DNA of 64,000 bases from a virus. The notes below the pieces were generated by a model. It saw only the letters and a list, made by a program, of their open reading frames with translations. It did not search any database and was not told the origin of the DNA. Both the position numbers and the translations under genes were made by a program. This document shows, one piece after another, positions 1 through 64,000 of this stretch (the first letter of the stretch is position 1; every line of letters begins with the position of its first letter). The stretch is taken from positions 263,257 through 327,256 of the IMG/VR virus record IMGVR_UViG_3300044644_001125; one strand, 5' to 3'.

Positions 1-329
1 TTTTTGATGCAGTTGAAAACGACACTGCTCCTTATACTATTAGATTTAGACCACAGCATTTTTGTCCAATATTCAAACTTAATTCTAAACTTAGGGGCGC
101 ATGGAAAAACTATGCGTTTGAGAAGTATTATGGTTGGGATAGTTCGCCTACTATAAACCGCAAAACCTTGATGAAAATACACGGTGAATTGCATTATCTT
201 TCAGAACATGCACCACTGCCAGTTCAATCCAAGTGGCAATCTGCGTATCGTAGATTTTCAGCACGACATCTACCAAGTAAGAATTATTACAGATGGGCTG
301 ATCGGTATACACCTTGCGGCTGGATTTAA
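1..329 (+). CDS. 3' end of a small conserved phage protein (5'-truncated by window edge)
   Basis: The reading frame is open from base 3 to a TAA at 327-329 and gives about 108 residues. I do not recognise a named family. It is clearly a paralogue of the protein at 60606-60908. Both have an N-terminal TIRFRP/TIKFRP motif, a central APLPVQ.KW block, then a Y.RF..RH.P segment and a basic, aromatic C-terminus with R.Y/KYT. The start lies outside the window. The next gene begins 59 bases downstream behind its own promoter, so this gene ends a separate unit. Function unknown; the high Arg/Lys/Trp content would suit nucleic-acid or virion binding, but that is only a guess. Confidence 0.75.
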   Translation, partial: FDAVENDTAPYTIRFRPQHFCPIFKLNSKLRGAWKNYAFEKYYGWDSSPTINRKTLMKIHGELHYLSEHAPLPVQSKWQSAYRRFSARHLPSKNYYRWADRYTPCGWI

Positions 330-332
330 AGG

Positions 333-361
333 TTGACTTCTATTATCTTTTAGACTAAACT
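333..361 (+). promoter_or_regulatory. sigma70-type promoter with the 12-mer in its spacer
   Basis: TTGACT at 333-338 and TAAACT at 356-361 are separated by 17 bases. The 12-mer ATTATCTTTTAG fills 342-353, nine bases after the start of the -35 box, exactly as in the promoters at 41691 and 59247. It lies upstream of the phosphoribosyltransferase gene. Confidence 0.6.
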
Positions 362-388
362 AGGCTTTTACAAATCAAGAGGTGAAAG

Positions 389-898
389 ATGGAATTAATA
401 ACGATTGACCAGCGAGAGTTTAACGGATATGTTGCTAATATCTGTAGACAAATCGCAAAAACCAATTGGAAACCTGATTATGTTGTTGGTATTGGTCGTG
501 GTGGTGCAGTTCCAGCAGTAATGATTAGCCAATACTTTGATGTTCCCTACCATTCAGTTGGCGTGAACTTGCACACCCATTCAAATACTGAGCATAACTG
601 CTGGATTAGTTGTGATGCGTTTGGTGAATCTGGTGAACGTAAGAATATCCTAGTAGTTGATGACTTAAACGAAACTGGTGAAACCCTAAACTGGATTGTT
701 GATGATTGGCAATCTGCGTGTATACCAGATTCACCAGAATGGGATTCCATTTGGAACGCAAACGTTAAATTTGCGGTAGTAGCAGATAATACCACTAGTA
801 AGTTTAACAAAAATATTGACTTTTGTGGTTTTGAAATGCATTACCCAAAAGAAGAATACCTTATAACTTTTCCTTATTCAAGATGGTGGCAACTGTGA
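389..898 (+). CDS. phosphoribosyltransferase
   Basis: A 169-residue protein of the type I phosphoribosyltransferase fold, which transfers a base to or from 5-phosphoribosyl-pyrophosphate. The PRPP loop is clear at residues 87-100 (ILVVDDLNETGETL), with the two acidic residues and the TGxT turn of the family. An earlier glycine-rich loop, VVGIGRGGAVPA, is at 32-43. The length suits a xanthine/guanine-type enzyme, but the base specificity cannot be read from the sequence. The start is supported by AGAGGTGA just upstream of the ATG. It is the first gene after the promoter at 333-361, and its stop codon overlaps the next gene, so the two are probably translated together. A role in nucleotide salvage during infection is inferred. 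Confidence 0.85.
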   Translation: MELITIDQREFNGYVANICRQIAKTNWKPDYVVGIGRGGAVPAVMISQYFDVPYHSVGVNLHTHSNTEHNCWISCDAFGESGERKNILVVDDLNETGETLNWIVDDWQSACIPDSPEWDSIWNANVKFAVVADNTTSKFNKNIDFCGFEMHYPKEEYLITFPYSRWWQL

Positions 899-1227
899 AG
901 CAGTGGACAACAGAAGTACAATACGACGAAACAACCGATTCACATTTTATCATCTTACCAGATGATCTTTTAGATACAGTTGACTTAAACGGTGGTGATG
1001 ACGTGGAATGGATTGATAATAAAGATGGTTCTTGGACTATTAAACGAGTTGATTATGTGGCTGGTTCTACGCAATTAGACTTTAGTTCATACGACGAAAT
1101 TATTGAATGGCCATTGGACTTGACTCCAGTTGATTCTGTGGTGTATTCTGAAACTATGAAAGGTTTGACGAAATTAACACCAGTCAAAGCTGGTTGGTCT
1201 GCTCAGTTCATATTAAATACAATGTAA
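895..1227 (+). CDS. small AbrB/MazE-like domain protein
   Basis: A protein of 110 residues from the GTG at 895, which overlaps the TGA of the preceding gene as GTGA. An ATG at 883 in the same frame would add four residues (MVAT) and cannot be excluded. The GTG gives a natural start, MKQWTTEV, and tight coupling to the upstream gene. Residues about 18-52 (ILPDDLL...L.GGDDVEW.D..DGSWTIKR) have the pattern of the SpoVT/AbrB-like swapped-hairpin domain, a small DNA-binding fold found in transcription regulators and antitoxins. The C-terminal half has no recognisable domain. No toxin gene is adjacent, so an antitoxin role is not indicated. Function unknown. Confidence 0.65.
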   Translation: MKQWTTEVQYDETTDSHFIILPDDLLDTVDLNGGDDVEWIDNKDGSWTIKRVDYVAGSTQLDFSSYDEIIEWPLDLTPVDSVVYSETMKGLTKLTPVKAGWSAQFILNTM

Positions 1228-1279
1228 TACGTGTGGGTAGTTATCTACCCACGGTTTTCCACCAATACGGGAATCAAAA

Positions 1280-1774
1280 ATGATTAAAGACGCACTTAGA
1301 AAGATAACAGGTATTGCTGCAATGGAAGAAACTGCTGCAGCAACTATTAAACAATTAGAAGAAGCAGAGGCTAGACTTCAGAAAAAGATTAAGTCTGCTG
1401 AGAAAGCAACTAAAGCGGCTGAACAAGCAAAAGCCGAAGCAGAAGAAGCTATTATCAAAGCAGAACAGCAACAAGCCAATTACGCATCACCAAAAGATAA
1501 GGCAACCGCCAATGGTGAACCTTGGGTTGGCGTACTTGAAACTCATGTAAATGCTGATAACATCCGTAATGGGTTCTTTGAACTTGATTGGAATGATATG
1601 TTTATCACCCAATTGAGAAATAACGGCTATGGTGCTAATGGCGATTCTGATGAAAGTATTATCGACCGTTGGTTTAAAGAATTATGTGCTAATGTTGTAA
1701 TGGAAGATGATTATCCAAGTGATATTACTACTGGTACACTTGATATTGCCTCTGTTTTGAGAGCAAACGCATGA
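1280..1774 (+). CDS. conserved phage protein with N-terminal coiled coil
   Basis: A protein of 164 residues. Residues about 20-70 are Ala/Glu/Lys/Gln-rich and strongly predicted to be a coiled coil. Residues about 75-150 form a distinct domain with GEPWVGVLETHV, then GFFELDWNDMF, then IIDRWFKELCANVV. I recall a domain of this kind in T4-like myophages of aquatic bacteria, without an assigned role. The gene overlaps the RNase H gene by four bases (ATGA), which suggests translational coupling and perhaps a related job in replication or virion assembly. No catalytic motif or membrane segment is visible. Confidence 0.7.
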   Translation: MIKDALRKITGIAAMEETAAATIKQLEEAEARLQKKIKSAEKATKAAEQAKAEAEEAIIKAEQQQANYASPKDKATANGEPWVGVLETHVNADNIRNGFFELDWNDMFITQLRNNGYGANGDSDESIIDRWFKELCANVVMEDDYPSDITTGTLDIASVLRANA

Positions 1775-2790
1775 GCCACATCCTAGTTGATTTATCAAAT
1801 ACGTTTTATAGAGCAAGATTCTCTATTAACGGTGATGTTGACCTTAAACTAGGTATGGCATTTCATATTACGCTACATTCAATTAAGAAAGCATGGGAAG
1901 ACTTCGATGGTAGTCATGTTGTTGTTTTCTTAGAAGGTCGTAGTTGGCGTAAAGACTTCTATCCACCGTATAAACGTAATCGTTCTGATACCAGAGCAGC
2001 ACATACTGAAAAGGAAGCAATTGAAGAAAAGGTTTTCTGGGAAGCGTATGAAAAGTTAGCAAACTTTCTAACTGAAAAGACTAACTGCACGGTATTGCAA
2101 CATCCTCGTTTAGAAGCAGATGACTTGATTGCTGGTTGGATTCAAAACCATCCCAATGATAATCATGTTATTATTAGTACAGATAGTGATTTTTATCAGT
2201 TAATTGCACCGAATGTACGTCAGTATAACGGTGTTAGTGAAACGACAGTGTGTGAAAGTGGGTTCTTTGATGTAAAAGGTAAGTTGGTTATTGATAAGAA
2301 AACCAACTTACCAAAACCACCACCAGATCCACAATGGCTGCTATTTGAAAAATGCATACGTGGTGATACGTCTGATAATGTGTTTTCTGCTTATCCAGGG
2401 GTTCGTACCAAAGGTAGTAAAAACAAAGTTGGTTTACTTGAAGCATTTGAAGACAAAAAACACAAAGGTTTCAGTTGGAATAACCTAATGTTGCAGAAAT
2501 GGACAGATCACAACGGTACTGACCATCGTGTTTTAGATGATTATAATCGCAATTGTACGTTGATTGATTTGACCAAACAACCAGCTGATGTACGTGCTAT
2601 TATTGATGAAACAATTCGGTCAGTTGAACCAAAGTCTATTAATCAAGTGGGTTCTAGGTTGATTAAGTTTTGCGGATTGTATGATTTAAAGAAGATTTCA
2701 GACCAATCCATTAAGTATGCATCTCCATTAGGTGCTTCATATACCACTAAAGGAGTAAAACATGAGCAATATGACTTTGCCGACAATTGA
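1771..2790 (+). CDS. rnh: T4-type RNase H / 5'-3' exonuclease (FEN-1 family)
   Basis: A 339-residue member of the 5'-nuclease family that includes T4 RNase H and FEN-1. These enzymes remove RNA primers and flaps from lagging-strand fragments. The acidic metal-binding motifs appear in order: VDLSN near residue 6, PYKRNR at 66-71 on the DNA-binding arch side, EADD at 115-118, STDSDFYQL at 136-144 and GDTSDNV at 198-204, followed by a helix-hairpin-helix-like region. The length is close to that of T4 RNase H. The start overlaps the previous stop. It would work with the phage polymerase and gp32, which lie outside the window. A second, unrelated RNase H (type I) is encoded at 46848. Confidence 0.92.
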   Translation: MSHILVDLSNTFYRARFSINGDVDLKLGMAFHITLHSIKKAWEDFDGSHVVVFLEGRSWRKDFYPPYKRNRSDTRAAHTEKEAIEEKVFWEAYEKLANFLTEKTNCTVLQHPRLEADDLIAGWIQNHPNDNHVIISTDSDFYQLIAPNVRQYNGVSETTVCESGFFDVKGKLVIDKKTNLPKPPPDPQWLLFEKCIRGDTSDNVFSAYPGVRTKGSKNKVGLLEAFEDKKHKGFSWNNLMLQKWTDHNGTDHRVLDDYNRNCTLIDLTKQPADVRAIIDETIRSVEPKSINQVGSRLIKFCGLYDLKKISDQSIKYASPLGASYTTKGVKHEQYDFADN

Positions 2791-2998
2791 AAGATTGTTT
2801 CAACGAGTTGCAGCTGCTGAGAAATCTCAACAGAAAGATATTCGACTTTCTATACAAGAAGCACGTGAGTTAGCCACTGAATTGGCTGGTATGACTATGA
2901 ATCTAGGTAAAACAGTTACTGAAATTCATAGTATGTTAGCTGAAATCAAAGAATCTTCTACATCAGTTGAAGTTAAGTTTGATGGTGGTGGTTTCTAG
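2762..2998 (+). CDS. small helical phage protein
   Basis: A 78-residue, mostly helical, acidic protein that starts inside the RNase H gene (29-base overlap) behind a good ribosome site (AAAGGAG, seven bases before the ATG). The helices around residues 8-65 (RLFQRVAAAEKSQQ..., then TVTEIHSMLAEIKE) look like a coiled coil. The C-terminus VEVKFDGGGF is glycine-rich. Similar small proteins occur near replication genes in T4-like phages, but I cannot name a function. Its stop overlaps the GTG start of the next gene. Confidence 0.65.
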   Translation: MSNMTLPTIERLFQRVAAAEKSQQKDIRLSIQEARELATELAGMTMNLGKTVTEIHSMLAEIKESSTSVEVKFDGGGF

Positions 2999-3393
2999 TG
3001 GACTTGAAATCCAAGTATACTAGGATATTCCTTGAAGTGGCTGGACTGCCAGTTGACGATAGTTCAGTAAAAGAACATAGAAGTCGCTGGTGGGCCAACC
3101 TAAGAGCAACTAACCGAGGTTTAAGATTAACCGAAAAAGGGTTGCAATTTTTACTTTACCGTGCTAATATAACTTCTTACGAAGTCAATTTAAAGATCGA
3201 AGGTGATGTAACTGCTCAACTTTTGTTGCAATTGGATGAATTTATCACTTGCCCTTGGTTCGCAAAACATGGTATAATTGTTGTATTCTGTGAGAAAATG
3301 GCATTTGAATTAATGATATTTGATGGTGATCTTAAGAAGTTGGGTAATAACAAAGCATCTGCTAAGAAATTCCAGCAAGAAATCGGAGACTAA
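2998..3393 (+). CDS. conserved phage protein, unknown function
   Basis: A 131-residue protein with a GTG start that overlaps the TAG of the previous gene by one base. The N-terminus KYTRIFLEVAGLPVDD, followed by SRWW.N and a GLRLTEKGLQFLL block (residues about 41-53), forms a pattern I recall from small proteins of T4-like marine and freshwater phages. The LTEKG block resembles a short winged-helix-like or substrate-recognition segment. No enzyme motif is evident. It belongs to the tightly packed plus-strand operon that starts at 389. Confidence 0.7.
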   Translation: MDLKSKYTRIFLEVAGLPVDDSSVKEHRSRWWANLRATNRGLRLTEKGLQFLLYRANITSYEVNLKIEGDVTAQLLLQLDEFITCPWFAKHGIIVVFCEKMAFELMIFDGDLKKLGNNKASAKKFQQEIGD

Positions 3394-3395
3394 AT

Positions 3396-3653
3396 ATGTT
3401 TACTCCACTTGACGCATTAAAGAAAAGAGAATTAAAAACCTTACCACCACATTTCCATAAAATAGAGATGTGTTATGATAAGGAATCTGAAGTAAGAGAA
3501 TGGATTCGAAATAGACTTTCAGGACGATTTTGTATAGTTAGATATCCTAGTAATAACAAGGATTCTGGAAAAACCGCCACCTATGTGGCTTTTGAAAACA
3601 TGCATGAACTCACGTATTTCGCGTTAGCATGCACATTCTTTAGAGGAAATTAA
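3396..3653 (+). CDS. small hypothetical protein
   Basis: An 85-residue, basic, soluble protein with no recognised domain. It begins two bases after the preceding stop and ends one base before the next ATG, so it belongs to the same transcript. The middle reads WIRNRLSGRFCIVRYPSNN and the end ELTYFALACTFF. It has no signal peptide and no convincing membrane helix. The compact operon position and a codon use like its neighbours support a real gene. Confidence 0.6.
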   Translation: MFTPLDALKKRELKTLPPHFHKIEMCYDKESEVREWIRNRLSGRFCIVRYPSNNKDSGKTATYVAFENMHELTYFALACTFFRGN

Positions 3654-3654
3654 A

Positions 3655-3933
3655 ATGACTGAAGCTGTATTAGAAGCAACAACCGCAACCGTAGAATCTA
3701 CAGAAACTGTTGACACAGCGGCAACAACCGCAGCAGAAGCATCGACACAAGCTGCTGACGCAGCGGCTGCACCTGAATTAACATTAAATGACTTAGCTGT
3801 ATTACGCCAAATCATCGAAGTTGCATCACAACGCGGTGCATTCAAAGCGGCTGAATTAGAAGCAGTTGGTAAAGCATTCAATAAATTATCAGCATTCTTA
3901 GATGCTGCAACTGAATCAGCAGCACAAGGCTAA
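3655..3933 (+). CDS. small Ala/Thr/Glu-rich phage protein
   Basis: A 92-residue protein with two parts. Residues 1-38 are a low-complexity Ala/Thr/Glu stretch. Residues 40-85 are a helical domain beginning LTLNDLAVLRQIIEVASQRG, with a following KAAELEAVGKAFNKL segment. I recall that C-terminal domain from many T4-like phages, without a known function. The acidic disordered head plus short helical domain would suit an adaptor or chaperone; this is inference. It starts one base after the previous stop. Confidence 0.65.
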   Translation: MTEAVLEATTATVESTETVDTAATTAAEASTQAADAAAAPELTLNDLAVLRQIIEVASQRGAFKAAELEAVGKAFNKLSAFLDAATESAAQG

Positions 3934-3939
3934 TCAATC

Positions 3940-4725
3940 ATGAGAACTCTCAAACACATTGGTAAAATTGCAAAAACCAAGGAAAATGTTCTTGTTGTAT
4001 TCAGAACATTACCAGGTGATTCAGGCAGTGCTTTAGTATTACCAACTGCTGGTTTGTCAGATTTGTATCATGATGCAGTGAATCAGTTGGTTGAAACAAT
4101 TCAAGCACAAGAATCATTTGAGTTTGGTGAAATCTTATTCACTCGTATGTTCCCAGATGGTCGTCCAATGTTACGTGCATTGCGTGCTGATGGGTTGTTA
4201 CATAAAGTACCAACTGATTCAGTTATGATGATGCCTACGTTGAATGATGAAATCTTGTTGTCAGATTTGAATGTTTTAATTGCAGAACAACGCAATTGTG
4301 CAGTTGATGATTTGTGCCAGTTTGTTTCTGGTGCTAAAGCAAATGCTGCTGCAAACGAAAATGCAGATCCAGTTCAAGATTTAGGTCGTGATGTTGGTGA
4401 ACCAGCTAGAGCACAAGCTCCAGTTGCGCCGCTACAAGCCAATACAAATGCTGTATTGTCTGATGCAGATATTGCTAAAAGCTATCGTAGCCAAGCAGAA
4501 GCTCTTTTGAAAGAAGCTGCTGAATTACGTAAACAAGCTGATGACTTAGATCCACCTGCTGTGGTTGCAACCGTTGAAGCCAAACCAGCAGTAAAAGCAC
4601 AGGCTAAACCTGCTGCAAAGACTGCTACTAAAGCTCCTGTAAAAACAGTAGCTAAAACTGCTACGAAAACCGTTGCTAAGACTACTTCTAAAGTAGTTGA
4701 ATCAAAGGAAACTTCTGACGTTTAA
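3940..4725 (+). CDS. phage protein with histone-H1-like Lys/Ala tail
   Basis: A 261-residue protein. Residues 1-130 form a globular domain (LKHIGKIAKTKENVLVVFRTLPGD at the start, then LSDLYHDAVNQLVETIQAQESFEFGEILFTR). I recall this domain type in T4-like phages but cannot name it. Residues about 135-190 are acidic and helical. Residues about 210-261 are Lys/Ala/Pro/Thr repeats (AKPAAKTATKAPVKTVAK) like the tail of histone H1 and likely to be disordered and to bind nucleic acid. It is the last gene of the operon and is followed by the terminator at 4740. Confidence 0.65.
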   Translation: MRTLKHIGKIAKTKENVLVVFRTLPGDSGSALVLPTAGLSDLYHDAVNQLVETIQAQESFEFGEILFTRMFPDGRPMLRALRADGLLHKVPTDSVMMMPTLNDEILLSDLNVLIAEQRNCAVDDLCQFVSGAKANAAANENADPVQDLGRDVGEPARAQAPVAPLQANTNAVLSDADIAKSYRSQAEALLKEAAELRKQADDLDPPAVVATVEAKPAVKAQAKPAAKTATKAPVKTVAKTATKTVAKTTSKVVESKETSDV

Positions 4726-4739
4726 TGTTTTGAATGTTG

Positions 4740-4776
4740 AAAAGCCCCAGAAGTTTTACTTCTGGGGCTTTTTTGT
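4740..4776. terminator. bidirectional Rho-independent terminator
   Basis: AAAAGCCCCAGAAG and CTTCTGGGGCTTTT form a long perfect stem with a short T-rich loop, followed by T residues on the plus strand and, on the minus strand, by the complement of an A run. It sits between two convergent transcription units and should stop both. Confidence 0.9.
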
Positions 4777-4779
4777 TGT

Positions 4780-7700
4780 TTATGGTAATATTTCAATTGT
4801 AATCGAACCGTCAGCACCTTTTGCACCTGATTCGGTTCGAGAAGAACCAACATAAGTACTTCCAGCGCCACCATTCTTCGTATATAATACTGTTGGTGTT
4901 CCAACAATATTATCAGGATTATACATTAATACACCAGCCGATCCACCGTATGCGTTCGTTGCAGGTGATTCTTCTGAACGACCATACTCACCACCCAATC
5001 CGCCACCAGCACCACCAGCACCACCACCAGAACTATGATATGAAGTACTAAATGTACCATTTGTTCCACTAACTATATATGAACCATTCAGCGGAATCAC
5101 AGTGCCAACCAATAATGATAGCGTACTCCAAATGATTGATCCTGCTTGGTTTTTTATTACGATTGCACCTGAACCGGGTGAATTTGCTACTGTATTGGTT
5201 GCTGTGAAATATAGAGTATGTTGGCCCTGCGATAATGTTATTGTTGTGGTTTTTTCCGATGGGTAATGTGCAGAATACATAGTACCATAGTCTATATTCC
5301 AATGTATTTCATCATCCGCAGCGTATTCTACCGTGTATTGACCGGCTGGTAATGAGCCTAAATCAATAGCTTCGGTGATACTACCATTCGGACTAACAAT
5401 ACTTCGATAACTACCTTTCCAAACACCGTATGTTTTTAAAGTAGCTGGCCATGTACTGTATACCGTTGGTGTTTTATACCATCCGCTATTACTAATACCA
5501 GATAACCCAGGATATCCATTATATTCACCACCGCCACCGCCACCGGCACCACCTGCAAATACTAGGATTGATGGAGTTGCAGATGGTAGAAATACAGCAG
5601 ATGCTCCACCGCCACCGCCACCGGCACCAGAACCCTCTGGGTGAACACCCGCATTTCCACCCAAACCACCAGATATTACAGGTATTCCTGAAACACTACC
5701 CCATGAACCACCAACACCACCACCCGTACCATTATTAAATGATTTACCACCAACACCACCAGCACCAACTGCCATAATCAATGAATGATGTGATATATTA
5801 TATGATGCAATTACGGTATTCGCGTCACCACCATCACCACCTCGATTGGTAGTACCGTCACCATTAGAACCGCCACCACCACCTGCACCACCACGAACTG
5901 TTAATTTAACTTTCGTAGCAGATGCTGGTAATGCCGCTATATAGTTAACGGATTTTGTTAATGGGAATCTATCTATAATTCTCAATTGAACTGTACCATT
6001 AATGTAACTATTTGTACTAGCAACGATTGAAACTTCCGGTAAACTTCCAGATACTGCCGCTGTACTGGTTTTTAGAACCAACGTACAATTCCCTGATGTA
6101 TTTGTAGTTACAGTTCCAGTATTTTGGCCATTTTGATCGGTAACACCAAAAGATGATGGAATTGACCAATTTAATACTGTTACAGTCGTACAATTAGATA
6201 CTACAACTGCAAGAGTTATCGTACTACCCAACGTTAATTCCAGATTGGTATTTGTAACGCTAATTGCTTGACCAGTCGCGGTGAAACTTAACGATGGGGT
6301 ATGTCCAGATTGCGCAAATGTTACAACTGCCGAGACAGAACCACTTGCACTTGGAATTACTTGGAATGTGTTTTTTGTTGGATCTGCGACTATTGTTCCA
6401 GATGTTACAGGAATACTAGCATTCACTATACTCCCAACCGTATAACTATCACCGACTTTGGCATTTAATATTTTAGCAGTATATGGTGCACCAGCGTAAT
6501 ACGGTGCTGTTTGAACCATACTAACAGATTCGGTTGAGTATATGAAATGGGTAGTGTGATCAGTTGTTATATTACCACTGACACAATTAATCCTAGTTAT
6601 TACATCTGCGACACTATTGGATGTAAATGTACCAGTACCAGCGCCATTCGCATCTAATTGACGCATTGATGATCTAGTATACGTGCTACCGGTTTTGGTT
6701 TCTAGGTAATAATAACCATTCGCTGTACCGTTTGATACGGTATATGTTACATTCGAATCTACATTAGCTGTACCATCTGGTGAGTATATAACAGTTGCAG
6801 TTGGTGCAGATACAGTAGAAACAGCCAACGTGCTAGTAAAAGATGGATAATATTTGGCATTTGAAATAGTAGCAACTACATTAAAATCTTGATGCGGCTG
6901 CGCAATTCCAACATCATATGAACTATTTGTGCTATTAACAAATTCACCTGGGGTGAAGGTTATTAACGGATTTGTGAATCCGGTATCTGATGTCGCATAG
7001 GCTTTAACGGTATAATTAAATTTATCACCGACAATTGAACCAACTGGCCATGAAGTCATTGATAACGTTAATTTGGTATACACAATCTTAGTATTTGGAT
7101 CGGTATAATTAGCACCCTTTACAAATAAACCGGGGAATGTAGAAGTATCATTGATTTTAACTCTGCAGGTTCCACTATATGTTTGTGAAGCAACTATAAC
7201 AGACGCTGTTAATATAAAGGTTTCACTACCTTCATTAAATGAACTATCAGCTGCTATCGTTAATGGTATATTACAGGTTCCTGTAGTTGAACCGGACGGT
7301 ACTATAGTGTGGGCAATACCCGACAAGGAAGCTGGGCTGAAGTCAGTAGCTGTTATACCAGTAGTACCACTCGCATTGGTGATAGTCCAATTAACAGTTG
7401 CATTGTTTGGAACATTCTGAGTGGTAACATCAACTGATATACCAGTTCCTTCATTAACTCCAGTAGTAAGCCAATTTGGATTTTGGTATAATGATATAGA
7501 AGGAACTGGAGTTCCAGATGTATCTCTCAACCATAGATAAAATGCACTTGATTGTATAACAGTACTACCGTTAGATTCCCAGCGTGCTCGAATTTTTAGT
7601 CTAATATCGCCATCCGTGGTATTGTTTGCCTTAGCCGCAATCTGAAAATATGCAGTGCTATCTGCAACAGTAACAGTACCAGTTGTAGCACTTGTGTTTG

Positions 7701-9096
7701 GTGGTACAATATCTAATCTATTAGATACATCTTGACCTGTTTCACCAGTAACTTCCCATATAATAGGAGTGTCATTTGGTATACCAGTCGTGGTTATATT
7801 AATAGTTGCTTGTTTATTAGTGGTTTCGTTGATTTCTGTAGAAACCGACCCAACAGTTAATGATACCGTATCAATGATAGTTATGATATTACTTGATGCT
7901 AATTGATTAGCATTTGGTAGAGTTGGATCTATATCAGATATGAACAATTGTAACGTATTGGAGTCTAATATACCATCTTCTTTAATTTGAATATTAAAGT
8001 TATGCTGACCATTTACTAGTGTAATCTGACCAGTCATTGCAATATTACCGCCAACAACCGGTGCTGTTAAATCTGCAGACGATACATTTCCACCAATAAA
8101 ATACCAAACAGTTGATGGTCCACTGAAAACAGAAACCGACGCTACGACGGTACTTCCTTCAAACGCAATACCTGGCGTGCCGGAATTAGCAGTTAATGTA
8201 ACCTGATAACCGGGCATTGATGTTAACTCATATGTGGTAGCAACTGTGGGTGCAGCCAACGATACGTTGTTGCCAGTTGCGATTCTATAAGTTACGCTAC
8301 TTGTCAATGTACCAGAAACTAGTAAATCAGATGGTGTTTCTGCAACGGCATCGTTAAATAGTATACTAACATCAACATATTGCCCCGTTTTAGAAGCAGT
8401 TACTGCGTATGAATTTGCAGCATATGTGCCAGTATCATTCGCCGTGAATACAGCTTGCGGCGAGCCAGTTAACGAATAATATCCTAATGCACTACCAGTT
8501 CCAGCACCAGTCGATGCTGTTGAATGGTGTTTAATTTTAATGGTTTTTAAACTAGCTAAGAATGCGTTCCACGAAGTACTCTTTGCACCAACCGGACTAG
8601 CTAAATTTGCATTCAATTGAATTTCACCACCAGCGTTAAAGAAGTAATTTGCTTTTAATGCAGTTCCAAAATCAAATCTAACTGTATGCTTAACTTGATT
8701 GTTCCAAGAAGTTGAACGAGTGCTTAACCCACCTGGTGATACCGCAGCTGGTGTTGTCGATTGATTGTCAGCCATGTCCCATTTATATGTTTCAATATTG
8801 GTCATAAATGGCTCAAAGAAATTCGTATAATCTGCATCATTGATTATAGAATCTTTCAATATCATGGGTAAATCAGTCGCTAATACAATGGTACCAGTTT
8901 GATGTTGCCTTGCAAGTACCATATCTGTTCTTAGCTTCTGCATGTCAACTGCTTGTATTAGTGGTAGAGGAGATCCGGTTATTTGTGAGCTACCAACATT
9001 ACTACCATAGCCAGTATCAGCAGTTCCTAAAACCGCAGCAATTCTAGCTTGTAAGTCATTATATCGTTTTTTGGTAATTAGGTCTGTACGAGCCAT
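4780..9096 (-). CDS. large tail-fibre adhesin with Calx-beta-like and glycine-rich regions
   Basis: A 1,438-residue protein, last gene of the minus-strand virion block. Residues 1-230 form a head domain typical of large phage structural proteins. Residues about 400-660 contain repeated Calx-beta-like beta sandwiches (VNEGTGISVDVTTQNVPNN, then SFNEGSETFILT). Ig-like modules follow to about 1050. Residues about 1065-1195 are extremely glycine-rich (runs such as GGAGGGGGS) and are followed near 1240-1310 by a PA14/jelly-roll-like module. A second glycine-rich segment closes the protein. Poly-glycine sandwich tips are known receptor-binding regions in T-even gp38-type adhesins, so this is the best candidate here for a host-recognition protein; that role is inferred. 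AAGGA precedes the ATG. Confidence 0.75.
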   Translation of the reverse strand: MARTDLITKKRYNDLQARIAAVLGTADTGYGSNVGSSQITGSPLPLIQAVDMQKLRTDMVLARQHQTGTIVLATDLPMILKDSIINDADYTNFFEPFMTNIETYKWDMADNQSTTPAAVSPGGLSTRSTSWNNQVKHTVRFDFGTALKANYFFNAGGEIQLNANLASPVGAKSTSWNAFLASLKTIKIKHHSTASTGAGTGSALGYYSLTGSPQAVFTANDTGTYAANSYAVTASKTGQYVDVSILFNDAVAETPSDLLVSGTLTSSVTYRIATGNNVSLAAPTVATTYELTSMPGYQVTLTANSGTPGIAFEGSTVVASVSVFSGPSTVWYFIGGNVSSADLTAPVVGGNIAMTGQITLVNGQHNFNIQIKEDGILDSNTLQLFISDIDPTLPNANQLASSNIITIIDTVSLTVGSVSTEINETTNKQATINITTTGIPNDTPIIWEVTGETGQDVSNRLDIVPPNTSATTGTVTVADSTAYFQIAAKANNTTDGDIRLKIRARWESNGSTVIQSSAFYLWLRDTSGTPVPSISLYQNPNWLTTGVNEGTGISVDVTTQNVPNNATVNWTITNASGTTGITATDFSPASLSGIAHTIVPSGSTTGTCNIPLTIAADSSFNEGSETFILTASVIVASQTYSGTCRVKINDTSTFPGLFVKGANYTDPNTKIVYTKLTLSMTSWPVGSIVGDKFNYTVKAYATSDTGFTNPLITFTPGEFVNSTNSSYDVGIAQPHQDFNVVATISNAKYYPSFTSTLAVSTVSAPTATVIYSPDGTANVDSNVTYTVSNGTANGYYYLETKTGSTYTRSSMRQLDANGAGTGTFTSNSVADVITRINCVSGNITTDHTTHFIYSTESVSMVQTAPYYAGAPYTAKILNAKVGDSYTVGSIVNASIPVTSGTIVADPTKNTFQVIPSASGSVSAVVTFAQSGHTPSLSFTATGQAISVTNTNLELTLGSTITLAVVVSNCTTVTVLNWSIPSSFGVTDQNGQNTGTVTTNTSGNCTLVLKTSTAAVSGSLPEVSIVASTNSYINGTVQLRIIDRFPLTKSVNYIAALPASATKVKLTVRGGAGGGGGSNGDGTTNRGGDGGDANTVIASYNISHHSLIMAVGAGGVGGKSFNNGTGGGVGGSWGSVSGIPVISGGLGGNAGVHPEGSGAGGGGGGASAVFLPSATPSILVFAGGAGGGGGGEYNGYPGLSGISNSGWYKTPTVYSTWPATLKTYGVWKGSYRSIVSPNGSITEAIDLGSLPAGQYTVEYAADDEIHWNIDYGTMYSAHYPSEKTTTITLSQGQHTLYFTATNTVANSPGSGAIVIKNQAGSIIWSTLSLLVGTVIPLNGSYIVSGTNGTFSTSYHSSGGGAGGAGGGLGGEYGRSEESPATNAYGGSAGVLMYNPDNIVGTPTVLYTKNGGAGSTYVGSSRTESGAKGADGSITIEILP

Positions 9097-9110
9097 TGTA
9101 AATCCTTATA

Positions 9111-10865
9111 TTAAAGCACAACTGCTTCGATTAATCGTATGTCGGTTGTATTATTAGTCTCTAAAGCAATTGCGAAAATATGATTGCTTGGTGATTTTGT
9201 TGTAACTGCAGTGCCGTCTACACCTGCTGTTAATTTGTCACCCTTTGTAACTGGACCACTAACCAAAACAGGAACTCTTCCTTTCAATGCGATGTAGGTA
9301 CCATTAACCAATCCACTATTCATCATAAACGCTGGGTGTTCACTAACAACGCCAATTGCATAATCATCAATATTACATGCGGTTACTTCGACTGTTCCAC
9401 CAATAGAAACTACAGTACCAACTGGGTATTCTTTATCTGTTAGGTATTTTTCAGCTAAATCAGCATATTGAGCCGACGTTGCAACACCATTAAATTTGTT
9501 AGCTGCGATGTCCATGTTACCATCACGCACCGCGATAGTGTTAGCAAGTTTTGCAATAGTTGCAGTTTTATAAACAGTATCACCAACACCAGAAACCGTA
9601 TAATCTTGAACTTTTAATTTGTTAGCAGTATCAATAGTTCCGATTACACTGTTTACGTTGATAGCACCGTTGGCATCACGAACAACAACAGTATTTGGTG
9701 TTGCTGGTATACTTGGATTTAAACCGGTAAGTTGTGTAGCACTACCAGTCAAAGTACCAGTTACATTACCGGTGAATGTACGATTGGTTGCATGTAGTAA
9801 TACATCACCATTAGATGCTAATACATTACCGGTTACGTTACCGGTTACGTTACCAGTTACGTTACCAGCCACCGTACCTGTTATATCACCAACAAATGTA
9901 GGTGCTGACACAGTACCAGTCGAGTTTAAAGTAGAAACGTATGCGGCATTCCATCTATTTGTCGTAGCACCTAAATCAACCACACCACCATTACCAGGCA
10001 TTACAATTTGTTTACCAATAACTAAAACACCTTGGGTTGCAGTACTACTTGCAATTTTAAAAGTGATTGGGTTTTCTAGTGTATTTTCAAGAATTACTTG
10101 ATCGCTACCATCAATTCTAACGGATAAATCGTTGTTATTACCAACAGTGAATCCAGGGTTTTTAAAGTGAACAAGTGTTTCAAATGTTGGATTATCACGA
10201 CGCATATAATATTGAGCATCAAACCCACCCAATTGAAGAGCATTTGATGTAGTACCCCAGTAAATCCAATCGCCTAAACTAACACCAGATGAACTTTTTG
10301 CTAGTGTTACACCTTGTTTAATGATCGTAAAATCAGGAATAACGTCAGCACTCAATTGAAATTCTGCATCTTGATTCAATACGATAACTACCTTACCATT
10401 CGCAGATAGGGTCGTAATTTTATGAGTAACACCAGTTGTATCCATTACGGTTGGTGATGCTAATGATGATTGCCCAGTCGTTAAATCTGGACCAATAAGT
10501 TTAAATGTAGTTCCATCCCAAGCATGTAGTTGAAGAGTGTTACTATTGAACCACAAATCACCACGTGCTGGATTTACTGGTTCTACTGAACCAAATTCCG
10601 CACCACCTAGTACTTTGAACTTTTCACTGTCATATACTTTTATTTTTTTGGTACCAGTGTCGTACCATAACTGGCCTTGAATTGCTTTGGGTGGCTGAGT
10701 TGCATTTGCAAAACTTTCCAAAATATGAAGGAAGTTTTCATTTTGAACTTCACCATAACCAGCATAATTCTTACCAATAAAGGTTAAATCAGTTGAGGTA
10801 TCGATAGTACCATCGGCAACTGTTGTTAATTGTGTTCCATTAAATTTGTTTACTTGATATGCCAT
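9111..10865 (-). CDS. tail-fibre-like structural protein, paralogue 1 of 4
   Basis: A 584-residue protein whose first 130 residues match the heads of the next three genes. The shared pattern is INKFNGT near the start, GKNYAGYGE, NENFLHILE.FAN, then two GQLWYD/GDLWFN repeats each followed by a short beta module. The middle contains GN[VT] repeats encoded by a 12-base tandem repeat at 9831. The C-terminus has the conserved block YADLAEKY....YPVGTVVS.GG..EVT, also present in the 596-residue neighbour. I read it as a trimeric fibre or baseplate-peripheral protein: common N-terminal attachment domain and exchangeable tip. The attachment point is unknown. GGAG precedes the ATG. Confidence 0.75.
   Translation of the reverse strand: MAYQVNKFNGTQLTTVADGTIDTSTDLTFIGKNYAGYGEVQNENFLHILESFANATQPPKAIQGQLWYDTGTKKIKVYDSEKFKVLGGAEFGSVEPVNPARGDLWFNSNTLQLHAWDGTTFKLIGPDLTTGQSSLASPTVMDTTGVTHKITTLSANGKVVIVLNQDAEFQLSADVIPDFTIIKQGVTLAKSSSGVSLGDWIYWGTTSNALQLGGFDAQYYMRRDNPTFETLVHFKNPGFTVGNNNDLSVRIDGSDQVILENTLENPITFKIASSTATQGVLVIGKQIVMPGNGGVVDLGATTNRWNAAYVSTLNSTGTVSAPTFVGDITGTVAGNVTGNVTGNVTGNVLASNGDVLLHATNRTFTGNVTGTLTGSATQLTGLNPSIPATPNTVVVRDANGAINVNSVIGTIDTANKLKVQDYTVSGVGDTVYKTATIAKLANTIAVRDGNMDIAANKFNGVATSAQYADLAEKYLTDKEYPVGTVVSIGGTVEVTACNIDDYAIGVVSEHPAFMMNSGLVNGTYIALKGRVPVLVSGPVTKGDKLTAGVDGTAVTTKSPSNHIFAIALETNNTTDIRLIEAVVL
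9831..9866 (-). repeat. 12-bp tandem repeat inside fibre gene
   Basis: Three consecutive 12-base units (GGTTACGTTACC twice, then AGTTACGTTACC on the plus strand) encode a run of GNVT in the fibre protein. A more diverged unit precedes them. Such repeats can change in number by slippage or recombination and would lengthen or shorten the fibre shaft. Confidence 0.8.
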
Positions 10866-10890
10866 TACTTAACTCCATGGGGCTTCATTA

Positions 10891-10897
10891 TATTTAG
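10891..10897 (-). promoter_or_regulatory. possible late promoter (CTAAATA variant)
   Basis: On the minus strand CTAAATA lies about 26 bases upstream of the ATG of the 584-residue fibre gene. It is a one-base variant of the TATAAATA late box found upstream of other late genes in this window. Evidence is sequence and spacing only. Confidence 0.35.
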
Positions 10898-10901
10898 CCG
10901 T

Positions 10902-12692
10902 TTAAACTCGACCTACAACGATGTTAATAACACCATATTCACCATCAAAATCCTCAATGGCTTTACCAATCACTGTTCCAATTTTAGGGTGTGTGTCTGA
11001 AATAGCATACCCATTACTACCACTAACCATCAAATCACCTTTTTTTACAGTTCCAGTAACTTTACATGGTACTTTACCTTGTAGTGCTACTGGAACAACG
11101 AACTCGCCAGATGCCATTGAATTCATCAAATAAGCAGGTTGTGTCGAAACGACACCAGCGACTCTTGGTGATTTACTCGAACCGATTGTGACTTCAAACT
11201 CACCACCAAACTCAACTACTGTACCAGCAGGATATTGACTATCTGCTATATAGTTTTCAGCCAAGTCAGCATATTGCGCTTGTGTTGCAACACCATTGAA
11301 TTCAGTTGCATAGATTTTGTTGAATTTATATGCGGTTGAACCAAGATTAACTGATTGCTTCGTATAGATGGTTGCTTTAGAATCCCAGTTCAGCAAACCA
11401 GCAGCAGTTGATGTGATAAATGATAATGATGCACCAGTAGTGCCCATATCCACATCTAAGTTACCAGTCGTTGATTTAATTGTTGGTGCTGATGTTGATA
11501 CTGACAATTTAAGTTGGCTACCGTTATCTGGACCGACTGTAATACCAGTATTTGCAACATACAGCATATCTAAAGTACCAAGTGTTTTTAGATTAGACGA
11601 AACTACAGTTGGATTTAATGATGTACCAGTCAACGTAGTTGCGTTTGCTGGTGGGTCGATATCTCTAGTTCCATCAAACAACACACCATTGATACGACGT
11701 GCAGTTGCTAATTGTGTTGCAGTATTTGAATTACCGGATAAGTTAGCACCTCTGAATTCTTTTGCTTGTACGATACCAAACGTGCTTAGTGATGTATCAG
11801 GTGCAGTGACAGTTCCAGTAACATTACCAACTAAGTTTGCAGTAACAGTACCAGCACTAAAAGATCCGTTTCCATCCCTGACAACAACCGTACCTGGTGA
11901 AGAAGTAGAAGCAGCATTTAATGTCCAAATTTGTTCTGAAGTTCCATCAAAATCATTACCTAAAAGATAATTGCCTGCTTTTAGTAACTTAGTTGTACCA
12001 GCCTTGAGCGTAATTGAGCTTTCACCAGTAAACCCAACACCATTGATGGTAACTGTATTCTTCAATCTAGTAGCAGTATCAGCATTACCTGAAAATGCAC
12101 CTTTCATTGAAAGTACACTAGAAATCGTTAATCCAGCAACTAAGTCTAAAAAACCATTGATTGGGTTTGATGCAGCAATAGTAAACGCAGTAGCTGAACA
12201 AACAGCAATTGCAACGTCATTTACTGTTAAAATTAATATTGGTCTAGTTGTACCGGTAGAATCAACCACGCTAGTTGCTTTAGCTCTGGTAGTACCAAAG
12301 TTAACAACAGATTCGGGTCCAATAAATTGCCATTCAAAATTATGATAGGCATGTAATTGGGATGATTTTGTATCGAACCATAACTGGCCTGGTGTTGGTG
12401 TTAACGGTGCGGTGTCAGTTACGGTAGCTGAACCAATTGGACTCCAATTTGAACCATTGTATACATTTAAAATATTTGAGTTCGTATCAAACCAAGTTTG
12501 ACCAGTAACTGGTCTATTAGGAGCACCATCATTAGCAAAGTTTTCTAAAAGATAAAGGAAGTTTTCATTTTGAATTTCACCATATCCTACATAGTTTCTA
12601 CCAACTAATCCAATATTAGAATCAACGTTAAGTTGACCATCTTGTAAGGTCGTAAATTCAGTTCCATTGAATTTATTAATTGTATAAGGCAT
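10902..12692 (-). CDS. tail-fibre-like structural protein, paralogue 2 of 4
   Basis: A 596-residue protein. Its N-terminal 130 residues are homologous to the fibre genes on either side (INKFNGTEF, VGRNYVGYGEIQNENFLYLLENFAN, two GQ.WFDT repeats). Its last 120 residues (YADLAENY....YPAGTVVEFGGEFEVT, then AGVVSTQPAYLMNS) are closely related to the end of the 584-residue protein. The middle is diverged, with repeated beta-rich modules. The conserved C-terminal block may be a trimerisation or intramolecular-chaperone-like tip; that is inference from its recurrence. AGGAGAG precedes the ATG. It lies in a tandem array that arose by duplication. Confidence 0.75.
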   Translation of the reverse strand: MPYTINKFNGTEFTTLQDGQLNVDSNIGLVGRNYVGYGEIQNENFLYLLENFANDGAPNRPVTGQTWFDTNSNILNVYNGSNWSPIGSATVTDTAPLTPTPGQLWFDTKSSQLHAYHNFEWQFIGPESVVNFGTTRAKATSVVDSTGTTRPILILTVNDVAIAVCSATAFTIAASNPINGFLDLVAGLTISSVLSMKGAFSGNADTATRLKNTVTINGVGFTGESSITLKAGTTKLLKAGNYLLGNDFDGTSEQIWTLNAASTSSPGTVVVRDGNGSFSAGTVTANLVGNVTGTVTAPDTSLSTFGIVQAKEFRGANLSGNSNTATQLATARRINGVLFDGTRDIDPPANATTLTGTSLNPTVVSSNLKTLGTLDMLYVANTGITVGPDNGSQLKLSVSTSAPTIKSTTGNLDVDMGTTGASLSFITSTAAGLLNWDSKATIYTKQSVNLGSTAYKFNKIYATEFNGVATQAQYADLAENYIADSQYPAGTVVEFGGEFEVTIGSSKSPRVAGVVSTQPAYLMNSMASGEFVVPVALQGKVPCKVTGTVKKGDLMVSGSNGYAISDTHPKIGTVIGKAIEDFDGEYGVINIVVGRV

Positions 12693-12710
12693 TTCTAATC
12701 TCTCCTGAAC

Positions 12711-14513
12711 CTATTGTATGGCAATGGTTGAATCATGAACCCATTGATTCGCTGAAATGATGAAAACTTCAATGGTTCTTGTAATTGTAATACCAGATGA
12801 ATAACCAATAGTACTACACAATACTCGTAATTTAACACCATCTAAACCGCCAATGTAATTTTGAACTGGCATCAACTGGTCTATAATACCTTGAATATTA
12901 GCAATGGTAGTTGACTCTGTGATATCAATACTCAATGCTAAGTTTTGTGATTTGATTTGATTATCCACATATTCTAAATTTGCGGCATCATTTCTATCTA
13001 CTGGGTATGCAACACCTGTAATACGTGGACGTATACCAGTTGAACTTGGGATTAAAGCAACGTTTCCAATGTTACTACCAGAACCATTTAGGGCTATTCT
13101 CAAATCTTGGTTTGGTTGATGGGTTGATATAGTATTCCCAGTTAATCGTATATACGTATCACCTGGTCCAATATTAACAACCGCTTGTGTACCAAACGAG
13201 GTTACACCTGGGATGCTGGTGATAGCAGCACCAAGTGAAGTGCCCGTTAATACAGTAACACCATTAATTTTGAATTCTTTACCAGCCGCTAAGTTGAAAT
13301 TCTCGGTACTATTCCAAGCATTTTCACTCAATGCTGGTAAGTTATCAGTATATCCACCTGAAATAGCTTCTGTCGTTGAAGTAGAAGCTGCTTGATTTGT
13401 AGACGACCAAATTAGACCATGACTCGATGCACCTTGTACAATAACACCACCACCACTCGCGTTACTATCAGTTGGCGTTGTACCAGCATGTTTAGCCAAT
13501 ACGATATTTTTATCTTCTACAGTAATATTTGTTGTATCGATTGATGTTGTTGTTCCATTGACATCTAAATTGCCATTGATAACAATATCACCACCAACCG
13601 TCAATGTAAACGCAGAATCAACCGCAACTGTACCTGCGGTAGAACCGTTACTTGGTGTAATTACAATTGCTTTTTCTTGAGTATTGGTTGAATTTTTAAC
13701 ACCAAGTGCTAGTGTATTAGTTTGAATTGTATTAGCTAGTATAACACTACCAGAATTGACTGATAAACTAGCAGTACCTGCGGCACCAACAATAATACCA
13801 TCGTCGGTTGTTACCCTCAATTGGCCGGTAAGCGCGTTGGTCGTGGTGGTCTTAACATACGATGATGCAGGTAATCCGCCTAAATTGTCAGAGTTTGTAC
13901 TAGTTGCATTGATTTTAAAACCATCCAACGTACCAACATTAAAACCAATAGATATTGACCCAGTAAAACCGGCAATTGCACTGGGATTTTCTAATGTAAA
14001 GTTGTCATTGGCGTACAATCCCATCAATCTACCGTTATTGTACAAGCAAGTTACAACTCTAGTATTACCAACCGAGTCTAAAACACTTAATGTTTTTAAC
14101 CCACTTAATAATTGGCTATCGGTATAAGTTGGTCCAAGTAAAACTTGTTCAGTTCCGTTCCAGTAAAATAATTGTTTATTGGAGTCGTTATACCACAAAT
14201 CACCAATACCTGGACTTGCTGGACCAGTCGATGATATTGTAGCTGAACTAACTGGTACGAACGAAGTTCCGCTATACACTTTTAATGCTTTTGCAGTTGA
14301 ATCATACCAAAGCTGTCCTTTTATTGGATGCTCTGGGTAATCTGTACTAGCAAAGTTTTCAAGTAATTTGACGAAATTCTCATTTAGAACTTGACCAAAA
14401 CCGGAGTAATTCTTACCAATTAGCGTGATATCAGTGCTATATTGATCGATAGAACCATCTGGTACTTCTGCAATTTTTGTTTTACTATCAGATTTGTGAA
14501 TAATATATGACAT
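12711..14513 (-). CDS. tail-fibre-like structural protein, paralogue 3 of 4
   Basis: A 600-residue protein with the shared fibre head (DITLIGKNYSGFGQVLNENF, then GQLWYDS and GDLWYND repeats). The middle contains a VNGNLDVNGTTTSIDTTNITVEDKN-type block, split here around residues 310-335, that I recall from fibre and whisker proteins of cyanophage-like myoviruses. The C-terminus differs from paralogues 1 and 2 and lacks the YADLAE block, so the tip has been exchanged. It starts 10 bases beyond the end of paralogue 4's coding region and is part of one transcript with its neighbours. Confidence 0.72.
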   Translation of the reverse strand: MSYIIHKSDSKTKIAEVPDGSIDQYSTDITLIGKNYSGFGQVLNENFVKLLENFASTDYPEHPIKGQLWYDSTAKALKVYSGTSFVPVSSATISSTGPASPGIGDLWYNDSNKQLFYWNGTEQVLLGPTYTDSQLLSGLKTLSVLDSVGNTRVVTCLYNNGRLMGLYANDNFTLENPSAIAGFTGSISIGFNVGTLDGFKINATSTNSDNLGGLPASSYVKTTTTNALTGQLRVTTDDGIIVGAAGTASLSVNSGSVILANTIQTNTLALGVKNSTNTQEKAIVITPSNGSTAGTVAVDSAFTLTVGGDIVINGNLDVNGTTTSIDTTNITVEDKNIVLAKHAGTTPTDSNASGGGVIVQGASSHGLIWSSTNQAASTSTTEAISGGYTDNLPALSENAWNSTENFNLAAGKEFKINGVTVLTGTSLGAAITSIPGVTSFGTQAVVNIGPGDTYIRLTGNTISTHQPNQDLRIALNGSGSNIGNVALIPSSTGIRPRITGVAYPVDRNDAANLEYVDNQIKSQNLALSIDITESTTIANIQGIIDQLMPVQNYIGGLDGVKLRVLCSTIGYSSGITITRTIEVFIISANQWVHDSTIAIQ

Positions 14514-14522
14514 GTTATTACC

Positions 14523-16184
14523 TTATGCTTTAATAATATAGCGAATTGCTGCGAACGGGTCGGTATTTGCTATCGATGGAACTCTAAACACGTTTGAACC
14601 AACGTATGCAGTGGAACCCTTATAGGTTTCACCAATAACAGCAAACAGTGCACTATAATCGTCTCGATTTTTTTCAGAACCATCACATGCCAAATACCCA
14701 ACTGGTACTGCACTTCCAGCAAATTGGCTGATGGTACCAACCGGCGTGGTTAATACAGTACCTGCGCTATTCTTGATGGTATCAGTGTATACTGTCTTTG
14801 CGTATACTTCATTCCATCGTTTACTTGCGGTTCCTAATAAAATAGTATCGGTTGAATTTGGGATTATATTAGCACTAACAGTAGTCAATCCGGTTACAGT
14901 CAATGTTTCACCAACTGATGCGGCTTTTGTGATACTGATCCCACCATTAATACCAAAGGTCGTCGGTGTTAATGAACCAGCCGGTCCACTTAATTGTTCA
15001 GTATATACAGTCTTGACATGAATTTCTTTCCAACGTTTTGGTGTGATACCAGCATTTCCAAGGATGTAAGAATCCGTAGTTGTTGGAATAATATTACTAT
15101 TTGCAGTAGTCAATCCAGTTATTGTTAAATCAGCACCAACTGTGATATTCTTTGCAACGCTCAATCCACCTAGTGTTTTAATACTGGTTTGTGTCGTGTT
15201 ATTTACAAGTAAAGTACCACTTGAACGAATATTACCAGTAACATCTAACGATTCGCTAGGTGCTAAGTTGTTAATACCAACTTTATCATTAATAACTCGT
15301 AATGTCGTTTTTGGAGTTCCATTAATATTCGTTTGTAAATCAATCCCACTACCAGAAACGGTGTTGTAAAGTTTAGCAGATTCGGTTGTATAGAATGCAG
15401 TAAATTCAGATTCAGCACCAATAGTTATACCCGAATTATGTCTAATGTTTATTGGGTATTCAGTAGAACTTATCTTATCTGAACGCATAAAATTAACAGC
15501 CGGTACTGTAAATCCATTAACGGTTAATGCACTAGCGGTTGATGCCGTTCCAGTTAATTGTGGTTTAAACCCACCAGAAAATTTAGTTAAGTCGGAATCG
15601 GTATTCATATTAATACCAGATGTCAATTGACCAAAACCAACGATTAATGGATTGGGTGTAAATGTATCTTTACTAATGATTAGAACTGGGACATCTTCGA
15701 CGTATAATGACAAGATAGATCTATCAATACCATCAGTATCTTTGATATGTTCGACCGTCGTCCCATACGATTTACCATCTTTTGAACTAACATTTGGACC
15801 AACCAATACCCATTTAGAACCATCAAATATATTAAGTTGATTGTTCGCTAAATTGACATACAGTTGTCCAGCTTTTGATGAATCGAGCGCAGGTTCTGAT
15901 GTACTTTTACTGATATTACTAGCAGCCTGCCACGACGTTCCATCCCACAACTTTAGATAACCATTGTCGTTGTCATACCAGATTTGACCTTCGACTGGGT
16001 TAGATGGTTCTGTAGCATTTGCAAAATTTTCAAGCAGATGCAAGAAGTTTTCAGCAATTAACTGCCCATACCCAGAGAAATTCCGACCAGCATACTTTAA
16101 ACTGGTTTCTATATTTTGAGTATTGTCATAAACCGTGATTGGCGTTTTGTTACTTGAATCGCTATAATCTATATTATACGGCAT
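14523..16184 (-). CDS. tail-fibre-like structural protein with tail-collar C-terminus, paralogue 4 of 4
   Basis: A 553-residue protein. The head again matches the array (AGRNFSGYGQLIAENFLHLLENFAN, then GQIWYDN). The middle has two near-identical modules (NIIPTTTDSYILG...RWKEI, then NIIPNSTDTILLG...RWNEV), each about 60 residues. The C-terminal 70 residues form a phage tail-collar domain (GTISQFAGSAVPVGYLACDG, then a short YS.LFAVIG segment, then FRVPSI), the fold found in T4 gp12 and many fibre tips. It overlaps the 198-residue gene by one base. Likely a short tail fibre or collar-like attachment protein; the exact position in the virion is not known. Confidence 0.78.
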   Translation of the reverse strand: MPYNIDYSDSSNKTPITVYDNTQNIETSLKYAGRNFSGYGQLIAENFLHLLENFANATEPSNPVEGQIWYDNDNGYLKLWDGTSWQAASNISKSTSEPALDSSKAGQLYVNLANNQLNIFDGSKWVLVGPNVSSKDGKSYGTTVEHIKDTDGIDRSILSLYVEDVPVLIISKDTFTPNPLIVGFGQLTSGINMNTDSDLTKFSGGFKPQLTGTASTASALTVNGFTVPAVNFMRSDKISSTEYPINIRHNSGITIGAESEFTAFYTTESAKLYNTVSGSGIDLQTNINGTPKTTLRVINDKVGINNLAPSESLDVTGNIRSSGTLLVNNTTQTSIKTLGGLSVAKNITVGADLTITGLTTANSNIIPTTTDSYILGNAGITPKRWKEIHVKTVYTEQLSGPAGSLTPTTFGINGGISITKAASVGETLTVTGLTTVSANIIPNSTDTILLGTASKRWNEVYAKTVYTDTIKNSAGTVLTTPVGTISQFAGSAVPVGYLACDGSEKNRDDYSALFAVIGETYKGSTAYVGSNVFRVPSIANTDPFAAIRYIIKA

Positions 16185-16780
16185 TATAGTACCTCAGTTA
16201 AACCAGTTAAACTTTGAATACGGATCGTATAATCAATCTGCAACAATCTATTCAAGGATTTTTGAACTGGGTGGAAAATCACGTGTGTTAATAGTTTAGT
16301 ACTACCATCTGGGTTGGTTGTTATCAAACCCAACTCATCGAATACAAAATTACCATTCATATCAACACTGTTATCAAATGCTTCTTGATTTGTTGGTTCG
16401 CCATAGTCTAACAGACAAGAAATTACAATGTCACTAAAAGTAGCACCACTGATGTGTCTAACTTCCATCTTATTGCGAACTGGGTCCGTGTTTGCGATGT
16501 TAAATTGATTGACAATTTTTGAATACGTTTGGTTATATAGACTACAATTCACTCCTACGGTGTTAGGTGTAAGATATGAAATCAAACCAGTTGGGTCTAC
16601 TAACGTACCACCCGTACCGAATGCCATTGCATCTATACCAAGGCCATTATTAGTTAAACTATTAGCCATTGCAACACTAATATTTTCATAATGAATGGCG
16701 TTGTCTTTGTCTTCAAAGACTTCATGTGTGATTGGGTCAAATATCTTAATATGACCGAGAATTTTGTAAGTTAATTGCAT
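16184..16780 (-). CDS. conserved virion structural protein
   Basis: A 198-residue protein between the giant structural gene and the fibre array. The N-terminus contains LGHIKIFDPITHEVFEDKDNAIHYENIS, shown here in parts: HIKIFDP, THEVFEDK and NAIHYEN. This opening, followed by MAFGTGGTLVDPTG, is a pattern I recall from T4-like phages of marine bacteria, where proteins of this sort are annotated only as structural. The small ORF immediately upstream (16801-16932) carries the same HIKIFDP.T.EVF motif, so the two are related. It probably links the baseplate periphery to fibres, judged only from gene order. Confidence 0.7.
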   Translation of the reverse strand: MQLTYKILGHIKIFDPITHEVFEDKDNAIHYENISVAMANSLTNNGLGIDAMAFGTGGTLVDPTGLISYLTPNTVGVNCSLYNQTYSKIVNQFNIANTDPVRNKMEVRHISGATFSDIVISCLLDYGEPTNQEAFDNSVDMNGNFVFDELGLITTNPDGSTKLLTHVIFHPVQKSLNRLLQIDYTIRIQSLTGLTEVL

Positions 16781-16800
16781 CTATAATACCGGTTGTAAGG

Positions 16801-16932
16801 TTAGGCTCTAGTCGAAACGAAAACTTCTTCCGTTTCTGGATCAAAAATCTTGATGTGGCTTTCATAATGAAAGCCACTTGTTTCGTCTGGGGTATTGTCC
16901 AATTGTTCTTCTTCAATACTGCCGTCTGCCAT
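16801..16932 (-). CDS. 43-residue protein sharing the HIKIFDP motif
   Basis: A short ORF encoding 43 residues (MADGSIEEEQLDNTP at the start, SHIKIFDPETEEVFVSTRA at the end). The HIKIFDPxTxEVF motif is shared with the N-terminus of the next gene (16184-16780), which argues that it is a real, translated gene and probably a truncated paralogue or split-off domain. It starts about 30 bases upstream of the giant gene's stop region on the same strand, with a CTAAATA late-type box about 27 bases before its ATG. Confidence 0.6.
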   Translation of the reverse strand: MADGSIEEEQLDNTPDETSGFHYESHIKIFDPETEEVFVSTRA

Positions 16933-16958
16933 AATTAATCCTGTTAGTTTGTATCTGG

Positions 16959-16965
16959 TATTTAG
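16959..16965 (-). promoter_or_regulatory. possible late promoter (CTAAATA variant)
   Basis: CTAAATA on the minus strand overlaps the last codons of the giant structural gene and lies about 27 bases upstream of the 43-residue ORF, the same spacing as other late boxes in the window. Supported by position only. Confidence 0.35.
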
Positions 16966-19900
16966 CCTATCATCGCGGTGGTTTTTTGCGATATAAACTT
17001 AGCCATTGGTGTATTATTTTCCAATAACGTAATACCAGCACTTGCCGCCGTTGCAGTTTGTTCATACCAAACTTTACCAACCTTTCTATAAACAACGACG
17101 TTAACACTTGCATTAACCGGTATACTATCAAGTACCGAATCAGTCAGCCTGATGTAGTTGGAAGTACCATCGACCGAGAATTCAGCATCTAACAATTCAT
17201 CAGCACGTGGGCTAGTAGAACCTAATGATTCATTGAATACATGCATTGGATTTTTACGCAATCTTCTTCCGCCCACAAATACTTCAACCTGATCGCATGG
17301 ACCATATCCAGTAGGTATATTACCAGCAGCCCAATTAGTTCTAACAGATTTAACTGGAATATAACTCAATGGTCCAACCGATCTAGTAGAACCATCAATC
17401 ATGAATGATTCTTTCATCTCAGTTTCGTTGTATGGGATTCGTTCTTGTATACTTACATCAGCAACATCAGTTCCTGCAGTATATAACTCTGCAATTGCAG
17501 TTCCCATACTACCACGTCTTAACTGTGATAATGTATTGTCAGTAAGCATCAAATACTCGATACGTTCGCCGTTAATCAATACAGTACCAGGTTGATTTCT
17601 TGCAGCAACAGGAATAGATAGCAGTGAGGCGTCAGTTACTAAAATCTCAGTATCATAGTAGTTCAAATCTTTAGCCAATTGGATAGTTCCAATTGAATAT
17701 CTGTTATATCTAAAGACATTTAGCATATCTTTTGATATTTCATATGATTTGGTACTGCACAATTTCGATCCAAATAATACAACTTTAACCATATCAGATT
17801 CACTAGTGGTGTCTAGTAGATATACTTTTGTTTTATCATCGGATAGATAATAATCACGGATTGGTGTTAATTTAACGCCGTTCACATAAACCCAAACATA
17901 ACTTGAATCAATTGGCTTCATTGCTAATGCGTAACTAGCTTTTCCACCAACATGCTCATCTGTCAATAATTGCATAGTTTGGTATTGTGTAAACCAGACA
18001 ACATTAACCACATCGTTCGTAGTCAGTTCACTACTGATAATCAACGTATTTCCGTTAATGCTATACTCGGCATTTGAATTGTTTTCTATTAATACCACGT
18101 CATTAATAACCAATGAGTCAATAGTAACCAGTGTCATTTCTTCATTGAAAACGTAATCGACCAAGAATGATTTTAAAACACCATTGACATATACTTTAAT
18201 ATTACTAGGTGTTGCATAACCACTTCCTAGTTCAATTTTGAATTGTGCAGTTGAGCCAGTATAAACACCGTAGGTTGTATCAACACCAGTCAACGCGCTA
18301 CCATTAACATTCACAATCATTGGCGTATATTGATGGTTGGTTGGTTCTACTGCAAACATTGACAAGGTGAATTCTGGGTTATCGGTATAAATGAAGGTTT
18401 GTTCATTAATTCTTGCGATTGACGTATCAAAATCAACATTTGCATTTGCACCAAAGCACACAACCTTAACATCGTCAGACACGGTAGGCATTGGGTTTAC
18501 TGTAACTTCCGTTTTACCAGTTATTTTCTTGCCTGTTGTACTACCAAAACTTGCGTCAGTGCTAATACCATTAACAGTTACATAAACTGATGTGGTATCT
18601 TTAAACTTAGCATTTGTTGCAAATTTGGCTGATTTACCATCAGCAACGAACGATTTTGAATCGAGAATTGCAACACCACCAACCCCAATCGCCGTGATTT
18701 CAATGATAGCACCAGCCGTAACCGGTAATACAAACTTAACTGTATTGTTAGTTAGATTAATGGTATAGTGCGTGTCAATTGACTTCTTAACCTTATTCAC
18801 CGTCACAATAACCGATGAGAATTCGATGATAGGTAAACCAATACTATAGGTTGTTGTAATACCATCACTGATAAACACTGTTGAATGCAGTGGGGTTGAA
18901 CCAGTTGATTTAGTATCAAATACTTTAATACTTAAACTATCAAGTACTTGACCTGGTACGTTTTCTTCAGTTGCTGATACATTCTCTGGACTTATAAATT
19001 TACCACCTTCAATTATAATTTCCTCAGCCTTCAAACCAGTTGCAGTTGTATACGCGTTGTTCAATCTCTCCAACGAACCACCACTCATATTGGTATCCAC
19101 GATATTTGGGTCATTAATAACCAATGAACCATCGCTTTCTTCAGGTCTAAAGATTAACGTATCGCCTTGTATCGTGTCAAAATATGAACCAATATCAATA
19201 GTTGCCGACACGCCATCACCGATAAATGTTGGCATTTGTGCATATGGATTGATTGTACTAGTTGAATCCCATTGCGATGTATATGCAATATCATCCAATC
19301 TAATAACTGATGGCATTGACCCATCATACAAGGTGTATGCCGTTGATTTCAATCCATACTGTTTAACAGATTTCCATGATTCACGTTTAACATAGATATT
19401 AATGTGTTGACCAGCTACTGGAACAAATGGCAAAGTGACGGTTGTTGCTATTACTGGATTCGCAATACCATCACAAACATAATAGTAATCACTACTTTGT
19501 TCAACACTATCCCAATTATCAGTGAACCAAGGTTGTGAATCCCAACCACCAGTCACATCAAATGTAGTTCCTTGAACTTGAACTCCACCAAAATCCACAC
19601 CTGTTATTAACTGAGATAATTGATTACCTTTCATACCTGACATTGGTTGGTAGTATTTCGATATACGGTTAACACTATCAAGTAAACTATCGTGTTTTTC
19701 GTAATTTACAACAATAACATCACCAACTATTGGATTGTTATTGAATATAATCATACCAGAAGTAGCTATATTAGCATTACCAGCCGGTATTACCAATTCA
19801 ACCGTATATTCGCTACTAAGAATCAATTTATCATTGATATAAACAGTGATTCTATTTTTTTCATTTAGTGGAGCATACATCAAATTGAAAACTGATGTAT

Positions 19901-22900
19901 AACCAGTCGCAATAAATGTTTCAGTATTATACAGCGATTGATATAATCCAGTTTTTGAAATTCTATCAAACTTCATTGCTACATTAAATAGTCTGACCTT
20001 ACTATCACCAATTACTGCGATAGCCGAAGCACTTTTTGATCCGGGTGTATTACCACCAATCAATTCAACTGTTGGTGCTTCTTTATAGCCAATTCCAGCA
20101 TTTTCAATGATAATATTAGATACCACGCCATTTGATATGTAGGCTTTTGCAGTGGCACCTACACCAGTTCCTGTTATCACAACAGATGGTGGTTGATTGT
20201 AGTTTTCACCACCAGATGCTAAAATTATTTGTTTAACCGTAAACGTATTGTTATCAGTCCACCACTTCCATGGATATTGATTTAAAGTATACCAATCATA
20301 GATGGTTACCGGTTTATTGGAACCGCCGGTATATGCAACTGGTAAGTCAAAATCACCAATAGCAATAGACGATTCTTCAGTTGTATCATACTTACTAATA
20401 TACTCACGAATAGTTGATCGATAGGGTTTAACCTCTTCGATGTAACTTTGGAAACTTTGCAAACTATCGTTTTTATAATTCAATGGTTGTTCAAAAGGTC
20501 CAACATTATGAACTGCTGTTAAGAAACTGGTTTTAAAAGCCCAATCAACATATAACTGTTCCGCAAAAACTGCGCGAACACAAGTGAAGAATAGATTACC
20601 CCATTCAGTGGCATTATTACCAATGCAAATATCATGTTTTACTGCCCGTAAGATATTACGGAGTTCTAAACTAGAATCCATATCATAGCTAATAGAATCA
20701 AACGCAGCAGAACTATCATAACCAACTCCAGAGGTAACATCATCATACAATTTTGTAGATAATTGAATTGTTCCGTTTTCTCTACCAACCATAGTATAGA
20801 AATCAGAGAAAATACCGGCATCTACTGGAACTGCGATGCACTCGAAGGTTGCCCAACCACCAGATTCGAACTCTTTTATTCTAATCAGATCGCCAATTAC
20901 TGGATTAATTGTCTTAATTGATACGATTGCTGTGATTTCATTGGTTACTTTTGAAGAACTATTATAACCAGTTGCCCACCAATCAACGTATGACCAGTAT
21001 TTGGTAGTATCATATGCTTGCGCTGAACTTCTAACAAATTGTTTACTTACTGAATCCCACGCATATATACTCCAATAACCACTAATAGTAGAATCAGAAT
21101 TAACTAATACAGAATATGGTCTTACTGTCGCGGTTGCATTGCTGTATTTTTTACCACTACTAATAATATTAGCCTGGATTGCACTACCATTTTTATCAAT
21201 AATCAGTTGAACAACCGCACCAGTTCCATCACCAGATACGGTCACTAATGGTCCTTGATACCCAACCCCTTGATAATTATACGCAGGTATACTGATACTT
21301 TCATACACTGGTACGTTTGGTTTATAGCCGTATCCTTGTTTTACGATATTAACTGCTGTTACTTTACCATTAGTTAATTCCACACCCAACTCGGCTTGAG
21401 TTACTCGAGTAATACCAACATTTTGTAAATCCTGATAGGTATCGACTGTTGTATCGTAGTAGTTTAACTCAACGATCGGTGCTTGATCTACCAAATTAAG
21501 GTTACTAAAGTTCATGTTACCAGTAAACGGTTCAGTAGTTAAGATTGAATTTACATTAGTAATTACCATTTTAAGGGCAGGTAATCTATCAATAAACATA
21601 CTTTGGCGTGGTCTAAAACTAACACCATATTTCAATTTAGTTGGTAGTGTATTATCTGGTACTCTATTACCAACAACATCTCTACCAATTACACTATCAA
21701 TCCACTTTGCTTCTAATTCGTTAGATAATTCAAATGATTCGCTACCTTCAGACAATAACTGATATTCGTTATGAACTGGCACTTGATTATATGAATCTTT
21801 GAAATATTCAATATTAACCAATGCAGTTTCTGTTGTTAGTACCGAACCAAAGTTATAAGCTAACATTGCAGCAGGTGAACATAAACCAACAAACGCAATA
21901 CCAGTACCAATTGGGTTATCAATCGCATTTGCAACATCCAATGCTGATAAATTTCTACCAATCACAGCATCTGGTATTAATGCCGTGTTTTTAACCCAGT
22001 AGTAATACTGCGTTCCAGTGACTACACCAGTTACTGAATTATACAACTCTTTAACAACCATAACGGAATCATCTGAGTACAACGGCTGCCCAGAAATACC
22101 AGAAGCTAATCCTTCCGTTGTATCTGCCAATGATGCCCATTCTGAAGGTAATATTGTAGTTTTAACCCATTCATAAACATCGACCGTTGAACCAGTAACT
22201 TGAACATTCCAATGGCCTGTCCGATAAGTTAAATCATCTTGTTCAGCATACATCCATTTTGATTTAGAAATATCCCACCAAAGTGTCCCAACATTCTTAT
22301 CTGCCCATGCTTGTGATGGTTCTATGATTTGAGTTTCATCATTGGTACCAATAGAATAGACCGCTGGGTCATACATTGTTTTAAACGTGATTTCCTGTTC
22401 AGCAATATTCAATACTTTTAACTTTGAATTATCAACGTAATCAACATCTTGAATTTTCAAACTGTTAACATTGTCATATAATGAAATGCTTTTAACATTG
22501 CGAGTATCGACTACTTGTTGTTGAGATGCAATTATATCCCAAGCACCATTAGAATTGGTATTCGTGAACATACGCAAACATCCCACTAATGTGTCACTAG
22601 TCGGTAATGTGTAAGTTGGTGAACCAACAAATATTGATGAATCAGTGCATGCTAAACTTCCACCAAATGATTCATAAGGACGTAATGTAGGTTTTAATTC
22701 TGAAGTTAGTAGGTATTGGTCGCCTTTCTTTTCGAATACATAAACTGCACCGGCATATCCACGTTCACTATAGAATGTAGTTCTACCACCATCAAAAGTA
22801 GCATTGAATGAATCATAAGTTACATAGTCAGTATTTTTCGCACTAATTACTATTCTATTGTCACTAATAGCAACACTACTACCAAATTGTTCATTGGTGA

Positions 22901-25900
22901 TATATTCAAAACTTTCAATAGTTTGTGATAATACATACTGAGAATTAACCTTGGTATATACATACGCTTTACCTTGGTCGATAATTGAACTATCTGCATT
23001 TGGACTAGTTATAACTAGTGTTGAACCAGTTGGATTGATAGCAATCGCATGTCCAAATTTATCACCAGTAGCATCACCAACCATATCATCAAGTTTAACA
23101 ACCGAACTGTCATTCGATGCGTATATATAAACTGAGCCTTTTGGCTGATTTTCACCAACTGGATTTCCAACAACTAACGTAGATCCATCAGAAGTCATTA
23201 CTAACGATTTACCAAATTCGTCCATATCAGTGCTGTTTTCTGGTAATGTATAAGTGGCGTCACCAAATACCCATTCTGAATTTGTATATCTATAAGTGTA
23301 TACAATACCATGGTTATTTGTTAACGTGCTATCACCTGGGTGAACTGCTGCAGAAACAGCTAAAAGATAATCGGTATCCGATGTTTTACCAAGTGCAACC
23401 GCTGTTCCAAACTGAACAGTATTCTCTAAATCTGGACTAACAAATGAAGTTGAATATCTCCAGTTATTATCGTAATATTCATACACTGAAATAACACCTT
23501 GATTGGTTATATTACTCGGTGTACCAGTAGAATCTGATATGATATTTGATGCCTCCTTCCACTTTGTTTTATCAGCAGTGGTATCATTGATACTATCGCC
23601 GATAATTTCAACAATAGATTCCAACAATGCATTTGAAGTTTTTACAATAGCACCAATTGGATATATTGCAGTATTAGTATACGCACCTCGGTAATTACTA
23701 CGAATATGAGATGCACTAGGTGACCCAACAATCAAGAATTTATTGTCTGGTGATATCGCCATCGATTTACCGAATGAACCATCCAATGAGCTACTACCAG
23801 TACGAATCCCTGAAATTGGTTCAACTGATTGATACCAATCCAACCCAGTAGTTCCAACCGAATAAACTTCAATTCTATTAGAACCAGGAATACTGGTAAT
23901 AACTTGGTTTAATGTTTTTGCATACACCGTGGTTGTACCAACACCAATTGGATTATCACCATAAACTGTAGGACTAACTACTGAATATTGGTCTTTCTTT
24001 TGTGATACTTCCCACTTATCAGAATCATTCGCATCAACCCACAGTTTAGCACCGACTGGCAACGTAGCAGCATACAAATCATCAATATCAGAGTATGATT
24101 TATATCTAGCTTTCTTGAAGGTACAAGCATAAATTGGTTTGTTTTGGTTTAATGTTGGGATTGTAGATAGCAATGAACTATCAATAGAGACAGTATTCCA
24201 AGTCACACCAACTACTTTAAATATACCAGAAAACGCAGTGATTGTTCCTAGTGGTCTGACAGCAAATACATCACCAACTTCATAGGTATGTCTACTAGAA
24301 AGTTCAAAATCAATTGTACTGGTTTCTGTGATGTTTACTACGCGCAACGCAGTATCATTGAATCTAAAGACATTCCAAGAATAATCATCGAATGTTACCC
24401 AGATATTGGCATTGTCTTTAATTGCACGGATATCAAGATTTAGAATATCATCAATAGTTTTAACCATATATGAAACGTGTTTAGTGTTAACATACCCAGC
24501 AGTTCTCGATGGTTCTGTTTCATATGATAACTTATTAATACCAACTGTATTACTTGGAGTTAATGTGAAATCAGATGACTTGATTTGGTACGCAATACCA
24601 TCAGATACGGATGTATCAGTAACTAGTAATGGTTGTGGGTTAAGTTTTATTTTATTCTTCTCGATATAAAACTCAAATTCTTCGATTGCATCCACCCCAC
24701 CAAACTGGCCAACTCTAAATGCCCATTCTTCATTAAGAACAATACTAGAATCACCAGATCTGCTTAGTTTATCAAATACCTTGGTTACTGCATTAATTGT
24801 ACCTTTTTCACGAATAAATCCTTGATATAGCTGGAATTGAGTAACTGGATCTTCTGCTAAATCTTGCAAATAACCTCTAGGTTGATACCCAATGGCATGC
24901 CTTGCTAGAGTTCGTTGTGATTCACCAATACCTTCCGCAGTAGTATCGTAATATTCATCAAATTGGTTAATCTTATAATCAAAGTTAGAAACCAATTCCT
25001 TTGTTGGGTTTGTATCAAGTTTAGACCAAACTGCATTGTCAAATGATTCGGTGCTTGTATGTGATTTAATACAAGTCCAATTTGTTGAACGATAAGCAAC
25101 AATATCACCTAGTTTGTAATCTTTATATTGTTGCCAAACAACAATATTAACATTGTCGAATAAGAATCCTGGGCTTGTGTAATCACCATCCCAATCAACT
25201 GTTCTAAATCCCTGTGATTTGATTCTACCTTGTCTATAACCTGTAGTTTTATCATAGATAACATCGTTGAAAACCGTTCTATCAGAAAATACGGTTACAT
25301 GCTCTTTTAGAACACAGTACATATTAAGGTAATAAATCCCATCAGTTGTCGAATCTGGTGTGATGACAATATTTTGGAAAGTTCTAGTTACATTAAGTTG
25401 TTCAATCGGGAATACTTGACCATTACTTTTTAAGATTTCGTAATCATAAAATCCATCAGTTAAGCTATCAACAACACCACCATTCATATTAATTTCAATT
25501 CTACTTGAAATTGGACTTAATGAAATAAGAGATCCAGCTGCCCAATTATGCTTCGTCCAGAACATGAATTCTTTACAACTCGTTGTCCAGTTAATAGGCA
25601 CTCGGTTTTCAGCATCATATCCACTGAATACAAATCCGATAGATTTCAAGTAAACTTCATAACCCAACAAGAAATCAACTACTTCTTGAATAGATTCCAA
25701 GGTAGTTCCATATAGCATTTGTTTAATAGTAAACTTATTGAATGATTTACGATTTTTAGCTACAACTTCGCCGGTTATCGGCAAATTTGACAGCAACTTC
25801 CAGTAATCGTGCTCATCATTAAATGTCGTACTTGAATTGGTTTTTAATGCTCTGTAAAAATGCTGTTCATATCTTACGATTTGACCATTCGCATACGTTA

Positions 25901-28900
25901 CATTTGGTTCCCAATCAGTATAGGCCGCACTAACACCACCAACAGAAATGACTTGGTCGGTATTCTGTGGAGTAATAGTCAAATATGGATCTTTACTAGA
26001 AGCCAGAGCTTCGTAATAATTAAAGAATTGATTATTTGAGTTATATCCACTAATTACCCAACCAGTATCTGATTTAGTTATCATCACACCACTATACGTT
26101 ATAGTACGAATGGGTGAACTAACATTGAATATAATGTCATAGTTTTCAGGTGGAACAAATACTGTACTACCGAGTGTACTTGTTTTACTATCAAGTATAT
26201 ACTTTTGTTGGTCTGTTACTACGAAACCAGATAGTCGGGTAGATAACTTCACATCTAAGTTCTTGATTTTTTTCTCAACCAATACTGGGTCGGTACCTTT
26301 GGATTTAGCATGGTCAACCAAATAGGTAATCAAACCAGTGGATTGCACTGTGTTAGTTGGGATAACCAAGTCTGATAAGGTAACAAATACACCACTTGTA
26401 GTGTGTACTGTTTGTCCAACCAAATTGGTTTTTGTTCTTGACGAATCAAATCTATCTGAAATATATTCAAATGGTTTCATCAAACACATAGCAATACTAA
26501 CCGTAAACGCCCAGTCTGAACTAGAACGCCAAGCATATTCTACCGGTGATACATCACCAAATACAAAACTACCTTGTGTTGCATATATGTCATAATTATG
26601 AGCTAATCTTGACATCAATGGACTTAGCAATGCACCATGTTCATCAACTGGTAAATGATCTAATAAGGTACTACGCTTATATCTAGCATATTCACCTGCT
26701 CTTTCACCTTGACGGATAATACCGTCACGTAAATCTTCCCATAGAATCAAGTTATTGCTTGTATATGGTGCTGGACCATATTCGGATTCCCACCACAACG
26801 GCTGTTGTGAAAAACCAAGCATCTCCCATGGGCATCTATGTGGTCGATCTGTGTCATAAAACCAATTATAAATTCCACGCCAGTACCCAGGCAATCCCTG
26901 CGTACTAGTAGGATCTGTCATATTACTATAATTATAAGTGAACGTATTCGATGAATCATACCAATCATTATTAGTATAAGTCATCTGATATTGTGTAGAC
27001 CACTTATAGAATTCGGTTTTAATTACAGAATCTATCTCGTCTTTTGAATACAAGCCAGTGTCGTAATAACCACCCATGATTGAATCCAAATCAAATATAT
27101 CTGAATTATATTCTTGTTTGATATTGTTATAGATTCTTAATTCCAATTCTAATAACAAATCATCACGATAGTCTTCATACGCTGCAGTTATACTACCATC
27201 ATGCCCCTGAATAACCATCCGAGGTGTGACATAAGTATCATCCAAGAATTTCATTGGTGTGAATTTCTTAAATAATCCCATTGATGTTGGTGTTGCTGGT
27301 ATATAGTTAACTGACGTTGACAAGTATTCACGAATTTCGACAATATCACCTTCGAATAATTCAGTTAACAATGTAACATAACCGAATACATCATTAAACA
27401 TGTAGTCGGTTGTATTCAGCAAGTGTGTTGGCTTTAACAACCCATCGGCTACTCGATACACGTATACATAAACCGCTGAAGTACTTATTTCTGTCAAATT
27501 GATTTTTTTCGACAATGCAAATGTTTTAATTCCAGTATCTTCAACTGTATATCTTATTGGCGTATAAGCACCACTACCGAGCATGTCAGAATTTGCAAAT
27601 GGGCTTTCTGCTGTTTTGGTAGATGTCATCAACGTTATCAATTCATCAACTGCATCAACGTTATTCATACCAGCATATTGCGATGCCTGTTCAATGAAGT
27701 TATTCTTAAATTCAGTATACATCTTTTTAGCATACTGTATGGATTTTATAACGTTGTGAGTTTTATCACATAATACAGTAACTGCCAATGGTGCAAGCCC
27801 AGCATGTTTCAAAAATCTCGATGCATACTGTTGGTAATTAGTCAAGTCACGAAGATTAGACACACCTGGAGTTATCCCAGAAAAATCCGAAAAGAACTCA
27901 ACTGCTGATGATATATGGTCATCCGCTTGTCCAAGCGTAAATGTCGTCATTTCTTGATTTAACGGGTTCTTTTCCAACCCAACTGGCATTTGATAATACC
28001 CAGTATTTGGATCGATATTAGCAATTATCTTAATAGATACGATATCATTAACCGCTAAGTTTTTTGGAAACGTAAACTGATCACCTTCTCTGAAATACGT
28101 TCCAGTATAAGGTTTTCCATTTATGTACAATCTAACAATTAGGTCTGATAACGGTATGTTTGAAAAATCAATGGTAGTAAAGGTTACTACTGTCGTAGCC
28201 TCTGTGATTTTTTGACTATCGATGATAGGTTGGATGTACTTGTTATCAGTTTTAATCCAGCCATTATCGAATTCTAAGCCAATATTAGTTAGTTTGTAAT
28301 ACCCGGATTCTATCTTTTTTGTTGTAGTTACTTTGTTTATCGCATAAGTAAACGTGTCAATACCAAAGTTCCAATTGAACTGGATATCTCCAATGTTACC
28401 GATGTTTAGGTAACTTAAACTGAATCCAAGCTGAGTATCTGTTCTACCATTACCAACTTTATAACTAAGAATTTTAGAACCAGCAAATGTACTACCTGGA
28501 TAATATTCAGTATTTGAAAAACTAATTTCATTATCGTCGTATACATCAAATAAAGGTGCTTGGTTAACTGCAGTTTTTTGTTGACTTAATACCCATTTAA
28601 CACCATCAAAATGGAACATTTCACCACCAAAGTTTTTACCATGTTTGATAAGAACGCATTGGTCAATGTATGGTAATGAATCATCCACCTCTATCAAATG
28701 AATTTGTGGAACTATAGTTGTGGTGGTATCAGTTATTGATTGCGTATTATGGTTGAAGTTCATTAACTGAACTTCGTAAATCTTATTATTGACTAAGTTA
28801 TCAGTATCTGCGGTTACTAATATTCTAGCACCGTGAAATAAGGTTTCATTATCAATTTGGTACCCAGAACTACCTTCAATTGTAGAAAAAACATCAGTGG

Positions 28901-30551
28901 TTAGGGTATCAACAAAATCAACTGGTCTTTTTGCAATCGCACCATAATTGAATAGTCTTAAATTTGACGAGAACTCGATGATAGGACGTTTTGCTCTATT
29001 AGTTTCTGGTGCAGAGTATTCTTGCCCACGAATAGCACATGAGTACTCAAGAACAGAACGATGGAACCATCGATTGTATCGACTCCATGAATTAGAATCA
29101 ATACTAGAATGTGATATCGTAATATAATCTTGGTCAGTTGGATAAGCACTAGCCTCATCAAATGGCTGTGTGTCGAATCCTTCGTTGTCAAAAAGAACAT
29201 CAGGAACATCTTTAGAAATTCTAGGTGTTACCAAATCGGCAAATGGCATCAATGTTATAGACGAACCAACACCACTAACCAACCAAGTACCACTAGCATA
29301 TGTCGATGGAGTTACTGAACCCCTGAATTCAACAACTAAACCATTGGTGAATACAATACCATTGCTACTTGTGTAGTTTTTTAATCCAACGATTTCAGCA
29401 TTAACATCAATTTCAGTATTAATCTTAATATCGGCAATGATGAATCTACCCAATTTATTTGGATCTAATGGGCTTTGATAATATAAGGAATCAGGTGCAT
29501 CATAAGGAACTTGGAATGTAACAGTTGCATTACTTGTACCATTATTCATCACACCTGTGTTATATTCCAACGAAGGTGCTTTAACAACATACCCAATGAA
29601 TCTCCATTCAGCCGAACCAGTCACAGGTAGGGATATTACATCGCTTGGTATGTTAGCAATTGCTTCCCATAATCCATTTGAATATACAACAGTCGAACCA
29701 ATCTTATATTCAGTTCCGGTGATATATTCATTAAATGCAGTTTGATATATGAATCTAACGAATTCCCAATCAGTAATTAAATTAGGAACTGTTCTGGTTG
29801 CACTTGCAACAATTCGAGTTTTTGCACGAATTAACTGGTTTTCATAAACCGCAAGTTGACCTTGGGTATATGCAAGTACTGGATTGTAAGAAATTGAACC
29901 GGTATCATACTGCGTTCTAATGATAAAACTATCATTAGGTGTATTAACATTAAACTTGTAAGTTTGACCACGATATAGGGTCAATGTTGGATTGTTAACT
30001 ACATTAGCTACATTCGTGACTTGTGTGAACACAAAAGAATTAGCAGCAACTGTTACATTGTACTCACTAATTACCTTTGCACTATGCCCAATTACTGGAA
30101 CTGAAAGAGGACCATCTGGTTCCCAGAAGTATTCACGATAATTGATAAATTTATCCCAACTAATTGGTGGATTCCACGAATAATGTTGTTGTGATGTGAT
30201 ATGGTCATCTCTATCATTAGTATTACCAAAGAATTTAAGTTGGTTCTTTAAATCAATGTAATCATAAAAGTTTTCGATTTTATCGCCATCTGTAAACACC
30301 ACACCAGGTTCTAACTGATATCTACTACGAAGCGTGTTATCAGAATCCAGATAGGTATCAGAACCACTGTATGTTTTTCCGTATCTTCGACCGACATAAC
30401 CAACTGTCTTTTGTAAAAGACCAGGTTGAATTAATGGATCGACAGCGGCCGCCATGAATTTGTTGTTTGTTTCCGTTTTAAAAACGCCTGGCAATAAGTC
30501 AACAGTTTTTCTTATTGGTAATTGGCTTTCTGGGTAAAATTGTTCAGTCAT
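16962..30551 (-). CDS. giant 4,529-residue virion structural protein with beta-propeller insert
   Basis: One open frame of 13.6 kb, the largest gene in the window. The N-terminus (LPIRKTVDLLPGVFKT, VGYVGRRYGKTYSG, LRSRYQLEPGVVF) is of a type I recall from very long structural proteins in T4-like aquatic phages. Residues about 2240-2665 hold a run of FG-GAP/integrin-type propeller blades (FGKSMAISPDNKFLIVGSP, FGTAVALG, FGKSLVMTSDGSTLVVGNP, FGHAIAINPTGSTLVITSP, FGSSVAIS, FGGSLACTDSSIFVGSP). Other stretches are beta-rich modules with small carbohydrate-binding-like repeats. It lies directly after gp6, where T4 has gp7, so a baseplate-wedge or fibre-network role is plausible but unproven. No frameshift or internal stop is present. 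Confidence 0.75.
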   Translation of the reverse strand: MTEQFYPESQLPIRKTVDLLPGVFKTETNNKFMAAAVDPLIQPGLLQKTVGYVGRRYGKTYSGSDTYLDSDNTLRSRYQLEPGVVFTDGDKIENFYDYIDLKNQLKFFGNTNDRDDHITSQQHYSWNPPISWDKFINYREYFWEPDGPLSVPVIGHSAKVISEYNVTVAANSFVFTQVTNVANVVNNPTLTLYRGQTYKFNVNTPNDSFIIRTQYDTGSISYNPVLAYTQGQLAVYENQLIRAKTRIVASATRTVPNLITDWEFVRFIYQTAFNEYITGTEYKIGSTVVYSNGLWEAIANIPSDVISLPVTGSAEWRFIGYVVKAPSLEYNTGVMNNGTSNATVTFQVPYDAPDSLYYQSPLDPNKLGRFIIADIKINTEIDVNAEIVGLKNYTSSNGIVFTNGLVVEFRGSVTPSTYASGTWLVSGVGSSITLMPFADLVTPRISKDVPDVLFDNEGFDTQPFDEASAYPTDQDYITISHSSIDSNSWSRYNRWFHRSVLEYSCAIRGQEYSAPETNRAKRPIIEFSSNLRLFNYGAIAKRPVDFVDTLTTDVFSTIEGSSGYQIDNETLFHGARILVTADTDNLVNNKIYEVQLMNFNHNTQSITDTTTTIVPQIHLIEVDDSLPYIDQCVLIKHGKNFGGEMFHFDGVKWVLSQQKTAVNQAPLFDVYDDNEISFSNTEYYPGSTFAGSKILSYKVGNGRTDTQLGFSLSYLNIGNIGDIQFNWNFGIDTFTYAINKVTTTKKIESGYYKLTNIGLEFDNGWIKTDNKYIQPIIDSQKITEATTVVTFTTIDFSNIPLSDLIVRLYINGKPYTGTYFREGDQFTFPKNLAVNDIVSIKIIANIDPNTGYYQMPVGLEKNPLNQEMTTFTLGQADDHISSAVEFFSDFSGITPGVSNLRDLTNYQQYASRFLKHAGLAPLAVTVLCDKTHNVIKSIQYAKKMYTEFKNNFIEQASQYAGMNNVDAVDELITLMTSTKTAESPFANSDMLGSGAYTPIRYTVEDTGIKTFALSKKINLTEISTSAVYVYVYRVADGLLKPTHLLNTTDYMFNDVFGYVTLLTELFEGDIVEIREYLSTSVNYIPATPTSMGLFKKFTPMKFLDDTYVTPRMVIQGHDGSITAAYEDYRDDLLLELELRIYNNIKQEYNSDIFDLDSIMGGYYDTGLYSKDEIDSVIKTEFYKWSTQYQMTYTNNDWYDSSNTFTYNYSNMTDPTSTQGLPGYWRGIYNWFYDTDRPHRCPWEMLGFSQQPLWWESEYGPAPYTSNNLILWEDLRDGIIRQGERAGEYARYKRSTLLDHLPVDEHGALLSPLMSRLAHNYDIYATQGSFVFGDVSPVEYAWRSSSDWAFTVSIAMCLMKPFEYISDRFDSSRTKTNLVGQTVHTTSGVFVTLSDLVIPTNTVQSTGLITYLVDHAKSKGTDPVLVEKKIKNLDVKLSTRLSGFVVTDQQKYILDSKTSTLGSTVFVPPENYDIIFNVSSPIRTITYSGVMITKSDTGWVISGYNSNNQFFNYYEALASSKDPYLTITPQNTDQVISVGGVSAAYTDWEPNVTYANGQIVRYEQHFYRALKTNSSTTFNDEHDYWKLLSNLPITGEVVAKNRKSFNKFTIKQMLYGTTLESIQEVVDFLLGYEVYLKSIGFVFSGYDAENRVPINWTTSCKEFMFWTKHNWAAGSLISLSPISSRIEINMNGGVVDSLTDGFYDYEILKSNGQVFPIEQLNVTRTFQNIVITPDSTTDGIYYLNMYCVLKEHVTVFSDRTVFNDVIYDKTTGYRQGRIKSQGFRTVDWDGDYTSPGFLFDNVNIVVWQQYKDYKLGDIVAYRSTNWTCIKSHTSTESFDNAVWSKLDTNPTKELVSNFDYKINQFDEYYDTTAEGIGESQRTLARHAIGYQPRGYLQDLAEDPVTQFQLYQGFIREKGTINAVTKVFDKLSRSGDSSIVLNEEWAFRVGQFGGVDAIEEFEFYIEKNKIKLNPQPLLVTDTSVSDGIAYQIKSSDFTLTPSNTVGINKLSYETEPSRTAGYVNTKHVSYMVKTIDDILNLDIRAIKDNANIWVTFDDYSWNVFRFNDTALRVVNITETSTIDFELSSRHTYEVGDVFAVRPLGTITAFSGIFKVVGVTWNTVSIDSSLLSTIPTLNQNKPIYACTFKKARYKSYSDIDDLYAATLPVGAKLWVDANDSDKWEVSQKKDQYSVVSPTVYGDNPIGVGTTTVYAKTLNQVITSIPGSNRIEVYSVGTTGLDWYQSVEPISGIRTGSSSLDGSFGKSMAISPDNKFLIVGSPSASHIRSNYRGAYTNTAIYPIGAIVKTSNALLESIVEIIGDSINDTTADKTKWKEASNIISDSTGTPSNITNQGVISVYEYYDNNWRYSTSFVSPDLENTVQFGTAVALGKTSDTDYLLAVSAAVHPGDSTLTNNHGIVYTYRYTNSEWVFGDATYTLPENSTDMDEFGKSLVMTSDGSTLVVGNPVGENQPKGSVYIYASNDSSVVKLDDMVGDATGDKFGHAIAINPTGSTLVITSPNADSSIIDQGKAYVYTKVNSQYVLSQTIESFEYITNEQFGSSVAISDNRIVISAKNTDYVTYDSFNATFDGGRTTFYSERGYAGAVYVFEKKGDQYLLTSELKPTLRPYESFGGSLACTDSSIFVGSPTYTLPTSDTLVGCLRMFTNTNSNGAWDIIASQQQVVDTRNVKSISLYDNVNSLKIQDVDYVDNSKLKVLNIAEQEITFKTMYDPAVYSIGTNDETQIIEPSQAWADKNVGTLWWDISKSKWMYAEQDDLTYRTGHWNVQVTGSTVDVYEWVKTTILPSEWASLADTTEGLASGISGQPLYSDDSVMVVKELYNSVTGVVTGTQYYYWVKNTALIPDAVIGRNLSALDVANAIDNPIGTGIAFVGLCSPAAMLAYNFGSVLTTETALVNIEYFKDSYNQVPVHNEYQLLSEGSESFELSNELEAKWIDSVIGRDVVGNRVPDNTLPTKLKYGVSFRPRQSMFIDRLPALKMVITNVNSILTTEPFTGNMNFSNLNLVDQAPIVELNYYDTTVDTYQDLQNVGITRVTQAELGVELTNGKVTAVNIVKQGYGYKPNVPVYESISIPAYNYQGVGYQGPLVTVSGDGTGAVVQLIIDKNGSAIQANIISSGKKYSNATATVRPYSVLVNSDSTISGYWSIYAWDSVSKQFVRSSAQAYDTTKYWSYVDWWATGYNSSSKVTNEITAIVSIKTINPVIGDLIRIKEFESGGWATFECIAVPVDAGIFSDFYTMVGRENGTIQLSTKLYDDVTSGVGYDSSAAFDSISYDMDSSLELRNILRAVKHDICIGNNATEWGNLFFTCVRAVFAEQLYVDWAFKTSFLTAVHNVGPFEQPLNYKNDSLQSFQSYIEEVKPYRSTIREYISKYDTTEESSIAIGDFDLPVAYTGGSNKPVTIYDWYTLNQYPWKWWTDNNTFTVKQIILASGGENYNQPPSVVITGTGVGATAKAYISNGVVSNIIIENAGIGYKEAPTVELIGGNTPGSKSASAIAVIGDSKVRLFNVAMKFDRISKTGLYQSLYNTETFIATGYTSVFNLMYAPLNEKNRITVYINDKLILSSEYTVELVIPAGNANIATSGMIIFNNNPIVGDVIVVNYEKHDSLLDSVNRISKYYQPMSGMKGNQLSQLITGVDFGGVQVQGTTFDVTGGWDSQPWFTDNWDSVEQSSDYYYVCDGIANPVIATTVTLPFVPVAGQHINIYVKRESWKSVKQYGLKSTAYTLYDGSMPSVIRLDDIAYTSQWDSTSTINPYAQMPTFIGDGVSATIDIGSYFDTIQGDTLIFRPEESDGSLVINDPNIVDTNMSGGSLERLNNAYTTATGLKAEEIIIEGGKFISPENVSATEENVPGQVLDSLSIKVFDTKSTGSTPLHSTVFISDGITTTYSIGLPIIEFSSVIVTVNKVKKSIDTHYTINLTNNTVKFVLPVTAGAIIEITAIGVGGVAILDSKSFVADGKSAKFATNAKFKDTTSVYVTVNGISTDASFGSTTGKKITGKTEVTVNPMPTVSDDVKVVCFGANANVDFDTSIARINEQTFIYTDNPEFTLSMFAVEPTNHQYTPMIVNVNGSALTGVDTTYGVYTGSTAQFKIELGSGYATPSNIKVYVNGVLKSFLVDYVFNEEMTLVTIDSLVINDVVLIENNSNAEYSINGNTLIISSELTTNDVVNVVWFTQYQTMQLLTDEHVGGKASYALAMKPIDSSYVWVYVNGVKLTPIRDYYLSDDKTKVYLLDTTSESDMVKVVLFGSKLCSTKSYEISKDMLNVFRYNRYSIGTIQLAKDLNYYDTEILVTDASLLSIPVAARNQPGTVLINGERIEYLMLTDNTLSQLRRGSMGTAIAELYTAGTDVADVSIQERIPYNETEMKESFMIDGSTRSVGPLSYIPVKSVRTNWAAGNIPTGYGPCDQVEVFVGGRRLRKNPMHVFNESLGSTSPRADELLDAEFSVDGTSNYIRLTDSVLDSIPVNASVNVVVYRKVGKVWYEQTATAASAGITLLENNTPMAKFISQKTTAMIG

Positions 30552-30562
30552 TAGTCACACTT

Positions 30563-33500
30563 CTAGGTTGATGATGTAATTGTTGTTGAACTCGCTCTAA
30601 CTTCAGTAGCTGAAATGGCGGTTACTATATCAATATTGTCTACGGTTGCACCGCTAACTAATATTTCATCGTGTTTACTTTGTATTTCAAACAAACTACC
30701 GAATGATTGGGCAGTTTGCTTTGGGACAATGATTATATTACTGATATCTGGTGAAACTGAATTCAAAATATAGGTAGTTAATTCACCCAAATAGAATCTA
30801 TCACCAAAATCCCAGTAATTGATATCAAAAAACTCATTGACTGCCGTTATTATTCTAACTTTCAGGTCATTGTCATTGATTGTTTTATTTGGATTTTTAA
30901 CAACTTTGAACTGAGCCTGTAATTGTTCATCTGCTAATGCACCAAATAACACTTTATATCTAACAGGATGGTAAATTATTTCATCACTGATTGATTTGAT
31001 TGCATTGAGTTTAGAACCGAAGCTAATTCTTAGACTATCACTACTTGGTGGTTCTGGTGGTGTTGTTAATCCACCACTCAAATAACTACGGAAAGCAGTA
31101 TCATACGACCGTGTCATGATAGAAAGATCCATGATGTTACTCGAACTTGGGTCTATTCTTCTCGCAGAATTGGCATTGTGTACGTACTGGAACTTAAGTC
31201 CAGATCTACCAACAACTGCTTTATATGAACTAATCAACGTAAACGTATTCGTTGTTCTATTAACTTCCTTGACGTAATCTTCAGCGGAATCATAAAAGTA
31301 TATCAGTTGGCCGGTAGTATACTGTGTTATATCAGTAGTTAATTCGGATTCTCGCACTACAATACTAGTAATTGATGTATCCACGAAATCATGGTATACG
31401 TTACCAGCGCCATCAGTTGTTTCCTTGAAGAAAATATACAAGTTTGCTTTATCTTCACCATTAGAATCTAATGAATGCGCTGTATCTTCACCCACTAACA
31501 TGACAAATGATTCTGGGTTATCAACAACACCATCACTATTTGCATCACTGAATGTTAGTTTAACTTCAGCATTACTAACGTATCCATCATTGAATTTAAC
31601 AGTATCCGAAATTTCAAACGTAACATCGGTATTTAACTGGTTGATTCTATCTGGTCCAGTGTTAATCCCAAGAATTCTAACGTTATCCTTTACAACTTTA
31701 CCAAGTTGATCGTTATATGCCTTCTCATATGAATCAAAATAGAATCTATTTTGCTCAATACTGCCAAACACGTAATCTAATGCTCTTACCCGAACCGTGT
31801 ATTGGTCAGCTTCTTTAACAAAAGCAACTATCCACGACGCATCGGTATTGGTATTTGTCGAATCACCAGCAGATATTAGATTAAAACTGGCAGTTAGATC
31901 AATATTGGACGGTGTTATCAAATACCACGACGCAGCAGTAACATCATATCTTAATCCAAAATTAACATTTTGATAGGCTTGGTTAACAATCTCTGATTCC
32001 AAACCAACTGGCAGGTTATTAACGAATTTTGGTACAATTCTCGATATAATCGAACCATTAGGGATAACATCATTAAAGGTTACTGTACCAAGACCATTAC
32101 TAAGTACACCTAGGCCATTATTGGTACCATCACCAACAACTTTAATAACTTTAACCCATAACTCATTGACTTGCGCTGGGTCGGTTGCATCAGTAGTTAC
32201 TAACTTTCCATTTTTAAATGAATTTCCAGTTGGTGGCGTGAACTTAACCATTGCTCCATATGAAATGTATTTTAAATTATTAGTACCGTATGCCTGTCCA
32301 ACCTTTTTAACAAGTCCGTTATTAACGAAATATCCAGTTGATATGTTAGTTCCCGATGAACATTGTGTCCAAGTAGTTAATCCATCAAATAACTTCTTAT
32401 CATATTTTGTAATATAGAAGTTGTAAACATCGGTTTTAGTGATAGCAGGTTCTACAATCTGTCTAATTGCATTGATAATGTCATTTTTGGTATTGAACTT
32501 AAATGACAAGGTATGTTCGATATCATCTTTGTAAATATACCCATCGTCGGCAAATACATTAACCGAACTATACTTACCACTGGCATCGATTATTTCAAAA
32601 TTACGTGAAATACCACTAGATGTTCGGTTAACTGCTTTGATTTTGATGATATCTTGCGAACTTGAAAGTGGTGCTAAATTGTAATCCTCACCAGTTATCA
32701 TTCTATTTTGTGTATAGTACATCGCAGGTGCATTTGTTCTAATGCTTTCCACACTTTCAGTTGCAGCCGCATTAGAAACAGTCTGTTGCAAACCTAATCC
32801 AATAGTTATCGTTTGTTTTGCACCGGTTTTATTGACGTATGGAATACTAATCGAAATACCACGCATTTCAGTTGGTGAGATTGCATAAGATAAACCATTA
32901 CTTACTCGGTAAAATACTCTGAATTTACCTTGCGGTACATTACCATACACACCATCGGCAAATGACAATTCAATTTTATCGTTTTCTTTTGATGTAACTG
33001 CAAAGATGTTACGAATACTACGTGATAAGCTGTTATATGCGATGTTATTACCAACCAAGTTTGATACTTGAGCCCATTGATTCAATTGTTCGTTTTTTGG
33101 ACCAAGTGCAAACATCCAAACATCATCGTTATTGATGTTTTGACTTTCGACTGCGATCTTTTCATTTGGGATAGGTGTATCTATTGAGAAATCAGCTAAT
33201 TCCAAACTACCTTGTTTGAACATTAGATGGAATCCATTACTTGCACTACCTGGTCCTTTACCGTCGTTACGATAAACGAACCCAAGTTGATTACCTGGAT
33301 AGGGTGCTTCTTCGTAGATAGATTCGCTATTTTTAAACGATGTACTAACAACTTCAAATGCCATACTTCTGCCAGCAACAGATTTGCTATACGTATAGAT
33401 TGGCACATCGGTATTAATCGTATTGAAGCGGTATTGTTGTGTTGGAATACCACCAATCGTAGCAGACCCTTGGCTTTTTCCAAATTCAGTATTAGCAGCC

Positions 33501-33991
33501 ATTGCTGCATTTAATACTATAATGAATTGCTCGTACCAATTAGAATTGGTAGGGTCATTCCATGTAATATGTTGCTGTGCTAAATTTCTACCATTACTAT
33601 CAATCAATGGTTCTGTAGTAGAAACATAGGTGAATTTCAATAACCCAGAGGCTGCCACGTTACGTTTTGGACTGTAACTTAGCATTCTTGCTATCTTTAA
33701 TACACTTTCTTTTCGTTCGGCTAACTCTAAGAAGTTTTCTCTACTTGCCAAATCGATTCTAAATGATAAACTTTGGCCCAAAAACGCTATAGCATCTATT
33801 AATGCCATGTATTCAGATGATTCAATATAATCATTGAAGTCTTCTGGGTAGTTTTCACGGATGTAAGTGATCATTACTCTGCGCAAATTTTCAAAATCAT
33901 ATGATTTGAAATCGGCATTCTTGAAAGTCTGGTATATACGAGTCCAGTCTTCGTTTAAAATCAAATTGTTTTGTCTAGTGGTTGATGTCAT
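30563..33991 (-). CDS. gp6: baseplate wedge protein, gp6-like
   Basis: A 1,142-residue protein. The N-terminus (FENLRRVMITYIRENYPEDF, then ESSEYMALIDAIAFLGQSLS and RIDLASRENFL) is the signature of the gp6/gpJ baseplate-wedge family, which forms the ring around the hub in contractile tails. Further on, RMITGEDYNLAPL and a C-terminal domain near YWDFGDRFYLGELTTYI also fit. T4 gp6 is about 660 residues, so this version carries roughly 480 extra residues, mostly beta-rich, in the middle and C-terminal part. It lies between gp25 and the giant protein, and a GATAAATA late box stands about 30 bases before the ATG. Confidence 0.9.
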   Translation of the reverse strand: MTSTTRQNNLILNEDWTRIYQTFKNADFKSYDFENLRRVMITYIRENYPEDFNDYIESSEYMALIDAIAFLGQSLSFRIDLASRENFLELAERKESVLKIARMLSYSPKRNVAASGLLKFTYVSTTEPLIDSNGRNLAQQHITWNDPTNSNWYEQFIIVLNAAMAANTEFGKSQGSATIGGIPTQQYRFNTINTDVPIYTYSKSVAGRSMAFEVVSTSFKNSESIYEEAPYPGNQLGFVYRNDGKGPGSASNGFHLMFKQGSLELADFSIDTPIPNEKIAVESQNINNDDVWMFALGPKNEQLNQWAQVSNLVGNNIAYNSLSRSIRNIFAVTSKENDKIELSFADGVYGNVPQGKFRVFYRVSNGLSYAISPTEMRGISISIPYVNKTGAKQTITIGLGLQQTVSNAAATESVESIRTNAPAMYYTQNRMITGEDYNLAPLSSSQDIIKIKAVNRTSSGISRNFEIIDASGKYSSVNVFADDGYIYKDDIEHTLSFKFNTKNDIINAIRQIVEPAITKTDVYNFYITKYDKKLFDGLTTWTQCSSGTNISTGYFVNNGLVKKVGQAYGTNNLKYISYGAMVKFTPPTGNSFKNGKLVTTDATDPAQVNELWVKVIKVVGDGTNNGLGVLSNGLGTVTFNDVIPNGSIISRIVPKFVNNLPVGLESEIVNQAYQNVNFGLRYDVTAASWYLITPSNIDLTASFNLISAGDSTNTNTDASWIVAFVKEADQYTVRVRALDYVFGSIEQNRFYFDSYEKAYNDQLGKVVKDNVRILGINTGPDRINQLNTDVTFEISDTVKFNDGYVSNAEVKLTFSDANSDGVVDNPESFVMLVGEDTAHSLDSNGEDKANLYIFFKETTDGAGNVYHDFVDTSITSIVVRESELTTDITQYTTGQLIYFYDSAEDYVKEVNRTTNTFTLISSYKAVVGRSGLKFQYVHNANSARRIDPSSSNIMDLSIMTRSYDTAFRSYLSGGLTTPPEPPSSDSLRISFGSKLNAIKSISDEIIYHPVRYKVLFGALADEQLQAQFKVVKNPNKTINDNDLKVRIITAVNEFFDINYWDFGDRFYLGELTTYILNSVSPDISNIIIVPKQTAQSFGSLFEIQSKHDEILVSGATVDNIDIVTAISATEVRASSTTITSST

Positions 33992-34015
33992 AATGGTTCC
34001 ATTTAGCGATACTGA

Positions 34016-34023
34016 TATTTATC
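34016..34023 (-). promoter_or_regulatory. T4-type late promoter upstream of gp6
   Basis: GATAAATA on the minus strand, between gp25 and gp6 and about 25-30 bases before the gp6 start. It differs by one base from the consensus TATAAATA recognised by the gp55 sigma factor. Confidence 0.55.
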
Positions 34024-34062
34024 AGTTTTCGCAACCCAAAATTAGACCATCAACCACCGATA

Positions 34063-34503
34063 TTATGCGATTACTGCGTTATTTTTGTCAAAACTCAAGG
34101 TCATACGGTCACTTATATCAAATGGCATATAAGTTAGTTCTAAATCGATTCTAATACCAAGCGTGGTGGTTGTTATAACCAATTTATCCACTCTAAGTCT
34201 AGGATCGTAGTTGACAATAGCTTCCACGTCCTTTGCAATAATCGATTTGGTTTCTTCTGTGAATGGCTCGAATAACATATCCCATATTACAGTACCAATC
34301 ATTGGATTTTCTAACTTTTCACCACGCCGTATATAGAAATGGTTTAGTAAATCCCGTTTTACGATATCAATATCGTGTAACTTATAGTTAGTTGATTTTG
34401 AGTTTGAATCAAAACCTTTAAATGTAAAGCTACCTTGGTTACTATCACCGACAGAGGCTTTATTGACTGCTACTGTTTTCTGATTATATAATTTATTCGC
34501 CAC
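34063..34503 (-). CDS. gp25: baseplate wedge protein, gp25-like
   Basis: A 146-residue protein of the gp25/GpW family, an essential wedge component with a lysozyme-like fold but no enzyme activity. Visible family features are D.V.RDLLNHFYIRRGEKLENPMIG in the middle (in parts: DIVKRDLLNHF, RRGEKLENP, IGTVIWDMLFEP), then VEAIVNYDPRLRVDKL. The short C-terminal strands are typical. It overlaps the upstream spike gene by 11 bases. Together with gp6 and gp53 it would form the inner wedge. Confidence 0.93.
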   Translation of the reverse strand: MANKLYNQKTVAVNKASVGDSNQGSFTFKGFDSNSKSTNYKLHDIDIVKRDLLNHFYIRRGEKLENPMIGTVIWDMLFEPFTEETKSIIAKDVEAIVNYDPRLRVDKLVITTTTLGIRIDLELTYMPFDISDRMTLSFDKNNAVIA

Positions 34504-36058
34504 GTTTCTTTCCTTCTTTTGTTATGTCCGTTTTGTCAGGCACTGATACGGTTGGATCTAAATTCTCATGCAATGACCATGGCTCATGCATTGGGATTCT
34601 TCGTAGGATACTTTGTAGCGGTTTTTCTGCTTGATATCTCTTTTCCTTCCATGCAACCGCAGTACTTGTTACTGGGATATCATGTATCTTAAACGGTTCT
34701 GCTGGTGCTGCTATTTCCGCGACATTCTTATCACAGTTCATGTATATTTGGTCTGCAGTTACAGAATGTGTAGTCTGACTTCTTATATGCGTTGATGATC
34801 CAGCTGTAAACTTATTTGACTTACCTGATTGTAACTCGAAATTAAACGCAGTTGTTACTTGCCCATTTGCACCAATTACCAACGTAGTATCACCAGCACT
34901 TTCCATACGAATACCACCTAAACCAGAATCTGCACCTGCACTTAGATTGAAATTCCTACCAGCTTCTAAATTAATATCCCTATCTGCACGGATATTCAAA
35001 TCATTTTCTGTATGGATTGAAATGGAATCCTTAGCATATATGTCAATTTTACCATTACTAGTCAGTTCAACCCACGCCGTTCCTCTTGAATTTGCAATAT
35101 AAATCAAATCCTCTGAGTTGTGCATCAATATTTGATGCCCAGTGCGAGTTCTTACCCTAAAATATTCATTGTATGGTATATTCAGAGAACCTTTTCCGGT
35201 ATTAGTGATGTCTTCGTATTCCATTTTACCAGTCGAAGCATGCGACTTACGTTGCATCTTATCTTGACCATCATCCATCACGAACTGGGTTCCGCCAACG
35301 CGACTTACTGGAATAGCAGACGGCGTTTGACTTTGATTAGTCCCAACTGGTGCCATTTTCGAACCTTTACGTCTATCAACCGGACCAGGTGTTGAAATAC
35401 CAAACACCATACTAGGTGCTTCTCGTCTACTAGAGCTATTCGTAACACCACGAATCCCGTCTTCAACCAATCCTTGCTCCAAATAACAAGCAGCCATTGG
35501 ATGTAATGCTTTTTTCAACTTACTAGCATCGATTTCTTTGTCAGTTGAGTTATGGCGTTTGTTAATTTCTGCAACAGGTAACGGTGACTTTGTATCAAAT
35601 GAATCTTTATCTGCTTTACTAGCATCAACCGTAGATGAACCAGCAATACCAGGAACCATATGATTAGTAAATCTGGATGGAACAGCCGCAAACCAATATC
35701 CTTGTGAGGAATCACCATCGACAAACACAACGAGGACTGTAACACCGATGTCCGGTGGTACAAACCACATCCCATAACTCTTCTGGGTGTCATTAAATCC
35801 ACCAAGTCCATCAGTCTTTTCACTGGTATTATTACCAGTATGTTCAGCTGCCGTGTAGCCAAAGAATGGTGGTGCATATTTCACAATATACGATTGCATT
35901 GTATTACCAACCTGGTTTCCTTGTGGTTTCATTAGAGTAACCTCTAAACTTCCCATGTAGGTTGGATCTAAATTATTAACAATCCTAGCGGAATATATCC
36001 CAGTTCCTAACTTTGATTTACTAGTCGCGCTCGCTGGCTGCCTTGTATGTTCTGCCAT
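34493..36058 (-). CDS. gp5: gp5-like baseplate hub spike without lysozyme domain
   Basis: A 521-residue protein. Residues about 15-130 form an OB-fold of gp5/VgrG type (GTGIYSARIVNNLDPTYMG, QSYIVKYAPPFFGYT, GMWFVPPDIGVTVLVVFVDGD). Residues about 300-430 are triple-stranded beta-helix repeats (YIANSRGTAWVELTSNGKID, DSISIHTENDLNI, RDINLEAGRNFNLSAG). No lysozyme catalytic region is seen between them, unlike T4 gp5. Cell-wall cutting may instead be done by the transglycosylase domain of the tape measure protein (52344-55727). The protein would form the central puncturing needle of the tail. Confidence 0.88.
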   Translation of the reverse strand: MAEHTRQPASATSKSKLGTGIYSARIVNNLDPTYMGSLEVTLMKPQGNQVGNTMQSYIVKYAPPFFGYTAAEHTGNNTSEKTDGLGGFNDTQKSYGMWFVPPDIGVTVLVVFVDGDSSQGYWFAAVPSRFTNHMVPGIAGSSTVDASKADKDSFDTKSPLPVAEINKRHNSTDKEIDASKLKKALHPMAACYLEQGLVEDGIRGVTNSSSRREAPSMVFGISTPGPVDRRKGSKMAPVGTNQSQTPSAIPVSRVGGTQFVMDDGQDKMQRKSHASTGKMEYEDITNTGKGSLNIPYNEYFRVRTRTGHQILMHNSEDLIYIANSRGTAWVELTSNGKIDIYAKDSISIHTENDLNIRADRDINLEAGRNFNLSAGADSGLGGIRMESAGDTTLVIGANGQVTTAFNFELQSGKSNKFTAGSSTHIRSQTTHSVTADQIYMNCDKNVAEIAAPAEPFKIHDIPVTSTAVAWKEKRYQAEKPLQSILRRIPMHEPWSLHENLDPTVSVPDKTDITKEGKKRGE

Positions 36059-36073
36059 TTGTATATCCTGATT

Positions 36074-38515
36074 TTATGGGGTTTTGAATTGGTTTATTGT
36101 TTGTTTTACAGAATTAATAGTACCAGCAACTTCCGAGGCTGCACCAGGAATAGAAGATACCATATCAGCTACTTTACTCAACTCTGACGTTTGATGAAAC
36201 GATGCTAGGTCTGGGATTACTTCTGCGACTGCATTTTTTACAGACTTCAATGCCTGGAACTGCCATAATCCACTATTTGGTGTGGTTGATGGGTTTTCAC
36301 TTCCTAAGAATGATGATAATGTTTCTGATTTTTTACCAGATGATTGTAAATCTGGCACATCCGATGGTTGACATGGTTTTCTAATACAAGTCAGTTTTTG
36401 CTTAAATAAGCCATCATTGATAACATTTTCACAAGTTATAACTTGATATATACCACTAAATTGTGATTTCAACTTAGCTTCTTTGTCAATAAATCCATAT
36501 AGTCCATCACCACCCATATTAACATCGACTGGAGTTCTAAACGTAACATTGATATGAACTTCTCTATCCTGATAGTTCATAGTTCCATCAGCTGTCATTT
36601 GTGGACTAGCGTCTGACACTGGGCTGAAGTAATTTGCAGTACCGCTATCAACCATCCAATAAGGGTCGCCCATAACTTCTAATTGCAATTTAATCATATC
36701 ACCGCTACCAGCACCGAGTAATATTTTATGAAAACGCAATGCGGTTTCTATTTCAGTGTCGGTTGCACCTGAGCCACCAGAAGATTCTGTCAAAAAAGTT
36801 GGATCAGTATGAACTCGTGGACGCATTGCAACAGCAGCACCAGGTGTTGATCCTGGATTTACTACTTGTTTAGTCGGTAATACTTCAGAAGTTGTTGAGT
36901 TGACGTTAGGATCCGCTATCTTACCAGATTGACTTGCTGGCGATGAATTAGTCGCGGCATAGAACAAATTGTTAAGTTCAATATCAAATCGTAAAACGTT
37001 TGTATTCTTACCAGTGTAAATGTAGTTATACGCCTTACATACTTGCTTCTTAAGCGTATCATACCCATCCGGCACAGCACCAGGTGGTGTTACGATAGAT
37101 TGATGCACCCAATACGGTCTTACCCTAAACGTAATTTTTTTCGCAAACTCACCAGCGATAACATTACTAACACCTGGAATAATCTCAATTTGAATGTCAA
37201 TCATAAAATGGCGTATCAAGCCATCCTTAATATTCTCTGGTTTAAGTTGATACTTACAATAATCCGATTTCTTTACTATATCAGTTATCACATCGGTTAT
37301 ACGTTTACCTTGATCGTATTGAAATGCTCGATTCTTTGGATCAACAAGCATGGTTCCTTCATCTTGCATCCCTTTATCATTGTAAACATCATCGGGTTGC
37401 TTCATTGGAATGGTTCCACCAGTACTGCCAGTAAACCCAAGACTAGATCGACCAATATCGTTCATTAAGGGATCTTCAAGTTCCATATTCGTACCAGCGA
37501 TTGCTTTTGGATTGCTACTACCAGGCGTTACAGTCGCAGAATCAGGTATCGTTGCCATTGCAATTGACGTGAAATCCTCAATATTCTCTGGGAATTGAAT
37601 ATCATATGTGTCTGGTCTTCCACTCTGACCTTCTTGAACTTTAGTTTGTTCAAAATTATTCAAGAAAGAAACTAAACTGTTTTTACCTGTTTTTAAAATC
37701 TCGACAACAGTACCTTCCGAATCAGCAATTAGTTTAGCATCTCGCATTAATGTGTTATAAACATCACTATGCCCAAGTTCATTCCATGGAATTGCAGTTA
37801 CGTTGTAGGTACTACCAGCTTCGGTTACTTTGAATTTAACATTTGATATCCTTATGGTAAAATACTTTGGCTGCATCACAGTCAATATAGTACCATCGGT
37901 ATCATAGCCTTTAAATTCCAATATCAATACAAAGGAGGCTTCACCATAAGACGTATAGTTGGCATTTATAGCAGCATTTTGCAAACTTTCAATAAATTGG
38001 CCCATTGAATACGGTTCAAATATGTCAAATCGATAATTGATTGAATTTGAGTTACCAACCTTTTGATCGGGTGCAACGGTCATCAAAAAATTGAAGTTAT
38101 TAAGAAAAAACTCAGGTGTTCCACGTGATGTTCTAACACGTTCGGCATCGTATCGACCAGCAGACGAGAAAATAACATTGGATAACGTACTCGATTTACT
38201 TCTATACAACGCTGGTTGATTATATTCTTCAGCTGTTAAACAGGCAAGCGTCCACAACGGTGTACACGACGCAAACTGTTCCAGTACATTATCAACGACA
38301 TTAGGTAATTCATTATCATTACCTGTCGTCGTATCAGCAGCGGTTCCTGTAGAAACAGTTGCACCTGGATTTGCCATTGATTGAAAAGATGGAGTTATGG
38401 CAGTAGCTATACCAGTTGATATATTAGAAGGAACAAATACCGGTTGTCCATTTGCAATCGGTGTCATTGGTATTTCTGTCGAGCCAGGTTCTCCTAATCC
38501 AATAGTTACCGTCAT
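36074..38515 (-). CDS. baseplate-hub-like structural protein
   Basis: An 813-residue protein just upstream of the gp5-like spike in the baseplate operon. It has IFEPYSMGQFIESLQNAA and LILEFKGYDTDG around residues 165-215, then YNYIYTGKNTNVLRFDIELN near 500. The C-terminal region has FSGIYQVITCENVINDGLFKQ, typical of hub proteins that bind the spike. Gene order (hub, spike, gp25, gp6) suggests the place held by gp27 in T4, but I cannot demonstrate homology to gp27 by eye. The C-terminal 80 residues are predicted to be helical. Confidence 0.65.
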   Translation of the reverse strand: MTVTIGLGEPGSTEIPMTPIANGQPVFVPSNISTGIATAITPSFQSMANPGATVSTGTAADTTTGNDNELPNVVDNVLEQFASCTPLWTLACLTAEEYNQPALYRSKSSTLSNVIFSSAGRYDAERVRTSRGTPEFFLNNFNFLMTVAPDQKVGNSNSINYRFDIFEPYSMGQFIESLQNAAINANYTSYGEASFVLILEFKGYDTDGTILTVMQPKYFTIRISNVKFKVTEAGSTYNVTAIPWNELGHSDVYNTLMRDAKLIADSEGTVVEILKTGKNSLVSFLNNFEQTKVQEGQSGRPDTYDIQFPENIEDFTSIAMATIPDSATVTPGSSNPKAIAGTNMELEDPLMNDIGRSSLGFTGSTGGTIPMKQPDDVYNDKGMQDEGTMLVDPKNRAFQYDQGKRITDVITDIVKKSDYCKYQLKPENIKDGLIRHFMIDIQIEIIPGVSNVIAGEFAKKITFRVRPYWVHQSIVTPPGAVPDGYDTLKKQVCKAYNYIYTGKNTNVLRFDIELNNLFYAATNSSPASQSGKIADPNVNSTTSEVLPTKQVVNPGSTPGAAVAMRPRVHTDPTFLTESSGGSGATDTEIETALRFHKILLGAGSGDMIKLQLEVMGDPYWMVDSGTANYFSPVSDASPQMTADGTMNYQDREVHINVTFRTPVDVNMGGDGLYGFIDKEAKLKSQFSGIYQVITCENVINDGLFKQKLTCIRKPCQPSDVPDLQSSGKKSETLSSFLGSENPSTTPNSGLWQFQALKSVKNAVAEVIPDLASFHQTSELSKVADMVSSIPGAASEVAGTINSVKQTINQFKTP

Positions 38516-38516
38516 T

Positions 38517-38816
38517 CTATACTCCTAGATATTGTGATAATCTGCTTTTCTTTGGGATGTATATTGCAACACCAGTTTCAAAATCATAAATTGGATCTTT
38601 TATTACACTCATATTACGTTGAACAAACACCCACCATAGTTTTGGGTTACCGTATATGTCATAGGCTAGTAAATCTGGTCTATGACGATGCTGTGATTGA
38701 ATTATGTGCAATGCATCATCTGGTTCTGATGGCACTGGTCTCATCTGCAGTAATTCCAAATACAACGCATTTTGTGGTGTTGTATTCCAAGGGGATGAAT
38801 TTGAATATTTTGCCAT
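38517..38816 (-). CDS. gp53: baseplate wedge protein, gp53-like
   Basis: A 99-residue protein. The features ALYLELLQMRPVPSEPDDALHIIQSQHRHRPDLLAYDIYG, seen as PDDALHIIQ, RHRPDLLAYDIYGNPKLWWV and FETGVAIYIPKKSRL, are those of the gp53 baseplate family, in which a LysM-like region lets the wedge attach to the gp6/gp25 core. T4 gp53 is about 196 residues; this is a short form containing only the core. Its start overlaps the stop of the upstream gene by one base. Confidence 0.85.
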   Translation of the reverse strand: MAKYSNSSPWNTTPQNALYLELLQMRPVPSEPDDALHIIQSQHRHRPDLLAYDIYGNPKLWWVFVQRNMSVIKDPIYDFETGVAIYIPKKSRLSQYLGV

Positions 38817-39829
38817 TATAGATATCCTAAACCGCTATTGTCTACCATCGCGCCTTTCGCGTATGATTTTAAATTAAATTGTCTTACTGTTGTTCTATTA
38901 TAAATTGGGCTAACCACTACCGTCACTGTACTTATGATTGGAACCCACGTCACTTTACCGTCAACCGTGCACCGAATATAGTTTACTGAATCCTTGAAAT
39001 CAACCGTAAATGATTTGATGACTACTGGTACATTATCGAAAATATGCTTACCATATCCAGATAATCTACAAATAATTGGTGGATTACCCACGTGATTGCC
39101 ACTACCAAAAAACATTTTAGTCGCTGTTCTAAAAAAGGTTGTGGCAGCAAGCCAATACTCTGCATCCGTCTCCGTTTCGCACGAAAACTCACCAGAAATG
39201 CTAATATCTTCTACTTGGCTGTCTTTATATGCTTGAAATGGGTAGTTGCTATGTACTACACTGGTTGTTGTATAGTTTGCTTTTGTTGTTAATGTGATAT
39301 TTGGAACATATGGCCAAATAGCACCACCTGTTTTTTCTAATCTTTTGAATAATTTTGAATCGAATAGCTGCCAAGGGGCATTGATTCTAACTCTCCAATC
39401 GTTCTGTGCTGTTGGTGATAAACTAATAGATGCCTGCTTTTCTGCAAACAATTCAGCACCAGTTGGGTTTTTACTATTACTAAGCCGTAACGTACTTAAA
39501 AAATCATTAGCTTGCCCTGCCAAGGTTGATAAGCTACCAGCCAAGTTAGTGAAATCAGATAACCCTGAATTACCAGTAAATTCAGCAATTGTAGTTTCTG
39601 CCTGTGCAAGACCATCAAACCCACCAATGATACCAGCATCGCTTGCTACTTGATTACTAGCCATAGACATGTATGTATTAGCAACATTATCGGCAGCTGC
39701 AGTATTATTACCAAGCGATAAAGCACCGCTTGCGTTAACCGCATTCGCAACTGCGGTATTTACTTGGCTTGTATTCACGCCTGGACTAACGCCAGTCGTT
39801 GGATTGTAACTAAAGGTATCGATTGCCAT
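38816..39829 (-). CDS. baseplate/tail-tube-cap-like structural protein
   Basis: A 337-residue protein and the first gene of the minus-strand virion block. Residues 1-90 are Ala/Asn/Ser-rich. From about residue 135 there is a beta-rich domain (DWRVRINAPWQLFDS, WPYVPNITLTTKANY, ISISGEFSCETETDAEYW). The C-terminal part contains a short V.WVPIISTVTVVVSP segment and YNRTTVRQFNLKSYAKG. The pattern recalls baseplate or tube-junction proteins (gp48/gp54 position) in large myophages, but assignment is by position and general character. GGAGA precedes the ATG, and an AATAAATA late box lies about 25 bases upstream. Confidence 0.6.
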   Translation of the reverse strand: MAIDTFSYNPTTGVSPGVNTSQVNTAVANAVNASGALSLGNNTAAADNVANTYMSMASNQVASDAGIIGGFDGLAQAETTIAEFTGNSGLSDFTNLAGSLSTLAGQANDFLSTLRLSNSKNPTGAELFAEKQASISLSPTAQNDWRVRINAPWQLFDSKLFKRLEKTGGAIWPYVPNITLTTKANYTTTSVVHSNYPFQAYKDSQVEDISISGEFSCETETDAEYWLAATTFFRTATKMFFGSGNHVGNPPIICRLSGYGKHIFDNVPVVIKSFTVDFKDSVNYIRCTVDGKVTWVPIISTVTVVVSPIYNRTTVRQFNLKSYAKGAMVDNSGLGYL

Positions 39830-39853
39830 TGCTAAATATTCTCCTATTAGTAC

Positions 39854-39861
39854 TATTTATT
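39854..39861 (-). promoter_or_regulatory. T4-type late promoter for the baseplate operon
   Basis: AATAAATA on the minus strand about 25 bases before the first gene of the virion block. It lies in the short divergent region shared with the gp55 gene, which has its own early-type -10 box on the other strand. Confidence 0.5.
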
Positions 39862-39870
39862 CCATAAAAA

Positions 39871-39882
39871 GTATGTTATAAT
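39871..39882 (+). promoter_or_regulatory. extended -10 promoter for the late sigma factor gene
   Basis: TATAAT at 39877-39882 is preceded by TGT, making an extended -10 (TGTTATAAT), with no good -35. It lies 32 bases before the gp55 ATG and points toward it. The ribosome site GGAGAGAG is immediately before the start codon. Confidence 0.5.
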
Positions 39883-39913
39883 AGGTCTTATCAAATTCAT
39901 TTGGAGAGAGTTA

Positions 39914-40762
39914 ATGGCTGACCACGTGGTACCAAAAGCAAAGTATTTGACAAACAAAGAGTTACTAAAAGCAATACACGCAAGTAAAAATACTTTTTGT
40001 TCGTACACAAAACCTGAATATGGATTCTATGACTGTATCGTAACTGATATCGGTGAAATCAATGAAGATACAATCAACGATGCTAAACAAAGCCGTGCTA
40101 CTCGATTATCAAGAGCAGCACATGAAAAAGCCCAACTAGAAGCTGGTAAGAAAATCCCAGCAATCGAATTTGAAGTCGATTACACCACCATTTGTGAAAA
40201 TGATTTAGTATTCAGAATCATGACGTTTGACCACATTCCCCTACAGCCAGACCGTAAGAAAACGGTTAAAACTGTTGCTGATGCTCGTGCCAAAGTAAAC
40301 TTCCCACCTTTCCAACATTGGAAATTCAATGAGAATAAAGAGTTAGTTTGTGTTGGTAAAAGTCATTGGGATGGTGATGTCGATACTGGTCATTTCAGTA
40401 TCACAAAAGGTCAGATGTCTAACTTGCTAGGTAAGATGTTAATGAAATTGGCTGAAAGATATTCTTCACGTAGCAACGTTCGCGGATATACCTATAATGA
40501 TGAGATGCGAGGCCAGGCAGTACTTCAGTTAACGCAGGTTGCACTCCAATTCGACGAGTCAAAATCATCTAATCCATTCAGTTTCTATACACAATGTTGC
40601 ACGAACGCCTTCTTACGTGTGATAAACATTGAGAAAAGAAATCGTGAAATTCGTGATGACATCCTTGAAAGTGCAGGTTTAAACCCTAGTCATACTAGAA
40701 TGAATTCGGATACCTATGGAGAAAGAATGAATGATGGTTATACTTGGATTGATGTAGACTAA
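39914..40762 (+). CDS. gp55: late-gene RNA polymerase sigma factor, gp55-like
   Basis: A 282-residue protein related to T4 gp55, the highly diverged sigma factor that directs host RNA polymerase to TATAAATA promoters. The recognisable part is the region-2-like block at residues about 180-255 (LMKLAERYSSRSNVRGYTYNDEM, in parts RSNVRGYTYNDEMRGQAV, then FDESKSSNPFSFYTQCCTNA and FLRVINIEKRNRE). It is longer than T4 gp55 (185 residues) because of an N-terminal extension. Multiple late boxes in this window are its expected targets. Sliding-clamp binding would need a C-terminal hydrophobic tail; the end, GYTWIDVD, could serve but this is not certain. Confidence 0.88.
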   Translation: MADHVVPKAKYLTNKELLKAIHASKNTFCSYTKPEYGFYDCIVTDIGEINEDTINDAKQSRATRLSRAAHEKAQLEAGKKIPAIEFEVDYTTICENDLVFRIMTFDHIPLQPDRKKTVKTVADARAKVNFPPFQHWKFNENKELVCVGKSHWDGDVDTGHFSITKGQMSNLLGKMLMKLAERYSSRSNVRGYTYNDEMRGQAVLQLTQVALQFDESKSSNPFSFYTQCCTNAFLRVINIEKRNREIRDDILESAGLNPSHTRMNSDTYGERMNDGYTWIDVD

Positions 40763-40781
40763 AAGATAATTGTTCTACTAA

Positions 40782-40808
40782 TTAAGCCCAGCGAAGCTGG
40801 GCTTTTTC
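40782..40808 (+). terminator. Rho-independent terminator after gp55
   Basis: AAGCCCAGC and GCTGGGCTT flank a GAA loop and are followed by a T run. It separates the plus-strand sigma gene from the convergent minus-strand gene ending at 40809. Confidence 0.88.
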
Positions 40809-41258
40809 TTATCTCACTTGCACGATATACTCACCTGAACTTGGATCATTTGTTACTACCTTAAATCCATATCGTTTACTTAATTGTCGAGTTAATGATT
40901 GATATACACCACGTCTGTCATTAGTCCCATCATCCTTTGCCGCTGAGTACCCAATGTACATAATCTTTGGGTTTTGTTTAATCCAAACCAATGCACATGC
41001 TATCACGGTTGATAGTATCTTACGAGCAAAACCTTCTGTATTGAATCCATCAAATGAATCATTAATTTCGTATATTAAAGTAGCATAGTTAGATTTATTT
41101 CTGTGAAACAAAACCATACCCGAATGCTTTTCACCAGATGGTGTTTCAAACGCAAACTCAAATATATTTGAATCAGTTTGTTTGTATTCTAGTGGAGTAT
41201 CTAATGCCTCCACTAGATCAATGTTGTCAATTATGTCAAGCAGTTCTCGCATTTGCAT
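40809..41258 (-). CDS. hypothetical protein, possibly acetyltransferase-like
   Basis: A 149-residue protein with no certain family. Residues about 60-145 alternate strands and helices in a way that resembles a GNAT N-acetyltransferase (a SGMVLFHRNKSNYATLIYEI strand pair, then GFARKILSTVIACALVWIKQ and a RRGVYQSLTRQLSKRYGFKVV end, seen as RGVYQSLTRQLSKRYGF). No acetyl-CoA pyrophosphate loop of the clear Q/R-x-x-G-x-G/A type is visible, so the assignment is weak. Its first codons overlap the stop region of the upstream gene by 23 bases on the same strand. Confidence 0.55.
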   Translation of the reverse strand: MQMRELLDIIDNIDLVEALDTPLEYKQTDSNIFEFAFETPSGEKHSGMVLFHRNKSNYATLIYEINDSFDGFNTEGFARKILSTVIACALVWIKQNPKIMYIGYSAAKDDGTNDRRGVYQSLTRQLSKRYGFKVVTNDPSSGEYIVQVR

Positions 41259-41607
41259 TTCTCTTTTCCTTTACTTGTATGTAGATTGCCTCTGGTTCCA
41301 CGTCGAAGTATTTGTACAATGCACCGCACAACCAACCATCTATACCCAATGCCTTACACACATACCAGTTACCGGTTTCTTCATTTCCACGTGTTTTCAA
41401 TTCTAACTTATATTTATAGGATGGAAATGGGTTTTTAGAAAAGATACAGAGGAATCCATCGTGTGCATTTGGAATATGACTAACCATAGCGTCAATAATC
41501 AAATCAGCACCCGATACAAATGCTTCTTTGTTCAATCCTGTTGTTTCGTCATCAAATACCCAAACCCCGTGGTAATTGTAAATCTCAATAATATTGATTG
41601 CGTTCAT
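41236..41607 (-). CDS. DUF6717-like conserved protein
   Basis: A 123-residue protein with the pattern of the DUF6717 family as I know it: WVFDDETTGLNKEAFVSGAD at residues about 16-35, then a FSKNPFPSYKYKLEL segment, NWYVCKALGIDGWLCGALYK, and a YFDVEPEAIYIQV end. Members are found in bacteria and phages and have no known function. GAGGTG lies just before the ATG, and a TTGACT/TATATT promoter reads toward it. It is the first of two overlapping minus-strand genes. Confidence 0.7.
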   Translation of the reverse strand: MNAINIIEIYNYHGVWVFDDETTGLNKEAFVSGADLIIDAMVSHIPNAHDGFLCIFSKNPFPSYKYKLELKTRGNEETGNWYVCKALGIDGWLCGALYKYFDVEPEAIYIQVKEKRNANARTA

Positions 41608-41622
41608 ATTACACCTCGTTAG

Positions 41623-41651
41623 TTGAATGAGCCGTTAATATATAGTATAAT
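41623..41651 (+). promoter_or_regulatory. possible sigma70-type promoter
   Basis: TTGAAT at 41623-41628 and TATAAT at 41646-41651, 17 bases apart, read toward the small gene at 41750. It overlaps a minus-strand promoter, so the region is a divergent control site. The promoter at 41691 is stronger. Confidence 0.4.
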
Positions 41652-41665
41652 GGACCTATAGTCAA
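41637..41665 (-). promoter_or_regulatory. sigma70-type promoter for the DUF6717-like gene
   Basis: On the minus strand TTGACT (41665-41660) and TATATT (41642-41637) are 17 bases apart and lie 30 bases before the start codon of the 123-residue gene. Confidence 0.5.
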
Positions 41666-41690
41666 TACCTAAAAGATAATTAAATCACAA

Positions 41691-41718
41691 TTGACTTCCA
41701 TTATCTTTTAGTTATAAT
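41691..41718 (+). promoter_or_regulatory. sigma70-type promoter with the 12-mer in its spacer
   Basis: TTGACT at 41691-41696 and a perfect TATAAT at 41713-41718, 16 bases apart. The 12-mer ATTATCTTTTAG is at 41700-41711, nine bases from the start of the -35 box. Another copy of the 12-mer, in the opposite orientation, lies at 41669-41680, just upstream. Confidence 0.75.
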
Positions 41719-41749
41719 ACCAGCAACTTAACCCAACTAGGACAATTAT

Positions 41750-41950
41750 ATGAAAATAGAACCATTTGATGCACTCATAAGAGAAAAATACGGTGTATCA
41801 GTTTACGACTGCAATCGTGACCCAATTAAAGAAATGCGAACTTGGTGCATTAATACGTTTGGTGAGCATACCGTCAGAGTATCGCTTTCCAATTTCTATT
41901 TCCTAAAAGAATCAGATAGACTGTTGTTCATCATGCGATGGACTGAATAG
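41750..41950 (+). CDS. small hypothetical protein
   Basis: A 66-residue protein directly downstream of a strong promoter, with AGGACA before the ATG. It has no recognised domain; it is rich in aromatic and charged residues (IREKYGVSVYDCNRDPIKEM in the first half, a hydrophobic RLLFIMRW end). A promoter-proximal, short, stand-alone early gene of this type is often a host-takeover factor in phages, but nothing in the sequence proves that here. Confidence 0.6.
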   Translation: MKIEPFDALIREKYGVSVYDCNRDPIKEMRTWCINTFGEHTVRVSLSNFYFLKESDRLLFIMRWTE

Positions 41951-41954
41951 CCAC

Positions 41955-41983
41955 TTGACAAACCACTACATACCTTATACAAT
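41955..41983 (+). promoter_or_regulatory. sigma70-type promoter for gp47
   Basis: TTGACA at 41955-41960 and TACAAT at 41978-41983, 17 bases apart, about 30 bases before the gp47 start. There is no copy of the 12-mer in this spacer. Confidence 0.6.
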
Positions 41984-42013
41984 TCACCAATCATAACTAA
42001 CCTGAAGAACAAT

Positions 42014-43030
42014 ATGACAGATAATTTATTCAAGAAAGTAGCAGTATTCACTGATTTGCACATCGGTGCTAAGTCTAATTCAACCACACACAATGAAGAT
42101 TGTGAACAATTCATCGATTGGTTTATCGAAACAGCAAAGGCTAATGACTGTGAAGTTGGTATGTTCTTAGGTGATTTTCATCACAATAGAAGTTCACTTA
42201 ATATCTTATCAATGGATTATAGTGTACGTTGCCTTGAAAAAATGGGTGCTGCATTTGAAAAGTTCTATTTCTTACCAGGCAACCACGATTTGTACTTAAA
42301 AGATCGCAGAGACGTATGTAGTGTTATCTATGGTAAGTTCATTCCAGGGATTACAATCATTGAAAAACCAATGACTATTGGTAATGTAACGCTTTGCCCT
42401 TGGTTGATTGGTGAAGAATGGAAAACAGTTGGTAAAACCGGTGGTCGATATATCTTTGGTCATTTTGAATTACCTGGTTTCTTCTTAAACTCGATGGTTA
42501 GAATGCCAGATACTGGTGAAATTCGCAATGAACAGTTCAAACCATACGAACTTGGTTTCAGTGGACATTTCCATCAAAGACAATCTAATGGCAATATCAA
42601 CTACATTGGTAATGCGTTTCCACACAATTATGCGGATGCTGGTGATGATGCCCGTGGTATGATGATTTTAGAATGGGGTGGTGAACCTCAATACCTTTCA
42701 TGGCCTAAACAACCTACTTATAGATCATACAAGCTAAGTGAAGTTATCAGTGAACCAGATAAGTTGCTTAAAGAAGGTATGCATTGCCGTGTAACTATTG
42801 ATATTCCTATTACATTTGAGGAAGCAAACTTCATCAAGGAAACTTTCATACCACAGTACAACCTGCGTGAGATGCACTTGGTTCCTTCTAAAGCAGATAT
42901 CAACCCTGACTTAGCTCCAGTTGATATTAGTTTTGAAACAGTTGATACTATTGTTATGAGTCAAATTGAATCAATTGATACTGAATCATTTGATAAGAAT
43001 TTGTTGATGGCAATCTATCAAGAACTGTAG
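42014..43030 (+). CDS. gp47: recombination endonuclease subunit, gp47-like (Mre11/SbcD)
   Basis: A 338-residue calcineurin-like phosphoesterase that forms the nuclease part of the gp46/gp47 complex, which resects DNA ends for recombination-dependent replication. Metal-binding motifs are TDLHIG at 13-18, LGDFHHNR at 52-59, LPGNHD at 87-92, then FGHFELPG and SGHFHQRQS. Its length equals T4 gp47 (339 residues). It is followed directly by a small nuclease-like gene and then by gp46, so the pair is split by an insert of about 0.4 kb. Confidence 0.95.
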   Translation: MTDNLFKKVAVFTDLHIGAKSNSTTHNEDCEQFIDWFIETAKANDCEVGMFLGDFHHNRSSLNILSMDYSVRCLEKMGAAFEKFYFLPGNHDLYLKDRRDVCSVIYGKFIPGITIIEKPMTIGNVTLCPWLIGEEWKTVGKTGGRYIFGHFELPGFFLNSMVRMPDTGEIRNEQFKPYELGFSGHFHQRQSNGNINYIGNAFPHNYADAGDDARGMMILEWGGEPQYLSWPKQPTYRSYKLSEVISEPDKLLKEGMHCRVTIDIPITFEEANFIKETFIPQYNLREMHLVPSKADINPDLAPVDISFETVDTIVMSQIESIDTESFDKNLLMAIYQEL

Positions 43031-43039
43031 GTGGTGATA

Positions 43040-43402
43040 ATGAATATGCAAGAAACCTATTTGTTTGAACAGTTCCGTTCTGTATTCCCAGAGATTGAAA
43101 AGCAATTCTATATACCTTATGTTCGTAGTGGTTCTAAACGACATTATCGCTATGACTTTCGGTATCAAAACAAGATAATTGAATTTCATGGTGATTTCTG
43201 GCATGCGCATCCTTTGCTGTATGCCGAAGACTTCGTTAATCCAACTACGAAGAAAACTGCGTTTGAAACTTGGACTTCTGATTATCACAAGAATCAATAC
43301 GCCATTGACAATGGTTATTCTTTACTGGTTGTTTGGGAATCTGATTTTAACGCCAACCGACAAGAAGTTGTTGACCGTTGTACTAATTTCCTGTTAACAT
43401 AA
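43040..43402 (+). CDS. Vsr-like nuclease, probably a free-standing homing endonuclease
   Basis: A 120-residue protein from the ATG at 43040, which follows AGGTGG at the usual distance; the frame also contains GTG starts at 43031 and 43034. The core RYDFRYQNKIIEFHGDFWH (residues 37-55), followed by TSDYHKNQYAIDNGY and VVWESDF, matches the Vsr/EDxHD nuclease family, with Asp39, Glu48, His50, Asp52 and His55 as candidate catalytic residues. Family members act as mismatch endonucleases or as homing endonucleases that sit next to the gene they spread by. Its place exactly between gp47 and gp46 points to the second role. A structural or repair role is the alternative. Confidence 0.75.
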   Translation: MNMQETYLFEQFRSVFPEIEKQFYIPYVRSGSKRHYRYDFRYQNKIIEFHGDFWHAHPLLYAEDFVNPTTKKTAFETWTSDYHKNQYAIDNGYSLLVVWESDFNANRQEVVDRCTNFLLT

Positions 43403-43430
43403 ACTATCCATCCTACAATTACTGACTATC

Positions 43431-45200
43431 ATGATAACAATTAAGAATCTAACTGCAAAAAACTTCCTATCTATTGGGAATCAAACTCAATCCGTTTCCT
43501 TTGATAATGGGTTATTGACCCTTGTACTAGGCGAAAACCTTGACATGGGTGGGCCTGAAAAACGGAACGGCTGTGGTAAAACGGTAATGGTTAACGCATT
43601 AAGTTACGCATTATTCGGTTCTGCGTTGACTAATATCAAGCGTGAAAACCTTATTAATAAGATAAATGGTAAGAATATGCTTGCCACTGTATCATTTGAC
43701 AAGGATGGTGTTGAATACAAGATAGAACGTGGTAGAAAACCAAATATCTTGAAGTTTTCTATCAATGGAAAAGACCAAGTGCTACAAGATTTGGATGAAA
43801 GTCAAGGTGATTCAAGAGAAACTCAAAAGGCTATTGAAGAAATCTTAGGTATGAAATTGGAGATGTTCAAGCACATAGTTGCTCTGAATACTTACACTGT
43901 TCCATTCTTAGGAATGAAACCAGGTGAACAACGAGAAATCATTGAACAGTTACTTGGTATTACCCAATTGAGTGAAAAAGCTGATTCGTTAAAGGTATTA
44001 GTAAAAGAATCAAAAGATTCGATTGCGACTGAAAACACTCGCATTACTACAGTACAAGCATCGAATGACCGTATTCAACAAAGTATTGAAGCCTTAATTC
44101 GTAAAGAAAAGATGTGGAATGAAACTCGTGATAGAGCAGTTGTTTCTATCAACAAAGATATTGAACGATTAAGTCCAATTGACATTGATGCCGAGATTCA
44201 AGCACAACGAGAGTATACTGTTTGGCATGCTAGTAAGAAAGAACGTGATAGTATTAACTCATTAATTGCAAAGCAATCTACTGCAGTTGAACGAGAAGAA
44301 CGTGTTCTTAAATCACTAGAGCAAGAGTTAGTTCACTTAGCAGAACATAAATGCCATGCCTGTGGTCAAGAGTTACATGACGACAAACATGAACAGTTAT
44401 TAGCTACTAAAAGTGAACAATACCAAACTAGTTTAAAGTCAATTGCTTCACATAAAGAAGAATTAGACTTGTTAGATGAAGCTATCATTACTTTAGGTGA
44501 GATTGGTCCTTGTCCAACTGTTAAGTATGATACCCTAGAACAAGCCTTGAATCACAAGAATACAATTGCTTCACTAGAGAAAGAGTTGGCTAGTAAGTTA
44601 GCTGAAACCAATCCCTACTTAGAACAAATCGAAGACTTGAAAACGACTGCTATTCAAGATGTTTCATGGGACAAAATGAATGAATTAGTCAGAGTTAAAG
44701 AGCACCAAGACTTTCTCTATAACTTGTTAACTAACAAGAATAGTTTTATCCGTAAACGTATCATCGATCAAAACTTGGCATTCTTGAATCAAAGACTTTC
44801 TGTTTACTTAGGTCAATTGGGTCTACCACATCAAGTAGAATTCCAAAATGATTTATCTGTATCGATTACCCAATTAGGTCAAGATTTAGATTTCTACAAC
44901 CTATCTCGTGGTGAGATGAATCGTTTAATCTTGTCTTTAAGCTGGTCTTTTAGAGATGTTTGGGAGAACTTATACCAACCAATCAACTTGTTATTCATTG
45001 ATGAGTTGCTAGATTCTGGTTTAGATTCATCTGGTGTTGAATGTAGTATCTCTGTTCTAAAACAAATGACTCGTGAACGTAACAAGAATGTGTTCTTGAT
45101 TTCACATAGAGATGACTTAACCAGTAGAGTTAATCACGTGTTGAAAGTTATCAAAGAAGGTGGGTTTACTCATTATGCTACTGACGTCGATATTGTCTAA
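43431..45200 (+). CDS. gp46: recombination endonuclease subunit, gp46-like (Rad50/SbcC ATPase)
   Basis: A 589-residue SMC-type ATPase that partners gp47. The Walker A region is RNGCGKT at 45-51, with the P-loop lysine at 50. Two long coiled coils flank a zinc hook, CHAC, at residues 308-311. The C-terminal head has the signature LSRGEMNRLILSLSW near 490, Walker B LLFIDELLDSGLD near 521-533 and the FLISHRDDL switch. The size is close to T4 gp46 (560 residues). A terminator follows the gene. The complex loads phage recombinase by making single-stranded tails. Confidence 0.95.
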   Translation: MITIKNLTAKNFLSIGNQTQSVSFDNGLLTLVLGENLDMGGPEKRNGCGKTVMVNALSYALFGSALTNIKRENLINKINGKNMLATVSFDKDGVEYKIERGRKPNILKFSINGKDQVLQDLDESQGDSRETQKAIEEILGMKLEMFKHIVALNTYTVPFLGMKPGEQREIIEQLLGITQLSEKADSLKVLVKESKDSIATENTRITTVQASNDRIQQSIEALIRKEKMWNETRDRAVVSINKDIERLSPIDIDAEIQAQREYTVWHASKKERDSINSLIAKQSTAVEREERVLKSLEQELVHLAEHKCHACGQELHDDKHEQLLATKSEQYQTSLKSIASHKEELDLLDEAIITLGEIGPCPTVKYDTLEQALNHKNTIASLEKELASKLAETNPYLEQIEDLKTTAIQDVSWDKMNELVRVKEHQDFLYNLLTNKNSFIRKRIIDQNLAFLNQRLSVYLGQLGLPHQVEFQNDLSVSITQLGQDLDFYNLSRGEMNRLILSLSWSFRDVWENLYQPINLLFIDELLDSGLDSSGVECSISVLKQMTRERNKNVFLISHRDDLTSRVNHVLKVIKEGGFTHYATDVDIV

Positions 45201-45217
45201 AAGATAATCGAATCTAC

Positions 45218-45246
45218 TAAGCCCAGTTAATTCTGGGCTTTTTGTT
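45218..45246 (+). terminator. Rho-independent terminator after gp46
   Basis: AAGCCCAG and CTGGGCTT pair around a TTAATT loop and are followed by a T run. The stem is nearly the same as that of the gp55 terminator at 40782. Confidence 0.88.
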
Positions 45247-45270
45247 GTCTAAAAGATGATTGAAAAACAG

Positions 45271-45298
45271 TTGACATTCCAAAATAAGCCTGTATACT
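45271..45298 (+). promoter_or_regulatory. sigma70-type promoter for DUF1566-like cluster 1
   Basis: TTGACA at 45271-45276 and TATACT at 45293-45298, 16 bases apart, lie 34 bases before the first DUF1566-like gene. A one-mismatch copy of the 12-mer (CTAAAAGATGAT, 45249-45260) is just upstream of the -35 box. Confidence 0.7.
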
Positions 45299-45331
45299 AC
45301 GCACAACTTAAACAAAATTAGAGAAACTATC

Positions 45332-45628
45332 ATGAAATTCGAAATAGCACCTAAATCAACTGAGATAGAATCCAACTGGTTTGATGCAAAACTCTATTGC
45401 TTCTCCCTTAACATAGATGGTAAGACTGGTTGGAGATTACCAACAAGGGCAGAACTAAATGAAATTTATGAATCTGATAATGATTTCGTTATTTGCACCT
45501 ACTACTGGACATCTGCTGAATTTAGCGGCACCGGTGCTTGGACTCAACTATTCATTAATGGGATCCAGAACTTCCGCACGAAGGATTACGACAAAAATCA
45601 GGTTAGAGCAGTAAGGGACTTAGCATGA
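45332..45628 (+). CDS. DUF1566-like small protein, cluster 1 gene A1
   Basis: A 98-residue single-domain protein. Its N-terminal half is the family core FEIAPKSTEI..NW.DAKLYCFSLNIDGKTGWRLPT (in parts: FEIAPKSTEI, LYCFSLNIDGKTGWRLPT, ELNEIYES). This is the DUF1566/Lcl-C pattern, related to the C-type-lectin/formylglycine-enzyme fold. The C-terminal half (YYWTSAEFSGTGAWTQLFI onward) differs strongly from its nine relatives, ending VRAVRDLA. There is no signal peptide, so it is probably cytoplasmic or virion-packaged. It overlaps the next gene by four bases (ATGA). Function unknown; a ligand-binding role is inferred from the fold. Confidence 0.8.
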   Translation: MKFEIAPKSTEIESNWFDAKLYCFSLNIDGKTGWRLPTRAELNEIYESDNDFVICTYYWTSAEFSGTGAWTQLFINGIQNFRTKDYDKNQVRAVRDLA

Positions 45629-45921
45629 AATTTGAAATAGCACCGAAAGAAACAGAGACCCAAGCCAATTGGGATGATGCCCGTTTGTATTGCTTTGCTC
45701 TTAATATAGATGAGAAAGTTGGCTGGAGATTACCTACTATTAAAGAGTTAAACTATATAAATCGTGTGATTAATGATCTTTCAACCGAAGATTACTGGTC
45801 ATCAATAGAACGACCAGACAAAAGATACGCAGAATGCTATACCACAATCGATGGTGGTTATACGGTCAATACATTAAAACACGATTTAGGCTATGTTAGC
45901 GCAGTAAGGGACTTAGTATGA
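45625..45921 (+). CDS. DUF1566-like small protein, cluster 1 gene A2
   Basis: A 98-residue paralogue of the preceding gene, with FEIAPKETET, LYCFALNIDEKVGWRLPT and a final VSAVRDLV. The part between YWSS (residue about 58) and the end, IERPDKRYAECYTTIDGGYT and beyond, shares almost nothing with other copies. Start and stop overlap the neighbours by four bases, so A1-A3 are one coupled unit. The conserved front and variable back suggest one fold with changing binding surfaces. Confidence 0.8.
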   Translation: MKFEIAPKETETQANWDDARLYCFALNIDEKVGWRLPTIKELNYINRVINDLSTEDYWSSIERPDKRYAECYTTIDGGYTVNTLKHDLGYVSAVRDLV

Positions 45922-46217
45922 ACTTTGAAATAGCACCCAAAGAATACGAGATACGAGGAAACTGGGATGATTCCAGATTCTATTGCTTTGCTCTTAATAT
46001 AGATGGAAAATCAGATTGGAGATTACCAACTAAAGAAGAACTTAACGAAATCTTCCAATCAGCACATGATTTCGAGGATGGCTCGTATTGGTCTTCTACT
46101 CCTTCCGATGTTGATGAGGTAGGCGTGCGGGTTCAAATATTCGATACTAGTGGATTCGAATACTCCGCAATAAAGTCCAGTCCCTACGGATATACCAGAG
46201 CCGTCAGAACAATCTAA
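45918..46217 (+). CDS. DUF1566-like small protein, cluster 1 gene A3
   Basis: A 99-residue paralogue, FEIAPKEYEIRGNWDDSRFYC at the front (shown as FEIAPKEYEI and DDSRFYCFALNIDGKSDWRLP) and a unique region from YWSSTPSDVDEVG to the final TRAVRTI. It closes the three-gene unit. Immediately after the stop is GCGAGCCA, the right flank of the hairpin element, preceded by a weak CAAT/GTTG stem, perhaps a decayed copy. Confidence 0.8.
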   Translation: MNFEIAPKEYEIRGNWDDSRFYCFALNIDGKSDWRLPTKEELNEIFQSAHDFEDGSYWSSTPSDVDEVGVRVQIFDTSGFEYSAIKSSPYGYTRAVRTI

Positions 46218-46251
46218 TCGTTGCGAGCCACAAACCAGTAAAATCCCACCA

Positions 46252-46259
46252 GATAAATA
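46252..46259 (+). promoter_or_regulatory. T4-type late promoter
   Basis: GATAAATA followed by GG lies 34 bases before the ATG of the resolvase-like gene. It differs by one base from the TATAAATA consensus. Confidence 0.5.
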
Positions 46260-46289
46260 GGTTCACTACCAACCAAAACAAGTGAACCT
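46259..46289 (+). other. inverted repeat directly before the start codon
   Basis: AGGTTCACT (46259-46267) and AGTGAACCT (46281-46289) can form a perfect 9-bp stem with a 13-base loop ending three bases before the ATG at 46293. No Shine-Dalgarno sequence is evident elsewhere. It could control translation of the resolvase-like gene if transcription begins upstream; it also overlaps the late box, so it could instead be a protein-binding site. Confidence 0.55.
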
Positions 46290-46292
46290 ACA

Positions 46293-46814
46293 ATGACCAG
46301 CAAATCAAAAAACAAAGGCAATACATGGGAACGTGAGATTGCAAATCACTTATCCTCCATTTACAATCTAAAATTTTTAAGATGCCAAGGTAGCGGAGCA
46401 TTCGTCGGAGGTAAAAACACACAGCGAAAAGCAGTATTAGATGCTGGTCAAATCCAAAGTTTCAAAGGTGATATTATCCCACCAACCGAATGGACTTCCT
46501 TTAACAGTGAAGCCAAGAACTATGCAGATTTTCCTTTTCATCAGTTATATTCAGGTGAAGTCAAACAACTTGAAACTTGGCTAGGTCAATTGGTTCAAGT
46601 GGCAGATCCAAATGATATGAATATCCTCATGTTTAAGATCACACGTAAAGGAAAGTACGTTGCGGTTGAATCTGACAAAGGATGGGACATATCACATCCT
46701 CATACCAATTACACTTCAGTTAAGTTTGGCAACTGGCAAATCTTTGATTATGATTCTTTTTGGCAACATAATCATCAATTAGTCAAGCAATTAAGCACTA
46801 TTTCGCCAGACTAA
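46293..46814 (+). CDS. PD-(D/E)XK nuclease, Holliday-junction-resolvase-like
   Basis: A 173-residue protein. The order KNKGNTWEREIANHL (Glu13), FKGDIIPP (Asp60), NSEAKNY (Glu73 and Lys75) and FPFHQLY gives the E-D-ExK catalytic arrangement of PD-(D/E)XK enzymes, close to archaeal-type Holliday junction resolvases and to phage proteins annotated as resolvases. T4 uses a different enzyme (endonuclease VII, gp49), so this would be a functional replacement for resolving branched replication intermediates before packaging. Neighbouring RNase HI supports a nucleic-acid processing context. Confidence 0.78.
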   Translation: MTSKSKNKGNTWEREIANHLSSIYNLKFLRCQGSGAFVGGKNTQRKAVLDAGQIQSFKGDIIPPTEWTSFNSEAKNYADFPFHQLYSGEVKQLETWLGQLVQVADPNDMNILMFKITRKGKYVAVESDKGWDISHPHTNYTSVKFGNWQIFDYDSFWQHNHQLVKQLSTISPD

Positions 46815-46847
46815 ATATCATTTTATTATTTCTCAAAAACTAATACT

Positions 46848-47267
46848 ATGAAAGATAAGGTAATCGTATATACTGATGGTGGGTGCATTCCTAATCCCGG
46901 AAAGGGTGGTTGGGGTGCTGTACTTATGTGCAACAACAAAGAAAAAGAACTCTTTGGTGGTGTAGATGGTACTACTAATAACCGCATGGAACTAATGGCA
47001 GCAATCCAAGCATTAAATGCCTTAACCAGACCATGTGATGTCACAATCTATAGTGATTCAAAATATGTTGTAGATGGAATCACTAAATGGTATCCCAATT
47101 GGATTAAGAACGGTCGTACCAATTTCGTTAATCCAGACTTATGGCATGCACTGGCTGCAGCAGCTAAACCTCACAATGTCACTTGGCAATGGATCAAAGG
47201 CCATTCAGGAATTCCTGGCAATGAACGTGCCGATGAACTGGCTATGCGAGCTATTGAGTATTGTTAA
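46848..47267 (+). CDS. rnhA: ribonuclease HI
   Basis: A 139-residue type I RNase H, which cuts RNA in RNA-DNA hybrids. All catalytic positions are present: Asp10 in VIVYTDGGC, Glu48 in RMELMAAI, Asp70 in IYSDSKYV, and Asp129 in GNERADELA, with the His119 loop GHSGIPG. The sequence is typical of bacterial enzymes and slightly shorter than the E. coli enzyme (155 residues). With the FEN-type RNase H at 1771 the phage has two unrelated enzymes for primer removal. An inverted repeat follows the stop codon. Confidence 0.95.
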
Positions 47268-47273
47268 CTGTTT

Positions 47274-47301
47274 GTTGACTATTATTTTCTTAATAGTTAA
47301 C
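47274..47301 (+). other. long inverted repeat after rnhA
   Basis: GTTGACTATTA (47274-47284) and TAATAGTTAAC (47291-47301) pair over 11 positions with one G-T pair and a 6-base T-rich loop. It may act as a weak terminator or an RNA-stabilising hairpin. Its left arm also contains a TTGACT that could be read as a -35 box (17 bases to TAACAA), so an operator function is possible. Confidence 0.5.
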
Positions 47302-47355
47302 AATAAGTGCTGTTTTTCTCTACTAAATAGAGTATAATCAATCTATATCAGAACA

Positions 47356-47545
47356 TTACCGAGACCATCTCAAATATATTTTCACAAAAGTGTTGACAAC
47401 AGGGATTAACTAAGTTACAATTAATCATACTAAAGAATTACCCAAAAGCAGTTTACCGAGACCATCTCAAATCCATACCGACACCAAGTCTATATTTTCT
47501 TTTACTTACAGAGACCATCTCAAATCATTACCGACACCAAGTCTA
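47356..47545 (+). repeat. R1/R2 direct-repeat cluster
   Basis: Two repeat types alternate. R1 (core GAGACCATCTCAAAT, with an internal GAGA/TCTC dyad) is at 47356-47375, 47453-47472 and 47506-47525. R2 (core CCGACACCAAGTCTA, with GAC/GTC) is at 47476-47492 and 47529-47545. The last two R1 copies are each followed by an R2 exactly 23 bases from start to start. They lie in the gene-free stretch, around and just after a strong promoter, so they are either binding sites or part of the RNA leader. Confidence 0.8.
47393..47421 (+). promoter_or_regulatory. sigma70-type promoter driving the gene-free region
   Basis: TTGACA at 47393-47398 and TACAAT at 47416-47421 with a 17-base spacer. No ORF of useful length follows for 1.3 kb, so its product should be a non-coding RNA covering the repeats and the structured segment. 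Confidence 0.65.
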
Positions 47546-47619
47546 CTCGCACAAAAGCAATTACTCAATTATCTTTTAGGCACCCGCCAAACTTGCTCAC
47601 CGAATTACTAGATAGAACA

Positions 47620-48045
47620 TAGAAAGGTGAGAGAATTGCTAAGAAAGCCGCGCACAGGCGACCATTACGTGCCCTTAAACCCTGGTCTACTTGAATCACA
47701 GGGGATGGAAGTTCCGACATTAGCAACGGAGATATAGTTCACTACCCCACCAGATGAGTTATGGGATATGCCTTCATACAACCCATTTGAACTATAGCAA
47801 AAACGAATAACCAAGGCTAAAGATGGGTTGAGAAAACCCACGTTTACTAGATAAGGTAGCTGTTGTCTAGTAAGCCACCGTCAGATTAATAAGACTGAGC
47901 TCGAGGTACCGGCTGACCGCCTCTGTAATGCTCTACATGCTACTGTGATGCGATGCTTGTACGCAGAACCCTTGGACGTTTCAGTTCCACAATTAGAAAT
48001 GTCCATTGTCCTTTGAATTAACCCGAGTTTTTCGGGTTAAGATGT
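47620..48045 (+). ncRNA. candidate large structured non-coding RNA
   Basis: A 0.4-kb segment without ORFs whose composition is richer in G and C than its surroundings and which contains many perfect or near-perfect stems. They are CCCTG/CAGGG (47680-47703); TATAGTTCA/TGAACTATA enclosing 46 bases (47733-47741 with 47788-47796); GGGTT/AACCC near 47825; TTACTAGA/TCTAGTAA (47844-47851 with 47866-47873); CGG/CCG with a CTGA loop near 47910; GGACGTTTC/GAAATGTCC (47974-47982 with 47996-48004); and TTAACCCGA/TCGGGTTAA (48018-48040), a possible 3' end. A promoter stands at 47393. I do not recognise the family. Large phage RNAs such as GOLLD are one possibility to test. Confidence 0.55.
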
Positions 48046-48149
48046 TCAGCTCCACAACCCGCAGTGAGGGCTCCGCTGGCGCGTCGCTTTAATAATAGAT
48101 TTAATTATTGATTTTAATAATTGTAGGAGCATATAAGATTAAATGAATT
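48041..48149. other. AT-rich spacer with one hairpin
   Basis: This stretch holds a GC-rich patch (48060-48088) and then AATTATT/AATAATT around a GATTTT loop near 48112-48131. No ORF, promoter or terminator is evident. Confidence 0.4.
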
Positions 48150-48655
48150 CTAAAAGATAATGTACCTAATAGATACCTGCTTAAGCCACGCGCACATACA
48201 TTTTTAGATGCATTCGAACCCATACATTTTAGCTGTTTCCATTCGCGCACATACATTTTAGATTCCATTATAGCTTTTTACCAGATGCACACATACATTA
48301 TAAACTCCATACGAACACATACATTTTAAACTAAAAGATAATTCAATTAATAACTCAACTATAAGATCATCTATAAGACCATTAATATAAACATCAATAA
48401 GAACATCATAACTAAAAGATAATAGATCAGTAATTCACATCATCTATAAGACAATTATCTTTTAGTAATCGACATCATCTATAAGACAATCATTAATACA
48501 TTATCTTTTAGTATTATTCTTTTAAATGGATAGCTACGTCTGGAGTTTATTCATTATCTTTTAGTTTCTATTATCTTTTAATGGATAACTGCGTCTAGTG
48601 GTTTCTATTATCTTTTAGTAATGATCATCAGGTGGATGGGTTCATTATCTTTTAG
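48150..48655. repeat. dense array of the 12-mer ATTATCTTTTAG / CTAAAAGATAAT
   Basis: Exact copies are at 48150, 48331, 48412 (complement orientation) and 48454, 48500, 48553, 48607 and 48644 (forward), with a one-mismatch copy at 48570. Isolated exact copies elsewhere between genes are at 342, 40759, 41669, 41700, 45197, 47568, 51174, 55739, 59227, 59256, 60506 and 60906. Orientation switches from complement to forward inside this array. Also here are three ATCATCTATAAGAC repeats (48366, 48439, 48474) and a 17-base TGGATAxCTxCGTCT repeat (48527, 48582). A regulator-binding or replication-origin role is inferred. Confidence 0.85.
48191..48330 (+). repeat. five copies of a CACATACATTTTAG repeat
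   Basis: Copies start near 48193, 48219, 48248, 48288 and 48316, at intervals of about 26-40 bases. Several are preceded by CG or GAA, and the 3' ends vary between TTTTAGA, TTTTAGC, TTATAAA and TTTTAAA. No coding potential is seen. Closely spaced, same-orientation repeats in an AT-rich setting are typical of iterons or operator arrays. Confidence 0.75.
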
Positions 48656-48666
48656 TGCGTTCGTCA

Positions 48667-48674
48667 AATAAATA
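48667..48674 (+). promoter_or_regulatory. possible T4-type late promoter
   Basis: AATAAATA followed by GGTTCC, 32 bases upstream of a perfect TATAAATA. It may be a second start for the same gene. Confidence 0.35.
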
Positions 48675-48698
48675 GGTTCCGGTTCATCGCGGGTTTGC

Positions 48699-48706
48699 TA
48701 TAAATA
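48699..48706 (+). promoter_or_regulatory. perfect T4-type late promoter
   Basis: TATAAATA, an exact match to the gp55-dependent late consensus, 36 bases before the ATG of the 801-residue gene. Confidence 0.75.
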
Positions 48707-48741
48707 CTTGCAATACCCCATTCGAATAAGGAACCCAATCA

Positions 48742-51147
48742 ATGAAAATGTCAGATGTAGACGTCTTAATAGAAAGTACAATCACCGAAGCTCCCGTTGG
48801 TATGTTAAAGCGAGGAGCTCTAAAAGTTGCCAGTAAACTTGGTAGTCAAAAAGCAGCAGGCGCAGAAGTCACTGCAAACATCGCCAATCAGTTAAAGAAA
48901 GATTATTCTCGTTATCTAGGTGTTACTGGTTACGAGCAAGATAAAGAATCACTTGAAGCATTCTTAAATTCAAAAGGTTTATCTGCGGATTCATTGGATT
49001 CTGCCATTTCTTCTGTTTCGGCTGAAGGTCCAACTGGACAAGATTGGCGAATTGATACCGGTCCAAGAACAGGTGCAGCTAATGCAAGAGTAGAACCAGT
49101 TGTTGATATCGGTTCAGCTACAGGTGAAGTACCATCTCTTGATGGTGACAGCCCAATTGAACAAGCCAGAGCTAAACAAGTTGCAGCACAACAACGAGCA
49201 GTTCAACAAATGAGAGGGCAACAACCAGAACAGCCATCTGAACCAGTTACTAAAACAAATAGATTAGCTGGTATGGGTCAAGGCTACGTTCCACCTATCG
49301 AACCATCAGCTGAACAACCAGAAATTGCACAACCAGAGCCATCTGCTACTGGTGCTCAAGCAGCATCTGCATTAGGTCGATTAAAAACACCACAAAACCC
49401 AATGAAAGGTAGAACTTCTTTAGTTAGCAAGTTAAAAGGCCAGCAAGCAGAACCAGAAGTACCTGCAACTGAGCCAACTGCTACAAGAGAAAGACCTGGA
49501 ATCAGTTCACGTGCTGGTAAAGCAGGTGTTGGCCAACCAAAAGCACCTCAATTCAAATCAGTTAGTGCTATGTCTAAAGCCACTTCTGATATCAAAGCAG
49601 AATTAGATACTAAATTGAATGCAATTGATGCGGCTAAAGACGCATTGGCTAAAAGTCCAAGAAGTCAAAAACTAAAAGATGCTTTAAAACAAGCAGAAGC
49701 AGATTATGATTCATTTGTAGCAAGTGAAATCAAGCCAGCTGACCTAAAAGATAAGTTAGCCACTAAAGTTAACCAAATCAAAACAGGTGAAGAACCAACC
49801 AGTACAAATTCTCCAGTGACAAAACCACAATCAAAATATGGTAAAGGGCTAGCTGCTGTTGGTAGAGCATCTGAAGATCAACAACGAAAACGAAACGCGG
49901 CAATGCCTGCATACAATGCCGCTGCGAACGACTACCTAAATGCCGTGAAAACTGCAAAAACGCAAGATGAAAAAGATGCGGCTACTGCAACTTTTGATGA
50001 GTTTAGAAATAAGTTTATTAAAGATTTTGGGTGGGGAAATGATCCCACTATAAATGATGTTATAATCCCATACCCAACGATACAGTCAACTACTAAACCA
50101 AGTACTACACAAGCTGGGCAGATGGAATTGCCAACTGAAGAACCTACAGCGGCACCTGATGTCGAAAAAGTTCAATCTGCGGTTGACAAAGCACAAGCTG
50201 AGTATGATAAAGTCAATAAAACTGGTATCTCTAAGTCTACTAAAGATAAAAACTTAAAGGCTTTGAATGCTGCTAAAGCAGAACTTGCTAAAGCCACTGG
50301 TACTGAACCCGAAGTAGTACCTGCTCCAAAACCAGTTACTATGAAATCTCCAGTTTCGGCAGTTAAGAAAGAACAACCTGCTGCAGTTAAAGCAGAACCT
50401 AAAGAAGAGCCAACTGATAAAATCGGTAAACTAACAGCTAAAGCACAGGAACTTGCTACTGCATTCAAACAAGACCCATCTAACAAGGAATTGGGTAAAC
50501 AAGCAATGGATGCTATCTCTGCACTTAAAGCGGCTAAAGAAGCCGATGTAGAACCAGAAGATGAAATGGATTACAAACCATCATCAATGGGTAGTGAGTT
50601 TAGTAGATTTGCTAAAGCAATGGCACCATCTAAAACTGCATCAAGTGAAGAAGTTCCACCAACTGAAGATGATGAAGATTCTTGGATGGACCAAGAACCA
50701 ATGCCCAAAGCTAAGAAAGAAAAGGCTGCAAAGAATAAAAAGATGGCATTAGCAGCTAGTGTTGAACATGAGTTCGATTATCTTTTAGCAGAAGCGGCAT
50801 TTAGTAATAAACAGATTGATAAAATCATCTTGGCTATTACTCAAGACAATATCCGTAAAGGAATTATCAGTATTCCAGGAGTACCAGCTAGAACTCAACC
50901 GCAAGCTAGACCTGCGCAAGCACAAGCCCAACGACCAGCTGCTAGTCCATATACCGCTCCATCTACTGGTGGTGCACAATATACACAACAACGTGAACAG
51001 CCAACTGGTAAAAGTCTTGATTTAACTGATTTTAATGTTGAAAGATTGATTGGTGCAATCAATCATTTGATGAAAAAAGAAGAACTTCAACGATATGAAG
51101 AAAGACAACTTAAGAAGTTATTGGATGAGTTGAAAACTTTACGTTAA
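48742..51147 (+). CDS. large Ala/Pro/Glu/Lys-rich phage protein, possibly internal head protein
   Basis: An 801-residue protein of low complexity. Residues 1-90 form a small ordered domain (DVDVLIESTITEAPVGMLKR, then YSRYLGVTGYEQ). Residues about 110-680 are largely disordered, with repeated PxQ/EPxxP and K-A-rich helices. Two short ordered elements close the protein: EFDYLLAEAAFSNKQIDKII near 675 and DLTDFNVERLIGAINHLMKK near 760. It has a perfect late promoter and lies next to virion genes, so it is probably a virion or scaffold component. The charged disordered middle would fit packaging with DNA in the head. I cannot name it, and sequence searches would be confused by the low complexity. 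Confidence 0.65.
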   Translation: MKMSDVDVLIESTITEAPVGMLKRGALKVASKLGSQKAAGAEVTANIANQLKKDYSRYLGVTGYEQDKESLEAFLNSKGLSADSLDSAISSVSAEGPTGQDWRIDTGPRTGAANARVEPVVDIGSATGEVPSLDGDSPIEQARAKQVAAQQRAVQQMRGQQPEQPSEPVTKTNRLAGMGQGYVPPIEPSAEQPEIAQPEPSATGAQAASALGRLKTPQNPMKGRTSLVSKLKGQQAEPEVPATEPTATRERPGISSRAGKAGVGQPKAPQFKSVSAMSKATSDIKAELDTKLNAIDAAKDALAKSPRSQKLKDALKQAEADYDSFVASEIKPADLKDKLATKVNQIKTGEEPTSTNSPVTKPQSKYGKGLAAVGRASEDQQRKRNAAMPAYNAAANDYLNAVKTAKTQDEKDAATATFDEFRNKFIKDFGWGNDPTINDVIIPYPTIQSTTKPSTTQAGQMELPTEEPTAAPDVEKVQSAVDKAQAEYDKVNKTGISKSTKDKNLKALNAAKAELAKATGTEPEVVPAPKPVTMKSPVSAVKKEQPAAVKAEPKEEPTDKIGKLTAKAQELATAFKQDPSNKELGKQAMDAISALKAAKEADVEPEDEMDYKPSSMGSEFSRFAKAMAPSKTASSEEVPPTEDDEDSWMDQEPMPKAKKEKAAKNKKMALAASVEHEFDYLLAEAAFSNKQIDKIILAITQDNIRKGIISIPGVPARTQPQARPAQAQAQRPAASPYTAPSTGGAQYTQQREQPTGKSLDLTDFNVERLIGAINHLMKKEELQRYEERQLKKLLDELKTLR

Positions 51148-51152
51148 AACTA

Positions 51153-51185
51153 AAATGCCCTCATTTCGAGGGCATTATCTTTTAG
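51153..51185. terminator. bidirectional terminator
   Basis: AATGCCCTC and GAGGGCATT form a 9-bp stem with an ATTTC loop between convergent genes. On the plus strand it runs straight into a copy of the 12-mer (51174-51185), whose TCTTTT serves as the T tract. On the minus strand the following bases are TTTTAGTTTT. Confidence 0.82.
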
Positions 51186-51187
51186 GG

Positions 51188-51391
51188 TTAGAAGAATGGC
51201 AATCCCGTCTTCGATGTGGTTTCGAGGTTCTCACTGACAATCTCGTTAACCAATTCTCGTTCTTCCCAGCTTAGATGCATTGCTTCATTAAAAGAAAGTC
51301 CCCTCATATACCAACATGTTTTTAAGGCTTCTTTCTTAATTGCCCGTGCGTCAGCATCTAATCTTTTAACTAACTGTAAGATCTCCGGCAC
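51188..51391 (-). CDS. small baseplate-hub-associated protein
   Basis: A 67-residue helical protein (LVKRLDADARAIKKEALKTC at the start, WYMRGLSFNEAM, then EERELVNEIVSENLE, ending GLPFF). I recall small proteins with this RAIKKEALK.CWYMRG motif next to gp26 in T4-like phages, and in T4 the gene after 26 is 51, a hub-assembly factor. The assignment to gp51 rests on position and size only; direct similarity is not provable by eye. It ends at the shared terminator and starts eight bases from the end of the gp26-like gene. Confidence 0.6.
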   Translation of the reverse strand: MPEILQLVKRLDADARAIKKEALKTCWYMRGLSFNEAMHLSWEERELVNEIVSENLETTSKTGLPFF

Positions 51392-51399
51392 GGGTAGAT

Positions 51400-52254
51400 T
51401 TAAGATCTTACTGCGAAAAAATTTGATTGATCCATTGTCATAGGTAACAAGTAAGGTTCACTACATGAACCGCATTGAACTTGTTGTGGTTTTGTTTCAA
51501 TGTTTTCTTTTTGCGCAGTCAAGTGCTTTGAAATCGTATCAAATACATCAGTTGGGCAGTTATGGATAAAGTCTTTGATAAACTCAACCTCAGAAGTCTC
51601 ACCATCAGGTGTTACAATTTTACTAATACAAGTAGCTACTACATCAACGGTCAAATCAGTTAATTTTGAAAAACTTTCGGTGAATTTCTCCATCTTTTCT
51701 TCATCAGTCATCGTTTCGTCATTGACAATCGATAGGATTCGTTGTTGTTCAAATGACTTGATCGCAGTATTTGACATTTCACGGTAACTAAATGGTCTCA
51801 GATAAACTGTTAATGGTCCAACAGCAACGGTATCATTGTATGAATAAGATTTGAATTGTTGCAACCAGTTGGTTAAATCCATTTCAAAATTGTTTTCTTC
51901 GCTGCAATGTGGGCAAGTAGAACCAACTTCCATTGCTTCACCATAAGTTGCAATACGAATAGCAACTAAACAATTATCAACATCAATTGTTGGCATTTGC
52001 CATGGGTCTAATATAGCAGGAATACAACTCTTAATTACATCTACTGTACTTTGACCAGATAACAACGCATCTGGTGTTTTGAACATAATTTCATCTTTTG
52101 CTGTCATGCCGTATACTGGATAATCACCAGATACACTGACGTCTAATGAACCAGCTGGGTAGAATTTACCACCAGACGGTAACTGAATATACAGTTTTGG
52201 TTGACGGTAATAAGCCGCTAAGGGGTTCTTTTTTTCTAATACGGGTGTTTCCAT
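51400..52254 (-). CDS. gp26: baseplate hub subunit, gp26-like
   Basis: A 284-residue protein. The N-terminal region (LYIQLPSGGKFYPAGSLDVS, then YPVYGMTAKDEIMFKTPDAL and IKSCIPAI) is the conserved gp26 family pattern, in which MTAKDE and KTPDALL are diagnostic. There are two CxxC pairs, Cys114/Cys117 in STCPHCSE and Cys261/Cys264 in QCGSCSEPY, which could together bind one zinc ion. T4 gp26 is about 208 residues; the extra length is the C-terminal part with the second pair. It acts in assembly of the central hub. Confidence 0.85.
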   Translation of the reverse strand: METPVLEKKNPLAAYYRQPKLYIQLPSGGKFYPAGSLDVSVSGDYPVYGMTAKDEIMFKTPDALLSGQSTVDVIKSCIPAILDPWQMPTIDVDNCLVAIRIATYGEAMEVGSTCPHCSEENNFEMDLTNWLQQFKSYSYNDTVAVGPLTVYLRPFSYREMSNTAIKSFEQQRILSIVNDETMTDEEKMEKFTESFSKLTDLTVDVVATCISKIVTPDGETSEVEFIKDFIHNCPTDVFDTISKHLTAQKENIETKPQQVQCGSCSEPYLLPMTMDQSNFFAVRS

Positions 52255-52270
52255 TGGGGGTAATCCTCAG

Positions 52271-52278
52271 AATAAATA
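52271..52278 (+). promoter_or_regulatory. T4-type late promoter for the tape measure gene
   Basis: AATAAATA in the divergent region between gp26 and the tape measure gene, 66 bases before the latter's ATG. On the other strand CTAAATA (52292-52298) could serve gp26. Confidence 0.5.
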
Positions 52279-52343
52279 CTATAACTAGCCGTATTTAGTG
52301 CTGTAATTTCTCACTAAACTACGCATCAAACAATGGACTAATC

Positions 52344-55300
52344 ATGGCAAACGAAGTAATTATTAATATTCCCGGTATTGGCGATGTTGTTGCAGAAAAT
52401 GCAGCATCAGAATCAACGTTGCGTAGCATTTTGGCAGCAATGGAGGCTAATGGTCGAGCAGGTGGTGGATCATCGAGTTCTAGCTCAAGTTCTAGTAATT
52501 CAGCAAGATCAGCGAGGGAAAGGGAATCTAATGATATACGTGGAAGAGCCGATAATTCATTCAAACAATTAGTTTCTTCTACTGGCTCATTAATAAATTC
52601 ATTTGCACATCTTGGTGGGAGTGTTACGGCTGCGGCTAATGCAACGAGTAATTTCACTAAACAAATACCATTAGTTGGTGATACATTAGCTGTTGTATTT
52701 AAAAATGTAGCATCCGCCCAGCGTGAACTCATTACTGCATACCAGCAAGCCACCTCGGTTGGTGCTACGTTTGCTGGAAGTATTAACGAATTTTCAGCAT
52801 ATGCTAGTGCAGCAAGTCAAACATTAGATCAATTCTCTTCGTTTATTTCTACTAATGGTAAATCACTTGAATTGCTAGGTGATACCACTGAAGAAGGTGC
52901 AAAACGGTTTAGCGTGTTATCTAAATCACTCAGAGAAACTAGTACTGATTTGTATTCATTGGGATTTTCAACCAAAGATTTGAATAATGGTCTTATCCAA
53001 TATACACAATATCAACAATATTATGGGAATGTTGGAAAACGAACCAATGCCGATTTGATTGCTGGTACTAAAGCCTACATGAAAGAATTGGACATTCTTG
53101 CTAAAATCACAGGCGAATCTAAAGAAAAAGTCGCAAATGATATGGCATCACTTAATATTGATACCGATTTTAGATCGTATATTGATAGCTTAGGTGCTAA
53201 TAGCGAAAAAGCTGGTAAGGAATTGAGTAGTACTCTTGAAACCGTACCAGAAAGCATGCGTAAATTCCTAAAAGATGTTATCACTCACGGGGTACCAACA
53301 TCTGCCGATACTCAAGCTGCTTGGTCTGTATTCGGGCAAATCAGTAACGAAGCAATGCGGTATAAAAAGGCATTGGATTCTGGAACAGCCACCGAGGAAG
53401 ATAGACAACGGTTGTTAAACGCCATAGCTAAAGAATCTGCTGAAAAAAACAAAGGTGCAACTGCTAACTTAGCAATGTGGTCAGATACAAACCTAGGTCT
53501 TGTTAAAAAGATGGCCATGGAAGGCGTTGCATTTGATGCAGATCGTCGCAAGAAAGCTATTGATTCACAGGATAAAACTCTTCAAGCACAAGAAAGCTAT
53601 AACCAAAAATACGAAGCATTTAAAACAAAAATCATTGAAGTCGGTAATAGATTCACAGATGTACTAGCTAGCAGTGGTGCATTCGGATTATTAACCAAAG
53701 TATTTGAGGTATTAACATCAATAATTGATAAAGTCAGTGTACCAATCTTTAAATCATTCAGTACCGTTATTGGTTCAGTCACGAAAGTATTAGAGACTTC
53801 ACTAGGACCAACTTTTAAACTTCTTGATTCTTGGTTAGGTGAGTTACCGACCATCATGACAGCGGTATTCAATACGGTTTTTGGTCCAGACTTGAAGTCA
53901 GTAACCGATAAATTCACGTCATGGTTGAATCCAGCATCAAATGCGCTTGCTGGTTTTACAGAAGATATGTCCAAATTATCACCAGAAGATCAAGCTAAAG
54001 CAGCCGCGAACTGGATATCAGCAAAGATAGAACATATGTTTGAAGATATTCACATGGCCTGGGTGGTTTTACAACAGAAAGTAGTTGAGGTTGCATCAGC
54101 ATTCGTAAGCCCAATCTTGAATACCGGTATATATCTCCAACAATTCTCATTGATTCTCGAAGAACAAGTAGATACTATACGAAAATCGATGAACGTATAT
54201 GATGCAGAATCACTAAGTGCAAATTTAAAACTTGGTATCTTAGGCTTTCAAGTTGGTATCGATAGCGTAATTTCAAAATGGTACGCTGTTGAAACGTGGA
54301 TAGATAAAGTGGCAATGGGTTTATCACACTTTTCTGATATGATGAACTATTTGAAAGTATTAGATCCACGTTCAAAATACTCATCGGAAGATTATGCAGC
54401 AGATAAAGCAAAAAACGATCAGTACCGATATTCACTAAGAAAAGAGATAGACGAAAGAAAACAATTTGATTCTGGTGAAAAGGAAGCACACCTAAAAGCA
54501 TACGAAGCAGAAAAGAAAAACGTTGAGTCATTAGCTGACCAGAAAAAGAATGATCTAGTTAAAGAACTCGATGAAAATGAAACAAATCGCAATGCAAGGA
54601 AAAAACACTTAGCAAAACTCATTGAAGATAATGCAGAAGCAGAGAAAAAATGGAATGATGCGTTAACTGCATATGCCACCAAATTGTCGGAAGATGCTGC
54701 TAATATCGCATCAAAAAGCGAAGAACGCGATAACATCAGAGGCGCAATTGTCAATGAGGAAATGGATAATGCAAAAACTAATGCAGCACTTGCTGATAAA
54801 AATGCAACTACCACGCAATATATCAACGACCAAGTTAAGAAAGGTGGACTAGCTGCTGGTGCAGCGTTAACAGCAAATACCACAGACGAGGCAGCTGGTA
54901 GAATGATTGCTATGGCTGAAACTGGTGGTAGAAGTATACAAAATGCAGCAGGTGGTAAAGCAGCCGGTATGCACCAATGGATGCCAAAAACTTGGGAAAG
55001 CGTAACAGCTTCGATGGGTAAAAAGTGGGATTTGTCTGATAGATTCGACCCAGCAAAATCTACTGAAGCCATGAACTTCATCATAGGCCAGTACAGAAAT
55101 AAAATAGAACCCGGTCTTGGCAGAAGAGCAACCCCTGCAGAATTATACATGCTTCATTTTTTAGGAGCAGGTGGTGGTTCTAAATTCTTACGAGCACTCC
55201 AAGCCAACCCTAATCAAAGTGTACAAGGTGTGGTTGGCACCGACCAGTTTAAACAAAACTTGGGTGTATTTGCACCACATGGAAACGTTCGCTCAGTACA

Positions 55301-55727
55301 GCAAGTATTTGATGAAATGAGTAGTCGGTTAACACGTGGATCAACCACTGCGTCGAATGCTACCGAAAAATCAAAAAATCCCGTATCGATGAGTAATTTT
55401 GCTAATGCCAATATCAAATCTCCTACCAGTAATGGTATTAACCAATCCGCTCTTTCTACGGCTGAAGCAGATAAGAAAGTTAGAGATGACGAGTTTAGAA
55501 AACAGCAGAAAGAAAAAGAACAAGCAGCGTCACGAGACCAACTGCAAAGTCAACAAGAACAACAAACATCAAACAGCCCGATACAAAATGATGTTCATGC
55601 TACTTTCCTTGAAAATATGTCGAATTCATTGATGGATATGAAAAACATTTTAGCAGAATCGCATCAAGTACAACAAAGCCAACTCTCAACTCAACGCGGC
55701 CTATCCGGTAATGGATTTGTGCGTTAA
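52344..55727 (+). CDS. tail tape measure protein with transglycosylase domain
   Basis: A 1,127-residue protein. Residues 30-60 include a run of serines. Residues 60-420 are helical with hydrophobic patches of tape-measure type. The middle has membrane-compatible stretches (FGLLTKVFEVLTSIIDKV, then FKSFSTVIGSVTKVLE) and residues about 690-790 form long charged coiled coils. Residues about 850-960 are a lytic-transglycosylase (SLT) domain: MIAMAETGGRSIQNAAGG with the likely catalytic Glu in AETGG, then AAGMHQWMPKTWESV and AELYMLHFLGAGGGSKFL. It would set tail length and locally cut peptidoglycan during injection, replacing the lysozyme missing from the gp5-like spike. The C-terminus is Gln-rich. 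Confidence 0.85.
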   Translation: MANEVIINIPGIGDVVAENAASESTLRSILAAMEANGRAGGGSSSSSSSSSNSARSARERESNDIRGRADNSFKQLVSSTGSLINSFAHLGGSVTAAANATSNFTKQIPLVGDTLAVVFKNVASAQRELITAYQQATSVGATFAGSINEFSAYASAASQTLDQFSSFISTNGKSLELLGDTTEEGAKRFSVLSKSLRETSTDLYSLGFSTKDLNNGLIQYTQYQQYYGNVGKRTNADLIAGTKAYMKELDILAKITGESKEKVANDMASLNIDTDFRSYIDSLGANSEKAGKELSSTLETVPESMRKFLKDVITHGVPTSADTQAAWSVFGQISNEAMRYKKALDSGTATEEDRQRLLNAIAKESAEKNKGATANLAMWSDTNLGLVKKMAMEGVAFDADRRKKAIDSQDKTLQAQESYNQKYEAFKTKIIEVGNRFTDVLASSGAFGLLTKVFEVLTSIIDKVSVPIFKSFSTVIGSVTKVLETSLGPTFKLLDSWLGELPTIMTAVFNTVFGPDLKSVTDKFTSWLNPASNALAGFTEDMSKLSPEDQAKAAANWISAKIEHMFEDIHMAWVVLQQKVVEVASAFVSPILNTGIYLQQFSLILEEQVDTIRKSMNVYDAESLSANLKLGILGFQVGIDSVISKWYAVETWIDKVAMGLSHFSDMMNYLKVLDPRSKYSSEDYAADKAKNDQYRYSLRKEIDERKQFDSGEKEAHLKAYEAEKKNVESLADQKKNDLVKELDENETNRNARKKHLAKLIEDNAEAEKKWNDALTAYATKLSEDAANIASKSEERDNIRGAIVNEEMDNAKTNAALADKNATTTQYINDQVKKGGLAAGAALTANTTDEAAGRMIAMAETGGRSIQNAAGGKAAGMHQWMPKTWESVTASMGKKWDLSDRFDPAKSTEAMNFIIGQYRNKIEPGLGRRATPAELYMLHFLGAGGGSKFLRALQANPNQSVQGVVGTDQFKQNLGVFAPHGNVRSVQQVFDEMSSRLTRGSTTASNATEKSKNPVSMSNFANANIKSPTSNGINQSALSTAEADKKVRDDEFRKQQKEKEQAASRDQLQSQQEQQTSNSPIQNDVHATFLENMSNSLMDMKNILAESHQVQQSQLSTQRGLSGNGFVR

Positions 55728-55738
55728 TTGGTAGTAAA

Positions 55739-55750
55739 CTAAAAGATAAT
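55739..55750. repeat. 12-mer copy after the tape measure gene
   Basis: CTAAAAGATAAT twelve bases after the stop codon, the start of a 0.2-kb spacer that also holds two hairpin elements and a late box. Confidence 0.8.
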
Positions 55751-55799
55751 TGAATTTAGTTCCGAGTAATGATAAAACGAAATAGATAATATTGGTATA

Positions 55800-55823
55800 G
55801 CGAGCACCGCTAGGTGCGAGCCA
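55800..55823 (+). repeat. GCGAG-hairpin-CGAGCCA element, copy 1
   Basis: Left flank GCGAG, stem CACC, loop GCTA, stem GGTG, right flank CGAGCCA. The arms are fully complementary and extend by one G-C pair into the flanks. The same stem sequence occurs in copies 4, 5 and 6. Confidence 0.85.
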
Positions 55824-55845
55824 TAGAAAAACCTAATATAGTATA

Positions 55846-55869
55846 GCGAGCCGCTATCGCGGCGAGCCA
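55846..55869 (+). repeat. GCGAG-hairpin-CGAGCCA element, copy 2 (different stem)
   Basis: Left flank GCGAG, stem CCGC, loop TATC, stem GCGG, right flank CGAGCCA. Both arms differ from copy 1 at several positions yet stay complementary. It is 22 bases after copy 1 and 61 bases before the portal ATG. Confidence 0.85.
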
Positions 55870-55888
55870 TTAATGAAAAATCCCAAGA

Positions 55889-55896
55889 CATAAATA
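55889..55896 (+). promoter_or_regulatory. T4-type late promoter for the portal gene
   Basis: CATAAATA followed by GGTT, 34 bases before the portal ATG. The GGTT after the box is shared with the late boxes at 46252 and 48667. Confidence 0.55.
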
Positions 55897-55929
55897 GGTT
55901 AAACATTCAACAGAATAGGATTAATCTAA

Positions 55930-58900
55930 ATGTCTTGGAAAAAACACTTCAAACCAGTTACTATCGACGGTCACGGTTCTCATAGCCCAATCAGCGGCGG
56001 TGGAAGACCAGGCCCTGCTAAAACTAACTACTCTAGCTTCCTACCAGATGTCTACGCTGGTACACCAAACCGCATCGATAGATACATGCAATATGATACC
56101 ATGGACATGGACTCTGAAGTCAATGCCGCTCTCGATATCATCGCAGAATTCTGTACGCAAAAAGATAAAGAAAATGAAACACCTTTTCATACCTCCTTCC
56201 GTGGACAACCTACCTCCACCGAAGTTAAACTCATTAAAGACTGCTTGCAGAAATGGTGCAAACAACAACAATTCGAAACTCGTATCTTTAGAATCGTCAG
56301 AAATACCTTCAAGTACGGTGACTGCTTCTTCCTAAGAGACCCCGAAACTAAGAAATGGTTGTACGTTGACCCAGTCAAAGTTAGTAAAATTATCGCAAAC
56401 GAATCAGAGGGCAAAATCCCTGAACAATACGTTATCAAAGATATTAACTTTAACTTTAAAAACTTAATCGCCGTAACTCCTCATGGTATCACCAATACCT
56501 CACCCAGCGGTACTGCCAGTTATACTTCAGGTGGCAGCCTAGCTAGAGGTATGGTAGGCGATACAGCTAGAGCTACCGGTACCAGATTCCAAAATGCAAT
56601 CAATGAAATCGCAGTCGATGCCAAAGACGTTGTTCATATCAGCCTCAGTGAAGGTCTTGATAATAACTTCCCATTTGGTAATAGCTTACTCGAATCTGTT
56701 TTCAAAGTCTATAAACAAAAAGAATTGCTCGAAGATGCGGTTATTATCTACAGAATTCAGAGAGCACCAGAGCGTTTGGTGTTTTATGTTGACGTAGGTA
56801 ACATGCCAGCACATTTGGCAATGGGCTTTGTTGAAAGAGTTAAGAATGAGATTCAACAAAGACGTATACCAAGCTCAACAGGCGGTGCATCTGGTAGTAC
56901 AGTCGATTCAAGTTACAATCCACTTTCAGTAGGTGAAAACTTTTATTTGCCTTCCACAAGTGAGGGACGTGGCTCTAGGGTTGAAACATTGCCAGGTGGC
57001 TGTTTCGCAATGGATACTAAAGTATCGTTATTAGATGGTCGTGAACTATCTATCCGTGATATCGAAACTGAACTAAAAGATGGTAAAACCTTATGGACTT
57101 ACTCATGTGAACCAATAACAGGTAAAGTCTTACCCGGATTAATCACATGGGCTGGTGTTACACATAAGTCTGCTAAAGTTATGAAAATAACTTTAGATAA
57201 CGGTGAAACTATTACATGTACACCTGATCACAAGTTCCCAGTATACGAACAAGAGTTTAAACGTGCTGACGAGTTTAAAGTTGGTGATAGTCTGATTCCT
57301 CTTTATAGAAAAACTGAGAAAGTATCAGCAAAAGCCAACGATTACGAACAGTATTTTGATAATGCCGATAAAACTTGGAAATTCACACACAGAACTGTTG
57401 CTGATTATCTAAAAGATGATGTAGTAAAATTCGAAGTATACAAAGAAGAGTACACAAGCGGATTGTATGAAGTTCGTCATCACAAAAACTTCAATCGGTT
57501 CGATAATTCACCAGAAAACCTGTGCTTTATGGGTTGGAGAGACCATATTAGGTTTCATGGCGAAAATTTTGCAAGTACCTTGGAATATCTAAAAGAAAAT
57601 GAACCTGAGTTATACCAAGCACGCTGTGATGCGATAAGCCTCGGTCATACTAAACGATGGGAAGGGCTAGCAGATGAAGATAGAGCCGCTGTTGGTATTA
57701 AATCAGCAGAAGCATGGGCTAGATGTACACCGGAAGAATATGACAGCTGGTGTGAAAGTATTAGTGAGGGGTTGCTAGAGTATTGTGCAAACTTAACACC
57801 TGAAGAAAAAGAAATTCGCGATGCCAATTCGCGTGCTGCTTTTATCATCGGAAACCAGAAGTTCAATGAAAAGATGCAGAATGATCCAGTATTTTATGCG
57901 ATGGTTGTTGGTAAACGAATGACATATTGGACACCAGAGAAGCGTGAATGGCGTGCAGAACAAACACGTGCGAATGGCTTAGTTTTCCGTGAAACTGAAT
58001 CATACAAAGAAAATACCAAAAAATCGGCAGATTCTCAACGTATGAAATATTCACACAAAATGCTGAAATATGTTATAAACTTGGTTAAAGGTAAAACCAC
58101 ATATCAAGTTGGATTAACCGATGTTGTAAACGCATTGAACAATGATCAAGAAATGCTTGATGAATTGTACGAGCTGAATAAAGAAAACACCACGCCAAAT
58201 TGGAAAGTCTCCGACGGCTACACTGAATCGAATGTTAAAACCATGGTTAAACATTTTGGATATGAAAAATGGTCTGATTTCCGTAGAAAAGAAAGCATAC
58301 ACAATCATACAATCACAGCCATTGAATACTTGGATGATGAGATTGAGGTTGGTACGTTGACCATTGATAATGACGAAAAATACCATAATTATCATACATT
58401 TGCGTTGAGTTGTGGGGTATTTGTGTTCAATAGTCAGACAGGTGAAATAACGGATTTGCGCTACTTCACCAATAAGTTGTTTAGAGCTCTCCGTATACCA
58501 GCAAGTTACTTACCAACTGGTATTGAAGAAGCCTCGAATACCGTAGCGGATGGAAAAGTGGGAACTGCGTATATCCAAGAGTTTAGATTTAATGAGTATT
58601 GTAAACGACTACAGAACTTATTGGTACAGACGTTTGATTTGGAGTTTAAACTTTGGTTATATTCGCAAGGTATCAACATTGATAGTAGTTTATTTGAACT
58701 GAAGTTTAATGAGCCGCAGAACTTTGCAGCGTATAGACAAAGTGAGTTAGATACGACTCGAGTGAATATCTTTGCGCAGTTGCAAGAGATACCATATTTG
58801 AGTAAACGCTTTGCAATGAAGCGATTCTTGGGTATGACACAAGAGGAGATCACAGAGAATGAAGCCATGTGGCGTGAAGAGAACGGCCATAAGTTAGAAT

Positions 58901-59100
58901 CATTGGTAGATGGTGCTGGAGAGTTACGTTCTGCTGGGATTTCGCCAAGTGGAATTGCATCTGATATGAGTTCACAAGACGAGCAGGCACCTGAAGGCGT
59001 AGGTCAAGGACCAGACGGTGAGGCTGGTGGTATTGGTTCTGCTCCAGGTCCAATGGGTAATGCGGCACCTGGACCGACTGGTGGCCCAATGGGTATGTAA
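55930..59100 (+). CDS. gp20: portal vertex protein, gp20-like, interrupted by an intein
   Basis: A 1,056-residue precursor. Residues 1-357 and 835-1056 are the portal, which forms the dodecameric ring for DNA entry and tail attachment. Family features are RIDRYMQYDTMDMDSEVNAA near 50 (in parts), FKYGDCFFLRD near 127, and VETLPGG just before the intein. The C-extein opens SQTGEITDLRYFTNKLFRALRIP, seen as QTGEITDLRYF and LRIPASYLP. Without the intein the protein would be 579 residues, near T4 gp20 (524). The insertion splits the conserved LPGG/xxLGE-type active region, the usual kind of site for inteins. The first third uses many C-ending codons, unlike the rest of the gene. The end is Gly/Pro-rich. 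Confidence 0.93.
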   Translation: MSWKKHFKPVTIDGHGSHSPISGGGRPGPAKTNYSSFLPDVYAGTPNRIDRYMQYDTMDMDSEVNAALDIIAEFCTQKDKENETPFHTSFRGQPTSTEVKLIKDCLQKWCKQQQFETRIFRIVRNTFKYGDCFFLRDPETKKWLYVDPVKVSKIIANESEGKIPEQYVIKDINFNFKNLIAVTPHGITNTSPSGTASYTSGGSLARGMVGDTARATGTRFQNAINEIAVDAKDVVHISLSEGLDNNFPFGNSLLESVFKVYKQKELLEDAVIIYRIQRAPERLVFYVDVGNMPAHLAMGFVERVKNEIQQRRIPSSTGGASGSTVDSSYNPLSVGENFYLPSTSEGRGSRVETLPGGCFAMDTKVSLLDGRELSIRDIETELKDGKTLWTYSCEPITGKVLPGLITWAGVTHKSAKVMKITLDNGETITCTPDHKFPVYEQEFKRADEFKVGDSLIPLYRKTEKVSAKANDYEQYFDNADKTWKFTHRTVADYLKDDVVKFEVYKEEYTSGLYEVRHHKNFNRFDNSPENLCFMGWRDHIRFHGENFASTLEYLKENEPELYQARCDAISLGHTKRWEGLADEDRAAVGIKSAEAWARCTPEEYDSWCESISEGLLEYCANLTPEEKEIRDANSRAAFIIGNQKFNEKMQNDPVFYAMVVGKRMTYWTPEKREWRAEQTRANGLVFRETESYKENTKKSADSQRMKYSHKMLKYVINLVKGKTTYQVGLTDVVNALNNDQEMLDELYELNKENTTPNWKVSDGYTESNVKTMVKHFGYEKWSDFRRKESIHNHTITAIEYLDDEIEVGTLTIDNDEKYHNYHTFALSCGVFVFNSQTGEITDLRYFTNKLFRALRIPASYLPTGIEEASNTVADGKVGTAYIQEFRFNEYCKRLQNLLVQTFDLEFKLWLYSQGINIDSSLFELKFNEPQNFAAYRQSELDTTRVNIFAQLQEIPYLSKRFAMKRFLGMTQEEITENEAMWREENGHKLESLVDGAGELRSAGISPSGIASDMSSQDEQAPEGVGQGPDGEAGGIGSAPGPMGNAAPGPTGGPMGM
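57001..58431 (+). other. intein with HNH homing endonuclease inside the portal protein
   Basis: Precursor residues 358-834 (477 residues). Block A begins CFAMDTKVSLLDGRELSI with the splicing Cys. Block B is ETITCTPDHKFPVYE, with the Thr and His of the TxxH motif. An HNH nuclease core, VRHHKNFNRFDNSPENLCFM followed by WRDHIRFH, lies near residue 520. Three or four TPEE-type repeats of NUMOD kind follow. Block F is YHTFALSCGVF, and the intein ends VFVFN, with Ser as the first C-extein residue. The next-to-last residue is Phe instead of the usual His. Removing the segment joins LPGG to SQTGEITD in frame, restoring a normal portal sequence. It should splice itself out and home into intein-free portal alleles. 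Confidence 0.92.
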
Positions 59101-59106
59101 GCGTAG

Positions 59107-59114
59107 TATAAATA
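59107..59114 (+). promoter_or_regulatory. perfect T4-type late box just before a terminator
   Basis: TATAAATA, an exact late consensus, six bases after the portal stop codon. A Rho-independent terminator begins about 15 bases downstream, so a transcript from here would be only about 50 bases unless it reads through. Confidence 0.6.
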
Positions 59115-59128
59115 AGTTTGAATGTTTT

Positions 59129-59175
59129 GCCCCTGTTTTCCTAGTAATGTTTATTAGGATTGCAGGGGTTTTTTA
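59129..59175 (+). terminator. Rho-independent terminator after the portal gene
   Basis: CCCCTG pairs with CAGGGG, and an inner CCTA pairs with TTAGG, giving a long hairpin followed by TTTTTT. It ends the portal transcript. Confidence 0.8.
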
Positions 59176-59188
59176 TTGGTTGGGTATA

Positions 59189-59212
59189 TGGCTCGGCGTT
59201 AACACGCCTCGC
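59189..59212 (-). repeat. GCGAG-hairpin-CGAGCCA element, copy 3 (minus strand, different stem)
   Basis: On the minus strand: GCGAG, stem GCGT, loop GTTA, stem ACGC, flank CGAGCCA. It is the only inverted copy, and its stem shares no arm sequence with the others, yet all four pairs are kept. Confidence 0.8.
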
Positions 59213-59246
59213 AAGATAAGATTGAAATTATCTTTTAGAAAACTAC

Positions 59247-59276
59247 TTGACATCTATTATCTTTTAGTATTAGTAT
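59247..59276 (+). promoter_or_regulatory. sigma70-type promoter with the 12-mer in its spacer
   Basis: TTGACA at 59247-59252 and TAGTAT at 59271-59276, 18 bases apart. The 12-mer ATTATCTTTTAG is at 59256-59267, nine bases from the start of the -35 box, as at 333 and 41691. A further 12-mer is at 59227-59238. Confidence 0.55.
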
Positions 59277-59281
59277 GGGTC

Positions 59282-59289
59282 AATAAATA
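59282..59289 (+). promoter_or_regulatory. possible T4-type late promoter
   Basis: AATAAATA, 29 bases before the ATG of the 382-residue gene and directly after the sigma70-type promoter, so this gene may be transcribed both early and late. Confidence 0.45.
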
Positions 59290-59317
59290 CAGCAACTAGA
59301 CAACGGCAGGTATAACT

Positions 59318-60466
59318 ATGAGAATAAGTGAATTGATAGAAGCAAGGAAAAATCCAGATAAGAATCCAAAAATATCAGTATGGGACTATGTGAATGCTGA
59401 ATTACCAAAAGCGGATGAAATCGCAGATGTTAGTAATATGTTTGTTAGTTTCACCACTATCGATAAGTTGGGTATCAACCCAAACTCAACATATAATACA
59501 CCACTAGGTATATACGCATATCCAGGCGATTATGTGCAATACAAAGCACGTTACAATACAAATGATTTACCGTTTGCTGGCGGTAGCGAATATGCTAATG
59601 TATTCAAAGTAACTGGTAATATCGTCAACCTAAGTGAACTATCATCGGCTGACGAATTGAAGTATCACCAACAACTCAGCGAAGTATATGCAACTGCAGT
59701 GAAACCCCTTGGTGTGTCATGGAAAACTGCAGTGGATACTGTATACGAGTTGATAATTGAATCGGACAACGAAGCAAGGGTAAAATCACCGGGTGGAAAA
59801 CTGTGGTATATAATGATGAAACTTACAACACTACCGACAAGATCGGTGACATATGCTTGGAATACCAAACCACATATTGCTTGGAATTCACTTTTTCGTC
59901 GAATTGGTATCGATGGTTGTATTGATAACGGGGATTCGATTATTCACCCAGTAGAACCAACTCAAGCCGTATTTTTTTCAAAAACCGTAATCAAAAACAA
60001 CGTTAGATTACTCAATAAGTGGACAACTGCATCGATTAATATGGGAACTGCTAGAGGTATGTCGGCCCAGTATGCAATTGGTAAACTAGCAAATATGACC
60101 GATCAAGAACTCGAAGACTACGTGAAATCTGTTACACATGGTATCAAGTATGTTAAACAACCAACTGAAGAACTACAATTGGCTGCGGTTGGTAGTAATG
60201 CCCGTGCTATCGAGTATATTAAAAATCCAACTGAAAAAGTGCAAATGATGGCTATTAACACTGCTCCTTTTAATATAAAATACATCACAAACCCAAGTGA
60301 AGCCATCCAATTGGCAGCTGTTGCCAAAGCAGCAATATCAATACAGCATATTGACAATCCAACCGAAAAGGTTCAAATATTAGCGATTAAGCAAGAGGGT
60401 AATGTTATGATTGACTATATCAAAAACCCACACCCGAATGTGGTAAAACTAGTTGGAAAAATCTGA
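59318..60466 (+). CDS. phage protein with ADP-ribosyltransferase-like region and C-terminal repeats
   Basis: A 382-residue protein. The front (MRISELIEARKNPDKNPKIS, then FVSFTTIDKLGINPNS, TPLGIYAYP and LPFAGGSEYANVFKV) and the segment IDGCIDNGDSIIHPVEPTQA, then VFFS, near 205-230 recall a group of phage proteins with an ADP-ribosyltransferase-like layout, though no R-S-E triad can be assigned. Residues about 280-380 contain five repeats of about 22 residues with the pattern YIKNPTEKVQMMAI (copies YVKQPTEELQLAAV, YITNPSEAIQLAAV, HIDNPTEKVQILAI), similar to DUF4116 helical repeats. It could be an effector delivered or made early, but function is unknown. A terminator follows. Confidence 0.6.
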   Translation: MRISELIEARKNPDKNPKISVWDYVNAELPKADEIADVSNMFVSFTTIDKLGINPNSTYNTPLGIYAYPGDYVQYKARYNTNDLPFAGGSEYANVFKVTGNIVNLSELSSADELKYHQQLSEVYATAVKPLGVSWKTAVDTVYELIIESDNEARVKSPGGKLWYIMMKLTTLPTRSVTYAWNTKPHIAWNSLFRRIGIDGCIDNGDSIIHPVEPTQAVFFSKTVIKNNVRLLNKWTTASINMGTARGMSAQYAIGKLANMTDQELEDYVKSVTHGIKYVKQPTEELQLAAVGSNARAIEYIKNPTEKVQMMAINTAPFNIKYITNPSEAIQLAAVAKAAISIQHIDNPTEKVQILAIKQEGNVMIDYIKNPHPNVVKLVGKI

Positions 60467-60476
60467 GTTAACATAC

Positions 60477-60504
60477 AAGGGCTATCCATGTAGCCCTTTT
60501 CTTT
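60477..60504 (+). terminator. Rho-independent terminator
   Basis: AAGGGCTA and TAGCCCTT pair around TCCATG and are followed by TTCTTT. A 12-mer copy starts two bases later (60506-60517). Confidence 0.8.
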
Positions 60505-60546
60505 ACTAAAAGATAATTAACCTATCTATTGCGAAACGTAAAACAC

Positions 60547-60574
60547 TTGACATCCTCTAATATCCCGCTATAAT
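60547..60574 (+). promoter_or_regulatory. sigma70-type promoter
   Basis: TTGACA at 60547-60552 and a perfect TATAAT at 60569-60574, 16 bases apart, 31 bases before the ATG at 60606. Confidence 0.75.
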
Positions 60575-60605
60575 ATCCCTAACTTAATCAACCGGAGTGA
60601 AACAA

Positions 60606-60908
60606 ATGGCAGAATTCACAATCAAGTTTAGACCCGAGGATTTCATGCCACCGAGAGGGATGAAGAATCGACCACGCTCGCAATCGTTATGGTCTAAGGA
60701 TTATGGGATGTGCACCTACATCAAACCACACGAAGCATTTAATCATACTCTGTATAGAAAGTTGTTCTATCTAGGCAATTTCGCACCGTTGCCAGTCCAA
60801 CGCAAGTGGGAGCCAGTGTATAATAAATTCATGAGTAGACATGCTCCGTATTTTGTGCGATCGGTTTACAAACGCTGGGGTCGAAAATACACTGGGAAGT
60901 TCTTCTAA
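60606..60908 (+). CDS. small conserved phage protein, paralogue of the left-edge gene
   Basis: A 100-residue protein from the ATG at 60606, preceded by CGGAG; an in-frame GTG at 60597 lies within the ribosome site and is rejected. It shares TIKFRP, APLPVQRKW, Y.KF.SRHAP and a basic end (KRWGRKYTGKFF) with the gene truncated at the left edge of the window (bases 1-329). The N-terminal half is diverged between the two. It has its own strong promoter and is followed by a 12-mer and a hairpin element. It is highly basic; function unknown. Confidence 0.7.
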   Translation: MAEFTIKFRPEDFMPPRGMKNRPRSQSLWSKDYGMCTYIKPHEAFNHTLYRKLFYLGNFAPLPVQRKWEPVYNKFMSRHAPYFVRSVYKRWGRKYTGKFF

Positions 60909-60942
60909 AAGATAATTGAATCGCAGTTCAACCATAATCTTG

Positions 60943-60966
60943 CGAGCACCGCTAGGTGCGAGCCAA
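60943..60966 (+). repeat. GCGAG-hairpin-CGAGCCA element, copy 4
   Basis: Same stem as copy 1 (CACC, loop GCTA, GGTG). It ends 11 bases before the ATG of the DUF1566-like gene B1, directly upstream of its ribosome site (AATAGGAAACC), so it would be in the 5' leader. Confidence 0.85.
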
Positions 60967-60977
60967 TAGGAAACCAA

Positions 60978-61286
60978 ATGAAATTCGAAATAGCACCTAA
61001 ATCGACAGAGATCCAAACCAACTGGGAAGATGCCAGACTCTACTGCTTCTCTCTTAATATAGACGGTAAAACCGGATGGCGATTACCAAGTGTTTATGAA
61101 TTAGAATCGTTTACCAGATCAACCAATATGGAAAATGCTCTGTATTGGACTGGTACATCATACAAGAGTTACCCAAATGGCGCTACTTCGATTCATTTTG
61201 GTAAAAACAGTTGCTCCGTCCATTTCTTTACCAAAGAATCTTCGTTGTGGGTTAGAGCAGTGAGAGATCTAAAAGATGATCTTTGA
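60978..61286 (+). CDS. DUF1566-like small protein, cluster 2 gene B1
   Basis: A 102-residue paralogue: FEIAPKSTEIQTNWEDARLYC (shown as FEIAPKSTEI and NWEDARLYCFSLNIDGKTG), WRLPSVYELE, then a unique part from LYWTGTSYKSYPNGATSIHF to KESSLWVRAVRD. It ends LKDDL, encoded by a near copy of the 12-mer, CTAAAAGATGAT, whose ATG is also the start of the next gene (11-base overlap). AGGAAA precedes the start, and a hairpin element lies before it. Confidence 0.8.
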   Translation: MKFEIAPKSTEIQTNWEDARLYCFSLNIDGKTGWRLPSVYELESFTRSTNMENALYWTGTSYKSYPNGATSIHFGKNSCSVHFFTKESSLWVRAVRDLKDDL

Positions 61287-61566
61287 AATAGCACCCAAAT
61301 CAACAGAGATCCAAGCCAGCTGGTATGAAGCTAGAATGTATTGCTTCTCCCTTAATATCGATGGTAAGATCGGATGGAGATTACCAACTAAAGAAGAATT
61401 GAATGAGATATACCTTTCAGAAAATGATTTTGAAAAACGTTGGTATTGGTCCTCTACTGAGTACCTTGGCAACGGCGCCTGGGTTCAGTATTTCGGCGAT
61501 GGCGACCAGGGCAACTTCGGTAAGAGCAGCGGCGGCTTCTACGTTAGAGCCATTAGATCAATATAA
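61276..61566 (+). CDS. DUF1566-like small protein, cluster 2 gene B2, with NNC-rich variable end
   Basis: A 96-residue paralogue with the conserved front (IFEIAPKSTEIQASW, YCFSLNIDGKIGWRLPTKEE). After YWSSTEY the codons (nt 61470-61545) are nearly all NNC or NNT, giving LGNGAWVQYFGDGDQGNFGK and a Ser/Gly run, in a genome whose codons mostly end in A or T. The end, YVRAIRSI, is then identical in B5. A hairpin element begins five bases after the stop. This layout resembles the variable region plus downstream hairpin of a diversity-generating retroelement target protein; the C-type-lectin-like fold fits as well. Confidence 0.82.
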   Translation: MIFEIAPKSTEIQASWYEARMYCFSLNIDGKIGWRLPTKEELNEIYLSENDFEKRWYWSSTEYLGNGAWVQYFGDGDQGNFGKSSGGFYVRAIRSI

Positions 61567-61571
61567 TAGAA

Positions 61572-61595
61572 GCGAGCACCGCTAGGTGCGAGCCA
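61572..61595 (+). repeat. GCGAG-hairpin-CGAGCCA element, copy 5
   Basis: Stem CACC, loop GCTA, stem GGTG. It starts five bases after the stop codon of B2 and ends 14 bases before the ATG of B3, followed by AATAGGAAAAC, the ribosome site. Confidence 0.85.
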
Positions 61596-61609
61596 ATAGG
61601 AAAACAACA

Positions 61610-61933
61610 ATGATTGAAATAGCACCCAAAGAATACGAAATTAGTATAGGTTACCAAGAAGCAAGGATGTATTGCTTTTCACTTAACATTGATGGTAAAA
61701 TAGGTTGGAGATTACCTACAATTGAAGAGTTGGAAAACATCTATACCTGTGTGAATGATTTTATGAAAAACGGGTGGTATTGGTCATCGACTGAAGTTGA
61801 AAACGGAGTTTGGTTTAAATCATTTAGTCGATACCCGAAACACGGACCAACTGGATGGAAAGATATCATCTATTTTGACGAATTTCATACAAATGTAAAC
61901 TCCTGTTTAGTCAGACCAGTGAGAGACCTATGA
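61610..61933 (+). CDS. DUF1566-like small protein, cluster 2 gene B3
   Basis: A 107-residue paralogue from the ATG at 61610. A longer frame starts at a GTG inside the hairpin and is not credible. It has IEIAPKEYEISIGYQEARMY at the front, NIDGKIGWRLPTIEELENIY, then a long unique part (WYWSSTEVENGVWFKSFSRY onward, with a GWKDIIYFDEF insert) and ends LVRPVRDL. It overlaps the next gene by four bases (ATGA). Confidence 0.8.
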   Translation: MIEIAPKEYEISIGYQEARMYCFSLNIDGKIGWRLPTIEELENIYTCVNDFMKNGWYWSSTEVENGVWFKSFSRYPKHGPTGWKDIIYFDEFHTNVNSCLVRPVRDL

Positions 61934-62271
61934 CTTATTTTTCAACAAAACTTTACCCGCCAACTCCACGATTACCATGTCAACTGTCGGATTCTATGTA
62001 TTGGAAGAAAATGTCTTGGGAAGAAGCCAAGATGTATTGCTTTTCTCTTAATGACAGGGGTATAATTGGATGGAGATTACCTACGTTATTTGAGTTGAAC
62101 AGTATTATATTACGAGTATCCTCACCACTAGACCATGAATTTGAGATTTGGTCAGAAGAAAATGGACAGGACATTGCTTGGTTTATGTCTAGTCGGAATA
62201 GTCAGAGATTGGCAAGCAAGTATATGGATGATATTTACTGTATCCCAGTTCGAGATCTAAAAGACGATTAA
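61930..62271 (+). CDS. DUF1566-like small protein, cluster 2 gene B4 (diverged)
   Basis: A 113-residue relative with a different N-terminus (MTYFSTKLYPPTPRLPCQLS) and the core WEEAKMYCFSLNDRGIIGWR, then LPTLFELNSI. The YWSS motif is replaced by FEIWSEENGQDIAW, and the end is PVRDLKDD, again encoded by a 12-mer-like CTAAAAGACGAT. It starts four bases inside B3. Loss of the family N-terminus suggests a different partner. Confidence 0.75.
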   Translation: MTYFSTKLYPPTPRLPCQLSDSMYWKKMSWEEAKMYCFSLNDRGIIGWRLPTLFELNSIILRVSSPLDHEFEIWSEENGQDIAWFMSSRNSQRLASKYMDDIYCIPVRDLKDD

Positions 62272-62291
62272 TACCACTGAGAAAAACCAAA

Positions 62292-62588
62292 ATGAACTTT
62301 GAAATAGCACCAAAATCAACCGAAATACTATCCACATGGAATGATGCCCGTTTGTATTGTTTCTCTCTTATTATTGATGATAAAACTGGATGGAGATTAC
62401 CCACTAAAGATGAATTAAACGAAATATACGAATCAGAAAATGATTTTGAAAAACGTTGGTATTGGTCTTCTACTGAGTATAATGGCAACAGCGGCATCTT
62501 GGGTCAGAATATGAATGGTGGCATCCAGGGCTACGGTGGCGGTAAGAACTACGCCGTCGCCTACGTTAGAGCCATCAGATCAATATAA
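62292..62588 (+). CDS. DUF1566-like small protein, cluster 2 gene B5, with NNC-rich variable end
   Basis: A 98-residue paralogue. The front is FEIAPKSTEILSTWNDARLY, then CFSLIIDDKTGWRLPTKDEL and NEIYESENDFEKRWYWSSTEY, the last part identical to B2. The variable part (nt 62480-62560) is NGNSGILGQNMNGGIQGYGG followed by GKNYAVA, again with almost only NNC/NNT codons, and differs from B2 at most positions and by two residues in length. The last 29 bases before the hairpin are nearly identical to those of B2. A hairpin element starts four bases after the stop. Confidence 0.82.
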   Translation: MNFEIAPKSTEILSTWNDARLYCFSLIIDDKTGWRLPTKDELNEIYESENDFEKRWYWSSTEYNGNSGILGQNMNGGIQGYGGGKNYAVAYVRAIRSI

Positions 62589-62592
62589 TATC

Positions 62593-62616
62593 GCGAGCAC
62601 CGCTAGGTGCGAGCCA
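62593..62616 (+). repeat. GCGAG-hairpin-CGAGCCA element, copy 6
   Basis: Stem CACC, loop GCTA, stem GGTG, four bases after the stop of B5 and 14 bases before the ATG of B6, followed by AATAAGGAAAACC. Confidence 0.85.
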
Positions 62617-62630
62617 ATAAGGAAAACCAA

Positions 62631-63026
62631 ATGACAGAAGACCAATTCCTGCAATCCCTAAAACTAAAGCCTAAGCCAATTGAACCAATCGAGGTTTACG
62701 AGTCTTTGAATATAGAAATTGCACCCAGTCATTACTGTAGGCAACTGACTTGGGCGGATGCAAAACTTTACGCGTTTGCTTTAAACATAGAAGGTAAGAT
62801 CGGATGGAGATTACCGTGTGACGAAGAAATGGGTTGCTTACTTGAAAATCATCCAAGATTTAACGGTTTCTGGTATATGCAATACTGGTGTGATGTAATC
62901 AAATCCGGCCGTATAACATCTAAAGAGTATACTGCGTGGTTGGAACCCACTGGTCTACATTTCCAAACTCGTAATGGCGAATATGTACATAATACTGTCT
63001 TTGTCCGAGATCTAAAAGATGATTGA
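62631..63026 (+). CDS. DUF1566-like protein, cluster 2 gene B6, with N-terminal extension
   Basis: A 131-residue relative from the ATG at 62631 (AAGGAAAA before it); the longer frame from 62607 starts inside the hairpin and is rejected. About 30 extra N-terminal residues (MTEDQFLQSLKLKPKPIEPI) precede the core NIEIAPSHYC, WADAKLYAFALNIEGKIGWR. The variable part is Trp/Tyr-rich (FWYMQYWCDVIKSG) and the end is VFVRDLKDD. Its stop lies eight bases inside the next gene. Confidence 0.78.
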   Translation: MTEDQFLQSLKLKPKPIEPIEVYESLNIEIAPSHYCRQLTWADAKLYAFALNIEGKIGWRLPCDEEMGCLLENHPRFNGFWYMQYWCDVIKSGRITSKEYTAWLEPTGLHFQTRNGEYVHNTVFVRDLKDD

Positions 63027-63294
63027 GATATCACCTAAATCATTCGAAAAGCGTCTAACCCACGACGATGCTAAATTTTACGTATTCTCACTAGGTAATG
63101 GTTGGCGATTCCCAACAGTTGAGGAATTGCGAATGATACATGGTTCTGATAATGATTTGGAAAACGAGTTACATTTTACTAATTCCGATACGTTAGTTTC
63201 TTTTAGTTATCGGCGTTTCATCAAATGTTTCGAACGGAATGAATGCGAAGATGATTGTTTTATCAGACCAGTCAGAGATCTAAAAGATGATTAA
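63019..63294 (+). CDS. DUF1566-like small protein, cluster 2 gene B7 (short)
   Basis: A 91-residue relative: MIEISPKSFEKRLTHDDAKF, then YVFSLGNGWRFPTVEELRMI. The NIDGK segment is deleted and WRLPT is WRFPT. The variable part has no WSS motif. It ends IRPVRDLKDD through a 12-mer-like CTAAAAGATGAT. It is the last of the family and is followed by a terminator. Confidence 0.78.
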   Translation: MIEISPKSFEKRLTHDDAKFYVFSLGNGWRFPTVEELRMIHGSDNDLENELHFTNSDTLVSFSYRRFIKCFERNECEDDCFIRPVRDLKDD

Positions 63295-63301
63295 ATCACC
63301 A

Positions 63302-63326
63302 TAGGCTACTCAGGTAGCCTTTTTAA
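63302..63326 (+). terminator. Rho-independent terminator after DUF1566-like cluster 2
   Basis: AGGCTAC and GTAGCCT pair around TCAG and are followed by TTTTT. Confidence 0.85.
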
Positions 63327-63375
63327 TATCTAAAATTCACCATAACATTTCACTATAATACTCCACCATATTATT

Positions 63376-63399
63376 GCGAGTGCCGCTAGGCACGAGCCA
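63376..63399 (+). repeat. GCGAG-hairpin-CGAGCCA element, copy 7 (different stem)
   Basis: GCGAG, stem TGCC, loop GCTA, stem GGCA, flank CGAGCCA. Compared with copies 1 and 4-6 the two arms carry paired changes that keep the stem. It lies 71 bases before the next ATG. Confidence 0.85.
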
Positions 63400-63470
63400 T
63401 ATCAAAATCAACTGTTTCAAAAGCCTAAATACCGGTAATACTGCCAAATTACGGAAGGCTAAATACAACC

Positions 63471-63710
63471 ATGAAACTACTTGAATTCTTTTATTTTAAC
63501 GACAATTCCGATGGAATGTCTAATGATCGTCGATATGATGCGACACGGGATAGCTCTGTTCTTACGAAATCAGATACCCGTAAGATTAAATTGACTTTAA
63601 GACAAATTAACCAATTGAGATTATCAACCGAAGCCCATGAAGCTGAAAAGCAAGCAGAAGCAGGGTTTATTTCTCAAATGTATTCCAAACCAGTAGATGC
63701 CCAACAATAG
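63471..63710 (+). CDS. small conserved phage protein of the portal region
   Basis: A 79-residue protein: MKLLEFFYFNDNSDGMSNDR at the start, then VLTKSDTRKIKLTLRQINQL and RLSTEAHEAEKQAEAGFISQ. I recall this KSDTRK.KLTL.QIN.LR pattern in small proteins close to the portal gene of T4-like phages of aquatic bacteria; T4 itself has the scaffold protein gp67 at that position, but direct similarity is not visible. GGAAGG lies 12 bases before the ATG. A CTAAATA box (63425-63431) could be its late promoter. It overlaps the next gene by 14 bases. Confidence 0.7.
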   Translation: MKLLEFFYFNDNSDGMSNDRRYDATRDSSVLTKSDTRKIKLTLRQINQLRLSTEAHEAEKQAEAGFISQMYSKPVDAQQ

Positions 63711-64000
63711 TCCCGCTTTCGTCTTAGGGAATGGTCGTAGTCGCTTGGCTATTGATTGCTCTCAATTAACAACAAATGGAACTGTTTACGGATGTAATGC
63801 AGTTTATAGGGAATTTGACCCAGACTACTTGATTGCAGTCGATACCAAAATGGTCAATGAAATTGTCTCAACCGGATACCAAGAAACCCACCAAGTTTGG
63901 ACTAATCCCAATAGAGGGATTCATACTAAAAAGAATCTTAACTTCTTTAGTCCACACAAAGGATGGAGCTCAGGTCCAACTGCTCTTTGGTTTGCCGCGT
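63697..64000 (+). CDS. conserved phage protein with GNGRS motif (3'-truncated by window edge)
   Basis: The ATG at 63697 lies inside the preceding gene; 101 residues are visible before the window ends. The start, NSPAFVLGNGRSRLAIDCSQ, followed by VYGCNAVYREFDPDYLIAVD and GWSSGPTALWFAA, is a pattern I recall from phage proteins with a Rossmann-like nucleotide-binding front, loosely like DUF115-type glycosyltransferase relatives. The GNG-S loop may bind a nucleotide or nucleotide-sugar. No function is assigned, and the C-terminal half is outside the window. Confidence 0.65.
   Translation, partial: MPNNSPAFVLGNGRSRLAIDCSQLTTNGTVYGCNAVYREFDPDYLIAVDTKMVNEIVSTGYQETHQVWTNPNRGIHTKKNLNFFSPHKGWSSGPTALWFAA

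Follow-up and report, generated by a model that had tools for sequence, protein, structure and literature searches.

Lcl_C genes and hairpins at the end of the window

The window analysed here, a stretch of 64,000 nucleotides, comprises bases 263257-327256 of a 327,256-bp virus record (G000), i.e. the end of that record. Toward the end of the window, seven genes of one family, B1 to B7, follow one another on the plus strand. Two of them, B2 and B5, carry at the 3' end a variable region (VR) of the type found in targets of diversity-generating retroelements (DGRs). The features are as follows.

60942-60962 (+): hairpin copy in the leader of B1 (pattern match)
60978-61286 (+): B1, Lcl_C/DUF1566 single-domain gene (PF07603 E 1.1e-11), with a variable segment without template signature; C3 of the last 40 codons 0.20
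61276-61566 (+): B2, Lcl_C gene with a pristine DGR-type VR (PF07603 E 1.7e-12); 1 of 30 VR third bases off the leave-one-out consensus
61462-61539 (+): VR of B2, 26 codons, with base changes relative to G001
61540-61566 (+): constant 3' block of B2, IMH-like, YVRAIRSI-stop; 31-mer with 3 mismatches to B5
61572-61592 (+): hairpin copy, stem GCACC/GGTGC, loop GCTA, 5 bases past the B2 stop
61610-61933 (+): B3, Lcl_C-family gene without template signature (family profile match)
61930-62271 (+): B4, Lcl_C-family gene without template signature (PF07603 E 4.7e-07, below cut-off; family profile)
62292-62588 (+): B5, Lcl_C gene with a DGR-type VR (PF07603 E 3.7e-09); 3 of 30 VR third bases off the consensus
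62478-62561 (+): VR of B5, 28 codons, with codon differences relative to relatives
62562-62588 (+): constant 3' block of B5, near-identical to the B2 block
62593-62613 (+): hairpin copy, 4 bases past the B5 stop
62631-63026 (+): B6, Lcl_C-family gene without template signature (family profile)
63019-63294 (+): B7, Lcl_C-family gene without template signature (family profile)
63376-63396 (+): hairpin copy downstream of B7, stem GTGCC/GGCAC (pattern match)

The last 176 bases of the record equal its first 176 bases with 2 mismatches, and three contigs of close relatives span the junction from the end to the start at 98.7-99.1% identity. Thus, G000 is treated as the closed genome, about 327,080 bp (~327 kb), of a T4-like jumbo phage. 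Its portal is T4-like and has an intein, and the nearest relatives of the portal, at 46-48% identity, are from large phages, e.g. Sinorhizobium phage Phosso and Serratia phage BF. In the window, the portal gene occupies 55930-59100 and is split by the intein, which has a match to an HNH endonuclease. The window also contains an Rfam match to the Polynucleobacter-1 RNA (RF01718, 80.1 bits) at 47647-47797 on the plus strand, and one open frame of about 4530 codons at about 16965-30554 on the minus strand.

A family profile, built from B1-B7 and then refined on its own matches, detected 83 paralogous Lcl_C-family ORFs in the genome. Each protein consists of one Lcl_C (PF07603, DUF1566) domain, with about 97 residues in the VR genes, and the PF07603 cut-off is passed by B1, B2 and B5. 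DUF1566 is a known and common DGR target domain (PMC6642488). The AF2 model of B2 (pLDDT 96.1, pTM 0.87) gave as its best PDB match the Lcl C-terminal domain (8q4e; E 9.7e-07, TM 0.83, 30% identity), followed by C-type lectins; B2-type proteins are thus predicted to have a C-type-lectin fold with the variable residues in the C-terminal part. About 13 of the 83 genes, including B2 and B5, have a DGR-type VR at the 3' end. These genes, hereafter called fresh, are located at 148.9, 230.3, 236.7-240.4, 324.5 and 325.5 kb of the genome, and have in common a constant block at the 3' end of the VR (TACGTTAGAGC...), a putative homing block (IMH-like). A few more family genes are NNC/NNT-rich and look older. 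Long tandem runs of overlapping family genes were observed at 111-119 kb, 157-161 kb and 231-232 kb; many of their products are only 68-87 aa long and have a greatly reduced C-terminal part, which gives the impression that a subfamily of mini-domains has arisen.

The original prediction took a hairpin behind B2 and B5 as a further mark of DGR targets. Copies indeed start 4-5 bases past both stop codons. However, the hairpin, which consists of GCGAG, a 5-bp stem enclosing the loop GNTA, and CGAG, has 48 copies across G000, mostly intergenic (in the window, e.g., at 55800, 55846, 59192, 60942, 61572, 62593 and 63376). Only 7 copies lie within 40 bp 3' of any family gene, and 9 of the 13 fresh genes have none at that distance, leaving four with one. 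All five stem pairs are Watson-Crick in 45 of the 48 copies, with many different, compensatory stem sequences and a conserved loop and flanks; no Rfam match to the hairpins was found in the window. The hairpins of phage DGRs have stems of 7-10 bp and GRNA loops, the stem sequence being free and the loop sequence important (PMC3240598). The present hairpin is notably similar to these in its variable stem and conserved 4-base loop, but its commonest loop is GCTA. Because of this loop, and because most copies are located elsewhere, we do not count the hairpin, a dispersed genome-wide element, as evidence for a DGR.

Third bases of the variable regions and the inferred template

B2 and B5 were located as predicted, and past ...STE(Y) their stretches of 26 and 28 codons are nearly all NNC/NNT. 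The fraction of C-ending codons in the last 40 codons is 0.50 in B2 and 0.45 in B5, compared with 0.20 and 0.14 upstream in the same genes. The near-identity of the end blocks was also confirmed, the 31 bases from 61540 and those from 62562 differing at the 3 positions mentioned above.

The NNC/NNT codons had been proposed to derive from AAC/AAT codons of a template, and the alignment of the family bears this out, since the third base is fixed in each column whereas positions 1 and 2 are scrambled. In 18 variable columns of 22 aligned genes, the column-majority third base accounts for 78.0% of the cells. The corresponding null values are 53.7+-2.1% with genome codon usage and 58.8+-2.0% with VR-pooled usage, and the observed value was reached in 0 of 2000 simulations in each case. 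Variable columns of the N-terminal part of the same genes are close to the null (66.5% versus 59.7%, 23 of 2000 simulations). Mean entropies of codon positions 1, 2 and 3 in the 18 columns are 1.46, 1.61 and 0.86 bits, respectively. The third base is T in some columns and C in others, independent of the amino acid encoded.

One could suppose that no DGR was involved, and that ordinary diversifying selection acted on a loop whose amino acids are by coincidence encoded by NNC/NNT codons. Binding loops do favour Asn, Tyr, Asp, Gly and Ser. However, amino-acid choice does not explain a column-specific third base (0 of 2000 under both nulls), whereas a template of AAC/AAT codons gives such a pattern; ordinary amino-acid selection is thus ruled out as its source. 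Since, in addition, the inferred template retrieves genuine pairs of template repeat (TR) and VR, as described below, we find an origin without a DGR hardly credible.

The template was inferred from the VR third bases, and would be close to GAG-TAC-AAT-GGC-AAC-AAC-GCC-TGG-AAT-CAG-AAT-TTC-AAC-AAT-GGC-AAC-CAG-AAC-AAC-AAC-AAT-AAG-AAC-AAC-GGC-AAC-AAC-TAC-GTT-AGA-GCC; in a putative second form, ATG-TCA replaces TTC-AAC. One 18-mer of the template, AACGCNTGGAATCAGAAY, was searched in viral contigs. Among the 38 viral stretches found, most run on as adenine-rich template repeats, and at least 27 loci contain TR-VR pairs with 8-17 mismatches per 90 nt, of which 0-2 are off the template adenines. The records are from unrelated phages, and a reverse transcriptase (RT) was detected by PF00078 in 10 of the 10 tested; they double as positive controls for the RT and template searches. 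The bases of the 18-mer do not themselves count as independent evidence, because they were fitted to the data of the jumbo phage; the independent support consists of the adenine-only TR-VR pairs and the RTs retrieved with it. The VRs of the RT-bearing phages resemble those of the jumbo phage, and in both sets most CAG and AAG codons are unmutated. No difference in base spectrum was seen between the two sets at the second template adenine (p 0.5 for AAC, 0.14 for AAT); at the first, the jumbo phage has C less often than the RT-bearing phages (p 3e-4 for AAC, 0.009 for AAT).

We regard it as highly probable that B2, B5 and about 11 other genes are DGR-written target genes. Across the 83 genes, the C-ending signature drops as the conserved core diverges (Spearman 0.61), as expected if it is lost in older copies, and the other ~70 members look like such copies with a decayed template signature.

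Search for the machinery

The original prediction noted neither an RT nor a template repeat in the window, and none was found when the window was searched again. The whole-genome search that it proposed was also carried out, and neither was found in the closed genome. No RT was detected in G000 with PF00078, phrog_1423, phmmer with the BPP-1 bRT, or, at full sensitivity, a profile built from 11 DGR RTs. The last gave weak matches under 10 bits, some of which are alternative-frame ORFs over VR genes, probably because RT reading frames of the controls extend back into template repeats. Relatives, including records of 372, 306, 88 and 72 kb and about a dozen relatives' contigs, yielded no RT. Both ends of the 372-kb record (G011; L126/L144) lie in a GCATAGCAAGC tandem repeat, and thus its closure is uncertain. 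Avd (NF033474) was found in none of G000, G011 and G012; all 3 DGR phages used as controls gave a match, though one that fell short of the curated cut-off. An ungapped, adenine-tolerant scan of both strands for a template repeat in the window, G000, G011, G012 and the relatives returned only other VR genes, and the same scan, as a control, recovered the TR-VR pairs in at least 27 loci.

Other replicons were searched as possible donors. There were 0 matches to the IMH 20-mer in species-genome contigs and 0 to the second template form in viral contigs. A gapped template pattern found 3 stretches in viral contigs and 13 in species-genome contigs, none of them template-like. Two patterns specific to the inferred template had viral-contig matches only in RT-less jumbo-phage contigs, and no INPHARED phage matched with a family protein. 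Thus, with the patterns tried, no donor replicon with a matching template was found in the viral and species-genome contigs.

Taken together, the DGR reading of the locus stands for the target genes, which are strongly supported, but not for a resident DGR, because the closed genome has no RT and no template, and not for the hairpin argument. The signature stays, and the machinery would have to be placed elsewhere.

One possible explanation is recent loss, in which a DGR cassette belongs to the pangenome of the lineage, was lost or is polymorphic among the sequenced genomes, and left the VRs behind as fresh remnants. DGR parts can be lost, many family members have decayed signatures, and an RT cassette polymorphic in the population could be missed in one assembly. 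However, RT is lacking not only in G000 but also in the 372-kb and 306-kb relatives and in about a dozen contigs of relatives, and the template-specific VR patterns match only RT-less jumbo-phage contigs. We therefore consider recent loss unlikely.

Age of the variable regions and origin of the rewriting

In the fresh set, pairs of genes diverge at their third bases by a mean of 0.177 across the VR, compared with 0.371 across the N-terminus, and the VR value is the lower one in 73 of 78 pairs. However, a low mismatch of the VR third bases to the consensus was the criterion for choosing the set, and this choice favours the contrast; for that reason, individual extreme pairs outweigh the mean. 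At codon positions 1-2, the variable columns of the set differ by 0.57-0.60. B2 and a VR gene of a distant jumbo phage (L028/L037) share 97% of the third bases in the VR and 57% in the N-terminus, and the two phages are alignable over only about 43 kb, at 70% identity. This comparison indicates that both the duplication of the genes and the divergence of the phages preceded the writing, or exchange, of the VRs, which go back to a common template. The VRs are younger than their genes.

When B2 is compared with its counterparts in the relatives G001 and G004, 25 of 75 VR bases (61462-61536) differ, 22 of them at codon positions 1-2, against 2 of the 69 bases immediately upstream (Fisher p 1.1e-6). 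The last 30 bases differ at 3 positions, and two of these belong to the last codon of the VR. Such VR-limited change, together with the fold, the column-specific third bases and the recovered DGR templates, substantiates the predicted lectin-fold target with a 3'-terminal VR. Some other VRs have not changed: they are identical or nearly so between L028 and L037, and between G002 and 230270, so that any writing activity would be sporadic. The B5 VR differs from that of G001/G004 in few codons, and the differences from G003 include one codon fewer. Between relatives, B5 differs mainly in its 5' half, opposite to the usual 3' polarity of retrohoming.

These comparisons bear on the possibility that the signature is a fossil of one ancient DGR episode before the expansion of the family, followed by ordinary duplication and drift. 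The drop of the signature with core divergence (Spearman 0.61) and the VRs frozen between relatives would agree with it. However, the VR third bases diverge less than the N-terminal ones in 73 of 78 fresh pairs and agree between distant phages, and the B2 VR has been replaced since a recent split. For the fresh set, a single ancient episode is already contradicted, and we regard it as very improbable.

Recombination operates too, since the N-terminal half of B2 is also divergent in G001/G004 while the middle segment is shared; sequence patches common to several family members likewise indicate its contribution. An alternative possibility could be that the writing took place in DGR-bearing phages or hosts, and that the RT-less jumbo phages acquired the finished VRs as cassettes, by homologous recombination between conserved blocks, before these spread among paralogs. 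Conserved blocks (YWSSTE and YVRA) flank the VR, mosaics such as that of B2 and its relative occur, and the C-ending codons and CAG/AAG usage of the VR look foreign to an A/T-ending genome. However, the 3' block of the jumbo-phage VR genes is absent from all RT-bearing records found, the templates of these phages mismatch the jumbo-phage VRs at 31-41% of the non-adenine sites outside the 18-mer in close cases and at more in distant ones, and a donor VR identical to that of the relative's B2 was not found in G000. Cassette capture therefore seems to us rather unlikely.

The explanation we prefer is that adenine-directed mutagenic retrohoming overwrote, in about 13 genes of the jumbo phage, the last ~27 codons ahead of the constant 3' block. 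The rewriting would have been recent and repeated, later than gene duplication and the separation of the phage lineages. Since the closed genome has no RT, Avd or template, the machinery would have acted from outside. Its likeliest seat is another replicon present during infection, such as the host chromosome, a resident prophage, a plasmid or a helper phage, from which it would write the phage targets in trans. Plasmid-borne components of the BPP-1 DGR rewrite phage or chromosomal targets (PMC3240598, PMC12875486); thus, trans action between replicons is mechanistically plausible. Against it, no donor replicon was found, some VRs are frozen, the polarity of the B5 differences is unusual, and C is rarer at the first adenine. 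The explanation as a whole, i.e. genuine DGR targets recently rewritten by outside machinery most likely in trans, stands in our judgement at about even. That the writer acts in trans from another replicon is perhaps a shade less probable. The proposal that RT-less jumbo phages outsource hypermutation of their lectin arrays, with distant jumbo phages sharing one external template, is more tentative. The VR signature, the fold, the closed genome with its lack of RT, Avd and template, and the recent change limited to the VR are results of the analysis, whereas we infer which kind of replicon is the source, that it acts in trans, and that the array serves as a repertoire of binding domains; surface or receptor binding is a natural guess for that function.

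In a limited literature search, DGR targets were described with RT and template in the same genome, and no case was found of a phage whose targets are, in nature, diversified by a DGR located elsewhere. Among 224 jumbo phages surveyed in one study, none was reported to have FGS (C-type-lectin-fold, DGR-type) domains (PMC7824862), and a DGR survey itself states that remote targets are missed (PMC8144416). DGR surveys anchored on the RT miss targets such as those in G000, whereas the third-base method detects such targets even where no RT is present. That the closed genome of a jumbo phage has 83 paralogs with a lectin fold, of which ~13 are freshly written, but no RT or template raises the question of whether, in nature, one replicon can provide hypermutation for another.

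The targets resemble the DGR of Bordetella phage BPP-1 (mtd/bRT/Avd/TR) in the 3'-terminal VR, the C-type-lectin fold, the constant block after the VR, the adenine-limited substitutions and the presence of a hairpin near some targets. In BPP-1, RT and template lie beside the target, whereas G000 has neither, and has about 13 targets in a family of 83 genes. The Legionella pneumophila Lcl C-terminal domain, to which the B2 model is closest in fold, is part of a larger bacterial protein, in contrast to the free-standing array of the phage. Among phage DGRs, those of the DUF1566/Lcl_C type retrieved here (e.g. L064, L069 and L079) have the same kind of target and a near-identical template motif (AACGCNTGGAATCAGAAYTTC...GGCAACCAGAAC...); unlike G000, they have RT, an Avd-like protein, TR and VR together, in records of 17-56 kb, and a different 3' block. 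The multi-VR DUF1566 DGR of Stenotrophomonas sp. SKA14 is similar in having several DUF1566 targets and few templates, but its template and RT are in the same genome (PMC6642488). Remote CLec variable proteins of cyanobacteria are likewise dispersed paralogs, some diversified and some not; their remoteness, however, is confined to a single genome, which encodes an RT itself (PMC7517822).
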